From NCBI GenBank assembly GCA_018268355.1, contig JAFDWR010000001.1, positions 1,017,858-1,081,857 on the forward strand: a stretch of 64,000 bases of DNA, given 5' to 3'. The notes under the pieces were generated by a model that was given only the letters and a program-made list of their open reading frames with translations, was not told where the DNA came from and made no database searches. How positions within the stretch are numbered: the stretch's first letter is position 1; each line of letters starts with the position of its first letter. The translations under genes and the position numbers were made by a program. Positions 1 to 64,000 of the stretch are shown piece by piece. This stretch comes from Armatimonadota bacterium (GTDB lineage Bacteria; Armatimonadota; Fimbriimonadia; Fimbriimonadales; Fimbriimonadaceae).

Positions 1-1
1 C

Positions 2-277
2 CCAGTGAAGGTCGAACCCGAACCCAAGGTCCCCGCCGAGATCGCCGCTGCCCTCGCCTCCGCTTCCCCCCTCGCCCAGGAGACCTGGGCGAGCATCACA
101 CCGATGGCCCGGCGCGACTGGATCTTCTGGATCGTCTCCGCCAAGAAGGCCGAGACCCGCACCAAGCGACTCGAGGTCGCCCTCTCCAAGCTCTCTGCCG
201 GCAACCGCCGCCCCTGCTGCTTCGACCGCACGGGGATGTATGACAAGAGCCTCAGCTGTCCCGTCGCCGAAGCCTGA
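2..277 (+). CDS. YdeI/OmdA-type protein, C-terminal part (5' end outside window)
   Basis: About 90 codons are open from the left edge to the TGA at 275-277. The segment 'PAEIAAALASASPLAQETWA' followed by 'RDWIFWIVSAKKAETRTKRL' matches the C-terminal helical part of YdeI/OmpD-associated proteins, where the W-I-x-x-A-K-x-x-E-T-R-x-R signature is typical. Family members usually have an upstream DUF1905-like barrel and run 150-200 aa, so most of the gene probably lies to the left. A GTG at 5 could act as a start, but a truncated view is more likely. The tail carries a CC pair ('RPCCF'). The physiological role is poorly defined (stress or bacteriocin protection in some members). Confidence 0.6.
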   Translation, partial: PVKVEPEPKVPAEIAAALASASPLAQETWASITPMARRDWIFWIVSAKKAETRTKRLEVALSKLSAGNRRPCCFDRTGMYDKSLSCPVAEA

Positions 278-327
278 GAGGGGGCTCGCGCTTCCCCCGG
301 CTTGAACGGGGTAAACCCCAAGCTCCC

Positions 328-1644
328 ATGCTCCTCATCGCCGTTGCAGGGCCCGTGGGGGCCGGAAAGAGCACCCTCCTGCTCGGCGTAGCCCAGGCGC
401 TCATCGAAAAGGGTCAGAGTGTAGCGGGTTTTATCCAAGTCGCGGGGGAGCGGCAGCAGCCAGGACGGGGAGCCGACACCTACGACCTCGTCGAGATTCC
501 CAGCCTGCAAAAGACGCCGTGGGCGGTCCGCGACGAGACCCTCTCCCCGCCCTACCGCTTCCTCCCGAGCGAGCGAAAGGTCCCGCCCGCCGAGGTCGTC
601 ATCCTCGACGAGATCGGACGCGAGGAAATCGAAGGTCGGGGGCATTCAAGCCTGCTAGAAAGCGTCCGCTGCGAAGTTCTCATCCTCGGAGTGCGGGACA
701 CCAACGTGAGCGCGGTGGAGGAGAGGCTTGGACGCCGGTTCGATCTCGTGATCCATCCCAACGACAAAGCCGCGAAGACCCGGCTCCTGCGGCTCGCGAT
801 TGGACCGACCGATTGGGAGTCGATCGGACTCTTCGGCGCGGCCTCCGGCGGGGTCGAAGCCACCCTGGGGACCGGACTCCATGCCCTCCAGCTCCCCGGG
901 CGGGGCCAACTGCTCTCCACGCTCCAAGCCATCGTCCTCACCGCCGCCGCCGAGGGCCTGCGCGAACCCGCCCGGGTGGGTTGGGTCAGCGTCGTCTCCG
1001 CGGGTCTCAAGGCCGCCCTGCCGAGCGGCTCAAAGGTGCGACCGATGGTCGCGATCGTGGTCCAAGGTGGCCTTTTCGCCCTCGCCATCCGGATGCTCGG
1101 GCTGACCCGCCTCGCGGCCTTCGTGGGCGGCTTCCTGGTCGGGGCATGGGCGATGGCCCAGGGCATCTTGCTCCAATGGCTTTTGGTCGGGAGCGCGCTC
1201 GGCCAGGCGGTCGACCCGCTTGCCCGGTGGATCGCAGACCGGCTTCACCTCGGTCACCTCTCAACGCTCTGGATTTTGGCGGGCCTGGTCCTCCTCGCGG
1301 GCGGGCTGACGGGGTTGATCGTCACCGCCTTTTGGTCTTCGCGCCAGAAGCGCCTGTCGATGCTGCGGACCCAAACCGCCCCGACGAAGACGGCGAGACC
1401 GTGGCTCGGACAGGTGGCATTTTTCCTCCCCACCTTGGTCGTGCTTAGCATCCTCGTCGCAACGGGATCGACCTGGGAGGCGGCAGGTTGGATCGCGCTG
1501 CGCGCAATAGGCATCAGCCTTGCGCTCGCCGCGATTCTCAGCCTGGTGCGAGTCGAAAAGTGCCTTGCTTGCCTCAGCCGGTACGGCTTCGACGGCCCCG
1601 CCCATGCACTGTCGGTTGCCCTTCGCCGACGCCAAGTCGGTTAA
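328..1644 (+). CDS. THEP1-like P-loop NTPase fused to a polytopic membrane domain
   Basis: The 438-aa product has two parts. Residues 1-160 form a P-loop NTPase: Walker A 'GPVGAGKST' at 8-16 and a Walker B-like 'VVILDEIGREE' at 90-100, the layout of THEP1-type nucleoside-triphosphatases (NTPase_1 family, about 170-190 aa alone). Residues 165-438 contain four or more hydrophobic segments, near 240-290, 312-335, 362-385 and 388-408. The stretch 'SGSKVRPMVAIVVQGGLFAL' resembles membrane proteins of the ECF S-component type, but this is a weak impression. The gene starts at ATG 328, 50 nt after the previous stop. Fusion of a soluble THEP1-like NTPase to its own membrane domain is unusual. Substrate unknown; energised transport or membrane signalling is a guess. 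Confidence 0.65.
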   Translation: MLLIAVAGPVGAGKSTLLLGVAQALIEKGQSVAGFIQVAGERQQPGRGADTYDLVEIPSLQKTPWAVRDETLSPPYRFLPSERKVPPAEVVILDEIGREEIEGRGHSSLLESVRCEVLILGVRDTNVSAVEERLGRRFDLVIHPNDKAAKTRLLRLAIGPTDWESIGLFGAASGGVEATLGTGLHALQLPGRGQLLSTLQAIVLTAAAEGLREPARVGWVSVVSAGLKAALPSGSKVRPMVAIVVQGGLFALAIRMLGLTRLAAFVGGFLVGAWAMAQGILLQWLLVGSALGQAVDPLARWIADRLHLGHLSTLWILAGLVLLAGGLTGLIVTAFWSSRQKRLSMLRTQTAPTKTARPWLGQVAFFLPTLVVLSILVATGSTWEAAGWIALRAIGISLALAAILSLVRVEKCLACLSRYGFDGPAHALSVALRRRQVG

Positions 1645-1698
1645 CACTCGAACAAACCGCAAACGGGCCAAAGAGATTGGCGTAGAAAGCCCTACCTT

Positions 1699-2553
1699 AT
1701 GGCGAATCTCACCTTTGACCTTGCCAACGACCTCAAGATTAACCGCCTCGGCTATGGCGCGATGCGCCTCACCGGCGAAGGGGTTTGGGGCGATCCCCCC
1801 GCCCATGTCGACCCGATTGCGATCCTGCGACGTGCGGTGGAGCTCGGTGCGAACTTCATCGACACCGCCGACGCCTACGGCCCCGCCACCAACGAGGACC
1901 AGATCCGCGAAGCCCTCTATCCCTACGACGGCATCGTCATCGCCACCAAGGGCGGCCTCGTTCGCCCCGGCCCGATGCAGTGGTCTCCGTGCGGTCGGCC
2001 GGACTACCTTCGCCAGTGCGTCGAAATGAGCCTTCGCCGCCTAAAGGTGGAGCGCATCGACCTTTGGCAGCTTCACCGGATCGACCCCGAGGTTCCCGTC
2101 GCTGACCAAATTGGCGCCCTTACCGACCTGCAATCTCAGGGCAAGATCAAGCACCTGGGGCTCAGCCAAGTCACGGTTGACGAACTCAAGGAGGTCCAGA
2201 AGCTCGCCACGATCGTGAGCGTGCAAAACCTCTATAACCTTGTCGATCGAAGTTCGGAGGACGTGCTCCACTACTGCGAGGAGCAAAAGATCGGCTTCAT
2301 CCCGTGGTTCCCGGTCGCGAGCGGCGACCTTGCTAAGCCGGGCGGCGCACTCGAGCCGATCATGGCCGAAACCGGGCACACCGCAGCCCAGATCTCCCTG
2401 GCATGGCTGCTCCAGAAGTCGCCGGTGATGCTCCCGATCCCGGGAACGTCGTCGCTTGCCCACCTCGAGGAGAACATGAAGGCGGCGGAGATCACTCTGT
2501 CGGGAGAGATCATGGCCCAGCTCGACGCGATAAGCACCAACGTCCCCGCCTAA
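1699..2553 (+). CDS. Aldo/keto reductase
   Basis: The 284-aa product is a complete NAD(P)H-dependent aldo/keto reductase barrel. The tetrad is visible: D55 in 'FIDTADAYG', Y60, K84 in 'VIATKGG' and H126 in 'LWQLHRID'. The C-terminal cofactor signature appears as 'MLPIPGTSSLAHLEENM'. Length and the 'GYGAMRLTG' opening fit the bacterial subfamily that reduces small carbonyl compounds; the natural substrate cannot be read from sequence. ATG 1699 is the only sensible start, 54 nt after the NTPase gene on the same strand, so the two may be cotranscribed. A strong terminator follows the stop codon. Confidence 0.9.
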   Translation: MANLTFDLANDLKINRLGYGAMRLTGEGVWGDPPAHVDPIAILRRAVELGANFIDTADAYGPATNEDQIREALYPYDGIVIATKGGLVRPGPMQWSPCGRPDYLRQCVEMSLRRLKVERIDLWQLHRIDPEVPVADQIGALTDLQSQGKIKHLGLSQVTVDELKEVQKLATIVSVQNLYNLVDRSSEDVLHYCEEQKIGFIPWFPVASGDLAKPGGALEPIMAETGHTAAQISLAWLLQKSPVMLPIPGTSSLAHLEENMKAAEITLSGEIMAQLDAISTNVPA

Positions 2554-2565
2554 GCGGGGTCATTT

Positions 2566-2602
2566 CGGGGAGTAGCCCTTCGCTGGGGCTGCTCCCCGTT
2601 TT
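2566..2602. terminator. Bidirectional intrinsic terminator
   Basis: A 13-bp stem (one T-G wobble) pairs 2566-2578 with 2586-2598 around a 7-nt loop, followed by TTTT on the plus strand. It lies between the convergent aldo/keto reductase and pullulanase genes and can serve both. Confidence 0.8.
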
Positions 2603-2606
2603 GCGT

Positions 2607-5054
2607 TTAGTCCCGGCGGAAAACGGCGTAACTGAGGCCGGGCATGAGGCGTTCCGATGATCCCGGAGCACCCGCCACGAGCCGCCAACCCGTCATCGAC
2701 AGGTTCTTCGCCTCGCGGGACGTGTTGAACACGACTGCGATTCGCTTCCAACTGTCGCCCGCCCCCGCACCATCGAGGTCGAGGCCAACGAGGCCCGCCG
2801 CGAGACCATTCATCCGCTTGCTCAGTCGGCGGATTTGGCTCGCCTGGCTGAGCCGAAGCGCCGGATGAGCGCGACGAAGTGCGATGAGGTCGCGAACCCG
2901 GCTCGCCATCGGCCAAAACTTCTCCGCACGCTTCCAATTGAACTGGTTGACCGAATCGCCCGCGTTGTAGCTGTTGGCGATCCCGCCCTTCGTCCGCCCA
3001 ATCTCGCTGCCACCCTCGAGGAACGGGATGCCCTGGCTCAGGATGACCATCGCAAGTCCGAGCTCGACTGACCGGTCCTGTTCGGGGCCCTTGATCAGGC
3101 GTTCGACCTTGTCGCGAAGGCTCAGATCGTCATGCGCGGAAACATAGTTCACGGTCTCTTCCGGGCTGGTCGCAAAGCGGTCGATGGAGCCCTGGAGGAC
3201 GTCCACGACGTCCGACTCGCGCCCAACAAGCCCCATCATCGCGCCGCCCACGTTGCCATTGGTGTCGCCACGCACCACCCCGCGAAAATCGTCGTTGAAG
3301 ACCGCGACTCTCAGTCCCTTTTGGGATCCCTTGGGGAATCGGTTGGGTCCACCGCCCGTCCAAGGCTCGCCATAGATCACCGCGTTCGGGTTCACCCGCC
3401 GGATCGCTTGGGCGAGGTCGGCCACCGTGTTCCGCGTGAACATGCCGAGCAGGTCGAACCGGTAGCCGTCGATCTTGTACTCACGGGTCCAGAAGGTGAG
3501 GCTGTCGCGGATGAACTTCAGCACCATCGGTCGCTCGTCGTGGAGGGCGTTGCCCACGCCACTTTCGTTCAGCACGTCGCCACGATCGTTGGTTCGGAAG
3601 TAGAAGTACGGCGCGGCCGCCCAAAACGCCGACTTCGGTCCTTCGCTGGGCACCGAGTGGTTGTAGACGACGTCGAGAACCACGCCGAGGCCGTTCTCGT
3701 GGAGGCCTTGGATCATCCGCTTGGTGTCGCGAATTGTCACCGTGGGGTCCGAGGCGCGGGTGCTGTATTGCTCTTCGGGAACGTTGAAGAGGGTCGTTTC
3801 ATAGCCCCAGTTGTAGTTCGACGAATGATCCGGATTGAAGTTCTGGATCGGCAAGAGGTGGACGTGAGTGACGCCGAGCCACTTCAGGTAGCTCAGACCG
3901 GTCGGGATCGTGCCTGGCTGGGTGCCGGGTTCAACCATGCCGAGGTATTTGCCCCGCCATTCGGGTCGCACGCCGCTCGTGGGGCTGCTCGTGAAGTCGC
4001 GGACGTGGACCTCGTAGAGGACGGCGTCGGTCTGTGACTTGAGCGTTTGGAACTTCGTCGCGTCCCACCCGCTCGGGTTCGTCTTGTTTAGGTCGATGAG
4101 GGCCGACCATTTGCTGTCCGCAGTCGCGGCGGTGCCATAGATGTCGGCGGCGCGGGTGACGTCGCGGTCGTTGGCGAATTCGTATTGGTAAAGCGCACCG
4201 GTGAGGTTTCGGTCCACCGTCGCCGCCCAGGTGCCTTTCGGTCCCTTGCTCATCGGAACGCGCAGTTCGCGGCCATCTTGGCGGACGATCAAGTTCACCT
4301 TGTCACTCGGCGGTGACCAAACGCGGAAGGCAGTCCGGTTACCCTGCACCTTCGCGCCGAGGTCGTTACCGGTGTAGGTCCACTCACTCCCATCGAGGAC
4401 GCCGCGCGCGACCACGGTTCGGTCCTTCTCACGACCAACGCGAATCGTCAGCCCCTTGCCGAGATCATCGGGATCGAGGGGCCGCTCCAGCTCCAAGGTG
4501 AAGGATTGGGCGAGACCAGAGGGCTTGTAGGGCGCGGGGGCGACGGTTGGTCGCGGAACCTCGGTCGGATGTTGAAGCGAATTCCGGAGGGTCTTCGCGC
4601 GGAAGTCGGCAATGAACCGAACGAGGGTCGCGGTGGGGACTTCAATGGCGAGGTTCGCTCCTCCCGGCACAAAGTCGGCACCGAAGTTCTTGTCCCAGTT
4701 GCCGCCCATTGCGAGCTTGTACTCGTACCGCCCCTTGGGCAAAACCGCGATCAACTCGTAGCGATCACCGCCAAGCGGGACCATCTCGGTGGAGCGGTCA
4801 CTGGGGTCCCAGTCCGACCCGCCAAGCGCGCTCTGAAACGTTCCTGGCAGGTTGACGAAGCTCCTGGACGGTGCTTGCTTCGCCCTTTCCCGCGCCTCCA
4901 CACTTTTCACCTTCACCATCGCTTTGCCGCGAACTACGGTGATCCGGTTGCGGGCTTCCTCCGCGGTGGCGGGGTTTTGGAGCCAAACCGTGATCGTGCT
5001 TCGCGAGTCCAGGAACGCGGGGGGAGGGGGAGCGAAGAGCTGGACGAAGAGCAT
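2607..5054 (-). CDS. pulA: Type I pullulanase (GH13), exported
   Basis: The 815-aa alpha-amylase superfamily enzyme hydrolyses alpha-1,6 branch points of pullulan or glycogen. The type I pullulanase signature 'YNWGY' is at 414-418. Catalytic residues are D534 in 'GYRFDLLGMF', E563 in 'VIYGEPW' and D642 in 'SAHDDLSL'. Ahead of the barrel are an X25-like starch-related domain (about 70-140, 'KGRYEYKLAMGGNWD'), a second beta-domain and a CBM48-like segment (about 240-300). A short hydrophobic N-terminus 'MLFVQLFAPPPPAF' is a weak export signal, so secretion is inferred. A TAGCCT element ends 6 nt before the ATG, a possible leaderless arrangement. The gene is convergent with the reductase and divergent from ppx. 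Confidence 0.93.
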   Translation of the reverse strand: MLFVQLFAPPPPAFLDSRSTITVWLQNPATAEEARNRITVVRGKAMVKVKSVEARERAKQAPSRSFVNLPGTFQSALGGSDWDPSDRSTEMVPLGGDRYELIAVLPKGRYEYKLAMGGNWDKNFGADFVPGGANLAIEVPTATLVRFIADFRAKTLRNSLQHPTEVPRPTVAPAPYKPSGLAQSFTLELERPLDPDDLGKGLTIRVGREKDRTVVARGVLDGSEWTYTGNDLGAKVQGNRTAFRVWSPPSDKVNLIVRQDGRELRVPMSKGPKGTWAATVDRNLTGALYQYEFANDRDVTRAADIYGTAATADSKWSALIDLNKTNPSGWDATKFQTLKSQTDAVLYEVHVRDFTSSPTSGVRPEWRGKYLGMVEPGTQPGTIPTGLSYLKWLGVTHVHLLPIQNFNPDHSSNYNWGYETTLFNVPEEQYSTRASDPTVTIRDTKRMIQGLHENGLGVVLDVVYNHSVPSEGPKSAFWAAAPYFYFRTNDRGDVLNESGVGNALHDERPMVLKFIRDSLTFWTREYKIDGYRFDLLGMFTRNTVADLAQAIRRVNPNAVIYGEPWTGGGPNRFPKGSQKGLRVAVFNDDFRGVVRGDTNGNVGGAMMGLVGRESDVVDVLQGSIDRFATSPEETVNYVSAHDDLSLRDKVERLIKGPEQDRSVELGLAMVILSQGIPFLEGGSEIGRTKGGIANSYNAGDSVNQFNWKRAEKFWPMASRVRDLIALRRAHPALRLSQASQIRRLSKRMNGLAAGLVGLDLDGAGAGDSWKRIAVVFNTSREAKNLSMTGWRLVAGAPGSSERLMPGLSYAVFRRD

Positions 5055-5126
5055 GAGAAAAGGCTACCGCAGGGCACCCCTCGTAGAAATGTTAAGGCGA
5101 CCCATAATCTAACCTACGAAACGCTC

Positions 5127-6035
5127 ATGCGCAGAATCTTCGCCGCCGCCGATATTGGAAGCAACACCGCCCATCTTTTGGTCGCGGCGACCGATGGCGA
5201 GCTGGTCACCCGGCTCGACAACGTCAACGAATGGATCGCGCTGGGCGAAACCGTCGCCCGGCTGGGGGAGATTCCCGAGGAGCGCATTGAACAGCTCGTG
5301 CGCGCGATGCGTGAGTTCAAGCGCGTGGCGACCCTGAGAAAGGCCGAGGGCCTCTACGTTTTTGCGACCGAGGCAATGCGCGCCGCCTCGAATCACCGTG
5401 AGGTCCTTCGGACCATTCTGCGCGAGACTGGAGTTGAGGTTGAGATCATCTCGCCGCGCCGTGAGGCTGAACTCAGCTGCATCGGCATCCAGCTCGACAC
5501 CGAACACGTCAACCCGACCGTGATGATCGAAGTGGGCGGCGGGAGCGCGCAGGCGGGACTTGTCAATGAAGGCACCCTTGGCGACGAGATCAGCCTGCCG
5601 CTGGGCACCGGCCGCGTCGTCGCTCAAACCGGGGTGGCAGGGCTTTGTTCCGCCGCTACGCTTCAGGAGGCGAAGGAGTGGATTCACGCCGAGATGATCA
5701 AGATCCCGTTTGATCCCGCCGAGGCTCGCATTGTCGTCAGCGGTGGCGTCGCGCGCGGCATCTGGCGCGCGCTCCATCCGGATGGCGAGAAGGAGATTCA
5801 ACTCTTCGAGCTCGACTACCTGGTCGAGGCGACCTCGCGGTTGCCGGTCGACCGCGTGATCGAACGGTTCAACGTCAAGCCCAAGCGGGCGGGCACGCTC
5901 CTCGTCGGCTCGATGGTCTACGGGGCGTTCCTCAGGCGGTTCGATGCCACGTCGATGCTCGTCAGCGAATTCGGCGTCCGTGAGGGCGCGGTGATCCAAA
6001 TGGCCAAAGGGAAGGTGAGCCTATGTCGCCTCTAA
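5127..6035 (+). CDS. ppx: Exopolyphosphatase / Ppx-GppA phosphatase
   Basis: The 302-aa protein of the ASKHA fold removes terminal phosphates from polyphosphate (or from pppGpp in GppA-like members). Family motifs are 'AAADIGSNTAHLLVA' near the N-terminus (phosphate 1 loop), 'FATEAMRAASN' and 'MIEVGGGSAQ' (phosphate 2). It has the short form, two ASKHA subdomains without the C-terminal HD domain of E. coli Ppx. The start is set at ATG 5127 because the phosphate 1 motif begins there; the frame is open further upstream but that part lies opposite the pullulanase gene. The last 13 nt overlap ppk, so synthesis and breakdown of polyphosphate are translationally linked. Confidence 0.9.
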   Translation: MRRIFAAADIGSNTAHLLVAATDGELVTRLDNVNEWIALGETVARLGEIPEERIEQLVRAMREFKRVATLRKAEGLYVFATEAMRAASNHREVLRTILRETGVEVEIISPRREAELSCIGIQLDTEHVNPTVMIEVGGGSAQAGLVNEGTLGDEISLPLGTGRVVAQTGVAGLCSAATLQEAKEWIHAEMIKIPFDPAEARIVVSGGVARGIWRALHPDGEKEIQLFELDYLVEATSRLPVDRVIERFNVKPKRAGTLLVGSMVYGAFLRRFDATSMLVSEFGVREGAVIQMAKGKVSLCRL

Positions 6036-8122
6036 AAAAGCCGGCCAGCGGCGGAGAGGGACTCTATCTCAACCGCGAACTCAGCTGGCTTGAGTTCAAC
6101 GAGCGCGTCCTCGAGCAAGCGCGGTCCAGCGCGACCCCTCTCCTGGAGCGACTTCGGTTTCTTTCAATTTTCGAGTCGAACCTCGACGAGTTTTTCATGG
6201 TTCGCGTTTCGGGCCTCATCGAGCAGTTTGAAAGCGGGGTCATCGAGCGCTCGCCCGACGGCCTCACCCCCAACGACCAGCTCGCTCGGATATCGGAAAC
6301 CGCCACCCCGCTCCGACGCCAAGCCGCCGAGGTCTACGCGGAAGTCATGCAGAGCCTGGCCGCGGAGAAGATCGCGATTCGGCGATTTACCGACCTTACC
6401 GAGAAGCAGCAAGCCGACCTGAGCGAGCGGTTCCGCCAAGAGGTGTTTCCGCTGCTCACGCCCCTCATCCTGAGCCCCGCGCCGAGTGTGCCGTTCATCT
6501 CGAACCGCTCGCTGAACCTCGCGGTCCTGCTCCGCGATGGCCAAGACGTCCGGATTGCCCGCATCAAGGTGCCATCGATCCTTGCGCGGGCGCTCGCGAT
6601 CCCGCGCACGAAGTACGAATTCGTCCTCGCCGAAGACCTTATCGCCGAGCACCTGGACCTGATGTTCCCTGGCGTGGAAGTCCAAGGCTCGTGGCAGTTC
6701 CGCGTGATCCGCGACGCCGACGTCGAGCTTCGCGAGATCGAAGCCGCCGACCTCATTGCCTCCATCGAGGAAACGCTGCGACTTCGGCGATTTGGCGATC
6801 CTGTCTTGCTACAGGTCGAGGACCGGATGCCCGAAGACGTCCGCGACAAGCTCATGCACCTGCTGAACTTGGAGCCCGACGACGTCCAGGTGCTTACCGG
6901 ACTCCTCGACTTCGCCGTCCTTTCCGAAATCGCTCGCATCGACCGTCCTGACCTCCGCTTCCCGCCCCACGCGCCATTCGTCAGTGATCGACTTTCGACC
7001 TCCACGGCCCTGTTCGAGACGATCCGCGAGCAGGACGTCCTTGTCCATCACCCCTACGACTCGTTCCGGTGCGTCGAGGCGTTTGTCGCGAGTGCGCACA
7101 CCGATCCGGACGTTATCGGCATCAAGCAAACGCTCTACCGAGTGGGCAAGGAATCGCCGATCGTCGAATCGCTCCTCTCCGCCGCCGAGGATGGCAAGCA
7201 GGTCGCCGCGATGGTCGAGCTGAAGGCGCGATTTGACGAGAGCAACAACCTCATCTGGGCGCGAACGCTGGAGCAAGCGGGCGTCCACGTCACCTACGGC
7301 TTTGCCGACCTTAAGACCCACAGCAAGCTCTGCCTGGTGGTCCGTCGTGAGACCGAAGGGGTGAAGACTTATGCTCACATCGGCACGGGTAACTACAACC
7401 CGTTGACTTCGCGGACTTATACTGATCTAGGTCTCTTCACCTGCGACCCCGAGATCACCCAGGACATCAGCGAGCTCTTTAACTACCTCACCGGATTCAG
7501 TAAGCAAGGCACCTATCGCCAGCTCCTCGTTGCCCCGGTGAACCTTCGCGAAGGCATCTTGGAACGGATCAAGCGCGAAGTAGCGGCTCAAAAGGCCACC
7601 GGCAAGGGGCGAATCATCTTCAAAGTCAACTCGCTCGTCGATCCCGAGGCGATTGACGCCCTCTACGCAGCCTCCCAATCGGGCGTGCAGATCGACCTCA
7701 TCGTGCGCGGCATCTGCTGCCTGCGACCCGGGCGAAAGGGCGTCAGCGAGACGATTCGGGTCCGCAGCATTGTCGGTCAATTCCTTGAACACTCCCGCGC
7801 CTATTTCTTCGGCAACTCCGGCGACCCCGAGGTGCTCATCGGCTCGGCGGACCTCATGCGCCGAAACCTCGACCGCCGGGTTGAGGTCCTTTGCCCTGTC
7901 CGCGACCCGAACCTCATCCAGCTCGTGCTCGAGAACGTCCTTGAACCTGCGCTGAAGGACAATCAGCAGGCCTGGAGCCTGGACGAGTTTGGTGACTACC
8001 ATCGCGTCGAATCGAACGGCGAACCGCCCTTTTCGTCCCAGAATTGGCTCATGGCGAACCCCGCCTCGAAGTCGATTTCGGCCCAGCCGCGGCGTCGCCG
8101 AAAATCTCCGCGATCCTGGTAG
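6023..8122 (+). CDS. ppk1: Polyphosphate kinase 1
   Basis: The 699-aa product matches full-length PPK1, which makes polyphosphate from ATP. The N-terminal domain opens with 'LNRELSWLEFNERVLEQA' (16-33). The autophosphorylated histidine is H433 in 'LKTHSKLCLV', and the second conserved histidine is H452 in 'YAHIGTGNYNP'. A later His in 'FLEHSRAYFFGN' matches the third conserved position. Both phospholipase-D-like halves are present. It overlaps ppx by 13 nt in another frame, so the pair is one operon. The end is followed by an intergenic stretch rich in hairpins and a clear terminator. Confidence 0.96.
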   Translation: MSPLKKPASGGEGLYLNRELSWLEFNERVLEQARSSATPLLERLRFLSIFESNLDEFFMVRVSGLIEQFESGVIERSPDGLTPNDQLARISETATPLRRQAAEVYAEVMQSLAAEKIAIRRFTDLTEKQQADLSERFRQEVFPLLTPLILSPAPSVPFISNRSLNLAVLLRDGQDVRIARIKVPSILARALAIPRTKYEFVLAEDLIAEHLDLMFPGVEVQGSWQFRVIRDADVELREIEAADLIASIEETLRLRRFGDPVLLQVEDRMPEDVRDKLMHLLNLEPDDVQVLTGLLDFAVLSEIARIDRPDLRFPPHAPFVSDRLSTSTALFETIREQDVLVHHPYDSFRCVEAFVASAHTDPDVIGIKQTLYRVGKESPIVESLLSAAEDGKQVAAMVELKARFDESNNLIWARTLEQAGVHVTYGFADLKTHSKLCLVVRRETEGVKTYAHIGTGNYNPLTSRTYTDLGLFTCDPEITQDISELFNYLTGFSKQGTYRQLLVAPVNLREGILERIKREVAAQKATGKGRIIFKVNSLVDPEAIDALYAASQSGVQIDLIVRGICCLRPGRKGVSETIRVRSIVGQFLEHSRAYFFGNSGDPEVLIGSADLMRRNLDRRVEVLCPVRDPNLIQLVLENVLEPALKDNQQAWSLDEFGDYHRVESNGEPPFSSQNWLMANPASKSISAQPRRRRKSPRSW

Positions 8123-8148
8123 TTTTACTAGGCCAATGGGGACAAACC

Positions 8149-8256
8149 AGGCCTATAGTGAAGGCATGGAAACGCCGCCGGACACAAACCGCGCGGTGGA
8201 GTCCTAAACGGGACGCCATCGCAAGATGTCGACCTCAAGTAGCGCCGAATAGGCCT
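8149..8256 (+). ncRNA. Candidate structured RNA or long 3' UTR downstream of ppk1
   Basis: The interval is bracketed by AGGCCTAT (8149-8156) and ATAGGCCT (8249-8256), which can pair over 8 bp. Inside are CATC-GCAA-GATG, a GNRA-capped hairpin (8208-8219), and a GGAC...GTCC stem enclosing the palindrome ACCGCGCGGT. An intrinsic terminator follows at 8264. No open frame of note lies here and the only next gene is antisense, so this is either a structured ppk1 tail or a separate small RNA. It matches no RNA family known to me; the palindromic AGGCCT core could pair by chance. Confidence 0.3.
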
Positions 8257-8263
8257 ACACGGA

Positions 8264-8300
8264 GGGCCCTCTTAGAGCGATCTGGGAGGGTCTTCTTTTT
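8264..8300 (+). terminator. Intrinsic terminator downstream of ppk1
   Basis: Ten or more base pairs (8267-8276 with 8281-8290) are capped by the tetraloop GCGA and followed by TCTTCTTTTT. It ends transcription from the ppx-ppk1 operon before the convergent tgt gene. Confidence 0.8.
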
Positions 8301-8303
8301 GTG

Positions 8304-9404
8304 TTAGGCGTTGGCGTAGCGGGCCATCAGCGCGGGCCAGGTCCCCTCGGTAATCGCCTCACGAATCTCCCTCATGAGCCGGGCATAGAAGGCGAGGTTG
8401 TGGAGCGAGGCCAGCCGAGCTCCGAGTGGCTCGTCCGCTCGGAATAGGTGGCGAAGGTAGGCCGCTGAATACCGCTCGGTCTGCGGGAAAATGCTGTCCG
8501 GGTCCACAGGGCCCTTCTCATGCTCCCATCGCTTTGTTCGAATGTTGATCCGGCCTTGGAGCGTGTAAAGGCAGTGGTGGCGGGCCATCCGCGTCGGGAG
8601 AACGCAATCAAACAGGTCGATGCCGCTCGCCACACCATGGAGGATGTCGCCCGGATGGCCGACGCCCATCAGGTAGCGCGGCTTGTTCTTGGGGAGGAGC
8701 GGGGCGACGTGCTGGACGACAGGGCGCTGGAGCTCGGTGGGTTCGCCGACGCTCACACCGCCGACCGCGAGTCCCTCGAACGGCAACTCGCTCATGAACT
8801 GGGCGGACTCGATCCGCAGGTCCTCATGGACGCCGCCCTGGACGATCCCAAAGACCGCCTGTCCTTCACGCCGTGCGGCGAGGTTGCGGGGCGCCCAAAG
8901 GTGGGTCCGTCGCATCGCGTCGGCGGCTTGGTCGCGGGTGCAGGGATAGGGCGGACACTCGTCGAGGCACATCGAGATGTCGACGCCGAGCTTGCCTTGG
9001 ATTTCAATCGACCGCTCGGGCGTGAGGTAGATCTCGCGGCCGTCGAGGTGGGACTTGAACCGGACGCCGTCGTCATTGATCTTGCGCATCTTGGCGAGCG
9101 ACATCACCTGGAAGCCGCCCGAGTCGGTGAGGATCGACCCCTTCCAACCCATGAACTCGTGCAAGCCGCCCATTTCCTCGACAAGGTCTTCGCCCGGCCG
9201 AAGCGAGAGGTGATAGGTGTTGCAAAGCACCTGTTCGAAGCCGAGCGCTTCAAGGTCGTCTTGGCCGATCGTCTTGACCGTCCCTTGGGTGCCAACCGGC
9301 ATGAAGGCCGGCGTTTCCACCGTGCCGTGGGGGGTGGTTAAACGACCGCGACGTGCCCCGGTGTGGGGGCACGTCGCGAGAAGCTCATAGGTGACGGTCG
9401 GCAT
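8304..9404 (-). CDS. tgt: tRNA-guanine transglycosylase
   Basis: The 366-aa TIM-barrel enzyme exchanges guanine-34 of GUN tRNAs for preQ1. Substrate residues are visible: D94 in 'ILTDSGGFQ', 'FGIVQGGVHED', 'LAVGGVSVGEP' and the nucleophile D266 in 'DLFDCVLPTRMARH'. The zinc site is abnormal. The usual Cys-x-Cys-x2-Cys is replaced by S304, F306 and T309 ('DPDSIFPQTERYS'), while the histidine ligand position is kept as H335 in 'ASLHNLAFY'. The fold is otherwise complete, so a zinc-free TGT is more likely than a dead enzyme. TATCCT lies 9 nt before the ATG, implying a very short leader. No other queuosine gene is in the window. Confidence 0.93.
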   Translation of the reverse strand: MPTVTYELLATCPHTGARRGRLTTPHGTVETPAFMPVGTQGTVKTIGQDDLEALGFEQVLCNTYHLSLRPGEDLVEEMGGLHEFMGWKGSILTDSGGFQVMSLAKMRKINDDGVRFKSHLDGREIYLTPERSIEIQGKLGVDISMCLDECPPYPCTRDQAADAMRRTHLWAPRNLAARREGQAVFGIVQGGVHEDLRIESAQFMSELPFEGLAVGGVSVGEPTELQRPVVQHVAPLLPKNKPRYLMGVGHPGDILHGVASGIDLFDCVLPTRMARHHCLYTLQGRINIRTKRWEHEKGPVDPDSIFPQTERYSAAYLRHLFRADEPLGARLASLHNLAFYARLMREIREAITEGTWPALMARYANA

Positions 9405-9428
9405 CGACCCCGGAGGATACCGCCCCGA

Positions 9429-10292
9429 CTAGTTATGCGCGAAGCCGCTCAGGTTGAAGGAGCCTGAAGCGCCGCCGGCGCTCGCAATCATGACAACGTT
9501 GGAGAACGTGAAGTTGGTGACCGGGCCCGCCTGGGTGACGTTAACTAACCCGCTTGACCCCGACCAGACTTTCGCGCCATCGTACAGATTAACCTGAATC
9601 GTGAGTCCCAGCGTAAAGAGCCCCGTCTGGTTGCCCCAAGTCACCTTCAGGATCGCTCCATTCGAGTTCTGCAATGTCCACTCCAGGCGACTCAATCCAC
9701 CGCCAAGGTCTTGTGAACCGCTATAGGTGAGGCCGCCAGACGGTGTTGCGAACGAGAGATTGGGTGGAGAGCCAGCCCCATTCCCATACAGGAGCGCATA
9801 AGCACCCGAATAGCCTCCGACGGGAACGATGGTCACGGTTGGACCAGTCGTGGTGTTGCCGGAAGTCGACACTGTGCCGGAGCCGTTCATCGATGAAGTC
9901 CAGCCGAAGTTGGATCGACCAAACTTGACCAAACCACTCGCGGCGGTCCACACGTTTCCGGGAGGGTTTGCTCCGACCGGACCGAGAGTAGGCTCGATGT
10001 ATTCGTTGGTCGCGCCACCCACGGCCAAAGGAATCTCCATGCCCTCGACAAACACGGTGCCCGGTAGAGTGATTCGAAAGACTCGGCCCGCCAGAGTTGT
10101 GGTTTCAAAGACAGTCGAACTCGCCCCCGTGGTGACGACCGTGGCCCCGCTCAGCGGGGTTGAGGAGCCCGTGTATCCGATGCCAGGAGTGAAGTCCACC
10201 GCGGTTTGGGGACTTGACGAGCCGCTTCCGCCACAGCCAAAGCTGGCGAGGACGGGAATAAGCAAAAGGACGAGCCGAGAGTGTCTGAGCAT
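9429..10292 (-). CDS. Putative lipoprotein, paralogue of the upstream gene
   Basis: The 287-aa protein starts with a signal sequence 'RLVLLLIPVLASFGCGGSGS'; C20 is the likely lipidated cysteine although the lipobox (SFGC) is imperfect. The rest is rich in Gly, Ser, Thr and Val, as expected for an extracytoplasmic beta-sandwich. Its segment 'FTPGIGYTGSSTPLSG' then 'LAGRVFRITLP' parallels 'VTPGTGYTGPVGSV' and 'LDGRIVQVKLP' of the neighbour at 10351-11196. The two are therefore tandem paralogues. A weak AAGGG precedes the ATG. Function unknown; I recognise no catalytic motif. Confidence 0.7.
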   Translation of the reverse strand: MLRHSRLVLLLIPVLASFGCGGSGSSSPQTAVDFTPGIGYTGSSTPLSGATVVTTGASSTVFETTTLAGRVFRITLPGTVFVEGMEIPLAVGGATNEYIEPTLGPVGANPPGNVWTAASGLVKFGRSNFGWTSSMNGSGTVSTSGNTTTGPTVTIVPVGGYSGAYALLYGNGAGSPPNLSFATPSGGLTYSGSQDLGGGLSRLEWTLQNSNGAILKVTWGNQTGLFTLGLTIQVNLYDGAKVWSGSSGLVNVTQAGPVTNFTFSNVVMIASAGGASGSFNLSGFAHN

Positions 10293-10350
10293 GATGGGTT
10301 TCCCTTGTTAGTGAAAGCACCCATTCCCAGAGTGCCACATGGTTCAGGTC

Positions 10351-11196
10351 TTAAAAGATGGCGACTCCGCTGAGGGTGAAGGTCCCCGTCGCGCCACCGC
10401 TGGTGGGGGTGAAGTTCAGGTTCACAAAAGTGATGTTTGCGAAGAGGGTCACGAGGCCGCCGGTGGCGTCCCATTGCTTGGTGCCCTGAATCACCTGGAC
10501 CTTGTTCGTCCCCGAAGGCGGCGAGTAGAAGGTTGTGCCGGAGGCGACGATGAAGTGGAGCTCCGTGATCGGCGTGATGCCGTTGAAGGTCCAAACGTTG
10601 TCGGTGTCGCCGTTCGGGGCCACAAAGGTGCCGACCTTCGTGAGGTTCACCAGGTTGCCGGTAAGGGTGAAGGCGGTGTTGTTCGTGAACGTAGCTTGGC
10701 CAAAGCTGGCAGACGCGAAAACCGTGCCCGGGTAGTTGGCGACTTGTCCATTGACCGCAACCTGACCATCGGCCACGCTCGTGAAGTTCGTTCCCGCGAG
10801 GATAATCGCGAAGGTGTTGGTGCCCGTCGCGAGAACCTCAACCGAGCCTTGATTTGCGGTCCACTGCTTGCCCGTGTTGAGGTCAGAGAAGGTTGCCGTC
10901 GCCCCGCCCGAACTAGGCGCGGCAAAGTTGAACTTCATCTTCTCAAAGAGCTGGATGTTGGGCAGCTTCACCTGCACGATTCGGCCATCAAGCGCGTTGA
11001 GAGTGAGGGTTTGGATGCCTCCACCCGTCGCCCGCGTGAGCGTTCCCGTCACCGATCCCACCGGGCCGGTGTAGCCCGTTCCCGGGGTTACGTTGTAGGT
11101 GCCAAGGGCGGGGTTCCCGAGAGCCTGCGGCCCAAAGTTGCACCCTGCGGCGGCGAGGGCAACGAAAAACAAAGCAAACCAGCGCATACGGCTCAT
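10351..11196 (-). CDS. Putative lipoprotein, tandem paralogue
   Basis: The 281-aa product has a textbook lipoprotein signal: 'MRWFALFFVALAAAGCNFGP' with lipobox AAGC. The start is set at ATG 11196, one base after the upstream metallopeptidase gene's stop (11198). A longer in-frame reading from 11223 exists but would put the signal peptide inside. The mature part is Thr/Gly/Asn-rich with repeated 'TGT' and 'GGAT' turns. It shares the 'PGTGYTGPVG ... LDGRI' module with the next gene. Probably cotranscribed with the genes on both sides. Function unknown. Confidence 0.7.
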   Translation of the reverse strand: MSRMRWFALFFVALAAAGCNFGPQALGNPALGTYNVTPGTGYTGPVGSVTGTLTRATGGGIQTLTLNALDGRIVQVKLPNIQLFEKMKFNFAAPSSGGATATFSDLNTGKQWTANQGSVEVLATGTNTFAIILAGTNFTSVADGQVAVNGQVANYPGTVFASASFGQATFTNNTAFTLTGNLVNLTKVGTFVAPNGDTDNVWTFNGITPITELHFIVASGTTFYSPPSGTNKVQVIQGTKQWDATGGLVTLFANITFVNLNFTPTSGGATGTFTLSGVAIF

Positions 11197-11197
11197 A

Positions 11198-11851
11198 TTA
11201 CGCCCGCTTGCGGAGGGTGTCAATGAATTCCTTCCAAAGGGTGTCGACGTCCTTGCCGGTGAACTTCTCGAACCAGGGCATCGGGTCCTCGCCTTTGCGC
11301 ATCGAGCGGTCGAGCGAGGGGATCAGCCGCAGGTCGTACTTCGAGCCCGCCCAATCGAGAAAGGTCGCCGCCGTCCCGTAGCCGTCTTGGTAGCGCGCCT
11401 TGTCGAGGTTGAGCCTTGGCCGGCGGAAGGCGGGTTCGTATTTGAGCCAGCGGATGTAGTCGGCGATGCCCTCGACAATCCAGCCGGGCGTCGTCGGCGA
11501 GCCAGGGTATTGCTGAATGACGTGGGTCAGCTCGTGGATCACGACGCCGAAGTCTTCCGGATGGTCGGTGACCCACTTCGCGCTAAAGGTGATGGTGTCG
11601 TTGGCGGTTCCTGCCGGATAGTTCAGTTTCGGACTGAAGACGAACCGGATCACCTTTGGATTCTTGTAGGAATCCGTTGCTAAAAGTGTACAGATCGTGC
11701 CATACCAAGCCTGGGCGACGCCGCGTGCCTTCTCCGCCCATGCCTTCGTCTCGGGAGCCTCCGAAACGTCGATTTCGATACGCGGGACGGGCTTCGGCGT
11801 CGAAGTCGGGTAAATCCAGCGGTCGAAGTCGGGAGGAGCAAAGAAGAGCAT
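11198..11851 (-). CDS. Basic secretory protein-like (BSP) putative metallopeptidase
   Basis: The 217-aa product carries a zinc-binding HExxH motif, 'IHELTH' with H106 and H110, followed about 16 residues later by 'WIVEGIADYIRW', the Glu-containing third-ligand helix of gluzincin-like folds. This pairing and the flanking 'HVIQQYPGSPTTPGWI' resemble plant BSP family domains (PF04450), also found in bacteria. No clear signal peptide is seen, though the short N-terminus is hydrophobic ('MLFFAPP'). TAAAAG lies 6 nt before the ATG. Peptidase activity is inferred from motif only. Confidence 0.75.
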   Translation of the reverse strand: MLFFAPPDFDRWIYPTSTPKPVPRIEIDVSEAPETKAWAEKARGVAQAWYGTICTLLATDSYKNPKVIRFVFSPKLNYPAGTANDTITFSAKWVTDHPEDFGVVIHELTHVIQQYPGSPTTPGWIVEGIADYIRWLKYEPAFRRPRLNLDKARYQDGYGTAATFLDWAGSKYDLRLIPSLDRSMRKGEDPMPWFEKFTGKDVDTLWKEFIDTLRKRA

Positions 11852-11874
11852 GTCGCCCTTTTACCCCGATGGGC

Positions 11875-12552
11875 TCAGGCGAGTTGGTCGAACGAGGTGA
11901 TCGACGGATAGTCCGCTTCGGCAGGGGCGTTTCCGGGCCGGATCGACCACCGCACGCCCAGGCCCGCCGCCGACGCGGCGTCCAGCTCGCGGACGAGGTC
12001 CGAAACAAAGGTGATCTGGTCCGGCCCGACGCCAATCTTCTCAGCGATCGTCGCATAGCTCCTTGCGTCCACCTTGGCCCCGACGGCGGTATCAAAGTGG
12101 CCCGCGATCAACGGCAGGAGGTCGCCATGGTCGCTATGACCGAAGATCAGCTTCTGGGCGAGCACGCTCCCGGAGGAGTAAATGTAAACCGGCACCCCCG
12201 CCTCGCTCCACCGGCGGAGCGCAGCGACGACGTCCGGATAAACGACGCCCTTCAGCTCGCCCGACGCATAGCCCTGAGCCCAGATTCGGCCCTGGATCGA
12301 CTTCAGTGCGGGGCTTTTGCGGTCCACGCGAATAAGGAACTGCAGGTAGTCAATCGGCGCAGTGGGAGCATCGAGCGCGGGCTCGGCGGCACGCTCTTCG
12401 GCAAGGACCTGAAGTGCCTCGAGGTTCTCGGGTTCGTCGCCGTGCGCCTCCAGATACGCGGAAAGGTGCTCCGCCGCATAGGGGAAGAGCACCCTGGCCA
12501 CGAAGTCGATCGGCGTCGTGGTTCCTTCGATGTCGAGGAGGTAAACGCTCAC
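11875..12552 (-). CDS. mtnC: Enolase-phosphatase E1, methionine salvage
   Basis: The 225-aa HAD-superfamily enzyme converts 2,3-diketo-5-methylthiopentyl-1-phosphate through an enol intermediate to the dihydroxy ketone (acireductone). The family signature 'LLDIEGTTTPIDFV' is at the N-terminus (D7-x-E9), with later HAD motifs 'YIYSSGS' and 'FVSDLVRELDAA'. The start is GTG 12552, whose GTGA overlaps the mtnD stop codon; the frame extends upstream but would only read through mtnD. Next to mtnD and mtnB it covers the middle of methionine salvage. mtnA and mtnK are not in the window. Confidence 0.9.
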   Translation of the reverse strand: MSVYLLDIEGTTTPIDFVARVLFPYAAEHLSAYLEAHGDEPENLEALQVLAEERAAEPALDAPTAPIDYLQFLIRVDRKSPALKSIQGRIWAQGYASGELKGVVYPDVVAALRRWSEAGVPVYIYSSGSVLAQKLIFGHSDHGDLLPLIAGHFDTAVGAKVDARSYATIAEKIGVGPDQITFVSDLVRELDAASAAGLGVRWSIRPGNAPAEADYPSITSFDQLA

Positions 12553-13118
12553 AGGCTGGCGAACTGCGGAGGAATGAAGTTCATGCCAAAGCAAACCGGC
12601 ATGTACCCGCTGTCCTCGCCCGATCCTGTGTAATGAGGCGTCCATCCGCCTGGGTCTTGGAAGAGCCGAATCGCGCGGATGCGGCGATTGCTGCAGAGGT
12701 CAAACCAGTGCCAGGTTCCGGCAGGAACGCGGAGCAGGTCGCCCTTCCCCACTTCAATCGCGACCACCGGACCGCCCTCTTGGGGTCGGATGTGGAAGAG
12801 GCCGTCGCCTTCGATGATGAATCGAACCTCGTCCTCGTCGTGCCAGTGCTCCTTGTTGAACTTGTTGAGCATCGTGTCGAGGTTGGGCGTGTCGGGCTTG
12901 ACGTCGATGACGTCGGCGGTGACGTAGCCACCGCTCGCCTTCAGCTCTTCAATTTCGTCGGCATAGGTGTTGAGAATGCTCTCGGCGGGAGTCTCGGAAT
13001 CCAGGTTGTGGTTGGTGTCCCATCGCTCATAGCCGATGTTGATCGTGGCGAGATAAGCCTTCGCCTCGTCGAAGTTTTCAATCACTTTGCCCGTTGCAGG
13101 AATCTTGACCGTTGCCAT
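12549..13118 (-). CDS. mtnD: Acireductone dioxygenase
   Basis: The 189-aa cupin oxidises acireductone to 2-keto-4-methylthiobutyrate and formate. Metal ligands match the family: H91 and H93 in 'KEHWHDEDEVRF', E97 and H137 in 'AGTWHWFDL'. The start ATG 13118 gives normal family length; the frame is open upstream but overlaps mtnB. A TATAGT box 12 nt upstream of the ATG suggests its own promoter in the 25-nt mtnB-mtnD gap. The stop overlaps the mtnC start. Confidence 0.93.
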   Translation of the reverse strand: MATVKIPATGKVIENFDEAKAYLATINIGYERWDTNHNLDSETPAESILNTYADEIEELKASGGYVTADVIDVKPDTPNLDTMLNKFNKEHWHDEDEVRFIIEGDGLFHIRPQEGGPVVAIEVGKGDLLRVPAGTWHWFDLCSNRRIRAIRLFQDPGGWTPHYTGSGEDSGYMPVCFGMNFIPPQFASL

Positions 13119-13130
13119 TTTTCTAATCTC

Positions 13131-13140
13131 ACTATACGAC
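13131..13140 (-). promoter_or_regulatory. -10 box of mtnD
   Basis: The minus strand reads GTCGTATAGT, with TATAGT ending 12 nt before the mtnD ATG, so the mRNA leader would be about 5-6 nt. The identical 10-mer precedes the redoxin-family gene at 21004-21013. No convincing -35 is seen. Confidence 0.45.
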
Positions 13141-13143
13141 GGC

Positions 13144-13776
13144 TCAGCCGCCCGCGTGCGTTCCCCAGCTTTGTTCTCTCGCTTCGACCTCGAAAAGGAA
13201 CTCGAGTCCCTCAACATGGCGCTTGGCCTCGGCGAGGGAATCGCCCCAGGTGTACAGTCCATGTCCGGCGAGGAGGAACGCCGGCACCGGCGGCTCGTCA
13301 CCGAGCTTCGCCTTCAGCGTTTCCACCAGGCTGGGCATGTCCTGTGAGTTCGGCACGATGGGGACCGCAATCCGCGTCTCATGCGTCTTGATCGAACCGA
13401 TCACCTTGAGCATCTCATATCCCTCCAGGTAGAGGTGGCCATCCTTGAGGAATCTTCGGGAAAGGAGCGTGTTCCACACCGAATGAACGTGCAAAATCGA
13501 GCGCGCGCCAAACGATTCCGCGATGTAAACGTGGAGCAATGCCTCCGCCGAGGGCTTGCCGGTCCCTTCGATGACGTTTAGCTCGCGATCGAGGACAATG
13601 AGGTCGCTCGGGGCCACGCTTCCCTTCTCAATGCCGCTTGGTGACATCACCCATCGCCGATCAGCACCTTCTCCGACGACGATGCTGAAGTTGCCGCCCG
13701 TGCCCGGTGCCCAGCCCTTCGAAAAGAGGAACGCCATGACCTCGGCGAGCGCCGTTCGTTCGCGCGGGAAGTTCAT
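13144..13776 (-). CDS. mtnB: Methylthioribulose-1-phosphate dehydratase
   Basis: The 210-aa class II aldolase-fold protein carries the zinc histidines H96 and H98 in 'SILHVHSVWN' and H172 in 'LAGHGLYTWG', a motif distinctive for MtnB. It dehydrates 5-methylthioribulose-1-phosphate, feeding mtnC and mtnD downstream. The ATG overlaps the murJ stop (ATGA), so it is translated from the murJ mRNA, an odd pairing of cell-wall export and methionine salvage. Confidence 0.93.
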   Translation of the reverse strand: MNFPRERTALAEVMAFLFSKGWAPGTGGNFSIVVGEGADRRWVMSPSGIEKGSVAPSDLIVLDRELNVIEGTGKPSAEALLHVYIAESFGARSILHVHSVWNTLLSRRFLKDGHLYLEGYEMLKVIGSIKTHETRIAVPIVPNSQDMPSLVETLKAKLGDEPPVPAFLLAGHGLYTWGDSLAEAKRHVEGLEFLFEVEAREQSWGTHAGG

Positions 13777-15410
13777 TCCGATTCCTCCTCCTTCTTTCGT
13801 CCTGGGAGCCGATTCATCACCTTTTCAAAGTATGCCGCCTCCTTCATCCACCACTTTTGGGCGAGGTAGAAGTAGGTCCAGCCGACCACGCACATAGCGA
13901 ATAAGAAGTAGCCCATCAAGGCGAGCTTGTGCATGTGCGACGCTGGCCGCATGAGCACCCATGCCACGCCGCCGGCGACGAGCGAGAGGACCAGGCTCTT
14001 CGTCTTGGTCACCGCAATGCGCATCGAATCGAGGGCGCCGACTTCCCGCTGGAGCGCGAAGTACAGGAAGATCGCGAGGAGCGTCGCCGCGATGTTTGTG
14101 GCCCACGGAAGCACTTGGTAGGACATCTTCATGCTCACCCCGAGCCAGCACATGCCGATGAAGGCCGCGGTCAAGCAGGTGCTGATGATGACGGGTCGCA
14201 GGGTCTGCTGCGCGCTGAAGAAGCCCCTCATGAGGACGGGCTGGACGCACCATGCGGGGATTCCCAGACAGAAAATCTGCAGCACCTCGACGGTGCGCGC
14301 GAGGTCGGCAGCGGAACTCGCTTTGCCGTAGCCATAGACCAACTTCACGATCTCGGGGGCACATCCAAAGAGCACCGCTGCCGAGGGGAAGGAGAGGAAC
14401 AACACCGTGCACAGCGTCGAGGTCACCTGGCGACGGTAGGCAGGCATGTTCTTCGTCGCGAAGAACTCGGCGAGCACGGGGAACGCCGCCATCGCGAGCG
14501 ACTGGCCGAAGATGCCGAGCGGCGCTTGCATCAGGTTGTTCGAGAGCGTCATCACCGTGTTCGTGCCGACTTCGAAGTAGCTTGCGAACTTCTGGGTGAT
14601 CATCGCGGCGACGCTGGGCAAGGAAAAGCCAAAAACCACTGGCCCGAGGAGCTTGAAGAAGCGCTTCAGCCCAGGGGTTTGGAAGTTGAAGTTCGGCGTG
14701 AAGTGGCTGCCGAGCTTCATCATCACGAGCAGCGGGATGAGGAGGTTGCCGAGCATCGCGCCGATCAGCGCGCCCCACGACATGCCCGCGATGCCGATGC
14801 CGAGCGTCGGTCCGAGGATCGCGCCGAGGATGATGCCGAAGTTATAGACATTCGGCGCGACGGCGGGGGCAACGACCCGGTTCCGTGCATAAAGTGTCGC
14901 GATGAGAACCGAGCCCACCATGAACGCAAATTGGGCCGGGAGCATGATCCGGCTCATGTGGACAATCGTGCGGATCTCGTCGGGCCCGATGGGCCGTACG
15001 CCGCCGCCCGCGAGCTTGATCGTCTTACCCGCCGACATGAACTCGGCAATCGGCACCGCGAACGCCCACGCCAGCCCAATGAGCATGGTGACAAACACCG
15101 CGGTCAGCGTTGTGACTGCCGAGAAGACGCGCCAGGCATCCTCCTTCTTGTCGGTGTGGAAGAACTCGGTGAAAATGGGCATGAAGGCGGTGCTGAGACC
15201 GCCGCCTGCGACGAGGAAAAAGATCGTGTCGGGGATCGTGACCGCGATTCGATAGGCGTCGGTGTCGATGCCAATGCCGAACTGGGAGGCCATCACGGTA
15301 TCGCGCAAGAGACCGAGCAGGCGGCTCATGAACATGGCCGCGGTGAGAATCACACTCGCCTTCGCGACGACCTTAGCTTTTGAAGACGAGGACTCCGACA
15401 AAACGGCCAT
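13773..15410 (-). CDS. murJ: Lipid II flippase
   Basis: The 545-aa polytopic MOP-superfamily protein moves lipid II across the inner membrane for peptidoglycan synthesis. The opening 'SRLLGLLRDTVMASQFG' and 'TDAYRIAVTIPD' is characteristic of MurJ/MviN, and about 14 hydrophobic segments are spread over the length. The start is placed at ATG 15410 ('MAVLSESSSS'); a longer frame from 15458 would overlap the divergent small gene. The stop overlaps mtnB. Other wall genes in the window are dacF, mltG and mpl. Confidence 0.93.
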   Translation of the reverse strand: MAVLSESSSSKAKVVAKASVILTAAMFMSRLLGLLRDTVMASQFGIGIDTDAYRIAVTIPDTIFFLVAGGGLSTAFMPIFTEFFHTDKKEDAWRVFSAVTTLTAVFVTMLIGLAWAFAVPIAEFMSAGKTIKLAGGGVRPIGPDEIRTIVHMSRIMLPAQFAFMVGSVLIATLYARNRVVAPAVAPNVYNFGIILGAILGPTLGIGIAGMSWGALIGAMLGNLLIPLLVMMKLGSHFTPNFNFQTPGLKRFFKLLGPVVFGFSLPSVAAMITQKFASYFEVGTNTVMTLSNNLMQAPLGIFGQSLAMAAFPVLAEFFATKNMPAYRRQVTSTLCTVLFLSFPSAAVLFGCAPEIVKLVYGYGKASSAADLARTVEVLQIFCLGIPAWCVQPVLMRGFFSAQQTLRPVIISTCLTAAFIGMCWLGVSMKMSYQVLPWATNIAATLLAIFLYFALQREVGALDSMRIAVTKTKSLVLSLVAGGVAWVLMRPASHMHKLALMGYFLFAMCVVGWTYFYLAQKWWMKEAAYFEKVMNRLPGRKKEEESE

Positions 15411-15431
15411 CAGTTTATCCCCCCGCACGTC

Positions 15432-15437
15432 TAAGAT
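15432..15437 (+). promoter_or_regulatory. -10-like box before the small membrane protein gene
   Basis: TAAGAT ends 7 nt before ATG 15445, the spacing expected for a leaderless transcript. No Shine-Dalgarno sequence is evident. Confidence 0.35.
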
Positions 15438-15444
15438 AAAGAGA

Positions 15445-15720
15445 ATGTTGATCGACAACCCGTTGCTCAGTTACTTTGCGGTCGCGATTGCGGCGGCGGG
15501 CGTTGCCATGATCGTCCGGTGGCTGGTGACGAAGACCGACAACCGGAAGGCCCTTGTGAATGGTCTTTTGAAAGGCGCGGTGATTGAGTTCATCGGCCTC
15601 GCGGGCATCTTCGTCTTCCAACGAACGCCCAACATCGCCACCTACTCCGCGGTGGGCGCGATTGGCCTTGGCGCCGTGCTTGGCGTGATCTTTGGTCGGC
15701 TGCTCCAGGTTCCGGATTAG
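15445..15720 (+). CDS. Small membrane protein, unknown
   Basis: The 91-aa hydrophobic protein shows about three membrane segments: 'LLSYFAVAIAAAGVAMIV', 'AVIEFIGLAGIFVF' and 'AVGAIGLGAVLGVIFG'. It has a short polar loop 'TKTDNRKALVNG' between the first two. I recognise no family. ATG 15445 is favoured because the upstream part of the frame runs antisense to murJ. It is divergent from murJ and its stop shares TTAG with the convergent rRNA pseudouridine synthase gene. Confidence 0.65.
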   Translation: MLIDNPLLSYFAVAIAAAGVAMIVRWLVTKTDNRKALVNGLLKGAVIEFIGLAGIFVFQRTPNIATYSAVGAIGLGAVLGVIFGRLLQVPD

Positions 15721-16517
15721 TTCAGCCCGACGAGCTTGCGCAGCTCTTTGACTTCCTTCTGGCCAACAAGGATGCACTCGCCCGCGCGCATCCCGCGGAG
15801 CTGGAACGGCCCGATTCGGACGCGCTTGAGCTGCTTCACTTCGTGGCCGACGCCCGAACACATCATGCGGACCTGCCGCTTGCGCCCCTCGTGGATCGTG
15901 ATTCGGAGCGCGGTAATTTGCTTTTCTTCGTCGACGTGAGCGACTTCAACCTGGGCGGGAGCCGACTTTCGACCCTCAAAAAAGACGCCGGTCCGCAGCT
16001 TCTTCAGGGCCTTCTCGCCGACAACGCCTTCAACGTGGGCAAGGTACTCCTTCTCGATGCCATAGCGCGGGTGGGCGAGGCGCAAGGCAAGCTCGCCGTC
16101 GTTGGTACAGAGCAGCAGCCCTTCGGTGTCGCGGTCAAGCCGTCCGACCGGCTTGAGCTGGACGCCGTAGTCAGGCAGATAGCGAACAATGGTGGGCCGT
16201 CGGTCGGGGTCGTCGAGGGTGGTGAGGACGCCGAGCGGCTTGTAGAGGAGGACGGTGTAGTGGCGGGCGATCCCAATCGCCTTGCCGTCGATGCGGATCT
16301 CGTCGTCGAGGGTGACCTTCACCCCCATCTCGATAACGATCTTGCCGTTGACTTCAACGCGGCCCTCTTCGATGAGCTTCTCGGCGGCGCGACGAGAGCA
16401 AAGTCCCGATTTCGCGATCCGGACGTGAAGCCTTTCCGGGCCGTCTTGTTTAGCCGAAATGGTGGGGCCTCCTGCGCCGAATCGCGACGACGCCAGCCAC
16501 ACCGAGCAGGGCGGCAC
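15717..16517 (-). CDS. rluB: rRNA pseudouridine synthase, RsuA/RluB family
   Basis: The 266-aa product has an N-terminal S4 RNA-binding domain ('RLHVRIAKSGLCSRRAAEKL') and a catalytic domain with D128 in 'PVGRLDRDTEGLLL'. 'YKPLGVLTT' and 'HEGRKRQVRMM' are further family motifs. The likely target is 23S rRNA (RluB-like), but RsuA or RluF specificity cannot be excluded. The start is uncertain: ATG 16517 overlaps dacF by 68 nt, a GTG at 16502 shortens this, and no standard start lies after the dacF stop. Last gene of the scpA-scpB-dacF-rluB operon, the same arrangement seen around scpAB in many bacteria. Confidence 0.9.
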   Translation of the reverse strand: MPPCSVWLASSRFGAGGPTISAKQDGPERLHVRIAKSGLCSRRAAEKLIEEGRVEVNGKIVIEMGVKVTLDDEIRIDGKAIGIARHYTVLLYKPLGVLTTLDDPDRRPTIVRYLPDYGVQLKPVGRLDRDTEGLLLCTNDGELALRLAHPRYGIEKEYLAHVEGVVGEKALKKLRTGVFFEGRKSAPAQVEVAHVDEEKQITALRITIHEGRKRQVRMMCSGVGHEVKQLKRVRIGPFQLRGMRAGECILVGQKEVKELRKLVGLN

Positions 16518-17736
16518 CGCCCGCGATCATCCACGTTGCCGACGACTTCGCGACGGCGAGAACCGGCTTGGGGGCCATCGCCTGGACCAGTTCGGGCGAG
16601 GCCACGACGGGGAATTTCTGCTTGAAGCTGCCCTGGATCACCTGGCCTTCGCCGATGATGTCGCCGACCTTGGTTTCCGGCTTCGGGTCCGCCTTGATGA
16701 CCACCTCATAGGGGGCCGGGTTCACCTTTTCGACACAGACCCAGAGGTCACGTCCGGCGAGAACGGGGACTTCGGTCGAGCCAGCGGTGACCTTGCCGAC
16801 GAGCTCGCCTCGCTTTGCGATCAGCTTGTGCTCGAACGCGGCGAAGGCCCAGTCCATCATCTTCTTATGGTCCGCCGCCCAGTGCGGACTCTTCATGATC
16901 GACGTGATGAACCGCTCGCCGTTGCGGGTTGCGCTACCGACATAGGTGCATCCAGCGGCCTTGGTGTAACCCGTTTTGACGCCATCGGCGGTGGGATCCT
17001 CGCGCAAGATGCGGTTCTTGCTCATCAGGACCACGTCCTTCGTGTTCATCGACCGCGCGATCGTATGCTTCCAGTTGCGGACGGTCTCGGCGAACCAGGG
17101 CCGCTTGAGCGCCTCGCGCGCCATGATCGCAAGGTCGTTGGAGCAGGTCCAGTGCTGGTTATCCGGCAGGCCGTTGGGGTTGCGGAAATGGGTGTTGACG
17201 CAGCCAATCTCCTTGGCGCGCTTGTTCATGAGCTCGGCAAAGGCTTCTTGCGTGCCCGAGATGTGGCAGGCGACCGCATAGCAGCCGTCGTTTGCGCTGC
17301 GGAGCATGATGCCCCACATCATGTTGCGCGCCGAGAGCTGTTCGCCGGGGAGCAGGTGGAGGCTCGCCTCGCCGACCTTTTGCACGTCTTGCGGGGCGGT
17401 GATGAGCTCATCGGGCTGGCACGAATCCACGAGGAGCATGCCGGTCATGATCTTCGTCGTGCTTGCGGGATACATCGACTTGGTCCCGTTCTTCGACCAG
17501 ATCACCCGGCCAGTGCGATAGTCGACGATGGAGGCCGATTCGGAGAAAACGCCCTTGGGATCGGGAAGGTTGGGAAGGACGGGAAGCTTTTCCTCGACCT
17601 TGGCTTGGGCCTTCGCCTTCTTGGCCTTTGAGCGACTCTGGGCGAATCCTTCGCTCGTCACTCCGACTGCCAAGGCGAGCGCAAGACCCGCCATACCAAG
17701 ACCCCTCAACATCCGTCTTTCAGGATACCAAGTCAT
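16450..17736 (-). CDS. dacF: D-alanyl-D-alanine carboxypeptidase (S11 family)
   Basis: The 428-aa penicillin-binding protein trims the terminal D-Ala of peptidoglycan stem peptides. A signal peptide 'LGMAGLALALAVGVTSEGFA' leads into the S11 domain with S92-x-x-K95 ('PASTTK'), S147-A-N149 and K254-T-G256 ('DGVKTGYT'). The C-terminal PBP5-like beta domain follows, and the chain ends in a membrane helix 'WMIAGGAALLGVAGVVAI' with an RRRRP stop-transfer, unlike the amphipathic anchor of E. coli PBP5. The start ATG 17736 overlaps the scpB stop (ATGA). Its place between scpB and a pseudouridine synthase gene is as in Firmicutes. Confidence 0.93.
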   Translation of the reverse strand: MTWYPERRMLRGLGMAGLALALAVGVTSEGFAQSRSKAKKAKAQAKVEEKLPVLPNLPDPKGVFSESASIVDYRTGRVIWSKNGTKSMYPASTTKIMTGMLLVDSCQPDELITAPQDVQKVGEASLHLLPGEQLSARNMMWGIMLRSANDGCYAVACHISGTQEAFAELMNKRAKEIGCVNTHFRNPNGLPDNQHWTCSNDLAIMAREALKRPWFAETVRNWKHTIARSMNTKDVVLMSKNRILREDPTADGVKTGYTKAAGCTYVGSATRNGERFITSIMKSPHWAADHKKMMDWAFAAFEHKLIAKRGELVGKVTAGSTEVPVLAGRDLWVCVEKVNPAPYEVVIKADPKPETKVGDIIGEGQVIQGSFKQKFPVVASPELVQAMAPKPVLAVAKSSATWMIAGGAALLGVAGVVAIRRRRPHHFG

Positions 17737-18254
17737 TCGGCGTCTTTGGCCTTGATCTCGACCGGCGGAAGCTCCTTCAGGTCGTTCAGCTTGAAATGGT
17801 GGAGGAACTGTTGGGTCGTTCCGTACAGGACGGGTCGCCCTGGCGTGGGTCGGCGGCCCACCTCACGGATGAGCCTCCTTTCCACCAGCGAGCGAACGCC
17901 GTACTCGCTCGCGATGCCACGGGTGGCGTCGATCTCGGCGATCGTGATCGGCTGGCGATAGACGATGACGGCGAGCACTTCCATCAGCGCGCGGCTGAGG
18001 GTGCGCCGCTGGGGCTGAAGGAAGTCGGCCACTGCTACCGCGTACTCCTCCTTGGTGCAAAGCTGGTAGCCGCCCGCGATCTTGATCAGCCGAATCGCGC
18101 CGCGCTCGCTCAGGCGTTGTTCGAGGAGTTCGAGGCCTTGCTCAACCTGGCCCATCGTTACTCTGAGCGCACTCGCGAGCGATTCCAGAGTCGCCGGTGA
18201 CTCGGTGACAAAGAGGAGCGCCTCCAGCTGGTCGACAAGGGTGCCTGAACTCAT
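17733..18254 (-). CDS. scpB: Segregation and condensation protein B
   Basis: The 173-aa tandem winged-helix protein is a kleisin-associated subunit of the SMC-ScpAB condensin. Typical motifs are 'EALLFVTESPATLESLA' at the start, 'RTLSRALMEVLAVIVYRQPI' and 'LYGTTQQFLHHFKL' near the end. It overlaps scpA by 4 nt (ATGA) upstream and dacF by 4 nt downstream, so all are translationally coupled. Confidence 0.95.
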   Translation of the reverse strand: MSSGTLVDQLEALLFVTESPATLESLASALRVTMGQVEQGLELLEQRLSERGAIRLIKIAGGYQLCTKEEYAVAVADFLQPQRRTLSRALMEVLAVIVYRQPITIAEIDATRGIASEYGVRSLVERRLIREVGRRPTPGRPVLYGTTQQFLHHFKLNDLKELPPVEIKAKDAE

Positions 18255-19018
18255 GCTCGGGTCGCACGTCCGAAGAGGAGTTGATCTTCGTCCCGGAGGA
18301 TCGAAATCTGGCCGAGGCGAACCAATTCGAGGATCGCGAGGAACCAGAACACCGCGTCGGCCTTGCTCACGTCCTCGGGGACGATGTCGAGCAGGGTGGT
18401 GGGCTCGATCGGGAGTCGGCTCAGGAGCAGCTTCATCACCTCGGCGAGCGAAAGTCGTGGGCGACCGAGAGGCTGAAGCGGCTCCGGCTTCGACCGCGCA
18501 AGCACTTGTTCGAAGGCGCGCGCGATGTCGGCGAGGGTGATCGCGTCCAGCTCATAGGGGACTTCGTAGGCGTTGACGGTCGGCTCGGCGGTGCGGAAGA
18601 ACGACCGTTCGCGCTCGCGCTCCCATCGCTGCAAGGTCTCAATCGCCTCTTCGAGGTCGTAGCTCGGGAGGTCGCCTAGGGCGGCAAGTTCCTCTTCGTA
18701 CGGCTCGGGTTCAGGCACAGGGAGCGGCAAGAGCGACCACGCCTTGCGCTCGATCAAGTAGGCAAGAGCCGCGAGAGCGGCCGCCGCCTCTTCGAGGTTG
18801 GCGTTCGGCAGGGTCAGCAGGTACTCAAAGTAGGTCTGACAGACCGGGAAAAGGGGGACGTCGCGAAGGTCGATCTTCCGCTCGCGGACGCAGTGAAAGA
18901 GCGCAGCCAGGCTCCCGGAAAAGGTTGGCGTCTGGACGTGAATCGGGATCGGCGCAATGACGCCCAATCCGCCGAGGGACTCTTGGGTGACCTCAAGGAC
19001 TGCCGAACGCTTCGCCAT
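18251..19018 (-). CDS. scpA: Segregation and condensation protein A
   Basis: The 255-aa kleisin bridges the SMC heads. The N-terminal part has 'FSGSLAALFHCVRERKIDLR', matching the usual F-x-G-P-L-x-x-L-L-x-L-I-x-x-x-K-I-D-I pattern with the Pro replaced by Ser. The C-terminal winged helix includes 'SKADAVFWFLAILELVRLGQ'. The initiation codon lies within a 12-bp inverted repeat (19015-19048) and no Shine-Dalgarno is visible, so expression may be controlled by mRNA structure. Confidence 0.92.
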   Translation of the reverse strand: MAKRSAVLEVTQESLGGLGVIAPIPIHVQTPTFSGSLAALFHCVRERKIDLRDVPLFPVCQTYFEYLLTLPNANLEEAAAALAALAYLIERKAWSLLPLPVPEPEPYEEELAALGDLPSYDLEEAIETLQRWERERERSFFRTAEPTVNAYEVPYELDAITLADIARAFEQVLARSKPEPLQPLGRPRLSLAEVMKLLLSRLPIEPTTLLDIVPEDVSKADAVFWFLAILELVRLGQISILRDEDQLLFGRATRA

Positions 19019-19048
19019 GCAGGGTTACAGACGTGGAACCCTGCATGG
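19015..19048 (-). promoter_or_regulatory. Inverted repeat covering the scpA start codon
   Basis: CCATGCAGGGTT (19015-19026) and AACCCTGCATGG (19037-19048) form a perfect 12-bp stem with a 10-nt loop. The scpA ATG (19018-19016) lies in one arm. The hairpin begins 12 nt after the stop of the upstream gene, so it could also act as a processing site or a terminator without a U-tract. Confidence 0.6.
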
Positions 19049-19059
19049 GCGATTCAGGT

Positions 19060-20997
19060 TCAACCGCCGAACTTTCGAGCCTCGTCGAGCGTGATCACGC
19101 CGTCGTGGTTCTCATCGAGCCGGTCGAACATCTTTTGCATCGGGAATTCATCCCGCGTGATCTTGCCGTCCTTGTTCTTATCGAGCTGACGGAAGATCGT
19201 CTCGATGTCGACATCGCCGATGCCGCGCGGACGGTTCATCCCGTTCCCCGCGATCCCTTCGGTCGGGACGTAATAGTCCAGGTAGCCGAGCATCATCTCG
19301 TCGAACGTCTGCGGTCCAAAGAACACAGTCGCTTCGGGATTCGGATTCGCCGGGTTGTTCTTGCTGTTGTCGTACCAGGCGGTGTAGCGCAGCTTCGAAC
19401 CCTTGGTGACGTTGATCTCCTTCTTCGGGACGTAGCTGAGTTGCCAATTGAAGTCGTAGCGCGGCACGTCGAGGAGCACTTGAGACTTCCCTTCGGCATC
19501 GATCAGCTCGTACTTCGCCGCCTTGCCGCGAACGTGCATGTGGGGCATGAAGCTGATGATCTTTGCGTCCACCGGCACGTTGAACGTGGCCACCGACTTG
19601 TAGTTGGGGTCGTTCGGCGGAATCTGGATGTTGAAGTTCTCGAGCCCGAAGGTTCGGATTTCGTACTTCGGCGCGGTCTTCACGTAGCGGAGGCCCAGTT
19701 CGCACTGGTCCTTCGTCTCGGTGCCGTTGGGCGTGTAGTGAATCTGGAAGATCAGGTCGTGGCCCTTCGGCAGTCGCTTAGCGAAGCCAGGATCGTAGGT
19801 CGTCCAGGTGTTTCCCGGCACGTAACCCGCGAGGAATCCGTCCGTTTCGCCAACCACCTTGCGGCGCTCGCCGTGGGGGACGGCAAAGATGAGGACGTGG
19901 TGGACCACTTGGCGGGCGGTAGGCCGGATTTCGACGCCCTGGACCCACTTGTCTTCGGGCAGGTTCACGTCCACGCGGACGTTCTGATAGGCCATCGTTC
20001 CTTCTGCCTTGATCGTAATCGGCTGAGGGATGCGGAAAATCTGGTCGGGCTTGCCTGCTTCCCAGCCGCCGGTCGGGAACGCGGGTTTGGCGGGTGCGAT
20101 CTTGGCGTCACCCGCCGGAGTGCCGCTATCCGCCCAAGCGACAAGCGCGGCGATCTCATCCGAGCTGAGGCTGCGGTCGTTGCGCCATCCGCCGTGGCTC
20201 GGGGTTTCCTTCGCCGCAAACCAAGGCGGCATGATGCGGTTCTCGACTGCGTACTTGATCATCGGGGCGCGGTCGCGCGCGTCCTCAAGCCGGTCAAGCC
20301 GGAAGGGCGTCGTTCCGCCCGGATAGTGGCAGGAGACGCAATTCTTGTTCAGGATTCCCGCGACCTTGCCGTAGTAGGTGATCTTGGCGACGGGGTCGGG
20401 GGCAAAGGCGAGCGCGCAGCCGGGGGCGGCGGTCGTTTTGACCTTGGGCGCCTTGCCCGCGAGGGCGGCATCTAGCGCGCCGCGCAGGTAGTCGTTCTTT
20501 GCTGAGGGCTTGCTCGCGCCGACCGCATATTGGTCGTTCACCGCGCCGCGATAGATTAGCTGTTCTCCAGGGCCATAGACGAACACCTCGGTCGTGGTCT
20601 TGGCGCCGAGCTTGCGGGAAATGGAATCGTCCTTGTCCCAGACGTAGTTGCCGAGCTTCTTGGATGCGGCGACAACGTCCTCTTTGGGCTCGGACTCATA
20701 GGGATTGACGAAGACAAAGCGGACACCCTTGGCCTTGTACTTGGCCGAGATGCGCTCGAGCTCGGGGGCGAGCTTCTTGCTGATCGGGCAGGTCGTCGTG
20801 TGCATGGCGACCACGGTGATGCCGGGGCCGAGGACAGTGACCTTTTCGCCGGCGGGCGAGGTCCCCACCATCTTCGTGATCGACGCTGCGGCGGCTTTGG
20901 GCTTGGCCTTCGGCGACTCGCCACGATCGATGGCCTGAACCACCATCGCACTCGCCACAAGGCCCAACGAAGCGACCAGAAGCGCTTTGTTCTTCAT
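19060..20997 (-). CDS. Redoxin / c-type haem / copper monooxygenase-like / EF-hand fusion protein, exported
   Basis: The 645-aa protein starts with a signal peptide ('MKNKALLVASLGLVASAM'). Domains in order: a thioredoxin-fold redoxin-like domain with a single cysteine C70 ('TTTCPISK'); a haem-binding C-x-x-C-H at 220-224 ('NCVSCH'); a region resembling copper type II ascorbate-dependent monooxygenases with H366-H367 ('VVHHVLIF'), H420 ('FQIHYTP'), H486/H488 ('MPHMHVRG') and 'DEMMLGY'; and two C-terminal EF-hands ('DKNKDGKITRDEF', 'DENHDGVITLDEA'). This order is familiar from Planctomycetes and Acidobacteria. The start is ATG 20997 because a TATAGT box ends 6 nt before it. A periplasmic redox role is inferred; substrate unknown. 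Confidence 0.85.
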   Translation of the reverse strand: MKNKALLVASLGLVASAMVVQAIDRGESPKAKPKAAAASITKMVGTSPAGEKVTVLGPGITVVAMHTTTCPISKKLAPELERISAKYKAKGVRFVFVNPYESEPKEDVVAASKKLGNYVWDKDDSISRKLGAKTTTEVFVYGPGEQLIYRGAVNDQYAVGASKPSAKNDYLRGALDAALAGKAPKVKTTAAPGCALAFAPDPVAKITYYGKVAGILNKNCVSCHYPGGTTPFRLDRLEDARDRAPMIKYAVENRIMPPWFAAKETPSHGGWRNDRSLSSDEIAALVAWADSGTPAGDAKIAPAKPAFPTGGWEAGKPDQIFRIPQPITIKAEGTMAYQNVRVDVNLPEDKWVQGVEIRPTARQVVHHVLIFAVPHGERRKVVGETDGFLAGYVPGNTWTTYDPGFAKRLPKGHDLIFQIHYTPNGTETKDQCELGLRYVKTAPKYEIRTFGLENFNIQIPPNDPNYKSVATFNVPVDAKIISFMPHMHVRGKAAKYELIDAEGKSQVLLDVPRYDFNWQLSYVPKKEINVTKGSKLRYTAWYDNSKNNPANPNPEATVFFGPQTFDEMMLGYLDYYVPTEGIAGNGMNRPRGIGDVDIETIFRQLDKNKDGKITRDEFPMQKMFDRLDENHDGVITLDEARKFGG

Positions 20998-21003
20998 GAT
21001 TGG

Positions 21004-21013
21004 ACTATACGAC
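21004..21013 (-). promoter_or_regulatory. -10 box giving a probable leaderless mRNA
   Basis: The minus strand reads GTCGTATAGT; TATAGT (21009-21004) is followed by CCAATC and then the ATG at 20997. Spacing of 6 nt places the start codon at about +1. Confidence 0.5.
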
Positions 21014-21049
21014 AACCTCGGCCGAAGGTTCAGGTTAGTCCTGGGCCTC

Positions 21050-21583
21050 TTAACGGACGATTTCGCCGCTTACCGTGATCCCAATGCCCGACCGGTCGGT
21101 CGCCGGGTCACCCACCGCGTTCCACTTGGTCTGTTTCGACTCATAGACGAGGATCATCTTGGGGTCCTTGAGGTCGCCGAGATACTTGTCGCTTGCGGCG
21201 GCGTTCAGGGCATAGCCATACTTGCCGTCTTGACCGATGAGGTCAGGTCGGATCAGCTTCTTGATGCCCTCGTTGTCCTTCAAATCAGCGGTCTTCACGC
21301 GCTTGGACATCTTCTCCATCCAGCTTCCGGCGTCGGGGAGCTGACCTTCGGATTCGTTGTAATCCTTCAGCATCCGGTAGATGCCCTTGAGGGTGTCCTC
21401 GCGCGACTTGACGTCGTACTCCACCTGCTTTTGGTTAAACGCGCCGTCGCGATAGAGGTGGAAGGCAGTGAGGATCGCGTTACGCTGATCGGGCAGCACG
21501 ACCGCCCCAATGGCAAGGATGCCCAGCGGAATTCCGCATCCCATCGCCCATCGTCGCCGCTTCAACCGCACACCGTCACTCAC
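21050..21583 (-). CDS. Membrane-anchored protein of unknown function
   Basis: The 177-aa protein has a basic N-terminus ('RLKRRRW') and one membrane segment ('GCGIPLGILAIGAVVLP'), so it is a type II membrane protein with about 140 residues outside. The body ('LKGIYRMLKDYNESEGQLPD', 'PDLIGQDGKYGYALN') recalls pseudopilin C-terminal domains in which a page of residues with Leu-Pro and Gly-Tyr is typical, but there is no prepilin cleavage motif. The start is GTG 21583, with TATACT 7 nt upstream, divergent from the PLP-enzyme gene. Family not recognised with confidence. Confidence 0.6.
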   Translation of the reverse strand: MSDGVRLKRRRWAMGCGIPLGILAIGAVVLPDQRNAILTAFHLYRDGAFNQKQVEYDVKSREDTLKGIYRMLKDYNESEGQLPDAGSWMEKMSKRVKTADLKDNEGIKKLIRPDLIGQDGKYGYALNAAASDKYLGDLKDPKMILVYESKQTKWNAVGDPATDRSGIGITVSGEIVR

Positions 21584-21590
21584 GCTGGAA

Positions 21591-21598
21591 AGTATAGT
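21591..21598. promoter_or_regulatory. Shared divergent -10 element AGTATAGT
   Basis: On the plus strand TATAGT (21593-21598) is followed by 7 nt and GTG 21606. On the minus strand TATACT (21596-21591) is followed by 7 nt and GTG 21583. The two -10 boxes overlap in one near-palindromic octamer, and both transcripts would be leaderless or nearly so. Confidence 0.5.
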
Positions 21599-21605
21599 CG
21601 AGGCA

Positions 21606-22580
21606 GTGTCGAACCCTCGTTACCCCCTGGTCCTTCTGCCTACGCCTTGCCACCGGCTCGATCGTGCGTCGGCGATCCTCGGCGTCGAGCTTTGGATCAA
21701 ACGCGACGACCTGACCGGCTTTGCGGGAGGCGGGAACAAGGGGCGCAAGCTCGAGTACCTGATCGGCCAGGCGCTTGCGGATGGCATCGAGGTGATTGTC
21801 TCGTGCGGGGCGTTGCAGTCGAACTTCCTGCGGCAGCTCGCCGCCGCCTGTTCGTGTGCGGGGATTCACGCCGTCGCGGTGGTGATGGAAGAGCCCTTCG
21901 AGTACGGCCCGGCACCGTTCGAGGGCATCGGTCGCGAGAACGGAAACGTTCGATTAGACCAACTTTTTGGCCTTGAAATGGTCGAAATCGAGAACAACAC
22001 CTGGGATCACTTGTTCGATGAGATGGAGCGGGTCGCGTCCGAGTTCGAGAGTCGCGGCAAGAAGGTGATGCGCATCCCCGTGGGTGGTTCGGCGTGGCAG
22101 GGCGCGTATGCCTTTGCCGAGGCCGCCGAGGAAGTCCGCGAGTTCGGATTCGATGAGATCATCTTCGCGAGTAGCAGCGGCAGCACCCAGGTTGGGCTTG
22201 CCTATGCCTTCGCGGGTTCACCGACGAAGATCACCGGCATCGCCTGCGACCCCGAGCCCGAACTGCCGAATGACTTTGCCAACCTCGCGGCCGACCTTGA
22301 TGCTGCCCTAGGTCGCTCGGTCGGATTGCAGGCCTCCGATTTTCATTTCGATCTCGGCTACGTCGGCGATGGCTACGGGATCCCGAGTGAGGCAGGCAAT
22401 GAGGCCCTGACCTGGCTCGCGAGAACCGAAGGCATCCTCCTCGATCCGGTTTATTCGGCGAAGGCGTTCTCCGCCATTATTGACCGAGCCAAGCGGGACG
22501 AACTCCCTGGAAAGATTCTTTTTTGGCACACCGGCGGCGTGCCTGCCCTCTTCGCTGACCATCCCTCGGGCGTAAACTAG
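21606..22580 (+). CDS. PLP-dependent D-cysteine desulfhydrase / ACC deaminase family protein
   Basis: The 324-aa fold-type II PLP enzyme has the Schiff-base lysine K45 in 'GGGNKGRKLEYL', the substrate motif 'CGALQSNFLRQLAA' (the family usually has S-N-H-x-R) and the phosphate loop 'ASSSGSTQVGLAYA'. Length matches D-cysteine desulfhydrase (about 330 aa). The F replacing H in 'SNF' and S instead of T at the phosphate loop argue for a relative with altered substrate rather than true ACC deaminase. The start is GTG 21606, supported by the -10 box and the 'LPTPCHRL' opening. It is followed 5 nt later by a Kbl-type gene, so the two are one operon of amino-acid breakdown. Confidence 0.85.
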   Translation: MSNPRYPLVLLPTPCHRLDRASAILGVELWIKRDDLTGFAGGGNKGRKLEYLIGQALADGIEVIVSCGALQSNFLRQLAAACSCAGIHAVAVVMEEPFEYGPAPFEGIGRENGNVRLDQLFGLEMVEIENNTWDHLFDEMERVASEFESRGKKVMRIPVGGSAWQGAYAFAEAAEEVREFGFDEIIFASSSGSTQVGLAYAFAGSPTKITGIACDPEPELPNDFANLAADLDAALGRSVGLQASDFHFDLGYVGDGYGIPSEAGNEALTWLARTEGILLDPVYSAKAFSAIIDRAKRDELPGKILFWHTGGVPALFADHPSGVN

Positions 22581-22585
22581 CGGGC

Positions 22586-23779
22586 GTGAACACCAGCTTC
22601 GAATCGTGGCTGAATGCCCAGATCGGCGACCTCAAGGCCCAGAACCTCTATAAGGTGCCGAAGATTCTGAACTCGCCTGCCGGCGGCAGGGTGACGATGA
22701 ACGGCAAAGAGGTCGTGAACCTCAGTAGCAACAACTACCTCGGCCTTGCCAACCATCCCAAGGTGCGCCAAGCCGCCCTCGATGCGATTGAGCGATGGGG
22801 TGTCGGCGCGGGCGCAGTGCGCTGGATCGGCGGCACGATGGAGGTTCACCAGGAGCTCGAAGAGCGCCTTGCCAAATTCAAGAAGACGGAGGCGGTCCTC
22901 GTTTTCACCGGAGGATTCACCGCCAATGCAGGCGCGATCCCCGCGATCCTCACCGACAGGGACGTTGTCATCTCGGACGAGCTCAACCACGCGAGCATCA
23001 TCGACGGAGTCCGACTCTCGCCCGCCAAGTACAAGAAGTCGGAAGGCTACGTTTATCCGCACAAGGACATGGAGGCCCTGGAGTCGATCCTGAAGAACAC
23101 CCAGTCGTTCGAGAAGCGGGTGATCATCACCGACGGCGTCTTCAGCATGGATGGCGACATCGCCCCGCTCCCGACAATCGTCGACCTCGCCGAGCAGTTC
23201 AATGCCGTGGTCTATGTGGACGACGCGCACTCCAGCGGCGTCCTCGGTAAGAATGGCGCGGGAACGACTTCGCACTTCGACCTCTATGGCCGCGTTGACG
23301 TCCAGCTCGGCACGCTCAGCAAGGCGCTCGGCGTCATGGGCGGCTACATCGCAGGTTGTGCCGCGCTGAAGGATTGGCTGATCAACCGCGGCCGACCTTA
23401 TCTCTTTAGCACCGGTCACCCGCCGGTGGTCGCGGCTGCGCTCATCGCCGCGCTCGACATCATGGAGAACGACCCTGAGCCGATGAACCGGCTCTGGTCG
23501 AACACCCGATGGTGGAAGTCGGCCCTCGCCGAGGCGGGATTCGACACGATGGGTTCGGAAACGCCGATCACGCCGGTTTACGTTGGCGACGAGGGCAAGG
23601 CCCAGCTGATGGAGCGGATGCTCTGGGACGAGGGGGTTTACGCCCTTTCCATCGTCTTCCCGACGGTGGGTCGAGGCAAGGCGCGCATTCGCACGATGCC
23701 GAGTGCAGCCCACACCGAAGAGGACCTCGCGTTTGCACTTGAGGCGTTCAAGCGGGTCCGCGATAAGCTCGGCGCCTAA
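22586..23779 (+). CDS. kbl: Glycine C-acetyltransferase (Kbl-like alpha-oxoamine synthase)
   Basis: The 397-aa fold-type I PLP enzyme condenses glycine with acetyl-CoA, or runs the reverse step in threonine breakdown. PLP contacts are H135 in 'DELNHASIIDG', D212 and H215 in 'VDDAHSSGVLG' and the Schiff-base lysine K246 in 'LGTLSKALGVMGGY'. The motif 'GTMEVHQELE' near 83-92 is more typical of Kbl than of BioF, but 8-amino-7-oxononanoate synthase or another alpha-oxoamine synthase cannot be excluded. Start GTG 22586, only 5 nt after the PLP desulfhydrase-like gene. A strong bidirectional terminator follows. No threonine dehydrogenase gene is adjacent. Confidence 0.88.
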   Translation: MNTSFESWLNAQIGDLKAQNLYKVPKILNSPAGGRVTMNGKEVVNLSSNNYLGLANHPKVRQAALDAIERWGVGAGAVRWIGGTMEVHQELEERLAKFKKTEAVLVFTGGFTANAGAIPAILTDRDVVISDELNHASIIDGVRLSPAKYKKSEGYVYPHKDMEALESILKNTQSFEKRVIITDGVFSMDGDIAPLPTIVDLAEQFNAVVYVDDAHSSGVLGKNGAGTTSHFDLYGRVDVQLGTLSKALGVMGGYIAGCAALKDWLINRGRPYLFSTGHPPVVAAALIAALDIMENDPEPMNRLWSNTRWWKSALAEAGFDTMGSETPITPVYVGDEGKAQLMERMLWDEGVYALSIVFPTVGRGKARIRTMPSAAHTEEDLAFALEAFKRVRDKLGA

Positions 23780-23791
23780 GGCAAAGAAAAC

Positions 23792-23828
23792 AAGACCCCG
23801 CTTCTCGAGCTGAGAAGCGGGGTCTTTT
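23792..23828. terminator. Bidirectional intrinsic terminator
   Basis: A perfect 15-bp stem (23792-23806 with 23812-23826) has a 5-nt loop and ends in TTTT on the plus strand; AAAA lies on the other side for the minus direction. It separates the convergent kbl and Pro/Ala-Gly/Asn-rich genes. Confidence 0.9.
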
Positions 23829-23846
23829 CGTTTTACTTGGGCCGGG

Positions 23847-25094
23847 TTACTTGGTCCAGACCATCTTAACGCCGGGCAGTTCCTTCTCGATCGACTGCGC
23901 CATCGTGCCGGTGTCGACAAAGACGCCCATCTGCTGCATCTGGAGTCGAATCTCGCCTTCCGCCGCGTTCGCCTGCTGCCCATTGTTCGTCAGCTGGTCG
24001 CATCGGAGCACGAGCATGCCGTTCTCGCCGGTGTACTTTCCACTTCCCTGCAAGTTGAGGCCTTGGGGCAACTGCTGGTTGGCTTGTTGCACGTAGGAGA
24101 AGGCAAACGTCTGGTCAGCTCGAAGCTCGATTTGACCCTGAATCACCGAGTTGAGGGCTTGGGCCACTTCCTGAGGGCTCTTGCCGTTGAGCTTGGCGGG
24201 GTCCATACCGCTTGCGTCGAACTGAAGTCGGTAGGTGCCGACCATCTGCTCGAAGCCGCCACCAGTGTTACCGCCCGTGTTGCCTCCGACGTTACCGCCG
24301 ACGTTGCCGCCCACGTTGCCACCGTCGCCGCCAGGGCCGCCAGGATTACCACCGACGTTGCCGCCGTCACCACCAGGGCCACCGGGGTTACCGCCGACGT
24401 TACCGCCCGGGTTCCCGCCGGTGTTGCCACCAGGACCACCGTCCGTGTTGCCGCCAGTTCCGCCACCGATCAGGCCGCCGGTTGTCCCGCCGGTTGTGGT
24501 TGCGGCGACCGGAGTTGATCCGCCGGGCTTCTTGAAGAAGGCGAAGTAGGCACCGACGCCACCGCCGATGAGGACGAAGGCGACGATCGCCGCGATGAGG
24601 CCGCCGTTGCTCTTCTTCGGTTGGAACTGCTGGTACTGCGGCGCGGCCATCGGTGCAGGAGCAGGGGCCGGAGCCGGGGCGGGAGCAGGTGCAACCGGCG
24701 CAGGAGCGACCGGAGCGGGCGCGACAGGGGCCGGAGCAACCGGGGCCGGTGCGGGCGCAGGCGCGGCTGCGGCCGCAGGTGCTTGGCCGGAGCGGGCCAT
24801 CGAGATCGACGAGACCCACGTCTCAACCGTCCATTCCGCCACGTCGGGCGCAAAGGCAAGTTCGTCGACGAGTTTCTGGACCATGCGCGGTCGCAAGTCG
24901 TTCAAGGCGTTGCCAGCAGCAGCGATGTCGTTTGGAATGCCGGCGCGTGCGGCATTCACGATCATCCCAATTTCACGCGGATAGGCGGCTGCCTGTCCAC
25001 GTAGAGCATTTTGTAGCGCGGCAGCGTCGTTTTCGATTCCTGGCGACGCCGCAAGAACGGCTGCGAGGTTGTTCCTGATTTCGATGTTCAGCAT
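23847..25094 (-). CDS. Membrane protein with Pro/Ala- and Gly/Asn-rich linkers
   Basis: The 415-aa protein is built in blocks. Residues 1-100 are an alpha-helical domain ending in 'DVAEWTVETWVSSISM'; similar helical modules with an A-V-E-S-W-A-like end precede many bacterial regulatory and adhesive proteins. Next come an Ala-Pro tract (about 105-150), one membrane helix 'GLIAAIVAFVLIGGGVGAYF', a long Gly/Asn linker rich in 'GGNVGGNPGG' units, and a C-terminal domain of about 140 residues. The N-terminal domain is then cytoplasmic and the C-terminal one outside. A TATACT box and a GAGG ribosome site precede the ATG. Function unknown. Confidence 0.7.
   Translation of the reverse strand: MLNIEIRNNLAAVLAASPGIENDAAALQNALRGQAAAYPREIGMIVNAARAGIPNDIAAAGNALNDLRPRMVQKLVDELAFAPDVAEWTVETWVSSISMARSGQAPAAAAAPAPAPAPVAPAPVAPAPVAPAPVAPAPAPAPAPAPAPMAAPQYQQFQPKKSNGGLIAAIVAFVLIGGGVGAYFAFFKKPGGSTPVAATTTGGTTGGLIGGGTGGNTDGGPGGNTGGNPGGNVGGNPGGPGGDGGNVGGNPGGPGGDGGNVGGNVGGNVGGNTGGNTGGGFEQMVGTYRLQFDASGMDPAKLNGKSPQEVAQALNSVIQGQIELRADQTFAFSYVQQANQQLPQGLNLQGSGKYTGENGMLVLRCDQLTNNGQQANAAEGEIRLQMQQMGVFVDTGTMAQSIEKELPGVKMVWTK
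24241..24468. repeat. Low-complexity coding repeat (Gly-Asn-rich linker)
   Basis: Short degenerate units encoding GGN, VGGN and GGPGGDGGN recur across the interval. A second low-complexity block (about 24640-24790) encodes alternating Ala-Pro. Both are in frame with the gene and are likely to vary in length by slippage. Confidence 0.7.
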
Positions 25095-25154
25095 GGGCTT
25101 CCTCAGAGGTTGAGTGAGTATAAGTGATTTGCAGTTAGGAAGGATCGTTTAGGC

Positions 25155-26360
25155 GTGAAAAGAACTCTCATCAATGCTCGAATCGCTTGGGAGTGCGTCC
25201 GCCGACGAGGCGTCCGATCTGTTCTCAGCGGCCTTGGGGTCCTCATTGGGACCCTTGCTGTCGTCCTCCTTGGCTCCATTGCGGTTGGCGTCCAGTCGGA
25301 TATCACTGACCAGGTGCAGAGCATCGGCGCGAACGTTCTTGTGGTTGTGCCTGGCCGCATCACGAGCGGCACGTTTAACCCCAACCTCGGCGGACAGAGC
25401 TTCCTTGAAGAGCAGGATGCCAAGGCCCTTGCGAAAGACCCTGGGGTGCTTCGAACCTCGCTTTTCACGTTCGCGGGTGGCTACATCAAGCGCAACGGAA
25501 AGACTTTCACGCCGTTCCTGATCGGAACCACGCCTGACTGGTTCGTGATGCACCCGCTGAAGCTCACCGAAGGCCGCGTGTTCAATGAGGCTGATTCGGG
25601 CCAGGACGTCTGCGTCATGGGATCGGTGGCCAAGACCGCGCTGTTCGGCGAGGAGTCGGCGATTGGCAAGAAGGTGAAGATCAACGGCCGCGATGTGACC
25701 GTGGTCGGCGTGCAACAAGACGCGAAGAGCGAGCAATCGCTGTTCAGCATGTTCAGCCTCCAAAACGTGGTTTACCTTTCCTACCATCGGCTGAAGGAGA
25801 CGGCGAAGGACGTCCAAACCGACCGCATCTTGCTGCAGATTCGCCCCGATGCCGAGCCGAAGATGCTCCTGAAGCGACTCGACGCCATCCTCTCGAAGCG
25901 ATTGGACACTGAGCAGTTCCAGGTCCTGACCCAAGAGGACCTGCTCGGCTTGGTCTACCGCGTGATGGGCATTCTCACCTGGCTCGTGACGGGGCTGACC
26001 TCGATCGCCGTGCTCGTTGGCGGGGTTGGGATCATGACCACGATGTTGATGGCGGTGGGCGAGCGGACGCGGGAGATCGGCATCCGCAAGACGGTGGGGG
26101 CCACGCGTCAGGACATCTTCTGGCAGTTCATCGTCGAATCCGCCGTCCTCGGTGTGATTGGGTCCGTGCTGGGGCTGCTGCTCGCCTACGGACTGGGGGT
26201 GCTCATCAAGTCGGCGACCCCGATCAAGCCGCTGATCACCTGGCCGATTGCCAGCTTGGGGCTGGGGATGAGCCTGCTCGCTAGCCTTGGCTTCGGGCTG
26301 CTTCCGGCGCAACGCGCCTCAAAGCTGAGCCCGCTCAACGCTATGCAACGCGACGCTTAG
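25155..26360 (+). CDS. ABC transporter permease, MacB/FtsX family
   Basis: The 401-aa product has the MacB layout: one N-terminal membrane helix (about 22-45, 'SGLGVLIGTLAVVLLGSIAV'), a large periplasmic core domain (about 50-265) and three C-terminal helices forming the FtsX domain (about 268-385) with 'GERTREIGIRKTVGATRQDI', the conserved cytoplasmic coupling helix. Such permeases work mechanically with a MacB-type ATPase in efflux or lipoprotein handling. No ATPase gene is adjacent, which is unusual. Start GTG 25155. The stop shares TTAG with the convergent pilin-like gene. Confidence 0.9.
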   Translation: MKRTLINARIAWECVRRRGVRSVLSGLGVLIGTLAVVLLGSIAVGVQSDITDQVQSIGANVLVVVPGRITSGTFNPNLGGQSFLEEQDAKALAKDPGVLRTSLFTFAGGYIKRNGKTFTPFLIGTTPDWFVMHPLKLTEGRVFNEADSGQDVCVMGSVAKTALFGEESAIGKKVKINGRDVTVVGVQQDAKSEQSLFSMFSLQNVVYLSYHRLKETAKDVQTDRILLQIRPDAEPKMLLKRLDAILSKRLDTEQFQVLTQEDLLGLVYRVMGILTWLVTGLTSIAVLVGGVGIMTTMLMAVGERTREIGIRKTVGATRQDIFWQFIVESAVLGVIGSVLGLLLAYGLGVLIKSATPIKPLITWPIASLGLGMSLLASLGFGLLPAQRASKLSPLNAMQRDA

Positions 26361-26767
26361 TCGTCGTTTTCGTCTTCTCGCCACTTGCCCTTGAGCTTGG
26401 TGCCGTCGGTGCTCTGCTCAACGGTGGGGAGTGCATGCGGGAATGAACCACCGGAAAGGCTGCACGTCGGGTCTTGCCCCACGTTGCCTGCCGTGATCAC
26501 GCCACCTGCCGGGCACGTCGGGAAGGGATTGCGCGAATAGCTCGCCCAAGCCTCTTGGGCATCGAGCGAATCACCGGGTCGCAGGTTCCGATCATAGGCA
26601 AATTGATCCTTGGCCGACCGCAGGGCTTTTAGCCCGCGAAGGCAGCTGTCACGAGATGTCCGCCCGCGGCTACTGGTGAAATTTGGGATGGCGATCGCGC
26701 ACAAAACAGCGATCACGGCCGCGACGATCAAGATCTCAACCAACGTGAATGCTTTTCTCTGATTCAT
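26357..26767 (-). CDS. Type IV pilin-like protein
   Basis: The 136-aa protein has a prepilin N-terminus, 'MNQRKAFTLVEILIVAAVIA', with the +5 Glu of the mature pilin kept. The residue before the first Phe is Ala instead of the usual Gly, which PilD-type peptidases tolerate. The C-terminal domain has four cysteines and an acidic tail 'WREDENDD'. It is probably a minor pseudopilin of a type II secretion or type IV pilus-like machine; no assembly genes are nearby. Confidence 0.8.
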   Translation of the reverse strand: MNQRKAFTLVEILIVAAVIAVLCAIAIPNFTSSRGRTSRDSCLRGLKALRSAKDQFAYDRNLRPGDSLDAQEAWASYSRNPFPTCPAGGVITAGNVGQDPTCSLSGGSFPHALPTVEQSTDGTKLKGKWREDENDD

Positions 26768-26967
26768 GAGCTCAAGCTCCGTTCCCCACTAGGTTCTTTC
26801 CACATCTCGGGGGCCCGACTGGACTGTCTTGCAACAGAAATGCGATAAGGCCCTCTATAGAAAAATTGACCTTTTCATCCGCAAATTTGTCTCACTCCCT
26901 TGGAAAACTTGGCCTTCAGTGTTAAGGTATGTGCGATCAACGACCGTTGGGTCGGAGGTTTTTTGTT

Positions 26968-27831
26968 ATGAAGCGTGCTTTTACTCTCATTGAACTCTTG
27001 GTGGTCATTGCCATCATCGCCATCCTGGCAGCCATTCTCTTCCCTGTGTTCGCCCAAGCCAAGGTCGCCGCAAAGGCCACCCAGCACCTGAGCAACATGA
27101 AGCAGATGATGACGTCGACGTTCATCTACCACGGTGACTACGACGACACCATGATCTCCTGGATCAACCGCAACGGCCTTGCCGGCGGTCAGTACTACCG
27201 ACCGGACATCATCTCCTGGGTTCAGCAGCTCCAGCCGTACATGAAGAACGGCGCTCCCACGGACTACACGACCCTTCCTGCCAACGGAACCAACGTTCCG
27301 CCGACCGGAATGAGCGATGGACCTCTTTGGAACCAAGCATCGTGGCAGCTCATGGCTTCTAAGGCCGACTGCGACCTGGACGACCTGAGCGGTTTCATGC
27401 CGGTCCACCAGTTCCACGCCAAGTTCAGCTGGTCCTTCCCGGCCAACAACGTGGGCTACGATCCGGGCAACTTTGCGGCTGACCCCAGCGCAGGAACCAC
27501 GGCTAACCCGATCTACGCCTTCCCCGGTTCGGACACTCCGTTCCGAACGGCGACGACGGTTGCACTGAACTGGACGATGCAAACTACCCAAGTTCAACGA
27601 CCCGGCGAAACCATCGTCCTCGGCGATGGCTTCAGCGGAACGGTCCGAAACGGCGGCTCCCCCACGTACCTCACGACCTTCGGTTGCGAAACGGCTGACC
27701 TGTATAAGAACGGTTCGGCCTTTGCCTTCATGGACGGCCACGCCAAGTTCATCAAGGGCAACGTCGAGCGCTATCTGACTCAAGATAACGCCGGTCTTTG
27801 GTACAAGAAGTACCTGACCTGGGACCGCTAA
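26968..27831 (+). CDS. DUF1559-type major pseudopilin (H-X9-DG family)
   Basis: The 287-aa protein begins 'MKRAFTLIELLVVIAIIAIL', a classic prepilin signal with +5 Glu. It continues as the planctomycete/Armatimonadota pseudopilin type with 'LSNMKQMM' and a C-terminal 'FAFMDGHAKFIKG' related to the H-X9-DG motif. Such proteins often exist in many copies per genome. A strong GGAGG lies 9 nt before ATG 26968, just after a 5-bp hairpin (CGACC-GTTG-GGTCG). A 15-bp hairpin follows the stop. Good ribosome site and stable 3' hairpin suggest high expression. Confidence 0.88.
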   Translation: MKRAFTLIELLVVIAIIAILAAILFPVFAQAKVAAKATQHLSNMKQMMTSTFIYHGDYDDTMISWINRNGLAGGQYYRPDIISWVQQLQPYMKNGAPTDYTTLPANGTNVPPTGMSDGPLWNQASWQLMASKADCDLDDLSGFMPVHQFHAKFSWSFPANNVGYDPGNFAADPSAGTTANPIYAFPGSDTPFRTATTVALNWTMQTTQVQRPGETIVLGDGFSGTVRNGGSPTYLTTFGCETADLYKNGSAFAFMDGHAKFIKGNVERYLTQDNAGLWYKKYLTWDR

Positions 27832-27844
27832 GTCCCCAGACTCG

Positions 27845-27878
27845 CATCCCGACCTTGCCTAGCGGCGAGGTCGGGATG
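27845..27878 (+). terminator. Stable intercistronic hairpin after the pseudopilin gene
   Basis: Fifteen pairs (27845-27859 with 27864-27878, one T-G) enclose the loop TAGC. There is no T-tract, so it is more likely a 3' stabiliser or partial terminator between the pilin gene and the small genes starting at 27892. Confidence 0.5.
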
Positions 27879-27891
27879 ACTCCTCACGCCG

Positions 27892-28155
27892 ATGGACTGG
27901 AAAAAGTGGATTTTCCCCGCAGCCTGCGGGATTTTGGTGATCGGGGGCCTGATTTTATGGCTCATGAACCGACCGCCAAAAGAAGAGCCAATGGACGCCA
28001 AGACGGTCTACTACACGGGACCGATGAAGTCGAAGTCGCTGGATAGCTGGGGCGATGCCCAGGGCAACGCAAGCGACAAGTCCACCGCTGATCGTCAAGC
28101 GTCAGAGTTCCAGCAGCGCTGGAACAGTAAACAACCTCAAGGAAGTAGCAAATGA
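27892..28155 (+). CDS. Small single-pass membrane protein
   Basis: The 87-aa protein has one membrane segment ('WIFPAACGILVIGGLILWLM') and a soluble tail with 'TVYYTGPMKSKSLD' and a Gln/Ser-rich end. Its Y-Y-x-G-x-M-x-x-K motif recurs in the next gene, a lipoprotein whose ATG overlaps this stop (ATGA). Probably cotranscribed with the pseudopilin gene. Family unknown. Confidence 0.65.
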   Translation: MDWKKWIFPAACGILVIGGLILWLMNRPPKEEPMDAKTVYYTGPMKSKSLDSWGDAQGNASDKSTADRQASEFQQRWNSKQPQGSSK

Positions 28156-28343
28156 AATTGATTCAATGGGCAACGGTTGGCACCCTCCTTGGTGGCGTCC
28201 TCCTCGTGGGATGCAACAAGGAAGAGAAGGCCGATGTGCCGAAGGGAACCACCTACTATCAAGGTGAGATGCAGCGGAAGGGCGACTTCCCTGCTCAGAA
28301 GGAAAAGGACAAGAAGAAGCCGGGCTTCTCGGCTCCAGACTAG
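28152..28343 (+). CDS. Small lipoprotein
   Basis: The 63-aa protein has a lipoprotein signal ending in 'LLVGCNKEEK' with lipobox LVGC, then a highly charged mature part of about 42 residues. 'TTYYQGEMQRKG' matches the Y-Y-x-G-x-M motif of the preceding protein. Translationally coupled to it. Function unknown; the two may form a small envelope complex. Confidence 0.7.
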   Translation: MKLIQWATVGTLLGGVLLVGCNKEEKADVPKGTTYYQGEMQRKGDFPAQKEKDKKKPGFSAPD

Positions 28344-28367
28344 GCCTTCTTCGCTCTCGATGACTCC

Positions 28368-28412
28368 AAAACAACGACGGGCTTGCTGATCAGCAAGCCC
28401 GTCGTTGTTTTT
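28368..28412. terminator. Bidirectional intrinsic terminator
   Basis: A perfect inverted repeat of 22 nt per arm (28368-28389 with 28390-28411) ends in a T-tract on both strands. It separates the convergent lipoprotein gene and the secreted basic protein gene at 28431. Confidence 0.92.
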
Positions 28413-28430
28413 CTGAGCAAGGGGGAGTGC

Positions 28431-28898
28431 TTAGTTTCCGCCCGTCTTCGGCTTCGGATCGGCTGCCGGAGTGCCGCCCTTCGACTTCGGCTTGCGCGTC
28501 TTGGTGGAAGGCATGGTCTCACCGCCCTTGGCCTTCGGCTTTCGGAGGTAGTTGACCTGAATCTTGTTGGCGTCGATCGTGTTGCCCTTCACCGGACCCC
28601 AGACCGAGACGTTGCAACCGCCGACGAGTTCGTCGAGCTTCACAGCCTTGCCAGCCTTGTCCATGATCGAAGCCTTGCCCACGTTGACGGTGAACTTGCC
28701 CTTTCCGTTGGCGAGCATGAACGAAGTGGCAGTCGGCTTGCCCGAGGTCATGCCGCTGGTCTTCGTCTCGCCCGAGGTCGCGGCCGGAGGTTTCTTGGGG
28801 CCTTTCGCTTTGGCTTTCGTGGTGCCTTGAGCAAAGGCCATCGAGGGGACGAGCATCGCAATAGCGAGCAGACTGCTCGCCTTCATGAGTCGGTTCAT
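28431..28898 (-). CDS. Secreted basic protein, paralogue of 33581-34255
   Basis: The 155-aa protein has a Sec signal ('SLLAIAMLVPSMAFAQ') and a small central beta-rich domain ('ATSFMLANGKGKFTVNVG' to 'SVWGPVKGNTIDANKIQVNY') of about 75 residues that looks like an OB-type barrel. Lys/Pro-rich tails flank it. The core aligns closely with the protein at 33581-34255: SGM-S-G, F-x-LAN, GK-x-x-V, DK-x-GK, GG-x-N-x-x-VWG and ANKIQVN are shared. The ATG is preceded by AAGGAG at rather long spacing. Function unknown. Confidence 0.7.
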   Translation of the reverse strand: MNRLMKASSLLAIAMLVPSMAFAQGTTKAKAKGPKKPPAATSGETKTSGMTSGKPTATSFMLANGKGKFTVNVGKASIMDKAGKAVKLDELVGGCNVSVWGPVKGNTIDANKIQVNYLRKPKAKGGETMPSTKTRKPKSKGGTPAADPKPKTGGN

Positions 28899-29030
28899 AT
28901 GCTTTCTTGAGTTCTCCTTGTGAAAAGAGGCCGGAACGGGGGTCGAAAGGGCTCTCGTCCGTGCGCCAAATCTATTTAACAGCGTTTAGGGAACCGACGT
29001 TCCGGTCTCGCCCGCAATATTGCGGCGAAA

Positions 29031-30476
29031 TCACTCGTTTGAGTCGGGAACGGTTAGGAATTGGCGCAAGCCGCCCATGTCGCCGTTGGTGAGGATCGCG
29101 ATGACGTCGCCCTCGCCGATCCAGCTGTCCAACTTGGCCTGAAGAATCCGCCCCCAGTCGGGGAGCTTGCCCTCCTCGATCGAGAGAGCAAAGGCGTTCA
29201 TGCCCTGTGATTCCAGACGGCGAACCAACGCATCGGTGTTCAAGCGATCAGCTTCCGCATAGCGCTCGGGACGGTCGAGGGCGCCGATGAGCACGCCTGC
29301 CGCGCCTTCGAAGCACGATTCGAGCTCCTTCTGGAGCAGGTTGCGCGTGGTTGTGTTCGACCGCGGCTCGAAGGCAACCCAAATCCGCTGGGTGGGAAAT
29401 CGCTGGCGAAGGGCGGCCAGGGTCTGCCGGATCGCGGTCGGGTGGTGGGCAAAGTCATCGACGACGACGTTGCCGAGGTACGACCCGATGACCTCGAGCC
29501 GCCGTCGCGGCAGCTTGTAGCTCCGCACCGCCGACTTGATGACCGCCGACGGGATGCCAATGAACTTGGCAGCGGCGATGGCAGCGATCCAGTTCAGCGC
29601 GTTGTATTCACCCTGCGCTTCGGATTCGAGCTTCAGCTCGATCCCCTCGGGTCCGACGACGTGGAAGCGATTCCCGCTCGCCGAGGCGTCGAGGTCGACG
29701 AGCCTCCAGTCGCACGATTCGGACTTTCCAAAGGTGACGTATGGCGAAACCAGACTGGGAATCAGGCCCATCACGTTCGGGTCGTCGCCATTGAGGATGA
29801 GCAGGCCGTTGCGGGGCACGAGGCGGGCAAACAGCCGGAACGACTTGATGATTTCCTCGAGCGAGTCGAAGATGTCGGCGTGATCGAACTCGATGTTGTT
29901 GATGATCCCGACGTCCGGGCGGTAGTGAAGGAACTTGCTTCGCTTGTCCCAATAGGCGGAGTCGTATTCGTCGCCCTCGATGACAAAGTAGCCGCGACTG
30001 GTGTTGTGGAGTTCGCGGTCGCAGGGACGGCACGAGTTTTCAAAGTTGCCCGGAACGCCGCCGATCATGAACCCCGGCCGGAGCATCGCCACTTCAAGGA
30101 TCCAGGCGAGCATCGACGTGGTTGTCGTCTTCCCGTGGGTTCCGGTGACGACCATCGAGGTGTTCATCGCGATGAGCTTGCTGCCGACGAGCTGGGGCAG
30201 CGAGACGATCTCGTAGCGGTTCTCCAGCGCGAACTCGAGCTCCTCGTTGCCGCGCGAAACCGCGTTGCCGACGACGATCTTTGATGGCCGGAAGGTGTTG
30301 AGCTGTTGCGGGCTGAATCCGGGAAAGACCTGAACTTCGTTTCGCTCGAGGTAGCTCTTCATCGGCTCGTAGAGCTTCTCTTCCGAACCTGCGACCCGGT
30401 CGCCGAGCGTGCGACAAGCAGCGGCAACGCTACCCATTGCAGTTCCTCCGATCCGGACAAAGTAAAGCGACTCCAC
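29031..30476 (-). CDS. mpl: UDP-N-acetylmuramate:tripeptide ligase
   Basis: The 481-aa Mur-ligase family member has the ATP loop 'VVTGTHGKTTTTSML', 'VIEGDEYDSAYWD', 'NIEFDHADIF' and the C-terminal 'VVVDDFAHHPTAIR'. 'GGVPGNFENSCR' and 'DEYDSAYWDKRSKF' distinguish Mpl from MurC. Mpl joins recycled L-Ala-D-Glu-Dap tripeptide to UDP-MurNAc, allowing peptidoglycan recycling. Start GTG 30476, with TACACT 11 nt upstream. It is divergent from the ATP-grasp gene. A MurC role is unlikely given the length and motifs. Confidence 0.9.
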   Translation of the reverse strand: MESLYFVRIGGTAMGSVAAACRTLGDRVAGSEEKLYEPMKSYLERNEVQVFPGFSPQQLNTFRPSKIVVGNAVSRGNEELEFALENRYEIVSLPQLVGSKLIAMNTSMVVTGTHGKTTTTSMLAWILEVAMLRPGFMIGGVPGNFENSCRPCDRELHNTSRGYFVIEGDEYDSAYWDKRSKFLHYRPDVGIINNIEFDHADIFDSLEEIIKSFRLFARLVPRNGLLILNGDDPNVMGLIPSLVSPYVTFGKSESCDWRLVDLDASASGNRFHVVGPEGIELKLESEAQGEYNALNWIAAIAAAKFIGIPSAVIKSAVRSYKLPRRRLEVIGSYLGNVVVDDFAHHPTAIRQTLAALRQRFPTQRIWVAFEPRSNTTTRNLLQKELESCFEGAAGVLIGALDRPERYAEADRLNTDALVRRLESQGMNAFALSIEEGKLPDWGRILQAKLDSWIGEGDVIAILTNGDMGGLRQFLTVPDSNE

Positions 30477-30505
30477 AGCTGTCCATGAGTGTATCGGATT
30501 CTAGG

Positions 30506-30511
30506 TACCTT
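30506..30511 (+). promoter_or_regulatory. -10-like box before the ATP-grasp gene
   Basis: TACCTT ends 7 nt before ATG 30519, the same spacing as at 21606 and 34383. It supports 30519 over the in-frame ATG at 30513. Confidence 0.35.
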
Positions 30512-30518
30512 CATGGGC

Positions 30519-31337
30519 ATGATTGCCCTCGCAACTTGTATCGGCATGCCTGAATTAGACGTCGACGCTGACATCTTGCTTGAAGAATTCCACCGACAGG
30601 GCGCCGAAGCCGAGTGGGTGGCGTGGGACGATCCGACGACAAATTGGAGCGACTTTCGGGCAGTCATTCTGCGCTCGACGTGGGACTATCCCGAGCGGAT
30701 GCACGAGTTCCTGCCTTGGTTGAGCAGAGTCAAAGAGGCGACGACGGTGCTTAATCCCGTCGACCTGGTCACGTGGAATCTCGATAAGCGCTACCTTCTT
30801 GACCTCGAAGCGAAGGGCATCCAGATTGTCCCCACTGCGTTCTTTGAAGGCAAAGTGGGCGAAATCCCCGCGGAGGACATCGTCATCAAGCCCACCGTCT
30901 CGTGCGGGAGCATGAACACGAAGCGGTTCCTGCCCGAGCAGCACGAGGAGGCCAAGGCCTTTGCGGAGAGCCTCATTGGCGACTGGACACTCATGGTTCA
31001 GCCGTACGTCTCGAGCGTGGAAGACGGCGGCGAGATCTCCGTCGTTTGTCTAGCCGGTCAGCCATCGCACGCGATCATGAAGATGCCGCGCTTCGCCGAT
31101 GGGCATGAATCGGTCAGCCTCACGACACTTACGGACGACCTGCGCGAGGTCGCGGTGAAGGTCCTCGGTGCGATTGATTCGGAATGGCTCTACGCCCGGG
31201 TGGATGTGATGCGGTGGGAAGACGGATCGTGGGTGCTCAGCGAACTGGAACTCGTTGAGCCAAGCCTCTTCCTGAGCCACGCCCGTGGAGCCACCGAAGT
31301 GCTCGTCACGGACACCCTCAAGCGGCTGCGAGCTTAG
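30519..31337 (+). CDS. ATP-grasp domain protein
   Basis: The 272-aa product has an ATP-grasp fold of the RimK/cycloserine-ligase-like type. Visible features are 'AVILRSTWDYPERMHEFLPW' in the N-terminal domain, 'EDIVIKPTVSCGSMNT' (the nucleotide-binding Lys strand), 'LMVQPYVSSVEDGGEISVV' and the metal-binding 'LYARVDVMRWEDG' and 'LSELELVEPSLFL'. Such enzymes form amide or peptide bonds with ATP; DcsG makes D-cycloserine. The actual substrate is unknown. It stands alone, divergent from mpl; its stop overlaps the convergent SGNH gene by TTAG. Confidence 0.8.
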   Translation: MIALATCIGMPELDVDADILLEEFHRQGAEAEWVAWDDPTTNWSDFRAVILRSTWDYPERMHEFLPWLSRVKEATTVLNPVDLVTWNLDKRYLLDLEAKGIQIVPTAFFEGKVGEIPAEDIVIKPTVSCGSMNTKRFLPEQHEEAKAFAESLIGDWTLMVQPYVSSVEDGGEISVVCLAGQPSHAIMKMPRFADGHESVSLTTLTDDLREVAVKVLGAIDSEWLYARVDVMRWEDGSWVLSELELVEPSLFLSHARGATEVLVTDTLKRLRA

Positions 31338-32050
31338 TTCGCGCCCGTCGAGCTAGGAAGCAGGGTCTTGAGCGCGGCCAGCCACCGCGACGACAACAGC
31401 GATGCCCCAAGGCTGTTCGGATGGACAAGGTCAAACGTGTCCTTCGAGCAGTCGAAACCAGTGTTCAGGTCGGCGATCCGGATCGGCGATCCAGGCTGGT
31501 CGAGCCGCGCCGCGATCGCTTCAATCCTCGCGTTCAGACCCTCGACGTCATAGGTCACGTTGCCAATCGGCGGAATCTTGCCGAGCACGATCCGCACCGA
31601 CGGGTTCGCGGCTCGAATCCGGCCGATGAGGCTTTCGATGCCTTGGGCCGCGCCCTCCGAGGTTCCGCCTGAGATGAGATCGTTGCTGCCCGCGAGGAGG
31701 AGCACGATGTCGGGCTGGGCACTCGCGAGCCAACCGTCAACATTGGCGAGGAGCTGGGGCGTTGTGTAGCCCCAATGGCCTTCGTGGTCCCAATCAAAGT
31801 CGGTTTGAGGCGGTTCACCCCACGGCGTCCCCCGTTGCGAACCGACGAAGTCGACGTTTGCGCCTTGGGCCTGGAGCGCGAGCCATAGGTCGCGGCGGTA
31901 GCCGATGTTCTCGGTGGTGCCTTGGGTGAGCGAATCGCCGAGCGGCATCACGCGCAAGGTCCGCACGGAAGGCGTAATGGAAACGCCACCGCCTCCGCAT
32001 CCCCAGAGTGCCGACGCAAACAGAAACCCGACCAACAACCTCGCTCTCAC
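31334..32050 (-). CDS. SGNH/GDSL-family hydrolase, lipoprotein
   Basis: The 238-aa protein has a signal ending in 'SALWGCGGGG' (likely lipidated C18) and the SGNH blocks: S40 in 'MPLGDSLTQG', Gly/Asn in 'LLAGSNDLISGG' and the D-x-x-H pair in 'FDLVHPNSLGA'. Family members are esterases or lipases, often acting on acylated glycans. Start GTG 32050. A surface-anchored esterase is the simplest reading. Confidence 0.88.
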   Translation of the reverse strand: MRARLLVGFLFASALWGCGGGGVSITPSVRTLRVMPLGDSLTQGTTENIGYRRDLWLALQAQGANVDFVGSQRGTPWGEPPQTDFDWDHEGHWGYTTPQLLANVDGWLASAQPDIVLLLAGSNDLISGGTSEGAAQGIESLIGRIRAANPSVRIVLGKIPPIGNVTYDVEGLNARIEAIAARLDQPGSPIRIADLNTGFDCSKDTFDLVHPNSLGASLLSSRWLAALKTLLPSSTGAN

Positions 32051-32089
32051 GAGGTAAATGGTCGGGATTGTGCCCGCAGAAGTGCAGGG

Positions 32090-33370
32090 TTATCGGCTGA
32101 TTCGATCGGTGCCGACGTAGGGACGCAGGAGCTCGGGGACAAGCACGCTGCCATCCGGCTGCTGGAACGTCTCCAGGATCGCGCTGAAGAGCCGCGGGGT
32201 GGCAAGGCCCGATCCATTGAGCGTGTGCACGAACTCTGGCTTCTCGCCTTGGGCCCGTCGGAACCGGACATTGAGCCGTCGGGCCTGGAAGTCGCCAAAG
32301 TTCGAGCAGCTCGAGATCTCAAGGTACTTCCCGACGCCAGGCGACCAAAGCTCGAGGTCATAACACTTCGCGTTCGAAAAGCTCATGTCGCCGCCGCACA
32401 GTAGCACCACGCGGTAGTGGATGCCCAGCCGCTGGAGGATGACCTCGGCGTCCTTCACGAGGAGTTCAAGCTCGTCGTAGCTCTCCTCGGGGCGCGCAAA
32501 CTTGACCAGTTCAACCTTGTCGAATTGGTGCATCCGCAACAGGCCGCGGGTGTCCTTACCTGCCGCACCCGCTTCTCGCCGGAAGCAGCTCGAATAGGCC
32601 GCGAGCTTGGCGGTGAGCATCTCGTTGGGCAGGATCTCGTCCCGGTACAAGTTGGTGACGGGGACCTCGGCGGTCGGGATCAAGTAAAGCCCGTCGTTGG
32701 TCTTGTAGAGGTCTTCGCCGAACTTCGGCAGCTGGCCGGTGCCGAGGAGCGATGCCTCGTTGACCAAGTACGGCGGGAAGATCTCGCGGTAGCCGTGCTC
32801 AAGCGACTGGACGTCGATCATCCAGTTGAACAGCGCGCGCTGGAGCCGAGCGCCCAGTCCGGTGTAGACCGCGAAGCCGGAGCCGCTGATCTTGGCCCCG
32901 CGTTCGAGGTCAAGCAGGTTCAGCTCGTCGGCGACTTCCCAGTGCGGCTTGGGGTTCTCGGCGTAGACCGGCTTCTCGCCCCACTCTCGGACGACCACGT
33001 TGTTCTCAACGTCCAGGCCCTCGGGCACGCTGGCGTGCGGAGTGTTCGGGAACTCGAGTTCGAGGTCGCGCAGGCCGGCTTCGAGGTCTCGCTCGCGGCC
33101 CTCGCCTTCGGCAATTCGATCCTTCAGCACCTTGGTGTGGGACTTGGCTTCTTCTGCCTCGTCCTTCTTGCCCATGCCCATGAGCATGCCAATCGACTTG
33201 CTAATCCGATTCATTTCCGCCTGGTCGGCCTGGAGCGACGTCTTCAATTCGCGGAGTTGCGAATCGAGGCTCAACCACTGATCGAGGGACGACGACACAT
33301 CAATCCCCTTTCGGAGCGCGCCCGCCTTCACGGCGGCAGGATCGTTTCTGAGGATGTGACGGTCGATCAT
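32090..33370 (-). CDS. serS: Seryl-tRNA synthetase
   Basis: The 426-aa class II synthetase begins with the tRNA-binding helical arm (about 25-105, including the coiled coil 'MGKKDEAEEAKSHTKVLKDR'). Motif 1 lies around 'EIFPPYLVNEASLLGTG', motif 2 is 'SCFRREAGAAGKDTRGLLR' and motif 3 is 'GLATPRLFSAILETFQ'. TACCCT lies 9 nt before the ATG, so the leader is short. It is followed by the SGNH gene in the same direction. Confidence 0.97.
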   Translation of the reverse strand: MIDRHILRNDPAAVKAGALRKGIDVSSSLDQWLSLDSQLRELKTSLQADQAEMNRISKSIGMLMGMGKKDEAEEAKSHTKVLKDRIAEGEGRERDLEAGLRDLELEFPNTPHASVPEGLDVENNVVVREWGEKPVYAENPKPHWEVADELNLLDLERGAKISGSGFAVYTGLGARLQRALFNWMIDVQSLEHGYREIFPPYLVNEASLLGTGQLPKFGEDLYKTNDGLYLIPTAEVPVTNLYRDEILPNEMLTAKLAAYSSCFRREAGAAGKDTRGLLRMHQFDKVELVKFARPEESYDELELLVKDAEVILQRLGIHYRVVLLCGGDMSFSNAKCYDLELWSPGVGKYLEISSCSNFGDFQARRLNVRFRRAQGEKPEFVHTLNGSGLATPRLFSAILETFQQPDGSVLVPELLRPYVGTDRISR

Positions 33371-33492
33371 GACGCCAAAAGGGTACCCGAGCCTGCGCTA
33401 GGTTCAAATTGGGACGTTCGGCCATGCCGCCTGAACATGTTGGGCCGCCCGCCGTTGTGCGCACCAGCAATTCATCGGGGTGAGTAAAACGA

Positions 33493-33521
33493 TTGCAAAA
33501 ACTGTCGGATCGGCCTAAACT
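33493..33521 (+). promoter_or_regulatory. Sigma-70-type promoter
   Basis: TTGCAA (33493-33498), a 17-nt spacer and TAAACT (33516-33521) lie about 60 nt before the ATG at 33581. Confidence 0.5.
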
Positions 33522-33580
33522 GGGCCCATTCGTGGTGGCGAACTGAGTTCCCTCGCTGCTGCATTGCTGGTGAAAACAAC

Positions 33581-34255
33581 ATGAACTACAAAATGAAATG
33601 GGCTGGGTTGATCGCCATCACCGCGCTCGCCCCCTCTCTCGTCCTCGCTCAAGATCTCGGAAAGAGACCTCCGACACGGGCTGGCGCCAAGCCGACCGAA
33701 ATGAAGATTAGCGGCATGCTCAGCGGCGACGTCAAGGGCGGAAAGTTTGTCCTTGCGAACAAGGAAGGCAAGGTCAATGTTGACGCAGGCAACCTCAAGG
33801 CTCTCGATAAAAGCGGCAAGTCGTTTGACCTCGCTAAGCTCGGCGGGGGGTCGAACCTGACGGTTTGGGGCATGAAGGAAGGCATGACCCTCAAGGCCAA
33901 CAAGATTCAAGTCAATTTCTCGCGATCGGCTGAGTTTCTCGCCGCCCACCCTGAGTATGCGAAGGGAATGAAGAGCCCACGTGACATTGGCAGCGGTCAA
34001 GCGACGGGTAAGCGCAAGGGCAAGGGCGTCGTTTCGCCACGCGACCCTGCTACGGGTCAGTCATCGGGAAAGAGCAAGGGCAAGGGCAAGGGCGTTGTTT
34101 CGCCACGCGACCCAGCTACGGGTCAGTCATCGGGTAAGAGCAAGGGCAAGACGGCTCAGGATACTGGCTCAGGACAAGCGACGGGTAAGCGCGGGCATGG
34201 ACCAGTCAGCAAGACCCCGAAGGCAACCCCTCCTCCTGCGAAAGTCGGCGGCTAA
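33581..34255 (+). CDS. Secreted basic repeat-tailed protein, paralogue of 28431-28898
   Basis: The 224-aa protein has a Sec signal ('LIAITALAPSLVLAQ') and the same small beta domain as 28431-28898 ('FVLANKEGKVNVDAG', 'NLTVWGMKEGMTLKANKIQV'). Its C-terminal third is a basic, Gly/Ser/Lys tail of repeated 'SPRDPATGQSSGKSKGKGKG' units. The tail could bind polyanions such as DNA, polyphosphate or surface glycans; that is inference. It has its own promoter at 33493. Function unknown. Confidence 0.7.
   Translation: MNYKMKWAGLIAITALAPSLVLAQDLGKRPPTRAGAKPTEMKISGMLSGDVKGGKFVLANKEGKVNVDAGNLKALDKSGKSFDLAKLGGGSNLTVWGMKEGMTLKANKIQVNFSRSAEFLAAHPEYAKGMKSPRDIGSGQATGKRKGKGVVSPRDPATGQSSGKSKGKGKGVVSPRDPATGQSSGKSKGKTAQDTGSGQATGKRGHGPVSKTPKATPPPAKVGG
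33971..34192 (+). repeat. In-frame tandem repeats encoding a basic tail
   Basis: Imperfect units encode SPRD-x-x-x-GQ-x-x-GK-x-KGK. Two are nearly identical at DNA level (about 34030-34090 and 34096-34150), separated by about 66 nt. They belong to the gene at 33581. Confidence 0.75.
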
Positions 34256-34346
34256 GGCTCCCCGCTTTCAGTTAAGTTTCTGTCGTTGTCCCTTCGCTGA
34301 AAGAGGGGACACCGATTTTGCTTGTGCAACCTAGTAGCGAAGATCG

Positions 34347-34375
34347 TTGTCCTGGCAATCAACTTGGGCTATTCT
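34347..34375 (+). promoter_or_regulatory. Promoter giving a probable leaderless mRNA
   Basis: TTGTCC (34347-34352), a 17-nt spacer and TATTCT (34370-34375) are followed by 7 nt and ATG 34383. No Shine-Dalgarno sequence is seen. Confidence 0.55.
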
Positions 34376-34382
34376 AGAGTCC

Positions 34383-35558
34383 ATGAGCCTCATCGTTGCT
34401 CTCCTTGCCGTCAAAGCGGGTCAGGCCGGTTCGCGCGACCAAACGAAGCCGCTTCCCCCTTTCGTCAGCTTTCAGCGCGTGAACGACCGCAACTTGATCA
34501 CGGTGAACAACCCGGAGCAGATCACCGCGGTCGACCTCGGGGACGCAAACCAGGGCAACACGGTCATCTATCGGGACACGATTGCACCGGGCAAGTATCG
34601 CGACTGGTTCGAGCACACCAACCGATTTGGCCTCACGATTGGCTACGGCATTTCGATCGTGAATCCGGGCACCACCCCGGTCACCGTTACCTACTGGAAT
34701 CGAGGCTTCACGACCGGATTCAACGGCGGCACGCCCTTCAGCCTCATGTTTGGCAGCTATCCCGCCAACGGCACCGCGAACGTCATCCAGCCCGGCGCAC
34801 GCTTCTGGCTATGGCGCAACGACAACTCCGTGACCAACACCACGTTCTTCAGCGGCGTGGTTGACTTCGACGTTGCGGGTGGCTCAGTGGTGGTTGAAAA
34901 CATCGCCTATCGCTCGTTCTCGGCCCTCACCGGAACGCGAAGCTATCAGGGCTACATCCAGCGAATTGAGCCCGATGGCACCCACTGCGCGCGCCAGTAC
35001 AAGGGCATGGCAGACACCGCAACCGTGCAGTCCCAGCCGATGGACTTTCGCATCTTTGAGAATTCTGTTGGACCGCAGCTCGTCCGATGTTCGGACTACA
35101 TTCTCGCCACCGGTGGCAACTATCCGGTCGTGGCCCGCAACTACTGGTTCTCCAACATCGGCCCGGGCCAAAACACCCAGGCAACAACCTCGGACATGGT
35201 CTCTTGGAACATGCCCGGCTGGGGACTGATTAACCCGGTGACCCAAAGTGACGGCGAAGGCAAGTATCCCAACCTTGGCAACTGGGCAGTTTGCTACATC
35301 GTTCGCGGCTCGGTGACGAACCTCGGGACGTCATCCAAGACCGTAACCTTGAACCTCCAGGCCCCGGCCGGCGGCGGATCGCCGATTGCCTATCGGGAAA
35401 GCGACGGCGTCTGGCGACAGCTGAAGATCAACGCGGGTCAGAACGTGGCGTACTACACGTTCACCGTTCCTGGTGGCCAAAAGGTTGACTTCGACGGTCG
35501 CTACATCCTTGGCGGACCGGGCGCGGGCAGCCTGAAGAACACTGTCGTTGTGAACTAA
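34383..35558 (+). CDS. Exported beta-rich protein of unknown function
   Basis: The 391-aa protein has a short N-terminal hydrophobic segment ('MSLIVALLAVKAGQAG') that may be a signal peptide. The rest is dominated by Thr, Asn, Gly and aromatic residues with alternating strand patterns ('TVTYWNRGFTTGFNG', 'VVARNYWFSNIGPGQN'), as in secreted beta-sandwich proteins. Four cysteines might form disulphides. I recognise no family. ATG 34383 is chosen over the upstream in-frame 34347 because the promoter covers that stretch. The stop overlaps tsaC by CTAA. Confidence 0.65.
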   Translation: MSLIVALLAVKAGQAGSRDQTKPLPPFVSFQRVNDRNLITVNNPEQITAVDLGDANQGNTVIYRDTIAPGKYRDWFEHTNRFGLTIGYGISIVNPGTTPVTVTYWNRGFTTGFNGGTPFSLMFGSYPANGTANVIQPGARFWLWRNDNSVTNTTFFSGVVDFDVAGGSVVVENIAYRSFSALTGTRSYQGYIQRIEPDGTHCARQYKGMADTATVQSQPMDFRIFENSVGPQLVRCSDYILATGGNYPVVARNYWFSNIGPGQNTQATTSDMVSWNMPGWGLINPVTQSDGEGKYPNLGNWAVCYIVRGSVTNLGTSSKTVTLNLQAPAGGGSPIAYRESDGVWRQLKINAGQNVAYYTFTVPGGQKVDFDGRYILGGPGAGSLKNTVVVN

Positions 35559-36487
35559 TCGGCTTCCGAGGCCGCCTTGCGCAATCGGTCCATCACCGCG
35601 CGCCAGGCGGGCTCTGCCGGTGGCCTTTGGACGTAGATCACGCGCAGGCCGAGCTCGTCGAGCTCAAAAAGCACATCAAAGAGCCGCTGGGCGTACTTCA
35701 CGGGGTCGGTCGGCATTTCCCGCTGGTTGGGTCCCTCGGCTGGCCCGAGGACGAGTCCTGCCTGGCTCGGCTTGAGGCTCGGGACGAGGCGAACGCGCGT
35801 TTTCGGCGCGTAATGGCGGCGGTATTGCCCCGGAGCGAGGATTCGCTTTGCCTTTTTCGGGATCGTAACCGCCTGGCCAGCGGCCGCCTCGATCTCCTCG
35901 ATGCTGAGTCCACCCGGCCGGAGGAGGATGAGCTTGTCGCCCTCGACGCCGATCACGGTGCTTTCGATGCCGACCCGCGCGGGGCCGCCATCGAGGATGA
36001 AATCCACCTTCTTGCTCAGCTTGGCGTCGATATGCGGCACCTTGGTCGGCGAGAGGCTCATGAAGGGGTTTGCGCTTGGCATCGCGAGGGGCTGACCCAG
36101 GCGCTGGAGCAGGCTGAGCGCGACGGGATGGGCAGGAACGCGGATGGCGACGGTTTGGAGGCCGCCCGTGGCGGCGAGGAGCACCTTGTCTGACTTCGGG
36201 AGCACCAGCGAGAGCGGTCCAGGCCAGAACCTGTGGGCAAGCGCGACCGCAATCTCGGGCATCTCGCTCACGAGCTCCTTTGCACCGTCGAGGTCGGCGA
36301 CGTGGTGAATCAACGGGTTGTCGGCGGGACGTCCTTTCGCCTTGAAGATGGCCTTTACTGCGGCGGGGTTCGTCGCGACGGCAGCGAGGCCATAAACCGT
36401 TTCCGTGGGCACGATACCGAGCTTCCCTTCCTCCAGGGCTTGGGCGGCGAGGGCGATGTTTGCGCGGGTTGGTTTAAGGATTCTCAT
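35555..36487 (-). CDS. tsaC: L-threonylcarbamoyladenylate synthase (Sua5/TsaC)
   Basis: The 310-aa long-form protein has the YrdC-like catalytic domain ('VPTETVYGLA', 'KGRPADNPLIHHV', 'MPSANPFMSLSPTK') and a C-terminal Sua5 domain of about 120 residues. It makes threonylcarbamoyl-AMP for the t6A37 modification of ANN-decoding tRNAs. The start ATG 36487 overlaps the aroE stop. Last gene of the six-gene overlapping chain that starts at 40483. Confidence 0.93.
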   Translation of the reverse strand: MRILKPTRANIALAAQALEEGKLGIVPTETVYGLAAVATNPAAVKAIFKAKGRPADNPLIHHVADLDGAKELVSEMPEIAVALAHRFWPGPLSLVLPKSDKVLLAATGGLQTVAIRVPAHPVALSLLQRLGQPLAMPSANPFMSLSPTKVPHIDAKLSKKVDFILDGGPARVGIESTVIGVEGDKLILLRPGGLSIEEIEAAAGQAVTIPKKAKRILAPGQYRRHYAPKTRVRLVPSLKPSQAGLVLGPAEGPNQREMPTDPVKYAQRLFDVLFELDELGLRVIYVQRPPAEPAWRAVMDRLRKAASEAD

Positions 36488-37245
36488 CGTCGCGCGGCCT
36501 CCATCATCGATTCCCTGGGGGCGGCGAGCCCCGTCCACCATTCAAAGCTGAGCGCAGCCTGTTCCACCAGCATCGGCAGTCCGTCTTGCACTTGCCATCC
36601 GTGCGCCTTAGCCTCGTCGAGGAACGGCGTGTTGCCGGGTAAAAGGTCGACCGCCCAGCCTTTGCCTTCGCGCCATTCGATCAGCAACGCATCACCGCTC
36701 AGAGAGGCCGAGGTCGCGTTGATCACAAGGTCAAAATCGCTCAGTTCAAGGCTTTCTACGACGGGGAGGCCCAAGCTCTCCGCTCGCGAGCGATTCCGGC
36801 CCCAAACGCTGACCCGGCGGCCTTTGGCTCCGGCGGCGATGGACCGCGCCGAACCACCGGTGCCGAGAATGAGGGCGTTGGTGAACGCCGGCGCGGTCGC
36901 CCAGAAGCCGGGCCCATCGAAGTTGCGCCCTTCGCGGGTGGCGAGGTTCAGGCAGTTGGAGGCTGAGGCCGCGCTGGCGACCTCGTCGAGGTTGGCTGCC
37001 CATTCAGCGGCAAGGCCCTTGTGGGGAATGGTGACATTCACGCCTTGGTAACCAAGTGCTTGGAGCTGTTCTAGTGCGCTGGTGAACTCATCAGAGGGCA
37101 CTTGTATGCGCACATACTTATAACCCAGTTGATGAACGGCATAGGCGGCATGATGGATCTGGGGCGAACGACTGTGGTCGATGGGGTCGCCGAGTACGGC
37201 GAAATCCGCCTTCGGTGCCTCGCGCCAAGGGAAGAACTCTGCCAT
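36484..37245 (-). CDS. aroE: Shikimate dehydrogenase
   Basis: The 253-aa protein reduces 3-dehydroshikimate with NADPH. The substrate site has S25 and S27 in 'GDPIDHSRSPQIHHA', K76 in 'NVTIPHKGLA' and Gln in 'MLVEQAALSFEWWTG'; the nucleotide loop is 'LILGTGGSARSI'. The start ATG 37245 shares one base with the stop of the yqeG-gtrA fusion (TGATG). In Firmicutes yqeG and aroE are also near neighbours. Confidence 0.92.
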   Translation of the reverse strand: MAEFFPWREAPKADFAVLGDPIDHSRSPQIHHAAYAVHQLGYKYVRIQVPSDEFTSALEQLQALGYQGVNVTIPHKGLAAEWAANLDEVASAASASNCLNLATREGRNFDGPGFWATAPAFTNALILGTGGSARSIAAGAKGRRVSVWGRNRSRAESLGLPVVESLELSDFDLVINATSASLSGDALLIEWREGKGWAVDLLPGNTPFLDEAKAHGWQVQDGLPMLVEQAALSFEWWTGLAAPRESMMEAARR

Positions 37246-38330
37246 CACGACTTCGACCGAAAGGCAAAGAACCGCTGGCCGAGGAAGTTCCACACGGCGA
37301 CGAAGAGCGCAGCCAGAACCGTGGCGACACCGAGGCTGAGCGTCGGGTGTCCGGAGATGATCTTATCGAGCCGCGTGGTGATGAAGGTGTTGAGAAAGAG
37401 GCCGATGATTGAGATCGTGTAGAACTTCACCAATTGGCGCGAGCGGTCCTCGGCGGACTGGATCTCGAAGGTCCAACGTCGGTTCCAAACGAACGAGTTG
37501 TACATCGCGACGAGCGCGGCAAAGAGGATGAACGGGGGATAGGCCTGCTTGCCCGGTTCATGCCACGGCCACCACGTGAACGACTTCTCCAGCCATTCGC
37601 CTGCGACCTGGGAAAGCAGCCGACCATCGACCTTGATGAACCGGCACAACATGAAACGGATCGTCGCGTCGATAAAGAAGCTCGTAGCACCGACTACTAC
37701 GAATCGAAAGAGCTGCGTGTTGATCGAATTCTGGGCCGATGACCGCGTTTCCGCGTCGATCCCTTCAACGGGGTTTTCGGCCTCAACGAGCACGCGATAG
37801 AGCCGGCTCCGCATGAACCGCTCGCCCATCCGGCTCACCTTCGTGCCGATGAAATCCTTCGGTGAGCGCTGCTTCACCCAGACCGCTTCGATACCCGTTC
37901 GGTTCGCGCCGAGAACGTCGGTGAAGAGCTGATCGCCGATCATGATTGCCTCGTCGGCATTCACCCCAAACTTGGAAAGCGCACTGAGAAACATCGTCCG
38001 CGAGGGCTTGAACTTCCCTTGCATCACAGGAATTCCGAGCCGGTCGGCGAGGCGATGGAGCCGCTCCGGATGGCGCGTGTTGCTGAGCAAAGCAAGGTGG
38101 AAGCCGAGCGCCTTGGCCCGGTCCAGCCACGCAAGGACGGGCTCGGTGAAGTTCTCCTTTCGCCAGTCGACCAACGTGTTGTCGACATCGAGAAGAATCA
38201 GCTTCTTGCCACGGTCGCGAAGCGCCTCTAGGTTGATCTCTTCCACCGTGTCGAGCGCGCGCGCAGGACAGAACGGCCGGAAGAAGCCACGCAGTTCGTC
38301 GCGTTGGAATTCGCCGGTTCGAAAGCTCAT
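37245..38330 (-). CDS. YqeG-type HAD phosphatase fused to a GtrA-like membrane domain
   Basis: Residues 1-175 form a class IIIA HAD phosphatase of the YqeG type: D48-x-D50 in 'LILLDVDNTLVDW', 'ALLSNTRHPERLHRLADRLG' and 'AIMIGDQLFTDVLGANRTG'. YqeG relatives dephosphorylate phosphatidylglycerophosphate in plants and cyanobacteria. Residues 205-361 have four hydrophobic segments with 'FRFVVVGATSFFIDATIRFM' and 'YNSFVWNRRWTF', the signature of GtrA, a family of polyprenyl-glucose or sugar translocases. The fusion points to a membrane-linked phosphatase and is unusual. It overlaps mltG and aroE. Confidence 0.88.
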   Translation of the reverse strand: MSFRTGEFQRDELRGFFRPFCPARALDTVEEINLEALRDRGKKLILLDVDNTLVDWRKENFTEPVLAWLDRAKALGFHLALLSNTRHPERLHRLADRLGIPVMQGKFKPSRTMFLSALSKFGVNADEAIMIGDQLFTDVLGANRTGIEAVWVKQRSPKDFIGTKVSRMGERFMRSRLYRVLVEAENPVEGIDAETRSSAQNSINTQLFRFVVVGATSFFIDATIRFMLCRFIKVDGRLLSQVAGEWLEKSFTWWPWHEPGKQAYPPFILFAALVAMYNSFVWNRRWTFEIQSAEDRSRQLVKFYTISIIGLFLNTFITTRLDKIISGHPTLSLGVATVLAALFVAVWNFLGQRFFAFRSKS

Positions 38331-39331
38331 TTCTGGGCCGCCTTTCGCGCTGCGATCATCTTCTTCACGTTCACAAGGTGCTCTTCGTAGGTCTTGGCAA
38401 AGAGACTCGTTTCATTTGGTAAGCCCACATAGTAAAGGAAGTCCGACTTCGTTGGACTCGCCGCCGCACGCAGGCTCTCCATGCTCGGCGAGCAGATTGG
38501 CGTCGGGGGGAGACCCGCGACCTTATAAGTGTTGTAAGGCGAGACCGTCTCGCGCACCTCGCGACCGGTCGGATCCTTCCAAACCTGCTTCGCATAAAGT
38601 ACGGTCGCGTCGATCTGGAGCTTCATCCCTTTCGCAAGGCGGTTTTCGATGATCCCCGCGACAAGTCCACGCTCGTCCTTGCGGCTCGCCTCCAGCTCGA
38701 CCATCGCCGCAACGTTCACGATGTGATCGAGGTTCTTCGGCTGATTGAGGCCATCCCAAACCTTCTTTTCAAAGGTCTTCAGCTGGGTTTCGATGACCTC
38801 GCGCGGGTCCATCTCGGGGGCAAAGTTGTAAGTGTCCGGGAAGAGGTAGCCCTCCAGGCTCGTCTTTGGCAGCGGGAAGCTGACCGACGAGGCAAATGCG
38901 GCGGGGTCGTTTACGAGGGCCATGTAGTCCTTCGCCTTACAAACGCCTTCGGATTCCAGTCGCTTCGCCGCGCGGCTCGCCCATTCGTTCTCGCGCAGCC
39001 TTACCTTCAACACCACCGGCAGCTTCAGAGCGTTCAAGACCTCGTCCGCAGTCATGCCGGGATGGAGTCGATAGCTGCCCCGCCGCACCCTCGAGCTCGT
39101 GCGCTTGTACTTGGCATACCAGCCGAGCGCGCCCGCATCGCGGATGATCTTCGCCTCTTCCAGCTTCCGAAATGCCTCGGTGGAATCCAAATTCTCGCGG
39201 AACCGAATGACCTTGTCCGGGCCAGAAGGCAGCTGCGCAAGGCCCGAGCGCACCTTGGTGACAAAGAGGCCGCCGCCAAGCAGGACGAGCACCCCGGTGC
39301 CCGCAAGGACCTTTCGAACCGCTTTAGCCAC
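38327..39331 (-). CDS. mltG: Endolytic murein transglycosylase
   Basis: The 334-aa protein has an N-terminal membrane anchor ('VLAGTGVLVLLGGGLFVTKV'), a LysM-like segment ('RRGSYRLHPGMTADEVLNAL') and the YceG catalytic domain with 'MVELEASRKDERGLVAGIIE' and 'KLQIDATVLYA'. It cuts nascent glycan strands and sets their length. Overlaps with ruvX (8 nt) and the yqeG fusion (4 nt). Confidence 0.93.
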   Translation of the reverse strand: MAKAVRKVLAGTGVLVLLGGGLFVTKVRSGLAQLPSGPDKVIRFRENLDSTEAFRKLEEAKIIRDAGALGWYAKYKRTSSRVRRGSYRLHPGMTADEVLNALKLPVVLKVRLRENEWASRAAKRLESEGVCKAKDYMALVNDPAAFASSVSFPLPKTSLEGYLFPDTYNFAPEMDPREVIETQLKTFEKKVWDGLNQPKNLDHIVNVAAMVELEASRKDERGLVAGIIENRLAKGMKLQIDATVLYAKQVWKDPTGREVRETVSPYNTYKVAGLPPTPICSPSMESLRAAASPTKSDFLYYVGLPNETSLFAKTYEEHLVNVKKMIAARKAAQK

Positions 39332-39731
39332 GCGCGGCCACCCACCTTTCGAGGATCAAACAAGCCGCATTGCCATCGACCGCCTTTCGCCGCGCCGAGC
39401 CCTTGAGTCCGGCTTCGAGCATCGTCTGATGCGCGGTCACGCTGGTGAAGGCTTCATCCACGGTTTCGACCGAGGCGCCAAGGCCCCGAAGTTCATCAAC
39501 TAACTTGCCCACAACACGGCTCATTCGAGAGTCGGCCTCGAACTCTGGAATTCCGACGACGATCATGCTGGCTTCTTCCTCTTTCGCTTTGGCAAGAATC
39601 GCCGCCGCATCGACCCTTAGGGTACCGCTGGCAGCGAGCGCGGGGCGGGGGGAGAAGATGCCAAATTCGGCCTCGCCCACTGCGAGTCCGATTCTTTTGC
39701 CGCCAAAGTCGACGCCGAGAACTCGGTTCAA
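39324..39731 (-). CDS. ruvX: Putative Holliday junction resolvase RuvX/YqgF
   Basis: The 135-aa RNase H-fold protein has D8 in 'LGVDFGGKRIGLAVG', 'MIVVGIPEFEADSRMS' and 'VETVDEAFTSVTAHQTM'. The start is TTG 39731, overlapping the upstream stop as TTGA; the frame is open further up but reads through the previous gene. YqgF proteins process 16S rRNA 3' ends and may resolve junctions. RuvX next to mltG is a common pairing in Firmicutes. Confidence 0.9.
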   Translation of the reverse strand: MNRVLGVDFGGKRIGLAVGEAEFGIFSPRPALAASGTLRVDAAAILAKAKEEEASMIVVGIPEFEADSRMSRVVGKLVDELRGLGASVETVDEAFTSVTAHQTMLEAGLKGSARRKAVDGNAACLILERWVAARG

Positions 39732-40483
39732 CGGAAGGCCCCCAGAACCACATCGCGAAGCCCGGGGACGATGGAAAGTGCTTGATCCTTTGGATGGGGG
39801 TTGCCCTTGAAGTCGCAAAAATCGCCACCCGCCTCGCGGAGGATCAGGTCGAGCGCGTGGATATCCCAGGGCGAAACAATCGGGTCGATCATCGCCTCGA
39901 TCCGGCCGGTGGCAACGAGCGCATGACCATAGGCGTCGCTCCAGCCGCGGATGGCGAGCGCGCCCGAGAGCTCCCGGACCACGGGGTCGAGCCGGTGGTG
40001 CTTATGCATGGATTGAAGTCCACCCACCGAGATGACGGAGTCTTCCAGCCGGGTCGCCTTGCTCACTTGGCAAGGTTCACCGTTCCAGAAGGCGCCTTTG
40101 CCTCTTTCTGCCCAGACGACCTCGTTCAGGCTTGGCATCGCGCAGATTCCGAGCTGGGTCTCGCCCCCTTCTTCATAGCTCAGGAGCGTGGCATAGAGCG
40201 GAACGCCGGCAAGGAACGACTTGGTCCCGTCGATGGGGTCGATCACCCATCGCCGGTCGGTGGTGCCGGTGGTCCCGGTTTCTTCGCCAAGGACAGAAAC
40301 CCCGGGGTCGTCCTTTCGGAGCTCGGCGACGATGAAGGCCTCGATGGCGCGATCGGTTTCGGTCACCGGCGACTGGTCGGCCTTTCGCTCAAACCTCTTG
40401 GGCCGCGCGAACCCTTCCCTTGCGATCTCCCCTGCCTGGCGCACGATCTCAAGGGCCTTGTCGATTCGGGAGGGCATGGACAC
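39728..40483 (-). CDS. Inositol monophosphatase family phosphatase, probably histidinol-phosphatase
   Basis: The 251-aa Li-sensitive phosphatase has metal ligands E67/E68 in 'VLGEETG', D82 and D85 in 'WVIDPIDGTKSFLAGVPLYA' and D207 in 'IVSPWDIHAL'. The 'SFLAGVPLYATLL' variation and overall length match HisN-type histidinol-phosphate phosphatases, but inositol or 3'-nucleotide phosphatase activity is not excluded. Start GTG 40483 (or ATG 40477). First gene of the six-gene chain; divergent from the tRNA-Ala gene. Confidence 0.85.
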   Translation of the reverse strand: MSMPSRIDKALEIVRQAGEIAREGFARPKRFERKADQSPVTETDRAIEAFIVAELRKDDPGVSVLGEETGTTGTTDRRWVIDPIDGTKSFLAGVPLYATLLSYEEGGETQLGICAMPSLNEVVWAERGKGAFWNGEPCQVSKATRLEDSVISVGGLQSMHKHHRLDPVVRELSGALAIRGWSDAYGHALVATGRIEAMIDPIVSPWDIHALDLILREAGGDFCDFKGNPHPKDQALSIVPGLRDVVLGAFR

Positions 40484-40539
40484 TTGGTAGTTTGAACGAT
40501 AAATTGAGCGCTTTGTATCCTGATCGCGGGTTTGGTGGG

Positions 40540-40545
40540 TAAAAT
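40540..40545 (+). promoter_or_regulatory. -10 box of the tRNA-Ala gene
   Basis: TAAAAT lies 15 nt before the mature tRNA 5' end. A clear -35 at the usual distance is not seen. Confidence 0.35.
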
Positions 40546-40560
40546 CGTCGGACCAGACGT

Positions 40561-40636
40561 GGGGGCATAGCTCAGCTGGGAGAGCATCTGCTTTGCAAGC
40601 AGAGGGTCAGGGGTTCGAATCCCCTTGCCTCCACCA
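40561..40636 (+). tRNA. tRNA-Ala (anticodon TGC)
   Basis: The 76-nt sequence folds as a full cloverleaf: acceptor GGGGGCA with TGCCTCC, D-arm GCTC...GAGC, anticodon arm TCTGC-TTTGCAA-GCAGA (anticodon TGC), T-arm GGGG-TTCGAAT-CCCC. CCA is encoded. The last 30 nt are also the 3' end of an antisense serine recombinase gene, marking it as the likely integration site of the island. Confidence 0.97.
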
Positions 40637-42160
40637 ATCAACAGATTTGATGTTTACGAGGCCGTTTTCGACGGTCTCGTTTTCATTTCGAGTGGTCGTT
40701 TCAGCCAGATTTAGCATCAAATCGAACGCTTCGAACATCTCCACTTCGAGCTTTCCGTCCACCCAAGAGGAGTTCGAGAGCATAAATTGGAGCAACTCCC
40801 GCTTCTGTTCGGAACTTGCCATTTTGAACCTAGAATGGGCGGTTGAGCTCAGTTCGAGAATCCGCATCGCGTCATCGATAGAAGCGGGTTCGGCCCGGTC
40901 AATCGCGGCGAGTTCTAGTTGAAGCTCGGTGATCCGGGACTCCCACTTTGCGCGGGTCTCGCGGTAGAATTCGGTCGAGATATCGCCATCGAGCTTGTCC
41001 GTGTAGAGCTTCTCTAGCCGAGTTCGGATCGTTGCGATTTCTTGGCGGATCGCCGTTTCTCGCTTTGCCCTTTTCACGTGGCGGTCCTTGTCGGCTTCCC
41101 TCAGGGCGTCCTTCACCCAGTCGAAGACTTCCTGAGGGACGATCAGGCGCTGGAGAACCTCGAGAAAGGCTTCCGTGATCTTCGCTTCTGCAACGTACGG
41201 ACGGCCACACTCGGCCCGCCTCTCGCCCGTGCAGTGGTAGTAAACGTATTTGCCCTTCTTGAGCTCACCCGTCATGACTTTGCCGCACTGACACCGGATC
41301 ATGCCGCGATAGGTGAACTCCATGCTTCCATAGCCGGTATTTCGTTGCCCTCGGCCCGTTCTCACCGCCTGAACTCGGTCCCAAATCTCTTTGGTAACCA
41401 AGGGCTCATGAACTCCGAGCGTCTCTTGGCCATTCCAGCGGATGACGCCGTAATAGGCCGGGTGCTTGAGAAGCTGATCAATCGCGCTCTTGGGTAGGTG
41501 AAGCCCCTTCTTTGAAGTCAGGCCAATCCGCCGAGCAAACTTGGTGAGAGTCTCCAGCGAGTGCCTGCCACTGGCGTATTCGTGGAAGAGTTCACGCACC
41601 AGGTGCGCCCGAGCGGGATCCGGAACGATGGTCTTTCGCTTTGTTCCAGGCTCAACAGCGTTGAGATATCCAAGTGGCGCATGGGTGGGATAGATGCCTT
41701 GCGCCGCCTTCTCATTCAGCCCTTTTCGGATTTCCTCGGAAAGGTTGTCCACGTAGTTCTTGGCCATCAGAACGCGAATGCCGTGCATGAACTTGTCCTG
41801 GCTCTTCGAGGACTCACCGATGACCATGCTGTCCTTTACGAAGTGAAGTTCGACGCCGAGGTGATCTACCTTCACGTAATCCGCGAAGTTTCGGTACAGG
41901 CGGTCCACCTTTTCGACGAGGATCACGTGGCCGGGATTTGCTTCCAGGAACTTCAGCATCGCGCCGAAGGCTTTCCGCCCTGATTGCTTGGCCGTCTCGG
42001 CTTCGGTGAACTCACGCACCACATCGACTTGTTGCTCCGCCGCATAGGCCCTCAGAAGGCGAAGCTGGGCGTCCACGCTGAAGCCTTCGGCCTCTTGCTC
42101 TTTAGAGCTGACGCGGGCGTAGATCACGGCCTTGGTTCGCGTGGCGATCTGCTTCTTCAC
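40607..42160 (-). CDS. Large serine recombinase (site-specific integrase), C-terminus encoded across tRNA-Ala
   Basis: The 517-aa protein has an N-terminal resolvase domain with S18 as candidate nucleophile in 'YARVSSKEQ', a recombinase domain (about 165-280), a zinc ribbon ('CQCGKVMTG' and later 'YYHCTGERRAECG') and a long coiled coil (about 355-430), the normal layout of phage-type large serine integrases. Its last nine residues 'WWRQGDSNP' come from the antisense strand of the tRNA 3' end, a familiar sign of integration at a tRNA. Its ATG overlaps the other recombinase's stop by 4 nt, so both are made from one mRNA. Confidence 0.93.
   Translation of the reverse strand: MKKQIATRTKAVIYARVSSKEQEAEGFSVDAQLRLLRAYAAEQQVDVVREFTEAETAKQSGRKAFGAMLKFLEANPGHVILVEKVDRLYRNFADYVKVDHLGVELHFVKDSMVIGESSKSQDKFMHGIRVLMAKNYVDNLSEEIRKGLNEKAAQGIYPTHAPLGYLNAVEPGTKRKTIVPDPARAHLVRELFHEYASGRHSLETLTKFARRIGLTSKKGLHLPKSAIDQLLKHPAYYGVIRWNGQETLGVHEPLVTKEIWDRVQAVRTGRGQRNTGYGSMEFTYRGMIRCQCGKVMTGELKKGKYVYYHCTGERRAECGRPYVAEAKITEAFLEVLQRLIVPQEVFDWVKDALREADKDRHVKRAKRETAIRQEIATIRTRLEKLYTDKLDGDISTEFYRETRAKWESRITELQLELAAIDRAEPASIDDAMRILELSSTAHSRFKMASSEQKRELLQFMLSNSSWVDGKLEVEMFEAFDLMLNLAETTTRNENETVENGLVNIKSVDWWRQGDSNP
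40656..40686 (+). terminator. Intrinsic terminator of the tRNA-Ala gene, inside the recombinase gene
   Basis: ACGAGGCCGT (40656-40665) pairs with ACGGTCTCGT (40671-40680), with one G-T, around TTTCG, followed by TTTCATTT. It lies in the antisense strand of the recombinase 3' coding region, 19 nt after the tRNA. Confidence 0.65.
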
Positions 42161-44205
42161 CCACGCCTCCTTCGGTTCGACATCGTGACCGGGATGAGCG
42201 AGTCATCCTTACTGAGCTTGTTCATTCCCGCGACCGCGCCTTTCACACCCAGTTTGGTGAGGGCCGATTCGAGCATCAGGTTAACGCGCTCAACCGATAT
42301 GCCGCTTTGAAGCGAAATCTCCTTGATTCCTTTGCCTTCCGCCGATAGGTTTAGGATCTGGTACTCCATCACCTTAAGCCGTTTGGGCGAATGCTTGGGA
42401 GCTTCGACCCTTCCGTAGAGCGGAAGCTGGCTCTGCAATCTCCGAATCGTTGGCGCGGCCATCGCGACCGCGTCTGGAACAGACTTCGCGTTAAGCTTTT
42501 GCATGGCTCTGCTCAAAAGGGCATGGGCATTCGTCGGCGTCGAGTTGAAGAACTTGGCGATCTGAACATAGTTTGCGCCGTCTCCGGCATGCTTCAGCGC
42601 GGCAAGTTCCCTCGGTGTTAGGCTTCCTGGCCCATCAAGTTTCCCGGTTCGATACCGCTCGGCTCCCCGCAGGACCTCTATTTCAATGGGAGAGTCTCTA
42701 AAGACAAGCTTCAGCTCAAGCCATTTCCGATCTTCCTTGGCGAATACTCTTAGTTCCTCGATGGTGATGTGAAGAGCCTCACGTCGTTCAGCATCGGTGA
42801 GACGACCCCAGATTTGGTCGAACCTCGGAAGAATTGCTTTGGCTTGTCGAATGAGGTGCTCTTGGGTATCGGTTCGCTCAAGCGCCTTGTCGATCTCCGC
42901 CAGTTCCGCTTCGAACTTCAGCTTGGTGGCCTGGATCTCGTCCAGTTTTCGCCTGGCTTGGGATTGGGAAAGCACCTTCTTCGCAAGGGAATCGAGAATG
43001 ACGTCTTCACGTTCGTTCCATTCGGAAAGACTCTTGCGAACCTCCGCCGCTCGTTTCACAGTCGATTCACCCTGCCCCCGCACGAGCGACTCGATCTCAC
43101 TTTCGATGGAGTCGAGAACTTCCGGGTCCCTCGCGAGGCTTGCAAGCTCCGCGACAACCAATTCTTCGAGCGACTTTGCCGAGACATAAACATGAGCCCC
43201 GTCAGAGGAATCCGAACGCCCCAGGCAACGGTAGCCAGGATGCTCTGTATGGAAGGAACCTTGCAGCCTTTTCCCACAGTGTCCGCAGGTTGCGATGCCG
43301 CTAAATAGTCGGAAGGGCTGAGTGTGGGCAACGCCCTTGAGCCGCTTTCTGTTGCGTTCAAGACGGGCTTGGATTTGGGCCAGCATCGACTCATCGTAGT
43401 AACGGTGCTCAAAGTGAATGCCCTGAATCAGTGAGCCGTCAGGCGAGCGTACAAGTCCAGCGTGCGTTGGATTGACCAGGACGAGATTCACGGTGTTCGC
43501 GCGCCACTTGCCGACCGACTTCTTGTGCGGAACACTTTCGACGTTGAGTTGGTCCGCGATTCCTTGCTCGCTCAGCCCCGAAAGATACATGTGAGCGATC
43601 CGCTTGACGATCTCGCCCTCTTCCGGAACAGGAACGATATTCGGGCGTCTGCCAGCGTGCTCCTCCGGTTCTTCCTTCCGCCAACCGAACGGAATCGTCC
43701 CCTGATAATAGCCCTGAGTCCGACGATAGTCGAGAACCCGCTTGATGTTGTCGCTATTCTGAAGTCGTTGATACTCGGCAACTTGCGCCAACACCCCTTG
43801 AGCCATTTGACCGGCCAAAGACTTGTCGAAGTGATCGGCGACCAAGATGAAGTCGATCCCCTTTGGCTTCATGATCTCATTGTAGAGAGTGATAAAGCCC
43901 GCGTAGTCGCGGTAGATTCGGTCGAGGCGGTACGCCGCAACGTGGCTAAACTTGCCTTGCTTAAGGCCGACTAGCATCTCCCAGAGCATTTTGCGGTCAC
44001 GGGGTCGCCGCTCAGTTTGCCATGGCTTGGGTCCCCGCCCACCGCTAATCCCAAGATCTGCAAAGCGCTCATAGGTGAAAGCATCGCCATGCAGCTCCCG
44101 AATCTTTGCCAGGACGGTTGCTTCTTGCTGCTCGATGGACATGCCTTCAACCGCTTGATCCACCGTTGAGACCCTGATATAGATGGCAATGTGTGGAACC
44201 CTCAT
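42157..44205 (-). CDS. Large serine recombinase with two C-terminal LuxR-like HTH segments
   Basis: The 682-aa protein has a resolvase domain with S13 in 'YIRVSTVDQ', the recombinase domain, a zinc ribbon ('CGHCGKRLQG') and a coiled coil (about 370-450). Unusually it continues with two segments like GerE/LuxR helix-turn-helix domains: about 528-582 ('LTPRELAALKHAGDGANYVQ' to 'AMQKLNAKSVPDAVAMA') and about 608-662 ('KVMEYQILNLSAEGKGIKEI' to 'LTKLGVKGAVAGM'). These could add DNA-binding specificity. GAGG lies 10 nt before the ATG. Upstream gene of a two-recombinase operon. Confidence 0.9.
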   Translation of the reverse strand: MRVPHIAIYIRVSTVDQAVEGMSIEQQEATVLAKIRELHGDAFTYERFADLGISGGRGPKPWQTERRPRDRKMLWEMLVGLKQGKFSHVAAYRLDRIYRDYAGFITLYNEIMKPKGIDFILVADHFDKSLAGQMAQGVLAQVAEYQRLQNSDNIKRVLDYRRTQGYYQGTIPFGWRKEEPEEHAGRRPNIVPVPEEGEIVKRIAHMYLSGLSEQGIADQLNVESVPHKKSVGKWRANTVNLVLVNPTHAGLVRSPDGSLIQGIHFEHRYYDESMLAQIQARLERNRKRLKGVAHTQPFRLFSGIATCGHCGKRLQGSFHTEHPGYRCLGRSDSSDGAHVYVSAKSLEELVVAELASLARDPEVLDSIESEIESLVRGQGESTVKRAAEVRKSLSEWNEREDVILDSLAKKVLSQSQARRKLDEIQATKLKFEAELAEIDKALERTDTQEHLIRQAKAILPRFDQIWGRLTDAERREALHITIEELRVFAKEDRKWLELKLVFRDSPIEIEVLRGAERYRTGKLDGPGSLTPRELAALKHAGDGANYVQIAKFFNSTPTNAHALLSRAMQKLNAKSVPDAVAMAAPTIRRLQSQLPLYGRVEAPKHSPKRLKVMEYQILNLSAEGKGIKEISLQSGISVERVNLMLESALTKLGVKGAVAGMNKLSKDDSLIPVTMSNRRRRG

Positions 44206-44618
44206 AGTTAGTCATCCTCGCAAAGAGTCACTTGGTTCTCGACTGATCTTAAGTCTATCACATTTTGGTATCTTTTAACAGATGTCTCAGTGTGTACATT
44301 ATTCTGTTTAACATCAGGTTCAACGGGGCTTTGATCTTCTTCGGAATGAGCGATTCGCACCGCTGACCTAGCGACAATAGATGCGAAGGCTTGGATGCTA
44401 CTCGCCCTCGTCTGAGGTGGATAGATCGTTGGGTAAAGGGGCTTCCGGGGCATCGGTTTCCTCGACCGGGAGCTCTGCTAGAAGCAGGAGAAAACGTACG
44501 ATGCGCTCTTTGCATTCGGAGCTGTAAACTTCTTGCAAAGGTGATTTGTGGCTTTCTGCGCTCTTGAACTGATCCGGCACTTGTCGATCGTTTCCCGGCA
44601 GGAATTTCGGAGGGGCGA
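44206..44618. other. AT-rich region upstream of the recombinases, possible small genes
   Basis: The stretch is more AT-rich than its surroundings. On the minus strand two overlapping short frames are possible: 44398-44580 (60 aa, GTG start, acidic C-terminus 'NDLSTSDEGE') and 44208-44453 (81 aa, ending 2 nt before the recombinase ATG). Neither resembles a family I know. TTTAACA occurs twice (near 44275 and 44308) in a segment that also has GATGT/ACATC inverted ends, a possible operator. The recombinase promoter probably lies here. Confidence 0.35.
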
Positions 44619-45464
44619 TTGAAGGGCGAAATCCCGAAATCAGGGTCTGAGACCAGGGTGAAGCCGCCTGAACTTCTAAAAGAGGCGGATGAACTTCGAA
44701 GTCAGACTAGGCTTGTTCAAGCCCAAGCGCACGGACATGCCGGAATTGCATTTCTTTTCGACTTGATCGTCACCGACCCGGCTAACTCGGCACTCAAACA
44801 TCGTCTGATGGAGGCCTTTAAGTCTGAGCCATCTGCCCGTGAAGAGGTCGAGGCCCTGGCCGGAATCATCGAGACCGAAGCGCTGTTCTTCAATCTGCAC
44901 CCGTTTCTCCTTGCCACCGCGATGATTTGGTGGGGCAAGGAAGCGGACCTTGCTGAAAATGAAACAGGGGGCAGTTCAGATTGGCAGGTCCTCCCAATCG
45001 CAATTCAGAACCATCGAAGGGAACTGCGAGATGAATTCCGATTTCTCGCGAGAGAAATTGAAGACCTGTTCCGGGGCTCAGGTTTGGAGCCTGATGTTTC
45101 GATCAAGATGCTCAAAGCCAAGTGTAAAGCGCTGGAAAAGGGTTTGGACACCCTTCAAAAGAGCCTTGACGGGCATCAGCTCAAGCGAAAAAAGCTATTC
45201 TACGCGAACTCAAAAAACGAGATTAGGGCGTACTATCTTCTCAGAGTGAAAAAGCTCCGCACGACCAGCCGAGAGGTTTCAGATTTGCTTCGGCATGCGG
45301 GCGAACACTACGACATGAGTCAACGTAACGACCGACTCCGTGCCCAGAAAAGGGTTCATGATTGGGCGCGCGCATTCGAGAAACGACTAGACGCACTAAT
45401 GCTCGACGCGGGCTATGAGCGGGTTGAACATCAGTACCTGGCAGTCGGAGAGGCTCGGGAGTAG
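44619..45464 (+). CDS. Helical protein of unknown function, island cargo
   Basis: The 281-aa protein is almost wholly alpha-helical and charged. A central stretch (about 135-235) rich in Lys/Arg/Leu heptads ('KMLKAKCKALEKGLDTLQKS') suggests a coiled coil. No signal or membrane segment. The start is uncertain: TTG 44619 gives the full frame, and the first in-frame ATG (44809) would remove about 63 residues. It is divergent from the recombinases. No family recognised. Confidence 0.55.
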   Translation: MKGEIPKSGSETRVKPPELLKEADELRSQTRLVQAQAHGHAGIAFLFDLIVTDPANSALKHRLMEAFKSEPSAREEVEALAGIIETEALFFNLHPFLLATAMIWWGKEADLAENETGGSSDWQVLPIAIQNHRRELRDEFRFLAREIEDLFRGSGLEPDVSIKMLKAKCKALEKGLDTLQKSLDGHQLKRKKLFYANSKNEIRAYYLLRVKKLRTTSREVSDLLRHAGEHYDMSQRNDRLRAQKRVHDWARAFEKRLDALMLDAGYERVEHQYLAVGEARE

Positions 45465-45656
45465 TACGCATGGCACTCGACTTGAAAGAATGGTTCTTGT
45501 CTTGGAACAAGCTTCCCGGCGAACTAATGTGCGACGGATAATCTCGGCTCTCGACGTCCGTAGGATGCCGCCTGAATCCCCCGTCGGTTCTGTCTCTGGG
45601 CTCCTGGCCAATCTTTTGGAAAGTTCCTGTTTTCAATCTAGGCCGGAGATGAATCC

Positions 45657-46955
45657 CTACTTCGGAACTTTCGCCAGCTCTGAACGGGCGAGTACGCCGG
45701 TTGCATTAGATTCACCAGCTGAATCCAACGCAAACTGTAACCAAGTTCGCGCCTCCGAGTTTCGTCCCAGCTGTGCGAAGATCAGGCCGACGTCGATCGC
45801 CAATCGTGCTCGCTCCAAGATTCGGGCCTTACATTCACCCATTAACCTTCCGGCGTCGCCGGAAACTTGCCATGAGTCAATCAAGGTCACTGAAGCTGAG
45901 CGCCCCCACTCGGAGAGGGTTAGGATTCGTGCTGTTTGAACGTATCGCATTTCGGGAGCCTGAAGGGCTCGCTCGTATAGCGAGACAACCTCCTGATCAA
46001 GTTTGACCATTCGCCTTGTCAGGTCTTCAACTTTGGTGATACGCGCATTCCGCACTCGCTGAGCATCGAGAAAAGGATTCCGAATCCGAATTGTTGTTGA
46101 CTCCGGCGCTAAGCTGATTCCATCCGGGCAGACTGAGACGATTTCGACTTTATGGGTGCCTGAAGGAATGTAGGTCGGGTCAAAGTCGAACCTTCCGCCG
46201 GCCTGTTCGTTTACCGAAATGGGCCTTCCGTCAAGGAAGAACTTGTATTCCTTGACCTGAATCGAAGCGAGGTTCTTCACTCGGATTGAAACACGAGGCA
46301 CCGCACCTTCAACGGCAATTTGGTCTTGTGGCGAGTCGATCTGCAAGCGATTAGGAATCCAGATTTGACTCATCGTCAGCGTTCCAAACTTACTTTCGCC
46401 GAGTCGGGGGATGGTGAAGAATTCGTGGTAGCCGGCGACCAACCTCCGAGCGTCGATCCGAAATCGGCCGGAGCCTGCCCGTCCCAAGTACTCCTGACCA
46501 TAGAAGACCAATACGTCATCAGTCGAATCAGCAACGATGGTTTGATTGAGGAGCTTCAAGGAGACACTGCGAACTTGAGCGTCCCGCTTGAATTTGTAGT
46601 CGCCAATGCGCCTGGACCCGAGTAGGTACTCGACACGGGCCTCTGAATTCAGGAAAGCGTATTTGGCCACCGGCACCGGCTCCCGGGTCGTGCCAAAGTA
46701 GCGTCCGGCAACCTTACCAGCCGCAACGAGGGTGAAGTCGCTGCCAGGTTCGACGCCGATCGATTCAGGCTGAAACTCAAACTCAGCATCCGTTGGACAG
46801 AGGAATGAAGCCTCCTTTGACCTGACTCGAATTCGGGGCCCAGGCACCACTTGCAGCACACAGGGCTCGCGGCTCAACCCCTCAGCGATCCAGTAGGCGG
46901 AAGACTGGCATCCTAGGCCCAGGGAAGCCGTCCACAGTGTGAGGAAGGAAATCAT
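45657..46955 (-). CDS. Exported protein with Ig-like region and helical C-terminus
   Basis: The 432-aa protein begins with a hydrophobic signal ('MISFLTLWTASLGLGC') that could be a lipoprotein signal (C16). Residues about 200-290 look like a bacterial Ig-like domain ('YKFFLDGRPISVNEQAGGRF' then 'YIPSGTHKVEIVSVCPDGIS'). The last 130 residues are helical and TPR-like ('GLIFAQLGRNSEARTWLQFA'). No enzyme motif is seen. It is divergent from the small XRE gene. Whether it is island cargo or host is unclear. Confidence 0.65.
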   Translation of the reverse strand: MISFLTLWTASLGLGCQSSAYWIAEGLSREPCVLQVVPGPRIRVRSKEASFLCPTDAEFEFQPESIGVEPGSDFTLVAAGKVAGRYFGTTREPVPVAKYAFLNSEARVEYLLGSRRIGDYKFKRDAQVRSVSLKLLNQTIVADSTDDVLVFYGQEYLGRAGSGRFRIDARRLVAGYHEFFTIPRLGESKFGTLTMSQIWIPNRLQIDSPQDQIAVEGAVPRVSIRVKNLASIQVKEYKFFLDGRPISVNEQAGGRFDFDPTYIPSGTHKVEIVSVCPDGISLAPESTTIRIRNPFLDAQRVRNARITKVEDLTRRMVKLDQEVVSLYERALQAPEMRYVQTARILTLSEWGRSASVTLIDSWQVSGDAGRLMGECKARILERARLAIDVGLIFAQLGRNSEARTWLQFALDSAGESNATGVLARSELAKVPK

Positions 46956-47022
46956 AATGTCCCTTATTAGGTTACACCATATCTAGCAACTTCACGCAGT
47001 GGCGGAATCACGTGAAGGCAGA

Positions 47023-47250
47023 ATGCGCAAGCTCGAGCGCCCGGAGTACGTGAAGATCCGACTGATCATCTCTTCTCGCCTATCGGAATCTGGAATGAGC
47101 CAACGCGAGCTGAGCGGGAAGTTGGGGATGCCCTCCAGCTACATTAACAAGATTCTCGCCGGACAGCGGACTATCGAGATTACGGAGCTCGTCGACATTC
47201 TGATCGCCCTCAACTTGACGTTAACCGATCTGGACCAGTTGCTCAGATGA
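47023..47250 (+). CDS. Small XRE-family helix-turn-helix regulator
   Basis: The 75-aa protein is essentially one HTH_XRE domain: 'SESGMSQRELSGKLGMPSSY' then 'KILAGQRTIEITELVDILIA'. ATG 47023 has GAAGG just upstream; a GTG at 46999 would add 8 residues without a ribosome site. It faces the GIY-YIG/helicase/methylase operon and ends 55 nt from it, as restriction-modification controller genes often do, but a link is inferred only from position. Confidence 0.85.
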   Translation: MRKLERPEYVKIRLIISSRLSESGMSQRELSGKLGMPSSYINKILAGQRTIEITELVDILIALNLTLTDLDQLLR

Positions 47251-47305
47251 TGAAGGTCCCTCTTCCCGTGTGCTCGGTCGGAACGGAGGGAACCGCGAGG
47301 TTTGA

Positions 47306-48514
47306 TCATTCGGAGCCATCAGCACCGTCTAACTCTGAGGTGTTTGCTAGCCGTACCTCATCAACATCGTAGACAAGGCCAGATATCGACCCATCTTTGA
47401 TCCGCTCAATGGCTTCATCAATCACGTGCAAAGGGACGAGGAACCACTCCTTTGGCTGAACTGGGTTGCCGAAACGGTCCTCGACTGTGATGCTTATCTG
47501 TGCCGGAGCGAAAACCCGGTGCAGAATCTTCTCAAGCTTCGTCCGGTCGATGTGAGACATCTTGTAGGTGGCCACAATCTCAACGTCGGCAAGCAAGAAC
47601 GTCGCATCCAGCTTTGCGTTCGCGATCCGTGTTTCTACCGATCCGCCGGTGACGCCAATCTTGTGAACGAGTTCTCGATGCTGAGCAATGAATGGATCAT
47701 CCGATTTACTTCGCAGCACATAAATCGTGCCGCTTAGGACGTCGCTCTCCTCCCACTCATCGCTAAACAAGTTCGGAACCACGGGATCCGAGAGCCGCCG
47801 ACCCGCCTCGTCCTTATAGAGTGCTCTTTGGAGTGAACGCAAAAGTAGGTTCGTCTCTGTGCCATTCGAATAAATCAGCCTGAGCCGTGCATCGGGTTCG
47901 CCATTCGGGGTCTTGAATGTGGGTCCACGCTCGGCAACATAGGCCATCTGGCCGCCGAGAATGAAGAACTCGCCTTGGCTGATGTTGATATCTCCTGAGA
48001 ATCGTTTCGTCTGCCTGATTCCCGCCTGGAGTTCGGCCTCAGCCCTATCAAATAGAGGCTTGAAAGATGCGAAGTCTTCACAAAGCGTGCGGTTTGCAAT
48101 CTCCTCTGCAGCCCGCCTTTCCTCGCGAGAAGGCACGTGCTTGAGTACCGCGACATTCGTTTCTGGGTTCAACTCGACGCCGAGCTCTGAGAGTAAGTGA
48201 TCGTCGTCCAGCGGTTCGGCTACAGGCTGCTCGTCCTCACTCATCCCCAAGAGACCGAACTTATCGAACTGAGCTATCAGTGCCGGGGCTTCGGGCAAGC
48301 TCCGGATGCGATCAAGCCGAACGGCGTACAGCCGTTCAAAAATGTCCAAGTGCTCACCATGCCTGGGTAAGTGTCCGTGCGTTTCATAGAATCGCTGGAT
48401 GTCCTCGAATCCGGCGATGATCCGCTCCTCAATTGGCGTGTACTTACCCTTCTTCGCTGGCTCGACTTCGACTCCAAGTTCAGCTAGGAGTTCATCATCG
48501 GTCAAATCAGGCAA
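47306..48514 (-). CDS. GIY-YIG nuclease family protein
   Basis: The 402-aa protein ends in a GIY-YIG-type domain (about 261-365) of the T5orf172/MUG113 kind: 'GTIYVLRSKSD', 'KIGVTGGSVETRIANAK' and 'RTKLEKILHRVF'. The N-terminal part has a duplicated motif, 'LTDDELLAELGVE' (about 4-16) and 'LDDDHLLSELGVE' (about 102-114), possibly a protein docking element. The start is TTG 48514, overlapping the helicase stop; in-frame sequence upstream only shadows the helicase gene. Last gene of a four-gene operon and the likely nuclease of the system. Confidence 0.8.
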   Translation of the reverse strand: MPDLTDDELLAELGVEVEPAKKGKYTPIEERIIAGFEDIQRFYETHGHLPRHGEHLDIFERLYAVRLDRIRSLPEAPALIAQFDKFGLLGMSEDEQPVAEPLDDDHLLSELGVELNPETNVAVLKHVPSREERRAAEEIANRTLCEDFASFKPLFDRAEAELQAGIRQTKRFSGDINISQGEFFILGGQMAYVAERGPTFKTPNGEPDARLRLIYSNGTETNLLLRSLQRALYKDEAGRRLSDPVVPNLFSDEWEESDVLSGTIYVLRSKSDDPFIAQHRELVHKIGVTGGSVETRIANAKLDATFLLADVEIVATYKMSHIDRTKLEKILHRVFAPAQISITVEDRFGNPVQPKEWFLVPLHVIDEAIERIKDGSISGLVYDVDEVRLANTSELDGADGSE

Positions 48515-50609
48515 CAGGTACTCCCGATTCCGATTTGGACTTTTCTTGAGCCCTATATCGCGCGAGGGCGGCGACGCCCTCTGCCATCTTCCGCTCCCAG
48601 GGGTCAGAAGAGCTGATATCGGGCAGCCGACCTCGCTCCCGCTTGTACAAGAGAGCCCGGTGTGCAAGTTCTCTCGCTTCATCGATGGGGATGTTCTGCC
48701 TCTTTGCCGCAATATTTGCCTCCACCTGCTTGAGCGTCTTCTCGTCCATGGCTTTAGACAGTATCGCGTAGGCCTTACCGAACGGATTGATTCGATCAAT
48801 AAGATCAATATCAAGTTCTTTCACATCCATCGCAAGCCGGCGAATCCCTTGAATCAGCGATAAATTTGGCTTGCCGCTATCCGCATTCGAGGTGTCGCCC
48901 TGCTGCTTGGCCTGCTGGACCAGCACAAGTGCCGCAATCGCTTGCTGACGAACCGCCTCTTGGTCCTGCTCGCTAAGTTCGGGATACCGGTCACGCACCA
49001 GCTTGCCCATGTGACCTTGGGTGAGCTCCTCCGGAACGGTGTGCTCCTGATCAAAGAGCCCCTTTTCGAGCACGGGCCTGTTTTGGATGAATGCGGTGAT
49101 GAGCTCGGTCAGATCTTCTTTACAGATCCGCTTTGCCTCGTCGCTCTTGGGCTCAACCAACCCGTTGAACTCGACGTGGACTTGACCGGTCTTCTCGTTA
49201 ACCCCAATATTGGTCCTGCCATCCTGATACCCCGTCTCGCCGTAGTCGAATCCCTCTTTCGCGCCCGAATTTTTGGGTGTGAACTCGAAGCGAGGGGCGA
49301 GAACTTGCTCCATGAGAAGGCTGGCGGCAATCGCCTTCAGCGTGTCGTTGATTGCATCGACCACCGCCTCTTCAGTAGCATCGGGTTCGGCGATCAGGTT
49401 GGTAAAGCGTGCTCGCTCTTTGCCGGGAGCATCCCGAGTCGCACGGCCAATGATCTGGATGATTTCGGTCAAGCTGCTTCGGTAGCCGATGGTGAGGGCG
49501 TGCTCGCACCAAATCCAGTCAAAACCCTCCTTGGCCATCCCGAGGGCAATGATGATGTCCACGTGGTCGCGGTTATGCCGTTGAGAGGGGTCCTTTAGCG
49601 CGGTCAAGACTTTGGCCCGCTCGATGGGTTTGCTGTCGTCCACCAGGTCGGCAACCTTCAGAAACCGGCCCTGATGCTCGTAGAGATGGAATCCGGTTAC
49701 GGGGTCAATTCCCTTCCATTCCCCGAGCCAATTCATGATCTCCTCGACCTCTTTCTGCTTATCTTTGAGGCTCTCCCGCGAGTTGACATTCGGGATGTGA
49801 ACTATGGTCTTTTGCGAAGGGTCAAGAACGGCCTCAACGGCATCCACATACCGGCCCGAATAGAAGTAGTAGCCGATCTCTAGCGACTTCAGGAACTCGT
49901 ATCCGTTGAGCTGCTCATAGTAGGTGTAAGTCACCGTGGCGAAGCGGCTCTCATCTTCGGGTGACAGCACGGCTTCGGCATCTCCTCGGAAGTAAGAGCC
50001 GGTCATGGCCACGAGATGCACACGGTCGCGGGCGATGAACTGCCCGAGTTGGGCACCAAGCCGGTTGTCTGGGTTTGCACTGACGTGGTGGAACTCATCC
50101 ACGGCGATCAGGCGGTCGTCGAACGCTTCCACCCCAAGCTCATCGATTGCGAACCGAAACGTCGCGTGGGTGCAAACTAGCACCTGATCTTCGCTTGCGA
50201 GGAACTCGCCCACCGCCTTGACCTTTGACTTGGCCACTTTCGGCTCATCGATCCCCGGCGCGTTGCAGAGATTCCACTGCGGTCTGACCCGCCAATCTGC
50301 CCAGAAGCCCGATTCGGTGAGGTTCTCGTCGGCGAAGCTCCCCCCAATAGAACGCTCGGGAACCACGATGATCGCCTGCTTCAATCCCTGATTCGCCAGC
50401 TTGTCCAGGGCGATGAACATCAACGCCCGCGACTTGCCCGAAGCAGGGGGCGACTTGATGAGCAGGTACTGTTCGCCTCTTTGTGCATAGGCGCGCTCTT
50501 GCATCGGTCGCATGCCCAGCTCGTTTGCTTTCGTCGATGCTCCCGTGCGGGCGGTCGAGATCGACACGGCGGGGACGATGTTTGGCTTGGCGGTAGGTTC
50601 TGGATTCAC
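48507..50609 (-). CDS. SF2 DEAD/DEAH-type helicase
   Basis: The 700-aa protein has a full SF2 core: 'LGMRPMQERAY' before motif I, Walker A 'SPPASGKSRAL' (about 53-63), motif II D171-E-F-H174 ('LIAVDEFHHVSA'), motif III 'VAMTGSYFRGD', motif V 'IALGMAKEGFDWIWC' and motif VI 'QIIGRATRDAP'. It resembles type III restriction (Res) and related defence helicases more than DEAD RNA helicases. Start GTG 50609 with GAGGG upstream, 17 nt after the 66-aa gene. The C-terminal 250 residues are helical and unassigned. Confidence 0.9.
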   Translation of the reverse strand: MNPEPTAKPNIVPAVSISTARTGASTKANELGMRPMQERAYAQRGEQYLLIKSPPASGKSRALMFIALDKLANQGLKQAIIVVPERSIGGSFADENLTESGFWADWRVRPQWNLCNAPGIDEPKVAKSKVKAVGEFLASEDQVLVCTHATFRFAIDELGVEAFDDRLIAVDEFHHVSANPDNRLGAQLGQFIARDRVHLVAMTGSYFRGDAEAVLSPEDESRFATVTYTYYEQLNGYEFLKSLEIGYYFYSGRYVDAVEAVLDPSQKTIVHIPNVNSRESLKDKQKEVEEIMNWLGEWKGIDPVTGFHLYEHQGRFLKVADLVDDSKPIERAKVLTALKDPSQRHNRDHVDIIIALGMAKEGFDWIWCEHALTIGYRSSLTEIIQIIGRATRDAPGKERARFTNLIAEPDATEEAVVDAINDTLKAIAASLLMEQVLAPRFEFTPKNSGAKEGFDYGETGYQDGRTNIGVNEKTGQVHVEFNGLVEPKSDEAKRICKEDLTELITAFIQNRPVLEKGLFDQEHTVPEELTQGHMGKLVRDRYPELSEQDQEAVRQQAIAALVLVQQAKQQGDTSNADSGKPNLSLIQGIRRLAMDVKELDIDLIDRINPFGKAYAILSKAMDEKTLKQVEANIAAKRQNIPIDEARELAHRALLYKRERGRLPDISSSDPWERKMAEGVAALARYRAQEKSKSESGVPVA

Positions 50610-50626
50610 GATAAGGTCCCTCTAAA

Positions 50627-50827
50627 CTACATCAAAACGAAGATCGAATCCTCTGAATTTTCAGTGGACAAGTTCTCCTCGACTACTGAGCTGTCGGTGA
50701 CTTGAACTTGGAAGTAATCCTTACAAGTTGAGACGCCGAGCGAGAAAGCGTATCCAACTGTCAAGGATTCCATTACGGCTTGAATTGGCTCACCTGCATA
50801 GTCTCGGACTCCATCAATCTTAAACAT
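50627..50827 (-). CDS. Small acidic protein in the methylase/helicase operon
   Basis: The 66-aa product begins 'MFKIDGVRDYAGEPIQAVME' and ends in an acidic, Ser/Glu/Asp-rich tail ('SSVVEENLSTENSEDSIFV'). Its ATG overlaps the methylase stop by 8 nt and its stop lies 17 nt before the helicase, so it is an in-line operon member. The size and charge would suit a regulatory or bridging subunit, or a DNA mimic. No family recognised. Confidence 0.6.
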   Translation of the reverse strand: MFKIDGVRDYAGEPIQAVMESLTVGYAFSLGVSTCKDYFQVQVTDSSVVEENLSTENSEDSIFVLM

Positions 50828-53654
50828 CCTGGAGTACCTCAAGTTGCTCGGGAGCTTTCTTCCGTGACTTCTTGATCGGGTTCTTCGCTGGGGTGTTTGG
50901 CTTACTCGCAACCATCTTGGCGTACAGTTCGAAGAGCTTTTCCAACCGCTCGGTGTCGTTCTTGAACCTTCGCCCGATATAGATTCGTTCTAGCGTTTCA
51001 TCGTTCAGTTCATGAGCACGGCGAAGGTCGTCCGGCATGTTTTCCGGGTCGTAGAGGTCGGCGATGGTCTTGGGGAAGTGTCGCTCACGGGCGAGGAGGA
51101 TCTCCTCCGCGCATCGGGTGAGATCGGCCTTGTTTTGCTCGGTCAGCGTCGGAACCGGAAACGTGTTCCAGCCGAGGGTGTTCGAATACGAAAATCGCAT
51201 CTCAAGGCGAACGCACACAGAGCCAATCCACACCCAGTGAAGGCGCGACGCGATGAGGGCCATATTCCACAGTGGTGCGTCGTAGAGGGCAAAGTTTCGA
51301 TCGCCAATAACGGTTTCCGTACCCAACACGTCTACGGGAAGATACTGACGTGCCTCCGAGCTGACTCGTGGGATTACTATTGATTGATCAAAAGACCGAT
51401 GTCGAACTTCGCCAAAAGCATAAGGCTTTGCTGCCATTTCACGAGTCTGGGGTTTGTCACTTCCTAGCCTCATTCTCGTTACCGATCTGAGTCGATTTTC
51501 GATCTCAGAATAGGAGCGGGCATCGTCTATATGCTCCTCGGAAATCCACAGGCAGTATCGTCGTTTTCCGTTAATAAGCTCTTCCGAATTTGAATATCTC
51601 AAAATAATCGGAGCCAATCTCGGATGCTTTGCAAGGAGAGAATCACGCTCCTCGCCGCTGAAGAAAAGAGACCCTCCATCAACAGGTTTACTGCCGAAGT
51701 CCATGGGCTCCAGACTATTCAAGGGCTTGGCCGACTTCTCGACAATAATGTTTGGCCCCGAAATCAAGTACGGATTGATGTTCTCGCACCACTTAACGGA
51801 ATAGCTGTCCGTGTCTTTGAAATCCGTGAAAATCTGTCGTGGCTGCTTTGGATCGTTCGTGAAACCGACGATTACTACGGTGACCCCCGCCCGGTTGCTT
51901 GCTAGGTTCGCCCACTTGAATGAGGTGTAGGCGAACTGGATTTCTGCACCAAGTTTCAGCAGGGTCGGCCACAGGGTCGGAACTTGCTGTCCCTGGCATA
52001 TCGAGTTAGTTGCAACGAGAGCAGTTCCGCAGCGGGTCTTGATGCCGTACTCTGCCGCTTTGAGAAACCAGCCCGCAACATAGTCAAGGAGCTTCCAGTT
52101 TTTCACCTTGCCTGTAAAGACAGCCTGCATGTCGGCCTTTTGCTCCCTCGTTTGCCACGTCGAACCCAGATAGGGAGGGTTACCGCAGATGTACGTCTCT
52201 CCACCCTCAGTCTTGAACTCGATCCTGGGCTGATCGAGGGGTGTTTCGAAAAGATCATTTGCCGTCGAAATAATCGAAACGTCTTTGCTTATCGGCGGGC
52301 AGATCGTGGTCCAATCAAGCCGTAAGGCGTTCCCACAGACGATCCAGTTCTCCGCATTAAGAGGCAGGAACTCGGCGAGAGCAAGCTTCGGACCGCGATA
52401 GAGCACATCGCATTGGAACTCGGCGATGATAAGGGCGAGGCGGGCGACCTCGGCTGCGAAATCGCGAATCTCGATGCCCCGGAAGTTAGTGAGGTGGATA
52501 TCTGAAGCTCGATCAATTTCATTTCGCCTTCGGTTGATCTCTCCTTCGATGGCTCGCATCTCCTTGTAGGCGATGACTAGAAAGTTTCCCGAGCCGCAAG
52601 CCGGGTCGAAGACCCGAATCCGCGACATCCGCTCACGAAGTTTCAACAGACTTGGCTTGTGATCCCCCGCCCGCTCCAACTGCTCTCGCAGGTCGTCCAA
52701 GAACAGCGGGTTAAGCACCTTGAGGATGTTGGGCACGCTGGTGTAGTGCATGCCGAGTGAACCCCGTTCCTCATCGTCGGCCACGGCTTGGATCATCGAG
52801 CCGAAGATATCGGGGTTGATCTCCCGCCAATTCAGCCGCCCAGCCGCGAGCAGGTAGCTCCGGGCGATCTTGGAGAACTTCGGCGTTTCCGGATTCCCCG
52901 AAAAGAGCCCGCCATTGACATATGGAAAGCCAAGTGCATAGAGTGGCAAACCCGACTCGTCCCGGTCTGCAATCGGGGTGTTCATCGCTCGAAACATCTG
53001 TTCCAGCACGAGATGAGTGTTCGAACCGTCCCGCTCGGTCATCCGTTCGACGGTTGCCGTGAACGGGTGCGAACCGTGGAAAATGTCGGTGTCTTCGGCG
53101 AAGAAACAGAAGATCAGCCGCGCCAAGAAGTGGTTGAGGTCCGGGCGGCGGGCTTCCGTCGCCCAATCCGGGTTCTCCTTGAGAAGCTCCACATAGAGCT
53201 TATTCAGCCTTCCGGTCGCCCGAACGTCAATCGGGTTATCCTTGATCTCCTTGACCGTAGTGATGCCAGCCAGGGGAAGGAAGAACCCAACGTGATCAGC
53301 AAACTTCGCGAATTCGCTCGTAACGATCTCGCCTGACGTCAGCTCTTCGGCTTCTAGCGTCTCTCCGTCCGTAGCGAGGATGAACTTCGCTTTGCCTTGC
53401 GCGGTTTTGGGGCTGTTCTTGAGGGCGGTCAGCACTTGGCCAACTTCACCGACCGGGGCCACGGCAAGATGAATGTTGTTCCGCTGAAGCACTCCGTTCG
53501 GGATGTCCGATCCATTGGACACGCCCCTTCTCAACTTGGCAAGGGTGTTGTCCTTATTCCCAAAGGCGGCTAGGAACTGGTAGGGGAACTCTGCCGCATC
53601 GAAGGGGCAAGCGGCAAGCTCCGATAATGCTGCCTCGATCTCGACCGCGTTCAT
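50820..53654 (-). CDS. MmeI-like class I SAM-dependent DNA (adenine-N6) methyltransferase
   Basis: The 944-aa protein has SAM motif I 'FDPACGSGNFL' (349-359) and catalytic motif IV 'NPPY' (492-495), the adenine-N6/gamma-class order, followed by a target-recognition region and a C-terminal helical domain with a basic tail ('NPIKKSRKKAPEQ'). The N-terminal 150 residues resemble MmeI-type enzymes but 'KFILATDGETLEAEEL' does not show a clear D...ExK nuclease site. Cleavage is therefore probably done by partners. Start ATG 53654 with GGAGGG 8 nt upstream. First gene of the operon. Confidence 0.88.
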   Translation of the reverse strand: MNAVEIEAALSELAACPFDAAEFPYQFLAAFGNKDNTLAKLRRGVSNGSDIPNGVLQRNNIHLAVAPVGEVGQVLTALKNSPKTAQGKAKFILATDGETLEAEELTSGEIVTSEFAKFADHVGFFLPLAGITTVKEIKDNPIDVRATGRLNKLYVELLKENPDWATEARRPDLNHFLARLIFCFFAEDTDIFHGSHPFTATVERMTERDGSNTHLVLEQMFRAMNTPIADRDESGLPLYALGFPYVNGGLFSGNPETPKFSKIARSYLLAAGRLNWREINPDIFGSMIQAVADDEERGSLGMHYTSVPNILKVLNPLFLDDLREQLERAGDHKPSLLKLRERMSRIRVFDPACGSGNFLVIAYKEMRAIEGEINRRRNEIDRASDIHLTNFRGIEIRDFAAEVARLALIIAEFQCDVLYRGPKLALAEFLPLNAENWIVCGNALRLDWTTICPPISKDVSIISTANDLFETPLDQPRIEFKTEGGETYICGNPPYLGSTWQTREQKADMQAVFTGKVKNWKLLDYVAGWFLKAAEYGIKTRCGTALVATNSICQGQQVPTLWPTLLKLGAEIQFAYTSFKWANLASNRAGVTVVIVGFTNDPKQPRQIFTDFKDTDSYSVKWCENINPYLISGPNIIVEKSAKPLNSLEPMDFGSKPVDGGSLFFSGEERDSLLAKHPRLAPIILRYSNSEELINGKRRYCLWISEEHIDDARSYSEIENRLRSVTRMRLGSDKPQTREMAAKPYAFGEVRHRSFDQSIVIPRVSSEARQYLPVDVLGTETVIGDRNFALYDAPLWNMALIASRLHWVWIGSVCVRLEMRFSYSNTLGWNTFPVPTLTEQNKADLTRCAEEILLARERHFPKTIADLYDPENMPDDLRRAHELNDETLERIYIGRRFKNDTERLEKLFELYAKMVASKPNTPAKNPIKKSRKKAPEQLEVLQDV

Positions 53655-54077
53655 TGCGAGAGCCCTCCACATGGAGGCTGAGTTGGCTTCGGAAGAATCT
53701 GATCTACCCCAGAATCGTGTGTGATCGGGGCGGGCTTCCCTATGCCCTTTAGGACAGATGGCTTGCCGCTCTCGATGCGACGCCCAACATGCTGGCGGTC
53801 ACCTTGAAGCACAACGGAGGGGAATAAGATCTGCCCAAGGTGAATCCCTGCTCCCTTTGCCACCATCAGATTCCATGATAGCAGGTGGTTTGCGCTTTAG
53901 AGGCCCCGTCACCGTCCTCGTACTTTGGCCGGTGGCCATTTGGCCGCCAGAACTGCTAGTGCTTTTGGACGGGTTTATACTGGCCCGGACAGCCGACTGT
54001 CGAAAGTCGAGGCACCATTTTGGAGAAATTGAAGCGCTTGATGTGTGCGCTCATCGACATGTTTGATACGATAGTTT
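53655..54077. other. Intergenic region between methylase and glycosyltransferase genes
   Basis: The 423-bp gap probably holds the divergent promoters of both operons. A 71-aa minus-strand frame (53651-53866) ends with TGA overlapping the methylase ATG, but its composition does not suggest a known protein. A plus-strand frame of 102 aa (53758-54066) is also unconvincing. TACGAT lies 5 nt before the glycosyltransferase GTG and might be its -10 box. No copy of the tRNA 3' end was seen here. Confidence 0.4.
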
Positions 54078-57000
54078 GTGCCGTACTCACCGACCGCGTC
54101 CGCGAATCGTACGAAGGGAGGCCCAGCCCAGCCGGCCGCTTGCATCTGTGTCCATGACGACCACCAGTGGCTCGCGCCTACCATTCGCAGCCTACGGAGC
54201 CTTGTCGATCCCCACGTTTTCGTAAGCCGAGTGCCGTGGGCGAGTGAGCCCGGAAACTGGGAGGAGAGCGCCCGAATTGCAACCGAACTTGGGGCACAGG
54301 TGCACGTCGGTGACTGGTCGTCCGAGCTGGAGCATCGCCGGGAAGCGCAAGCCATTTTGCTCCACCAGGGTTACGGCAAGGCCTTCGTTTTGGATTCCGA
54401 TGAAGTCCTGAGCAAGGGTCTTCTCGACCATCTTGTCGCGATCGCAAATGGCAACCTGGCGGACGTCGTTTGCGTTCATATGCGCACCTATTGGAAGGAT
54501 GCAGAGCATGTCGTCGATCCCCCCGAGCGGCTGACTCCTCCCGTCCTCATCGACCTCCAGAACGCCCAGCACGTTCATATTCGCGAGTATGCCGGTCCAA
54601 GGCAGCTGACACTGAGTCCTTCGTTTGGGGTCTTGCACCACCTTTCCTATGCGGGTTCCGATGAGCGAATCAAGCGAAAGATCGGGACCTGGTCCCATCG
54701 GCACGAGCTTGTGGACCGATGGTATGAGCGTGTGTGGAAGGGATGGGCAGGCGACCCGCTCCTCACCGATGTTCACCCGACTCACCCTGCGGCCTACAAA
54801 ACCATCATCGCCACCAAGCTCCATCCCGACCTCGAGGAAGCTGGAATTGTGCCCACGCCGGCCCCAGCATTTGATCTCCCGGCGATTTGGCCCAAGATCT
54901 CAGTGATCATTCCCGTCTACGGTGGACAGGATGACCTCGACGATTGTTTGCGGAGCCTTAAGGACTGTGCAGGGCTTTTCTCAGAGCTGATCGTGGTCGA
55001 TGACGCTTCGCCTGAACCCGTCAGCGCGACCTCTGCGACTCAACTAATCCGTCGAGAGACAAACGGCGGATTCGCCGCGGCGTGCAACACCGGCATCAAA
55101 GCATCAACGGGCGAGGTCGTAGTGATCCTCAACTCGGACACCTGCGTTCCTCGGGCGGGCTTCTACCGACTCATCGAGACGCTGATGACGAGCGGGTCGA
55201 TTGGCGCGGCCGGCCCGATCTCGAACTATGCCGGTTACCACCAGTACCTCGGGCGAGACCTCGCTGCCGATGAGAGCATGGAGCTTCTGTCCGTTGATTT
55301 GGCCGAGAGTTCGCGCCATGACCGCGACGTCGAAATGCTGGTTGGGTTTTGTGTGGCCATTCGGCGAGCGGTGCTGGACGAAGTTGGACTGTTTGATGAG
55401 GATTTTGGGCGTGGCTTCTTCGAAGACACCGACCTCTCCTATCGCATCCTCCGCGCGGGGTACCGGCTTCGCCTTGCGAACCGAGCATTCATTTATCACA
55501 AAGGGTCAAAGACGTTCGCTCGGGAGAGGATTTCCGCGCAGAGCCTGCTCAGTGTCAATCAAGCCAAGTACCGCAAGAAGTGGCAGGACGACCTCGAATC
55601 TGGCTTCGCGAGTCACCTTTCGGGGGAAGATCCATCGCCGATTGTCTTCAGAGAGGACCGCCGTCCAGATGTCATCACCAGGGAATTGAGGCGGCTTTGC
55701 GAACGGGCTGAAGTTTCCATCTGCATGATCGTCCGCAACGAGGAGCGGGTCATAGGCGATTGTCTAAGTTCGGTGGCTCCTTACTTCAGCGACATTGTTG
55801 TCGTCGACACGGGGTCTACCGATCAAACCGTGGAGATCGCAAAGAGCTTTGGTGCCCGGGTGAGCGAGATCGTTTGGCCAGATTCGTTTGCCGAGGCGCG
55901 GAATGAGTCCCTGAGGCTCGCCAATGGCCGCTGGATCTTTTGGATCGACGCCGACGATACCATTCCCCTCGCGACCGCCGAGGCGGTGATTCGCGCCGCA
56001 AGCTCGGCTTCGCCGGAAACGGCAGGGTTTGTCATTCCGGTCCAGTTTGTCGATGGTGAAATTGGCCAGGGGACCCGGGTTGACCACGTCAAGCTCTTTC
56101 GAAACCTCCCCGGTGTTCAGTTCGAGGGCAGGATCCACGAACAGATCCTTTCGTCGCTGCGTCCTCACGGAGAGATCGCGCGGCTGGAGGGAGCGGTGGT
56201 GCTTCACACCGGATACGACACGAGTCAAACCGGCCAGGCTAAGAAGCGAGAACGTGATTGGCACCTCCTCGAGCTGGACCTCAACGACCGTCCCAATCAC
56301 CCCTTCGTTCTGTTTAACATTGGCATGACTCATCGCTTCACGGGTGAGCACGTGCAAGCGATCGAGGCGCTTGACCGATGTTTGTCGGTCAGTGGCCCGC
56401 ACGAGTCGCACGTGCGAAAGGCCTTTGTCCTTCGCGGGAACTCTCTGCGGGCGATGGGCCGGCGAGAGGAGGCACTCGAAACCTTTCAACGTGGATTCGA
56501 GCTTGCGCCGGATGACCCAGAGCTCAGATTCCTACAGGGCCTAACCCAAATGGAGTTGGGTCGCCCATTGGAGGCTATCCACGCTTACGAGACGATGCCC
56601 GTTGACGCTTCTGGATTCTTCAGCAGTTTCGACGTCGGGATCCTGGGCCCGAAGCGAAATTTCAACCTTGCCGCTGCCTATTGGGCAGCCGGCAACTACG
56701 TGAAGGCAAGGGAGCTCTGGCGGCAGTGCAACTGGAAAGAGGCAGCAGAGGTCTTCTTCGACGCGGCTCTGCAGGTTGGGGACTTGGAACATGCGTCTGG
56801 AGCACTGAAGGTCATCAATCAGGAGTCTGGACTTGGGATCGAGTGGGCGGAGCGTTTGGTACGTTTCCACGAGACCCTCAACGGCCGCGAGGCTCAAGAC
56901 ACCGACCTGATCCAACTCCTTCAATCCAATCCCGGATCGTGGGGATTGACGCTGATCTGGGCGAGGCGACTCTGCCGCACCGGACGCTCCTCGATGGCGA

Positions 57001-57245
57001 TGGAGCACCTGGTTGAGCTTGCAAGCGGCGGTGTCGCGGAGGCAGCATATTATTTAGCGTTGATTAGTTTAGAGCTTAACAAACCTGAGGAGGCTCAGCA
57101 GTGGGCGCTGCGAACACTCGAACTCGATCCAGGTAGCCCGCAAGCAAATGAAGTGCTACGCAGAATCGCAGAGCCTTCGTCAGATTCAAGTGAACCTAGT
57201 CCGTGTACTTCTGAACCAAATGACAATGACGTGGAGATTGTTTAA
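54078..57245 (+). CDS. Triple-module glycosyltransferase with TPR-like C-terminus
   Basis: The 1055-aa protein has three GT-A-type modules: a divergent one at about 20-250 with D106-S-D108 ('AFVLDSDEVLS'); a classical GT2 at about 273-480 ('VSVIIPVY'-like start, N352-S-D354, 'FFEDTDLSYRILRAG'); and a third at about 545-720 ('ICMIVRNEERVIGDCLSSVA', D624-A-D626). Residues about 735-1030 form TPR-like helical repeats ('LFNIGMTHRFTGEHVQAIEA'). Module three plus TPR is the arrangement of SunS-type peptide glycosyltransferases and many surface-glycan enzymes. Start GTG 54078. It is followed 2 nt later by a NifU-like gene and then a Cys-rich peptide gene, which suggests a protein or peptide acceptor. 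Confidence 0.88.
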   Translation: MPYSPTASANRTKGGPAQPAACICVHDDHQWLAPTIRSLRSLVDPHVFVSRVPWASEPGNWEESARIATELGAQVHVGDWSSELEHRREAQAILLHQGYGKAFVLDSDEVLSKGLLDHLVAIANGNLADVVCVHMRTYWKDAEHVVDPPERLTPPVLIDLQNAQHVHIREYAGPRQLTLSPSFGVLHHLSYAGSDERIKRKIGTWSHRHELVDRWYERVWKGWAGDPLLTDVHPTHPAAYKTIIATKLHPDLEEAGIVPTPAPAFDLPAIWPKISVIIPVYGGQDDLDDCLRSLKDCAGLFSELIVVDDASPEPVSATSATQLIRRETNGGFAAACNTGIKASTGEVVVILNSDTCVPRAGFYRLIETLMTSGSIGAAGPISNYAGYHQYLGRDLAADESMELLSVDLAESSRHDRDVEMLVGFCVAIRRAVLDEVGLFDEDFGRGFFEDTDLSYRILRAGYRLRLANRAFIYHKGSKTFARERISAQSLLSVNQAKYRKKWQDDLESGFASHLSGEDPSPIVFREDRRPDVITRELRRLCERAEVSICMIVRNEERVIGDCLSSVAPYFSDIVVVDTGSTDQTVEIAKSFGARVSEIVWPDSFAEARNESLRLANGRWIFWIDADDTIPLATAEAVIRAASSASPETAGFVIPVQFVDGEIGQGTRVDHVKLFRNLPGVQFEGRIHEQILSSLRPHGEIARLEGAVVLHTGYDTSQTGQAKKRERDWHLLELDLNDRPNHPFVLFNIGMTHRFTGEHVQAIEALDRCLSVSGPHESHVRKAFVLRGNSLRAMGRREEALETFQRGFELAPDDPELRFLQGLTQMELGRPLEAIHAYETMPVDASGFFSSFDVGILGPKRNFNLAAAYWAAGNYVKARELWRQCNWKEAAEVFFDAALQVGDLEHASGALKVINQESGLGIEWAERLVRFHETLNGREAQDTDLIQLLQSNPGSWGLTLIWARRLCRTGRSSMAMEHLVELASGGVAEAAYYLALISLELNKPEEAQQWALRTLELDPGSPQANEVLRRIAEPSSDSSEPSPCTSEPNDNDVEIV

Positions 57246-57247
57246 CG

Positions 57248-57535
57248 ATGAATTATGTTGGCATAGGTGGTGAACCTGGAGAGGGTCGATACTTCGTATT
57301 GCGGGTCGCGGAGAAGGAAGCCCTTGTCGCTGAAGCGACATTTGAATCCAACGGTTGCATCGTGATCACAGCCGTCGGGCAGTGGCTTTGCCAGTTCATT
57401 CTCGGCCGCAAGGTTAGCTTGCTTACCCAGCTAGATTCAAATGATCTCCGGGTGTTATACGGCACTGTGCCTGAGGGCAAAGAATACGCACTATTTTTGC
57501 CAGCAGAGGCACTAAAAAACCTGAAACCGTTGTAG
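57248..57535 (+). CDS. NifU-N-like fold protein lacking cluster ligands
   Basis: The 95-aa protein matches the NifU/IscU N-terminal fold: 'VAEATFESNGCIVITAVGQW', then 'ILGRKVSLLTQLDSNDL' and 'GKEYALFLPAEALKNL'. IscU uses three cysteines; here only C37 of 'NGC' is kept. The first site reads 'GGEPGEGRY' and the third has Tyr (Y80) for Cys, so Fe-S scaffolding is unlikely. C48 is extra. It lies 2 nt after the glycosyltransferase stop and 23 nt before the peptide gene. It may act as an adaptor or carrier for the peptide; that is inference. Confidence 0.65.
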   Translation: MNYVGIGGEPGEGRYFVLRVAEKEALVAEATFESNGCIVITAVGQWLCQFILGRKVSLLTQLDSNDLRVLYGTVPEGKEYALFLPAEALKNLKPL

Positions 57536-57558
57536 AGTGATGGATGAGAGAGTGAATT

Positions 57559-57807
57559 ATGCCGAATACAGGAATCCCTTCTTTTCCAGGTTCAATGAGC
57601 GGGTCGGGTGGTAGTGCCTCAGGAGCTACTGCAAGTAGTTGCCCAATGAATAGTTGCGGCTGCAATTTCCAGGAGGGCGGCGCAGGTGATCCGTGTGGTT
57701 ACGGTTACTTGTTCTCGCCCTTGCCTTCGCCCGGAATGGTTTTTCCAGCCATTTGGGGGGCTAAGACACAGCAGATTGAGTGCCTCCAGATTCCAAACGG
57801 AATCTGA
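57559..57807 (+). CDS. Small Ser/Gly-rich, Cys-containing protein; candidate modified peptide
   Basis: The 82-aa product has a Gly/Ser/Thr block (about 11-27, 'GSMSGSGGSASGATASS') that could carry O-glycans, a cysteine cluster C28, C33, C35 ('CPMNSCGC'), C46 and C75, and aromatic residues around 'GYGYLF'. It sits directly after a peptide-type glycosyltransferase and a NifU-like gene, 78 nt before the RHS gene. A glycosylated RiPP-like or surface peptide is a plausible reading. The alternative, an unrelated small structural protein or a broken 5' piece of the RHS gene, is not excluded. Weak ribosome site. Confidence 0.55.
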   Translation: MPNTGIPSFPGSMSGSGGSASGATASSCPMNSCGCNFQEGGAGDPCGYGYLFSPLPSPGMVFPAIWGAKTQQIECLQIPNGI

Positions 57808-57885
57808 GTGCTTGCTTGAAATACTTGACAACCTGCCGCCGAACAACCCGGCCGAGCAATCTCCTTCTCACGACTAGACTGAACA

Positions 57886-60800
57886 ATGGAATCCGCAATT
57901 CGCCTCGGAATCACCAACGACGGCTCCCGCCGCCAGCCCTACACCGCTTCGCCCGAACCGATCACCGGAGACCTCGTCGTTGACCCGGGCATTATCCTGA
58001 ACGCGAAGGGTTTCAACCTCTCCGTCGAGTTCTACTACAACGCCAAGTCGAATACGAACTGGGTTTACGGTCAGGGTCGATCGGCGAGCGTCAACACGTT
58101 CATCCTTACGGGAAACGCTTCAGTGGGCGCGGTCATCATCCGAGGCGACGAGTCGAACGTCGCCTTCAGCGTCTCCGGCGGCGTGTATGTGGCGCAGAAC
58201 AGCCAGTATTCGGGATCCACGCTCACGTTCAGCGCAGGCGTCTTCACCGAGACTTTCCCCGACGGAACCCAGATCGTTTACAAGGATCAGGGCAAGCCCG
58301 TTACCCCAGAAGGGTACGTCACGTACCAGGTGTCGCAGGTCGCCGATGGCTCCGGGGTCACCCACACCTATACCTATGGTTCGGGTTCCGAACTTGGATA
58401 TCTAAAGTCCATCACGTTGCCGGGTGGGAACGTCGTCACCTTCACCTACGCATCCTCGAAGCTCTCGAATGTAACCGACTGGACGGGGCGGGTTTGGACT
58501 CTCCAATACGATGCTTCGAGCTATCTGACCACCTTCACGACGCCGCTCGGATGCTCGACCAAGTACACCTACGCGAACGCCGGGGCAACCGTCCCGATGC
58601 TCAACGTGATTGAGGATCCGCGAGGCTATCGCACCACGTACCAATACGACTCTTCTCAGCGCGTGGTGTCGATGGCGGCGGGTTCCGCCATCTGGACCTA
58701 CACCTACTCCAACACCGCGCCGTTCAACTCAGCCGCAATTCTTCCGACCGGGGCGATCACAACCTACATCACTGACGGAACCCAGCTCGTCACATCCGAG
58801 CAGATGCCCGAAGGCTACACGGCCACCCACAGCTACGATGCCAAGCGCCGCAAGGTCAAGACTGTCACCCCGGCCGGAGAGGTCCTCAGCGTTGTCTACA
58901 ACGATCGCAACCAGATCACCGTCTCCGTCGATCCCCTTGGAAACCGCACCACTTATCAATACAGCACCGCCAACGACCTCACGACCCAGATTGACGCCCT
59001 CGGTAACATCTGGTCGTTCACTTATGACGCGAATCATAACCTGACGGTCAGCGTCGACCCGCTTGGACGTCGAACGACGAACACCTATAACGCGGACGGG
59101 ACGCTCAAGACGAGGCAAGATGCTCGCGGCCTTGTCACGACCCTCAGCTATGACAGCTTCGGCAACGTCGTGAGCGTCATCGCGAGCGACGGCGCGATCA
59201 GCACGACGGTTTACGACTCGCTCAATCGGCCCACGGTCAAGATCGACCCTCTCGGGCGTCGGACGACGATGGCCTATGACGTTGGCGATAACGTCATCTC
59301 GATGACGAATGCCGCCGGAGAGACCACGCGCTTCATCTACGACGGATGCTTGCAGGTCGCGACGGTAGATCCGCTCGGCAATCGAACGACGACCACCTAC
59401 AACCGCTGGGCGAAGCCTGCCACGGTGCAAAACCCGCTCGGGTTCGTCACGACGATGAACTACGACTCGATGGGCTATCAGGTCGCCAGCGTCGACGCGC
59501 TCGGCAACATCAGCACCACGGTCTACAACTCAGCCCACCAGGTGATCGCCTCCCAGGATGGCTTGGGCTACCTCACGACCTATGGCTATGATGCCGCCGC
59601 AAGGCAGAACTCGGTCCAAAACGCACGTGGTTTCATCACCACCACGATTTACAACGCACGCGATGCGATCGCAACGCAAGACGCCCTCGGCAACCTCTTC
59701 ACGGTGGTTTACGATGCGCTCGGACGGCGAGTCGCCTCCCAGACCGCGCTCGGGTTCAGGTCGACCACTGTGTATGATGCTGCAGGTCAGGCGATCGCCT
59801 CGATCGACCCGCTTGGCTTCATCACCACGATGACGTACAACGCGAACGGCCAGTCGGAAACCGTGAAGGATGCCCTCGGCAACGTCACCACCACCGTCTA
59901 CAGCTCAACCAGCAACCGCGTGATTGCAAGCGTTGACGCGCTCGGATTCCGAACGACGATGAGTTACGACATTGCAGGGCAACAGACGGCAATGCAAAAT
60001 GCTCGCGGGTTCCTTACGAGTTTCACCTACGATCTCGCCGGCCGGCAAAAAACCGTTCAAGACGCTCTAGGCTTTGTGACCACCAGCATCTACGATGGCG
60101 ATGGACGTCCGCAAGCCATCATGGATCCGCTGGGGCGGATGTCGACCACGGTTTACGATGCGGCGAGTCAGAGCATCGCCGAGATTAGCCAACTTGGCTT
60201 CATTTCGACCTCGGTCTACGACGCGCTCGGAAGGGTTCAGGCGTCGGTCGATCCGCTTGGCAACCGAACGACTCAGGTGTTTGACGCCAGGGGCATGACG
60301 GTGGCCAGCATCGATGCTCTTGGCTTCCGAACGACGTTGTCTTACGACTCGGTCGGAAACAGGACCGCTCAGCAGAACCCACGGGGCTTTGTCACGACGA
60401 TGGTCTACGATGGTCGTAATCGGCAGCAATCCCAGACCGATCCTCTTGGCTTCATGACGACGCAAGCCTATGATGCCGATGGCAGGACCATCAGCACGCA
60501 AACTCCTCGGGGCGGCTTGATCACGATGACCTATTCCGCGCGATCGGAATTGCTCTCAATCGGCAACGAACTCGGTCAGATCACCACCTACACGTTTGAT
60601 GGTGTCGGGCGACCCGTTACCCGCAGGTTTGCAAATGGTGACGTGACCACGACCACCTACTCAGCGAGAGGTGAGGAAACCCTCCGGCAATACAAGGATG
60701 GAAGCCTGGTCACCCAGGTCTATGACGCTGTCGGCAACCGTACCCAGCTCTCGGACTCGACTGGAATCACGACCTTCAGCTTCGACGCCGTGAACCAGAA

Positions 60801-61581
60801 CACCGGCAAGACGGACCCTGGGCCTCTTGTGCAAGCCTACGTCTTCGACGGTGCTGGTCAGCGGACGAAGCTCACCGACCCCGATGGGTTGGTGACGACT
60901 TTTGCCTTTGACGGCAACGGTAGGCTGATGAGCATGACATCCGGGAGCGGCGGGCAAGTGCTTTTCACATTTGACGCTGCAGGTCGAACGACGATGCAGT
61001 CCTTTGCCGCCGTCGACCGCACGAGGACGATGGGCTTCGACGCAAATTCCCAGCTCCTTTGGAATCGAGACTTCAGGACCGGACAGGACATGCAAATCCT
61101 GACCTACACCTACGATGGCAACGGGAACCGAACCAGCCAGCAGGGTGCTGGTGAAGCAATCACGACTTACACGATGGATGCCAAGGATCGGCTCACTCGT
61201 TCGCAACGTTCTGGCGTCGGCGGATTTGACTACAACTTCACCTATGACAGCATGGACAACATGACGGTGAACGGAGAGTGGTCACCAGTGGCGACGCAAA
61301 CCTATGACGCTGCAAACCGGATCACGACGATTCTTCAAGGCTCGGTCATGACCACCATCACGTTCGATGCGAACGGTAACCAGTCGATTGTGAACGAGGG
61401 TGGCTCAATCACGACGAACACCTACGACTTCGAGAACCGTCTTAAAGTTGTTCGCAAACCGGATAACAGCTTGGTGACAATGTCGTATAGTGGAGATGGT
61501 CAGAAGCGCACCCAAGTTTCTGGCGCATCGGTGACGACGTTTGTGTGGGATGGAACGGACTACCTTCAGGAGAGAAGCTAA
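57886..61581 (+). CDS. RHS/YD-repeat protein, N-terminal and repeat part
   Basis: The 1231-aa protein begins without a signal or membrane segment; residues 1-160 form a beta-rich N-terminal region ('PITGDLVVDPGIILNAKGFN'). From about 160 to the end YD repeats of the type 'TTVYDALGR' and 'DPLGNRTT' form the RHS shell. Between about 345 and 885 the period is an even 21 residues. The protein stops just after 'FVWDGTDYLQERS', before the conserved RHS core; the core is in the next gene, whose ATG overlaps this stop (TAATG). RHS proteins encapsulate and deliver C-terminal toxins or act in adhesion. The route of export is unknown. Confidence 0.88.
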   Translation: MESAIRLGITNDGSRRQPYTASPEPITGDLVVDPGIILNAKGFNLSVEFYYNAKSNTNWVYGQGRSASVNTFILTGNASVGAVIIRGDESNVAFSVSGGVYVAQNSQYSGSTLTFSAGVFTETFPDGTQIVYKDQGKPVTPEGYVTYQVSQVADGSGVTHTYTYGSGSELGYLKSITLPGGNVVTFTYASSKLSNVTDWTGRVWTLQYDASSYLTTFTTPLGCSTKYTYANAGATVPMLNVIEDPRGYRTTYQYDSSQRVVSMAAGSAIWTYTYSNTAPFNSAAILPTGAITTYITDGTQLVTSEQMPEGYTATHSYDAKRRKVKTVTPAGEVLSVVYNDRNQITVSVDPLGNRTTYQYSTANDLTTQIDALGNIWSFTYDANHNLTVSVDPLGRRTTNTYNADGTLKTRQDARGLVTTLSYDSFGNVVSVIASDGAISTTVYDSLNRPTVKIDPLGRRTTMAYDVGDNVISMTNAAGETTRFIYDGCLQVATVDPLGNRTTTTYNRWAKPATVQNPLGFVTTMNYDSMGYQVASVDALGNISTTVYNSAHQVIASQDGLGYLTTYGYDAAARQNSVQNARGFITTTIYNARDAIATQDALGNLFTVVYDALGRRVASQTALGFRSTTVYDAAGQAIASIDPLGFITTMTYNANGQSETVKDALGNVTTTVYSSTSNRVIASVDALGFRTTMSYDIAGQQTAMQNARGFLTSFTYDLAGRQKTVQDALGFVTTSIYDGDGRPQAIMDPLGRMSTTVYDAASQSIAEISQLGFISTSVYDALGRVQASVDPLGNRTTQVFDARGMTVASIDALGFRTTLSYDSVGNRTAQQNPRGFVTTMVYDGRNRQQSQTDPLGFMTTQAYDADGRTISTQTPRGGLITMTYSARSELLSIGNELGQITTYTFDGVGRPVTRRFANGDVTTTTYSARGEETLRQYKDGSLVTQVYDAVGNRTQLSDSTGITTFSFDAVNQNTGKTDPGPLVQAYVFDGAGQRTKLTDPDGLVTTFAFDGNGRLMSMTSGSGGQVLFTFDAAGRTTMQSFAAVDRTRTMGFDANSQLLWNRDFRTGQDMQILTYTYDGNGNRTSQQGAGEAITTYTMDAKDRLTRSQRSGVGGFDYNFTYDSMDNMTVNGEWSPVATQTYDAANRITTILQGSVMTTITFDANGNQSIVNEGGSITTNTYDFENRLKVVRKPDNSLVTMSYSGDGQKRTQVSGASVTTFVWDGTDYLQERS
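58917..60540 (+). repeat. Tandem 63-nt coding repeats (YD/RHS units)
   Basis: About 25 diverged units of 21 codons encode TT-x-YD-x-x-G...D-x-LG-(N/F)-x-T. Some units have 'ARGF' in place of 'PLGF'. They are in frame with the RHS gene and are protein repeats, not CRISPR. Confidence 0.8.
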
Positions 61582-62510
61582 TGCCTGTAACGAACTTTGT
61601 GACCGCGAACGGTCAGGTGCTCTGTGAGACGACAACGGGCTCGGGGACCGTATATTATCATCCAGACGCCCTCGGTAACGTCACCTGCGCCTCTCAAGGC
61701 AAGACGGTCCAAAAGGCGACCTATACCCCCTACGGTCAGGGGACGAGACCGGCAATGGCGAAGCTTGGCTGGGTCGGTGCCTGGGGCTATTACCCGACCA
61801 ACCTGTCGACGCCGAGCCACTACGTCAGAGCAAGGCACTTTGACAACCTGCGCGGGATATGGGCAACCCGGGATCTGCTGTGGCCGAGGCAAAGCGGCTA
61901 TGGTTACGTGAATGGCCGCTTGATTGTGGAAGTGGACCCATCGGGTCTATGGCCCACTAGGCAATCGCGGACCGTTAACGTACCGACGCCACCGCCTCTT
62001 CCGCCACAGCCACTTACATGTTCAAAGGAGTGGAATGAGTACGTGTTTGGACTTTGTTGGTACGCGAGTAAACATACTGGTGCTCAGGGTCTATGCAACT
62101 ATTACGCGTCTGCATATTACCAAATTTGCCGAAAGCCGTCCCGTGGTTGTGATACGCCACAGAACTGGGTTCCAATGGGCAAGGCCGGCATCGCACCAGA
62201 ACCTTTCGATGAAGCCCTTGCTCGAGAGCAGGAAAAGAAATACTGGGAGAGTCAGGCGAGGTATGACAAGGCTCCTCCACGTTACAAAACCATCTCTGGC
62301 CGACCTTGTTTCAAGATCCTGCAGCCTGAAGGCGCGACCGTCGTAGTGTTTCCTATTCCGCTTGGAGCTTGCTATGCTTGTTGTCAACGAACCTTTACTG
62401 TAAGCAAGCTCATATCAGACTGCGAGTTTGACTGCTGGACCGCATTCCTAATTCTAACTCAAAATGGCATAAACCAGTTTGAGCCACCGCAGCGGATTTT
62501 GGTAAAATGA
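61581..62510 (+). CDS. RHS core with variable Cys-rich C-terminal domain (candidate toxin)
   Basis: The 309-aa protein starts 'MPVTNFVTANGQVLCETTTG' and carries the RHS core: 'YYHPDALGNVTCAS', 'YTPYGQG', 'HYVRARHFDNLRGIWATRD' and 'GYGYVNGRLIVEVDPSGLWP' (D119-P-S-G-L123, the usual self-cleavage boundary). After a Pro-rich linker (135-144) comes a variable domain of about 165 residues with 11 cysteines (C147 to C285), unlike toxin families I know. Splitting the core from the repeats is unusual, but the same split recurs at 63913/63920. A small lipoprotein gene follows. Confidence 0.78.
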   Translation: MPVTNFVTANGQVLCETTTGSGTVYYHPDALGNVTCASQGKTVQKATYTPYGQGTRPAMAKLGWVGAWGYYPTNLSTPSHYVRARHFDNLRGIWATRDLLWPRQSGYGYVNGRLIVEVDPSGLWPTRQSRTVNVPTPPPLPPQPLTCSKEWNEYVFGLCWYASKHTGAQGLCNYYASAYYQICRKPSRGCDTPQNWVPMGKAGIAPEPFDEALAREQEKKYWESQARYDKAPPRYKTISGRPCFKILQPEGATVVVFPIPLGACYACCQRTFTVSKLISDCEFDCWTAFLILTQNGINQFEPPQRILVK

Positions 62511-62525
62511 AATAAGGATGAGTCT

Positions 62526-62945
62526 ATGAAAATGATCCAGATTAAGTGCCTCTTCCCCATCGCGTTTTCTGTTCTGATCGGCTGCGGAGGTCAAGCTATA
62601 GCTCCGGGAGAGTACAAAGTTGACGCAAAGGCAAGTACTGTACTAGCGCCCGGTCTGGGTGAATCAGCCCTCGTATATGTCTTCGAAAGTGGTGGTAGAT
62701 GGTCGTACGCAAAGGGCTTTGCAACGGGTTCATGGAGCCCGTCAGAAAATGGTATGATTCAGGTGAAGCTTGCCGAAGACGAAAGGAGCAGCTTTTATCG
62801 CAAGGTCGTGAATCTGAATCGCGGAGAGCCCGCAGATTCTGATAAGCCAATCTTGTTCAAAATACAGAGCTCTAACACAATTCTATTTGACATGAAACAG
62901 CGTTATGATTCCAATTCGAAGTACCTAGTGTTGCGAAGGTCTTAA
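62526..62945 (+). CDS. Small lipoprotein, possible immunity protein
   Basis: The 139-aa protein has a lipoprotein signal 'CLFPIAFSVLIGCGGQ' (lipobox LIGC) and a small mature domain of about 115 residues. It lies 15 nt after the RHS core/Cys-rich gene, on the same strand, in a stretch visibly richer in A and T than the RHS genes. That is where an immunity gene to an RHS toxin is expected, and a lipoprotein would suit a toxin acting in the periplasm. Function is inferred from position only. Confidence 0.55.
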   Translation: MKMIQIKCLFPIAFSVLIGCGGQAIAPGEYKVDAKASTVLAPGLGESALVYVFESGGRWSYAKGFATGSWSPSENGMIQVKLAEDERSSFYRKVVNLNRGEPADSDKPILFKIQSSNTILFDMKQRYDSNSKYLVLRRS

Positions 62946-63103
62946 TTTAGACAAGACTGGCTTCCAATCTTGAACATAATGACTAAGTTGGTAATTTAGT
63001 TATCCTACTAGTTCCAGATTTTCCAGCGCAGTCGTTACAGTTTTCCTCTATCAATCTCGTCATTGCTAGGGAGGATTTTGATAGAATGTCAGATACTCCA
63101 TAA

Positions 63104-63913
63104 ATGCTCTCCCAGTTCGACGTCTTTGCAACTGCTGGCGCTCAATACAAAGGCGTGATCCGCGAGACGGATGCGACTGCAGACGGAGCTGGAAAGATCA
63201 CGCTGGCGTTTACATCGGTGACTGACCTTGCGGCGGTTAATGGTGTCGAGATCATCCCTTACGCTGTTTACGATCAGGAGAACAGACTCACCGGAGTGGC
63301 CAACCCCGGCATCACGGCGGGTTCTCCCTCGAGGATCAACGTCGGCGGACCCAAGGTCTCAACCTACGCCGAAGATCCGGGTGCTAACGTGATCTGGGGC
63401 GAGATGGTGTGTGACAACACCGTTTCTGCGATCGACAAGTCGGGGGCAACGAATCCCGCTCCTGATGACGTCTATCGAAGTCTGCGGTGGGGTCCATGCC
63501 AGATGACGGTGGCCGAGCTCGTCCCCAGTCGCCAGTACAAGGTGAGGTTCCACTTCATCGAACCGACCTGTACGGCGGCGGGGCAGCGGGTGATGAGCCT
63601 GCTCATCAACGGTACGACGGTCAACGCTTCTTATGACATTTACGCCTCGGCGGGCGCGAGGTTCAAGGTGAACATCCAGGAGTTCCTTGCCAATGCAGAC
63701 GCTAACGGCAAGATCGTGGCCGAGACCGGTGTGATCACAAACGCACCGATCTGGTACGGGCTCGAGGTGATTGACAATACGGCGAGCACGCCAAGCGTTT
63801 CCTTGGCGACGACCTACACGTATTCCGGGGATGGTCTGAAGCGCTCTGAGGTCGCGGACGGAGTCACGACGACGCTGGTCTGGGATGGAACGGACTATCT
63901 GGGCGAGGTTTAA
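63104..63913 (+). pseudogene. 5'-truncated RHS-associated protein with malectin-like domains
   Basis: The frame encodes 269 aa. Residues 1-50 ('LSQFDVFATAGAQYKGVIRE') are the C-terminal half of a malectin-like carbohydrate-binding domain whose N-terminal half is missing. A complete malectin-like domain follows (about 77-227, 'YKVRFHFIEPTCTAAGQRVM', 'INGTTVNASYDIYASAG'). The end, 'LATTYTYSGDGLKRSEVADG' to 'VWDGTDYLGEV', matches the end of the RHS gene at 61581. A stop (TAA 63101-63103) lies immediately in front. It looks like the tail of a larger RHS gene left by recombination. Confidence 0.6.
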
Positions 63914-63919
63914 CTTGCA

Positions 63920-64000
63920 ATGGCCCTAAAGACAAAGTACTACACGGCAAATGGTCAGATGCGGATGCAGCGCTCACCAGGCGATGTCCGCTCGACGCTT
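63920..64000 (+). CDS. Start of a second RHS-core gene (cut by window edge)
   Basis: ATG 63920 opens a frame running off the right edge (27 codons). 'YYTANGQMRMQRSPGDV' resembles the start of the RHS-core gene at 61581 ('FVTANGQVLCE'). It begins 6 nt after the stop of the malectin/RHS piece, repeating the split-gene arrangement. Confidence 0.6.
   Translation, partial: MALKTKYYTANGQMRMQRSPGDVRSTL

What the first reader, a model, noticed from the sequence alone, without database searches (positions are those of the whole stretch)
54078..57807. Glycosyltransferase / NifU-like / Cys-rich peptide gene set
A 1055-aa enzyme with three GT-A modules and TPR-like repeats is followed, 2 and 23 nt apart, by a 95-aa NifU-fold protein and an 82-aa Ser/Gly/Cys-rich protein. 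The third GT module plus TPR is the layout of SunS-like peptide glycosyltransferases. Together they look like a modification enzyme, an adaptor and a substrate, possibly for a glycosylated RiPP or surface peptide. The gene order and spacing are seen; the function is inferred.
Basis: partly seen in the sequence, partly recalled or inferred. Interest (0 to 1): 0.75.

Follow-up and report, generated by a model that had tools for sequence, protein, structure and literature searches.

The report
Split Rhs toxin operon with accessories
The three genes are the front end of a repeated operon in Armatimonadota bacteria that makes an Rhs-type (probably antibacterial) toxin from separately encoded pieces, with a protein-glycosylating enzyme and a repurposed iron-sulphur-scaffold protein as dedicated helpers, a combination found in none of the papers searched.

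Summary
The three ORFs, their coordinates and their spacing are real, but the set is cut too short. It is the 5' part of an operon found across Armatimonadota: [GT-TPR] - [NifU/IscU-fold protein] - [Gly/Ser/Pro/Cys-rich small protein] - [Rhs shell] - [Rhs core plus variable C-terminal domain]. Of 89 matches to the shell's N-terminal domain in the phylum, 64 have the NifU-like gene within 2 kb upstream on the same strand. The small protein is under purifying selection and in some genomes is fused to the Rhs N-terminus or to a HINT-like domain. Beyond the window lie four further tip cassettes with nearly identical cores and unrelated Cys-rich C-termini: a polymorphic-toxin array. The NifU-like protein has the IscU fold but has lost its metal ligands, keeping one Cys and one Lys. 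The glycosyltransferase's third module plus TPR is closest to GmaR in sequence and to SunS/ThuS in structure, so a protein or peptide acceptor is likely. Best reading: a split Rhs polymorphic toxin whose detached N-terminal segment is chaperoned by a repurposed IscU and glycosylated. Toxicity, glycosylation and the chaperone role are inferred.

The parts
54078..57245 (+). Three-module GT-A / TPR protein glycosyltransferase (modules about 20-250, 272-525, 542-740; TPR about 740-1030)
57248..57535 (+). NifU/IscU-fold protein with metal site lost: E12, R14 and A81 replace IscU C37, D39 and C106; C37 (= IscU C63) and K78 (= IscU K103) kept
57559..57807 (+). Gly/Ser/Pro/Cys-rich small protein (82 aa, 5 Cys), read as the detached N-terminal segment of the Rhs system
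57886..61581 (+). Rhs (YD-repeat) shell, 1231 aa, ends at ...VWDGTDYLQERS just before the Rhs core
61581..62510 (+). Rhs tip, 309 aa: Rhs core with the two Asp motifs (RDLLWP, DPSGL) plus a Cys-rich variable C-terminal domain; starts at the TAATG stop-start overlap (ORF tool start 61545)
62526..62945 (+). 139-aa lipoprotein-like ORF directly after the tip, candidate immunity gene (unproven)
63104..63913 (+). Malectin-domain fragment ending in the shell-type 'VWDGTDYLGEV', heading the next tip cassette
63920..64000 (+). Start of tip cassette 2, which continues beyond the window; three more follow downstream in L107

Best explanation
This is a split Rhs polymorphic-toxin operon. The Rhs protein is encoded in three pieces: a small Cys/Gly-rich N-terminal segment, a beta-cage shell, and a C-terminal plug with a variable effector domain. 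These match the borders where known Rhs toxins cut themselves only approximately, because here the plug travels with the tip. The NifU-like protein is an IscU fold stripped of its metal ligands. It is inferred to act as dedicated chaperone or maturation adaptor of the small N-terminal segment, in a role like that of EagR-type chaperones in type VI Rhs loci. The GT-TPR enzyme is inferred to put sugars on Ser/Thr or Cys of that segment (or of the shell) before export. Tip cassettes stored downstream supply alternative effector domains by recombination at the near-identical core. Shown: operon conservation, folds, loss of ligands, purifying selection, fusions, tip array. Inferred: toxicity, immunity, acceptor of the sugar, chaperone role, export route.
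For: Conserved order in about 40 loci; 64 of 89 Rhs-N matches have the NifU-like gene within 2 kb upstream on the same strand, and GT-N and Rhs-N co-occur by genome (44 genomes with both; 49 with GT-N, 58 with Rhs-N; Fisher p about 5e-34, not corrected for shared ancestry). IscU fold with C37 to D/E, D39 to P, C106 mostly lost, C63 and K103 in 42/42. Cys-rich segment fused to Rhs in L042 and L065, and the small protein extended by a PT-HINT-like domain in L051 (E 1.5e-4; weak Hint-type hits in L062). Shell/tip split with TAATG-type junctions in many loci, fused in others. Both core Asp positions invariant in 25/25 tips. Tip array: first 90 aa 90-96% identical, C-terminal domains 21-27% among the four; one tip elsewhere hits Ntox16 (E 8e-4). 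GT: SunS Z 26.9, GmaR E 6e-28, second module like polypeptide GalNAc-transferases (Z 22.5), and GT-N relatives beside flagellin, fliW and csrA in G232, with flagellar genes also around the G231 copy.
Against: No toxic activity, immunity or glycosylation was tested. The C-terminal domains have no confident Pfam hits. No PAAR or other export domain was found on the shell, and no signal peptide is apparent by eye. GT-N is absent from some genomes that have the rest (e.g. G069, G111, G136), so the GT is not obligatory. The chaperone role rests on gene position and ligand loss alone. L071 lacks the small protein, and L100 (G096) has a Cys-free 110-aa ORF after the NifU-like gene instead.
Confidence: 0.6

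Rival explanations
1. The Rhs proteins here are glycosylated surface or adhesion proteins (teneurin-like, cell-cell recognition) with variable tips, not toxins.
For: GT close to protein-modifying enzymes; Cys-rich tips suited to an oxidising exterior; the Rhs core's best solved match is a teneurin-like protein; malectin fragment next door.
Against: Tip cassette array with near-identical cores and unrelated ends, most followed by a small ORF, HExxH motifs in several tips, one Ntox16 hit: the layout of polymorphic toxins. A 2026 paper finds bacterial teneurin-like proteins themselves encoded as effector/immunity pairs (PMC13018210).
Confidence: 0.22
2. A glycocin-like RiPP unit (GT + adaptor + peptide), with the Rhs genes merely downstream neighbours: the first reader's view.
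For: SunS-like third module; small Cys-rich protein beside the GT.
Against: Rhs follows the small gene across the phylum; Cys-rich segment fused to Rhs; a locus without GT keeps NifU-like + small + Rhs (L041); no peptidase or exporter seen adjacent; NCBIfam SunS model 80.8 bits vs cut-off 350.
Confidence: 0.1
3. The NifU-like protein is a working sulphur or Fe-S carrier that puts sulphur or a cluster on the Cys-rich small protein or tip.
For: One Cys (IscU C63) and K103 invariant in 42/42; partners are Cys-rich; no other NifU_N protein was found in this genome.
Against: C37, D39 and mostly C106, ligands of IscU/SufU, are gone; many genomes with the cassette also have another NifU_N relative elsewhere.
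Confidence: 0.13
4. The GT is an ordinary surface-polysaccharide synthase placed there by chance.
For: The two-module part also resembles chondroitin polymerase and heparosan synthase.
Against: Same three-module enzyme directly upstream, or divergent, in many genomes; best matches are peptide/protein-type enzymes.
Confidence: 0.06

Closest known systems
Rhs polymorphic toxins (type VI Rhs1/Tre23, Tse5; TcB-TcC; bacterial teneurin-like proteins)
   Same: YD-repeat shell, core with two conserved Asp motifs, variable C-terminal domain, downstream tip cassettes (PMC8636562, PMC3482391).
   Different: N-terminal segment, shell and plug+effector are separate genes; no PAAR domain found; NifU-like and GT genes stand where other systems have EagR-type accessories.
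IscU / NifU-N / SufU scaffolds
   Same: Fold and about 20% identity; one Cys, Lys103 and Pro100 kept.
   Different: Three of four ligand positions replaced in most members; genetically tied to Rhs.
SunS / ThuS glycocin S-glycosyltransferases
   Same: Third GT module plus adjacent helical repeats; Cys-containing small partner.
   Different: Two further GT modules, long TPR; the small gene belongs to Rhs; no RiPP export genes seen.
GmaR (GT2 + TPR flagellar antirepressor) and flagellin glycosyltransferases such as FlmG
   Same: GmaR is the closest solved sequence to module 3 (E 5.8e-28); GT relatives in this phylum lie in flagellar clusters.
   Different: No flagellin beside this locus; three GT modules. 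FlmG was only met in a literature list and not compared.

Membership tests
Rhs polymorphic toxin | RHS/YD repeats forming the shell | tested here: met
   RHS_repeat 23 stretches, E 3e-104; solved Rhs shells E down to 7e-27
Rhs polymorphic toxin | C-terminal core with conserved Asp motifs | tested here: met
   both Asp positions invariant in 25 tips; cleavage itself not tested
Rhs polymorphic toxin | Polymorphic tips sharing the core | tested here: met
   90-96% vs 21-27% identity in the local array
Rhs polymorphic toxin | Cognate immunity gene after each tip | tested here: inconclusive
   a small ORF follows most tips; the one scanned has no known immunity family hit
Rhs polymorphic toxin | Toxic activity of the tip | not testable with these tools
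   one Ntox16 hit at E 8e-4 in another genome's tip
Type VI Rhs effector | PAAR/N-terminal domain and EagR (DUF1795) chaperone | tested here: not met
   Pfam finds neither on the shell nor on the neighbouring proteins scanned
IscU/NifU scaffold | IscU fold | tested here: met
   AF2 + Foldseek
IscU/NifU scaffold | Cluster ligands C37, D39, C63, C106 | tested here: not met
   only C63 kept in all 42; C106 in 11
SunS-type glycocin system | SunS-like GT with adjacent helical repeats | tested here: met
   Z 26.9 to 7msp
SunS-type glycocin system | Scores above the SunS equivalog cut-off | tested here: not met
   80.8 vs 350 bits
SunS-type glycocin system | Peptide precursor with peptidase/ABC exporter beside it | tested here: not met
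   neighbours are an MmeI-type enzyme upstream and Rhs genes downstream
Protein O/S-glycosyltransferase | Sugar transferred to a protein | not testable with these tools
   structure, sequence and flagellin-cluster relatives only

The most novel reading that the evidence does not exclude
A new design of Rhs toxin: the N-terminal trafficking segment is a separate, glycosylated Cys-rich peptide, and an IscU fold that has lost its metal site has been recruited as its dedicated maturation factor or chaperone, using the one conserved Cys and Lys of the old cluster site.
Probability: 0.4. Interest if true: 0.82.

Novelty: new variant of a known kind. Interest (0 to 1): 0.68.

Why it matters
It would be a dedicated, non-Fe-S role for an IscU-fold protein in a toxin system, and a natural dissection of Rhs proteins into separately made N-terminal, shell and tip parts. 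It also links GmaR/SunS-type protein glycosylation to Rhs effectors in a poorly studied phylum, and the split makes long-standing questions about Rhs loading and sealing testable one gene at a time.

Tried and rejected
Single-sequence scan of genome contigs with the 95-aa protein found nothing, and the 18-row alignment was too divergent for that tool; a closer subset worked and named the organisms as Armatimonadota. Viral contigs: no relatives. Plasmids: one Planctomyces plasmid with a big GT, NifU-like and Rhs genes; the other plasmid hits are mostly annotated as NifU or Fe-S scaffold proteins and were not followed up. Literature searches for Rhs with NifU/IscU and for Armatimonadota Rhs found nothing relevant; subscription papers are not covered. 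Ordinary Fe-S scaffold rejected on ligand loss. Chance ORF for the 82-aa frame rejected on dN/dS. An extension of the NifU-like match upstream through three TGA codons was not taken as coding. The Rhs-N profile has no hit among solved structures, so the fold of that leading domain is untested.

Full report
Observation. The three ORFs and their spacings are as stated. The GT has two Pfam GT2 domains and TPRs; the AlphaFold model (pLDDT 86.5) shows the third alpha/beta module at the N-terminus, and all three keep acidic DxD-type motifs across 14-17 homologues. The 95-aa protein is an IscU fold. The 82-aa ORF is a real gene: ORFs mostly of 70-105 aa occur at the same place in about 30 loci, usually with five Cys, in the unextended forms with the last Cys 3-12 residues from the C-terminus, and little Lys/Arg; close pairs show dN/dS of about 0.06-0.19.

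The operon goes on: an Rhs shell of 1231 aa starts 78 nt after the small gene, and an Rhs core/tip gene starts in a TAATG stop-start overlap at 61581. A search of 291 genomes of the phylum (Armatimonadota by the record titles) found NifU-like matches in 77 (the weakest of these may be ordinary NifU). Neighbourhoods of 40 matches show the order [GT]-NifU-like-small-Rhs shell-Rhs tip again and again, with up to six copies in one genome. Using an Rhs-N profile and a GT N-module query, 64 of 89 Rhs-N matches have a NifU-like gene within 2 kb upstream on the same strand, many exceptions being contig edges or tandem copies; by genome GT-N and Rhs-N coincide in 44 (of 49 and 58). The NifU list was compiled by hand from two searches, so the reverse fraction is biased; the Rhs-to-NifU fraction is at worst an underestimate. 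Shared ancestry inflates the Fisher p value.

The small protein belongs to Rhs. A Cys-rich segment of the same kind is fused to the Rhs N-terminus in L042 (five Cys) and L065, and L074 starts with a related short segment; in L051 the small protein carries a PT-HINT-like domain, in L062 weak Hint-type hits. HINT domains are typical processing domains of polymorphic toxins (PMC3482391). Shell and tip are separate genes in about 16 loci and one ORF in about six. In type VI Rhs1 the N-terminal part, shell and toxin are cut apart by autocleavage, and the N-terminal part defines secretion and binds the EagR chaperone (PMC8636562). Here the parts are encoded separately, though the C-terminal plug goes with the tip, so the borders match only in part.

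Polymorphism. Downstream of the window (L107) four more tip cassettes follow, 90-96% identical over the first 90 aa and 21-27% over the C-terminal domains, each with 17-21 Cys; three carry HExxH. One tip from another genome hits Ntox16. Small ORFs follow most tips; no immunity family was recognised in the one scanned.

NifU-like protein. In 42 sequences IscU C37 is D/E (35), G or Q, D39 is mostly P, C106 is mostly Y or other (C in 11), while C63 and K103 are invariant. The conserved residues therefore still cluster, by homology, around the old cluster site, which points to a reused pocket rather than decay. The window copy lacks the N-terminal helix (about 23 aa) seen in most others. This genome has no other NifU_N match.

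Glycosyltransferase. Module 3 plus the first TPR helices matches SunS (Z 26.9, rmsd 2.4, 275 aligned), above the next group (polypeptide GalNAc-transferases, Z 22.5, on module 2). By sequence GmaR is closest (E 5.8e-28) and SunS/ThuS next among GTs (about 1e-19). GT-N relatives in G231/G232 lie in flagellar clusters; in G232 the enzyme is between csrA and flagellin. A protein or peptide acceptor is thus likely; which one is unknown.

Mechanism and verdict. The best reading is a split Rhs polymorphic toxin with a dedicated IscU-fold helper and a protein glycosyltransferase. Toxicity, acceptor, immunity and export are inferred. The genome also holds an extracellular contractile injection system on another contig, a possible but unlinked export route. 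The searches of held papers turned up none that describes the combination.

Noticed in passing
L107 (G000:C1:1078800-1098000), window-equivalent 63920-70828: Array of four further Rhs tip cassettes, starting at the window's edge, with near-identical cores and unrelated Cys-rich ends.
   Followed up: yes
G000:C3 (L109): Extracellular contractile injection system genes (eCIS core, Pvc16_N, sheath, tube) in the same genome; link to Rhs unknown.
   Followed up: partly
50820-53672 (-) and 48507-50609 (-): MmeI-type restriction/methylation enzyme with a helicase-like gene next to it, just upstream of the operon.
   Followed up: no
57209-57247: The NifU-like profile match extends upstream of the ATG through three in-frame TGA codons: perhaps a decayed N-terminal helix, perhaps chance.
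   Followed up: no
whole genome G000: No NifU_N (PF01592) match other than the Rhs-linked one in a 97.7% complete genome.
   Followed up: partly
L095 7067-11269: 1400-aa GT-TPR relative between csrA and flagellin genes, likely flagellin glycosyltransferase.
   Followed up: partly
L051, L062: Small Cys-rich protein extended by a HINT-like domain.
   Followed up: partly
L100 (G096:C39) 4462-4794 (-): After the NifU-like gene here comes a Cys-free 110-aa ORF instead of the Cys-rich one, and Rhs is divergent.
   Followed up: no

Follow-up and report, generated by a model that had tools for sequence, protein, structure and literature searches.

The window is the whole stretch of DNA that was analysed, 64,000 nucleotides in length, and it carries on its forward strand a run of genes in which a degenerate NifU/IscU-fold protein (hereafter dNifU) is encoded between a glycosyltransferase and proteins built from RHS repeats. 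The dNifU open reading frame (57248..57535, +) specifies 95 amino acids, with its ATG at 57248 and its stop codon ending at 57535. Directly upstream lies the gene for a GT-TPR protein of 1055 amino acids (54078..57245, +) containing three Glycos_transf_2 (family-2) stretches together with TPR repeats. An adjoining glycosyltransferase had been reported in an initial sequence-only reading of this DNA, and the gene was found to end 2 nt before the dNifU start. When compared with the peptide glycosyltransferases of NCBIfam, this GT showed weak similarity to MftF (115.8 bits, cut-off 280) and SunS (80.8 bits, cut-off 350), scores so far under the cut-offs that they indicate general GT2 kinship only.

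Between dNifU and the RHS genes is an ORF for a Gly/Ser/Pro/Cys-rich peptide of 82 amino acids (57559..57807, +), to which related ORFs are present in other loci. Viewed as a possible RiPP pathway, the locus offers a peptide ORF and a GT gene, while the window peptide gave a best Pfam match at E 0.73 and none in NCBIfam, and belongs to no known precursor family by those searches. It is followed by RHS-A (57886..61581, +), a shell protein of 1231 amino acids with 25 RHS_repeat stretches, and by RHS-B (61545..62510, +), a separate ORF made up of the final RHS/core portion and a Cys-containing tail that is not RHS. An inner ATG of RHS-B, at 61581, shares one base with the RHS-A stop. The RHS-B tail matched no family over cut-off. 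The window neighbours display RHS repeats together with a separate variable C-terminal tail, as RHS polymorphic systems do. After RHS-B comes a candidate lipoprotein-like ORF of 139 amino acids (62526..62945, +), again without a family over cut-off.

Two further features of the window were recorded. A stand-alone ORF at 63104-63913 contains a malectin domain and terminates in an RHS-like end sequence, 'TLVWDGTDYLGEV'; it resembles the end of an RHS cassette that has been displaced. Upstream of the cassette, at 50820-53672 on the reverse strand, lies a gene for an MmeI-type restriction-modification protein.

Fold and ligand positions of the window protein

IscU is a nearly universal scaffold, and its three cysteines are taken as its definition. 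The sequence-only reading had seen an IscU/NifU-N fold in dNifU, and this assignment was examined by profile search and by structure prediction. The Pfam family NifU_N (PF01592) was the sole family at E ≤ 10 for the window protein, with 22.3 bits (E 1.6e-4) against a cut-off of 22 bits, a borderline score that became 20.5 bits, and so below the cut-off, in the genome search. The match is nevertheless not due to chance, since 37 of the 39 members of the dNifU family alignment matched NifU_N (best E 8.7e-25); each of four NCBIfam IscU/NifU/SufU models was likewise matched by 30 to 36 of the 39 aligned members at E ≤ 0.01. An AlphaFold2 model of the window protein, built with 39 sequences, was obtained with a mean pLDDT of 97.0 and a pTM of 0.88. 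Comparison of this model with the PDB by Foldseek returned IscU/NifU-type chains for all of the first 37 matches (E ≤ 0.001), the best being 3lvl (E 2e-6, TMq 0.76), while VIA-align superposed it on human ISCU2 (8pk8) with a Z-score of 12.5 over 94 residues and an rmsd of 2.4, the top rows again all being IscU-type. Note that SufE was absent among the 50 VIA-align matches listed, which excludes nothing. On the predicted structure, the window protein is of the IscU/NifU-N fold, as first proposed.

Alignment of the three cysteine columns with canonical SufU placed Glu12 (57281..57283, +) at ligand position 1, a Cys in IscU and SufU, together with Cys37 (57356..57358, +) at position 2 and Ala81 (57488..57490, +) at position 3. 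Two of the three cysteines are therefore missing in the window protein and the middle one is kept, in agreement with the earlier count of two non-cysteine positions. In the same alignment Arg14 stands where canonical SufU has the accessory Asp, two residues past ligand 1, and the His preceding ligand 3 is replaced by Tyr80. The Lys of the (P)EGK loop is present at position 78 (57479..57481, +). The window protein is also without the N-terminal helix 1/'NPRN' segment that most relatives possess.

Ligand pattern, descent and spread of the subfamily

A set of 110 aligned rows was scored by genomic context, and the 66 in which an RHS protein, recognized by its similarity to the window RHS-A, lies at most 2.5 kb downstream were termed RHS-linked. 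These 66 rows represent 65 distinct loci, because one stretch appears twice, as L089 and as L133. Ligand 1 was acidic in 53 of the 66 rows, Asp in 32 and Glu in 21, the others being Gly (6), Gln (3), Ala (2), Arg (1) and Cys (1), and the accessory Asp was retained in just four. Ligand 2 formed the most conserved column, with Cys in 66/66 RHS-linked rows and in 57/57 non-redundant ones. Ligand 3 was Cys in 27 rows (26 of the 65 distinct loci), Tyr in 16 and another residue in 23. The second most conserved column was that of Lys78, found in 56 of the 57 non-redundant linked rows, in which Gly11 and Gly13 were likewise invariant. That Cys37 and Lys78 are so conserved despite loss of the ligand set indicates that the former cluster pocket remains a conserved site. 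The initial description of a fold stripped of its ligands fits the window copy, but does not fully extend to the family, where the middle Cys is always kept and a Cys at ligand 3 is common enough to appear in the 26 loci counted above.

One interpretation of such a pocket is that it binds a single Zn or Fe ion through Asp/Glu at position 1, Cys at position 2 and His/Asp plus Cys at position 3, as a carrier or a structural site. The exchange of the first Cys for Asp or Glu in 53 of the 66 rows is in keeping with a metalloprotein of this kind, and four possible ligands are present in 20 rows and three in another 20. However, the remaining 26 rows offer two or fewer, the window copy combines Glu12 and Cys37 with Tyr80 and Ala81, and conservation peaks at Cys37 and Lys78 and not at a ligand set. 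A metal-binding role is therefore considered unlikely.

Canonical rows with both Cys1 and the Asp numbered 27, two of them weak second matches, which leaves 25 distinct rows. Neither an RHS protein nor a GT was found near any of these 25 IscU/SufU genes, two of which lie at contig ends. Other departures from the canonical ligand set were seen beside desulfurase-like genes. In L107 and L112 (around 7001), an Acidobacteriota NifU-N gene right after a desulfurase-like gene keeps ligands 1 and 2 and has Ala or Gly at ligand 3, the opposite of the dNifU pattern. In L108 and L110 (7001-7354), from MAGs titled Alistipes and Oxalobacter, IscU genes lie directly 3' of a desulfurase-like ORF and read 'SPEIGQV' or 'TTAIGQV' in place of 'CGD', so that ligand 1 and the Asp look lost despite a normal-looking ISC operon.

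A tree was built without the ligand columns from 88 rows (24 with Cys1, 64 without) and 112 columns, a small number, with many forks unresolved. Presence of Cys1 required two changes on this tree compared with a shuffled mean of 21.3, and all Cys1 rows but one, the canonical ones, formed one clade (SH-aLRT 96), a result that is consistent with a single origin of the subfamily in which ligand 1 is lost. Homologues with all three ligands had been named in the sequence-only reading as grounds for abandoning its proposal, and one RHS-linked relative of this type was identified, L063 (Cys-Pro-Cys-His-Cys), which is also the exception on the tree. Yet it is nested among the rows lacking Cys1 and is still without the Asp, and its three-Cys state therefore looks secondary.

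The window protein is the most divergent row, with the longest end branch (2.89) and an unsure placement, and, given in addition that it has neither a close relative nor helix 1, this copy could be drifting. For dNifU in related locus pairs with finite dS, a group that does not include the window copy, dN/dS was 0.03-0.19. On these substitution ratios, ligand loss is best described as a family trait under purifying selection, and the earlier idea of a repurposed scaffold is a plausible one. The alternative of a decaying Fe-S scaffold relic, carried along beside RHS genes, would suit a window copy that is short, divergent, devoid of helix 1 and depleted of ligands, but the substitution ratios are low, matches occur in 35 of 101 genomes, pocket residues are strictly retained and the synteny recurs. 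It is given very little probability, and on dN/dS and spread the relic reading was rejected.

The 35 genomes with matches to the window protein, among the 101 searched, include its own, and at least two of the matches (L070, L071) are canonical SufU. Relatives were named in Fimbriimonadaceae, Chthonomonas and other Armatimonadetes MAGs, and the trait spans several families of Armatimonadota. Profile matches reached six, five and four per genome (G165, G011 and G178), of which some may be canonical.

Within Planctomycetota, 217 of 392 genomes matched query P0001. Among 32 loci examined, 30 from this search plus two plasmid loci (one Bacillota), two were without Cys1. One is a Planctomyces plasmid relative with Gln at ligand 1, flanked by glycosyltransferases. 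The other, Planctomycetota locus L212 (L182 of the P0001 set), has in succession GTs, dNifU, a GT2 whose start is rich in Cys, and then an RHS protein of 1426 residues up to the locus end. Together they indicate that the link between C1-less dNifU and GT/RHS genes crosses phyla, although the sample outside Armatimonadota is small. An earlier Planctomycetota search with query A1 had matched 10 of 149 genomes at E ≤ 1e-27, and the three loci inspected all had Cys1. The 41 pattern matches in viral contigs included no relative; five distant matches came from phage records and 29 from plasmids, and of the two plasmid matches examined one was C1-less and one canonical. Another query of plasmids, made later, had no match, and a genome-contig scan with the single window protein found no relative.

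Recurring gene order and the Cys-rich module

The relatives repeat the order GT(-TPR), dNifU, Gly/Pro/Cys-rich peptide, RHS-A shell and RHS-B core with variable tail, and tandem dNifU-peptide-RHS units were found in L064 and L128. The RHS partner and the peptide, neither of which featured in the sequence-only reading, are the main clue to the role of dNifU. A GT was detected near 39 of the 66 RHS-linked rows, on the same strand in 34 and on the opposite strand in five, with the window GT serving as the only reference for the comparison and some contigs being short. These data would also fit a GT adaptor or subunit that recruits the RHS protein or the peptide as substrate to the GT-TPR enzyme, without thiol chemistry. 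The 2-nt spacing in the window and the flanking glycosyltransferases on the Planctomyces plasmid and in L212 point the same way. Against this are the five GTs on the opposite strand and the 27 rows in which none was found nearby, the RHS/peptide side being the more constant, and an adaptor would leave the invariant Cys37 unexplained. Such a function is judged improbable, slightly more so than metal binding.

Seventy linked loci had at least one candidate peptide ORF, which in 58 started no more than 45 nt from the dNifU stop and in 25 overlapped that stop, with a start at -4 in 17. Translational coupling is therefore likely. The adjoining ORFs also lend indirect support to a possible binding of peptides, the example of a new role offered in the sequence-only reading. 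Selection of the candidates used a scoring scheme that favours G, P and C, and so their composition alone is no evidence; the case for the peptide is made by gene order, by overlap and by the substitution pattern of close pairs. In the four closest-alike pairs (L140/L141, the L064 tandem copies, L041/L050 and L040/L050) peptide dN/dS was 0.06-0.20, and in most other locus pairs the peptide is far more diverged than dNifU. An N-terminal [LVIP]P[FYW] motif occurred in 22 of 58 peptides against 1.7 in shuffled ones, and in six of 26 against 0.5 in a later set, whereas a C-terminal motif was clearly enriched in the first-seen set only (13 of 26 in the later set against 9.0, shuffle maximum 16); both regexes were chosen after looking at the peptides. 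No association was detected between the ligand-3 state and the number of peptide cysteines (p 0.65). Six peptides contain by eye a Hint-like domain, of a self-processing type (L038, L053, L127, L139, L158 and L168), five of which were found by regex, and the three that were scanned gave weak Hint- or intein-type Pfam matches below the cut-offs.

Where no separate peptide ORF is nearby, some RHS proteins themselves start Cys-rich, with nine cysteines in L121 and L212, five in L116 and four in L124. The L098 RHS start has five as well, and the remaining RHS starts mostly have 0-2. In a few linked loci the peptide was missing from the vicinity and the RHS start was not Cys-rich either, for example L151 (0 Cys). 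At the other end of the cassette, the RHS-B ORFs differ from one another in their tails, and two RHS-B are present at some loci, as is the case in polymorphic systems. The RHS-B tails of L045 and L049 contain HEESH and HEAKH, which we take to fit an HExxH metallopeptidase-like motif.

Proposed role and comparison with known systems

The remainder of the Fe-S machinery in the same genome was then considered. SufB and SufD (PF01458, two places) are encoded elsewhere from dNifU, and a search with PF02657 (SufE) located one place, on a different contig and so not dNifU itself, with 47.3 bits and thus over the cut-off. No canonical SufU or other U-type gene was found in this genome (97.7% complete) by PF01592 or with a SufU query. 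The scanned neighbours of dNifU, namely the GT, the peptide, RHS-A, RHS-B and the MmeI-type protein, include no desulfurase and no ISC or SUF component. With SufB, SufD and SufE elsewhere and no other U-type gene, dNifU is unlikely to be needed as an Fe-S scaffold, and an ordinary scaffold was ruled out by the ligands, the gene context and the location of these Suf genes.

IscU and SufU are desulfurase partners, and the sulphur-acceptor cysteines described for SufU and ISCU are ligands 1 and 3. Given that partnership and an invariant Cys within an IscU fold, dNifU could be imagined as a sulphur carrier whose Cys37 persulfide passes sulphur to the Cys-rich peptide. However, it is precisely the acceptor positions that are lost, the scanned window genes contain no desulfurase, and the window copy is without the N-terminal segment. 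There is little to recommend a sulphur carrier, which is held to be less probable than the GT adaptor.

The best reading is that dNifU has ceased to be an Fe-S scaffold and is now an accessory dedicated to RHS exoproteins. Synteny gives good support to such an accessory role in the RHS system, which is very likely. Because parts of the site that holds the cluster have been lost and the gene recurs beside a GT, a Cys-rich peptide and an RHS shell, dNifU has probably taken on a new function in the production of that shell. The full account, in which it left Fe-S assembly and now serves a combined GT and RHS exoprotein system, is the explanation we favour as a whole, at slightly under even odds.

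How dNifU might act is a more tentative matter, although an action as a peptide chaperone seems nearly as credible as the full account. The protein would bind the Cys/Gly/Pro-rich module encoded next to it, whether a separate peptide or the RHS N terminus, through the former cluster pocket. The module is the nearest recurring partner, its gene often overlaps that of dNifU and it occurs either as a free peptide or as part of the RHS start, and the sole residue never lost from dNifU is a thiol; on these grounds we infer the binding step. Against it speak the three or four possible metal ligands kept in 40 of the 66 rows and the number of peptide cysteines, which is not related to the ligand-3 state. 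Once bound, the thiols of the module may be kept reduced, or the module unfolded, for instance through transient mixed disulfides with Cys37, and the hold would last until the RHS shell is closed and the GT has acted. The pocket, made up mostly of Asp/Glu with the invariant Cys and the near-invariant Lys, might hold or covalently tether the peptide during shell closure and glycosylation, and dNifU would amount to a dedicated thiol-bearing chaperone for the RHS leader or plug. That the subfamily as a whole constitutes IscU-derived, cluster-free thiol chaperones for the Cys-rich leaders or plugs of RHS shells is a bolder proposal, and a somewhat doubtful one.

A conserved subfamily of this kind would show how an Fe-S scaffold turns into something else, and RHS proteins would perhaps acquire a new type of assembly factor. 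The subfamily also carries a warning for annotation, as the Planctomyces plasmid relative with Gln at ligand 1 is labelled 'iron-sulfur cluster assembly scaffold protein'. Proteins of this fold form a known family; the combination of a lost ligand 1 and a kept ligand 2 in a protein associated with an RHS cassette was not found in print in the open-access literature searched. Among the papers listed there, none dealt, by title and the start of the abstract, with a link between NifU/IscU and RHS proteins or between Armatimonadetes or Fimbriimonadaceae and RHS proteins, and neither 'NifU' nor 'IscU' is mentioned in the portion of the large polymorphic-toxin survey covered here (PMC3482391).

Among known systems, the IscU/NifU-N/SufU family (PF01592) shares with dNifU the fold over its whole length, profile matches that are family-wide though weak, and the ligand-2 Cys with the Lys loop. 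It differs in that dNifU has lost ligand 1 and the Asp and varies at ligand 3, in that no canonical row examined is RHS-linked, and in the absence of helix 1 from the window protein. SufE, a sulphur acceptor, is comparable in that its core is IscU-like and contains one functional Cys; this Cys is however located in the ligand-1 loop, whereas dNifU keeps ligand 2.

The cassette as a whole resembles the Rhs/YD-repeat polymorphic toxins (PMC3482391, PMC11461821) in having an RHS shell and a core with a variable tail, further ORFs downstream that repeat such tails, and Hint-like domains near the RHS protein. According to one of these reports, the N-terminal helical domain of Tse15 is an internal chaperone of its RHS cage and some Rhs effectors rely on separate chaperones (PMC11461821), so that help from an N-terminal element is not without precedent among RHS proteins. 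Note, however, that Tse15, as described there, has its chaperone domain built in, while in the cassette studied here the shell is preceded by an IscU-fold protein encoded on its own and by a Cys-rich peptide.
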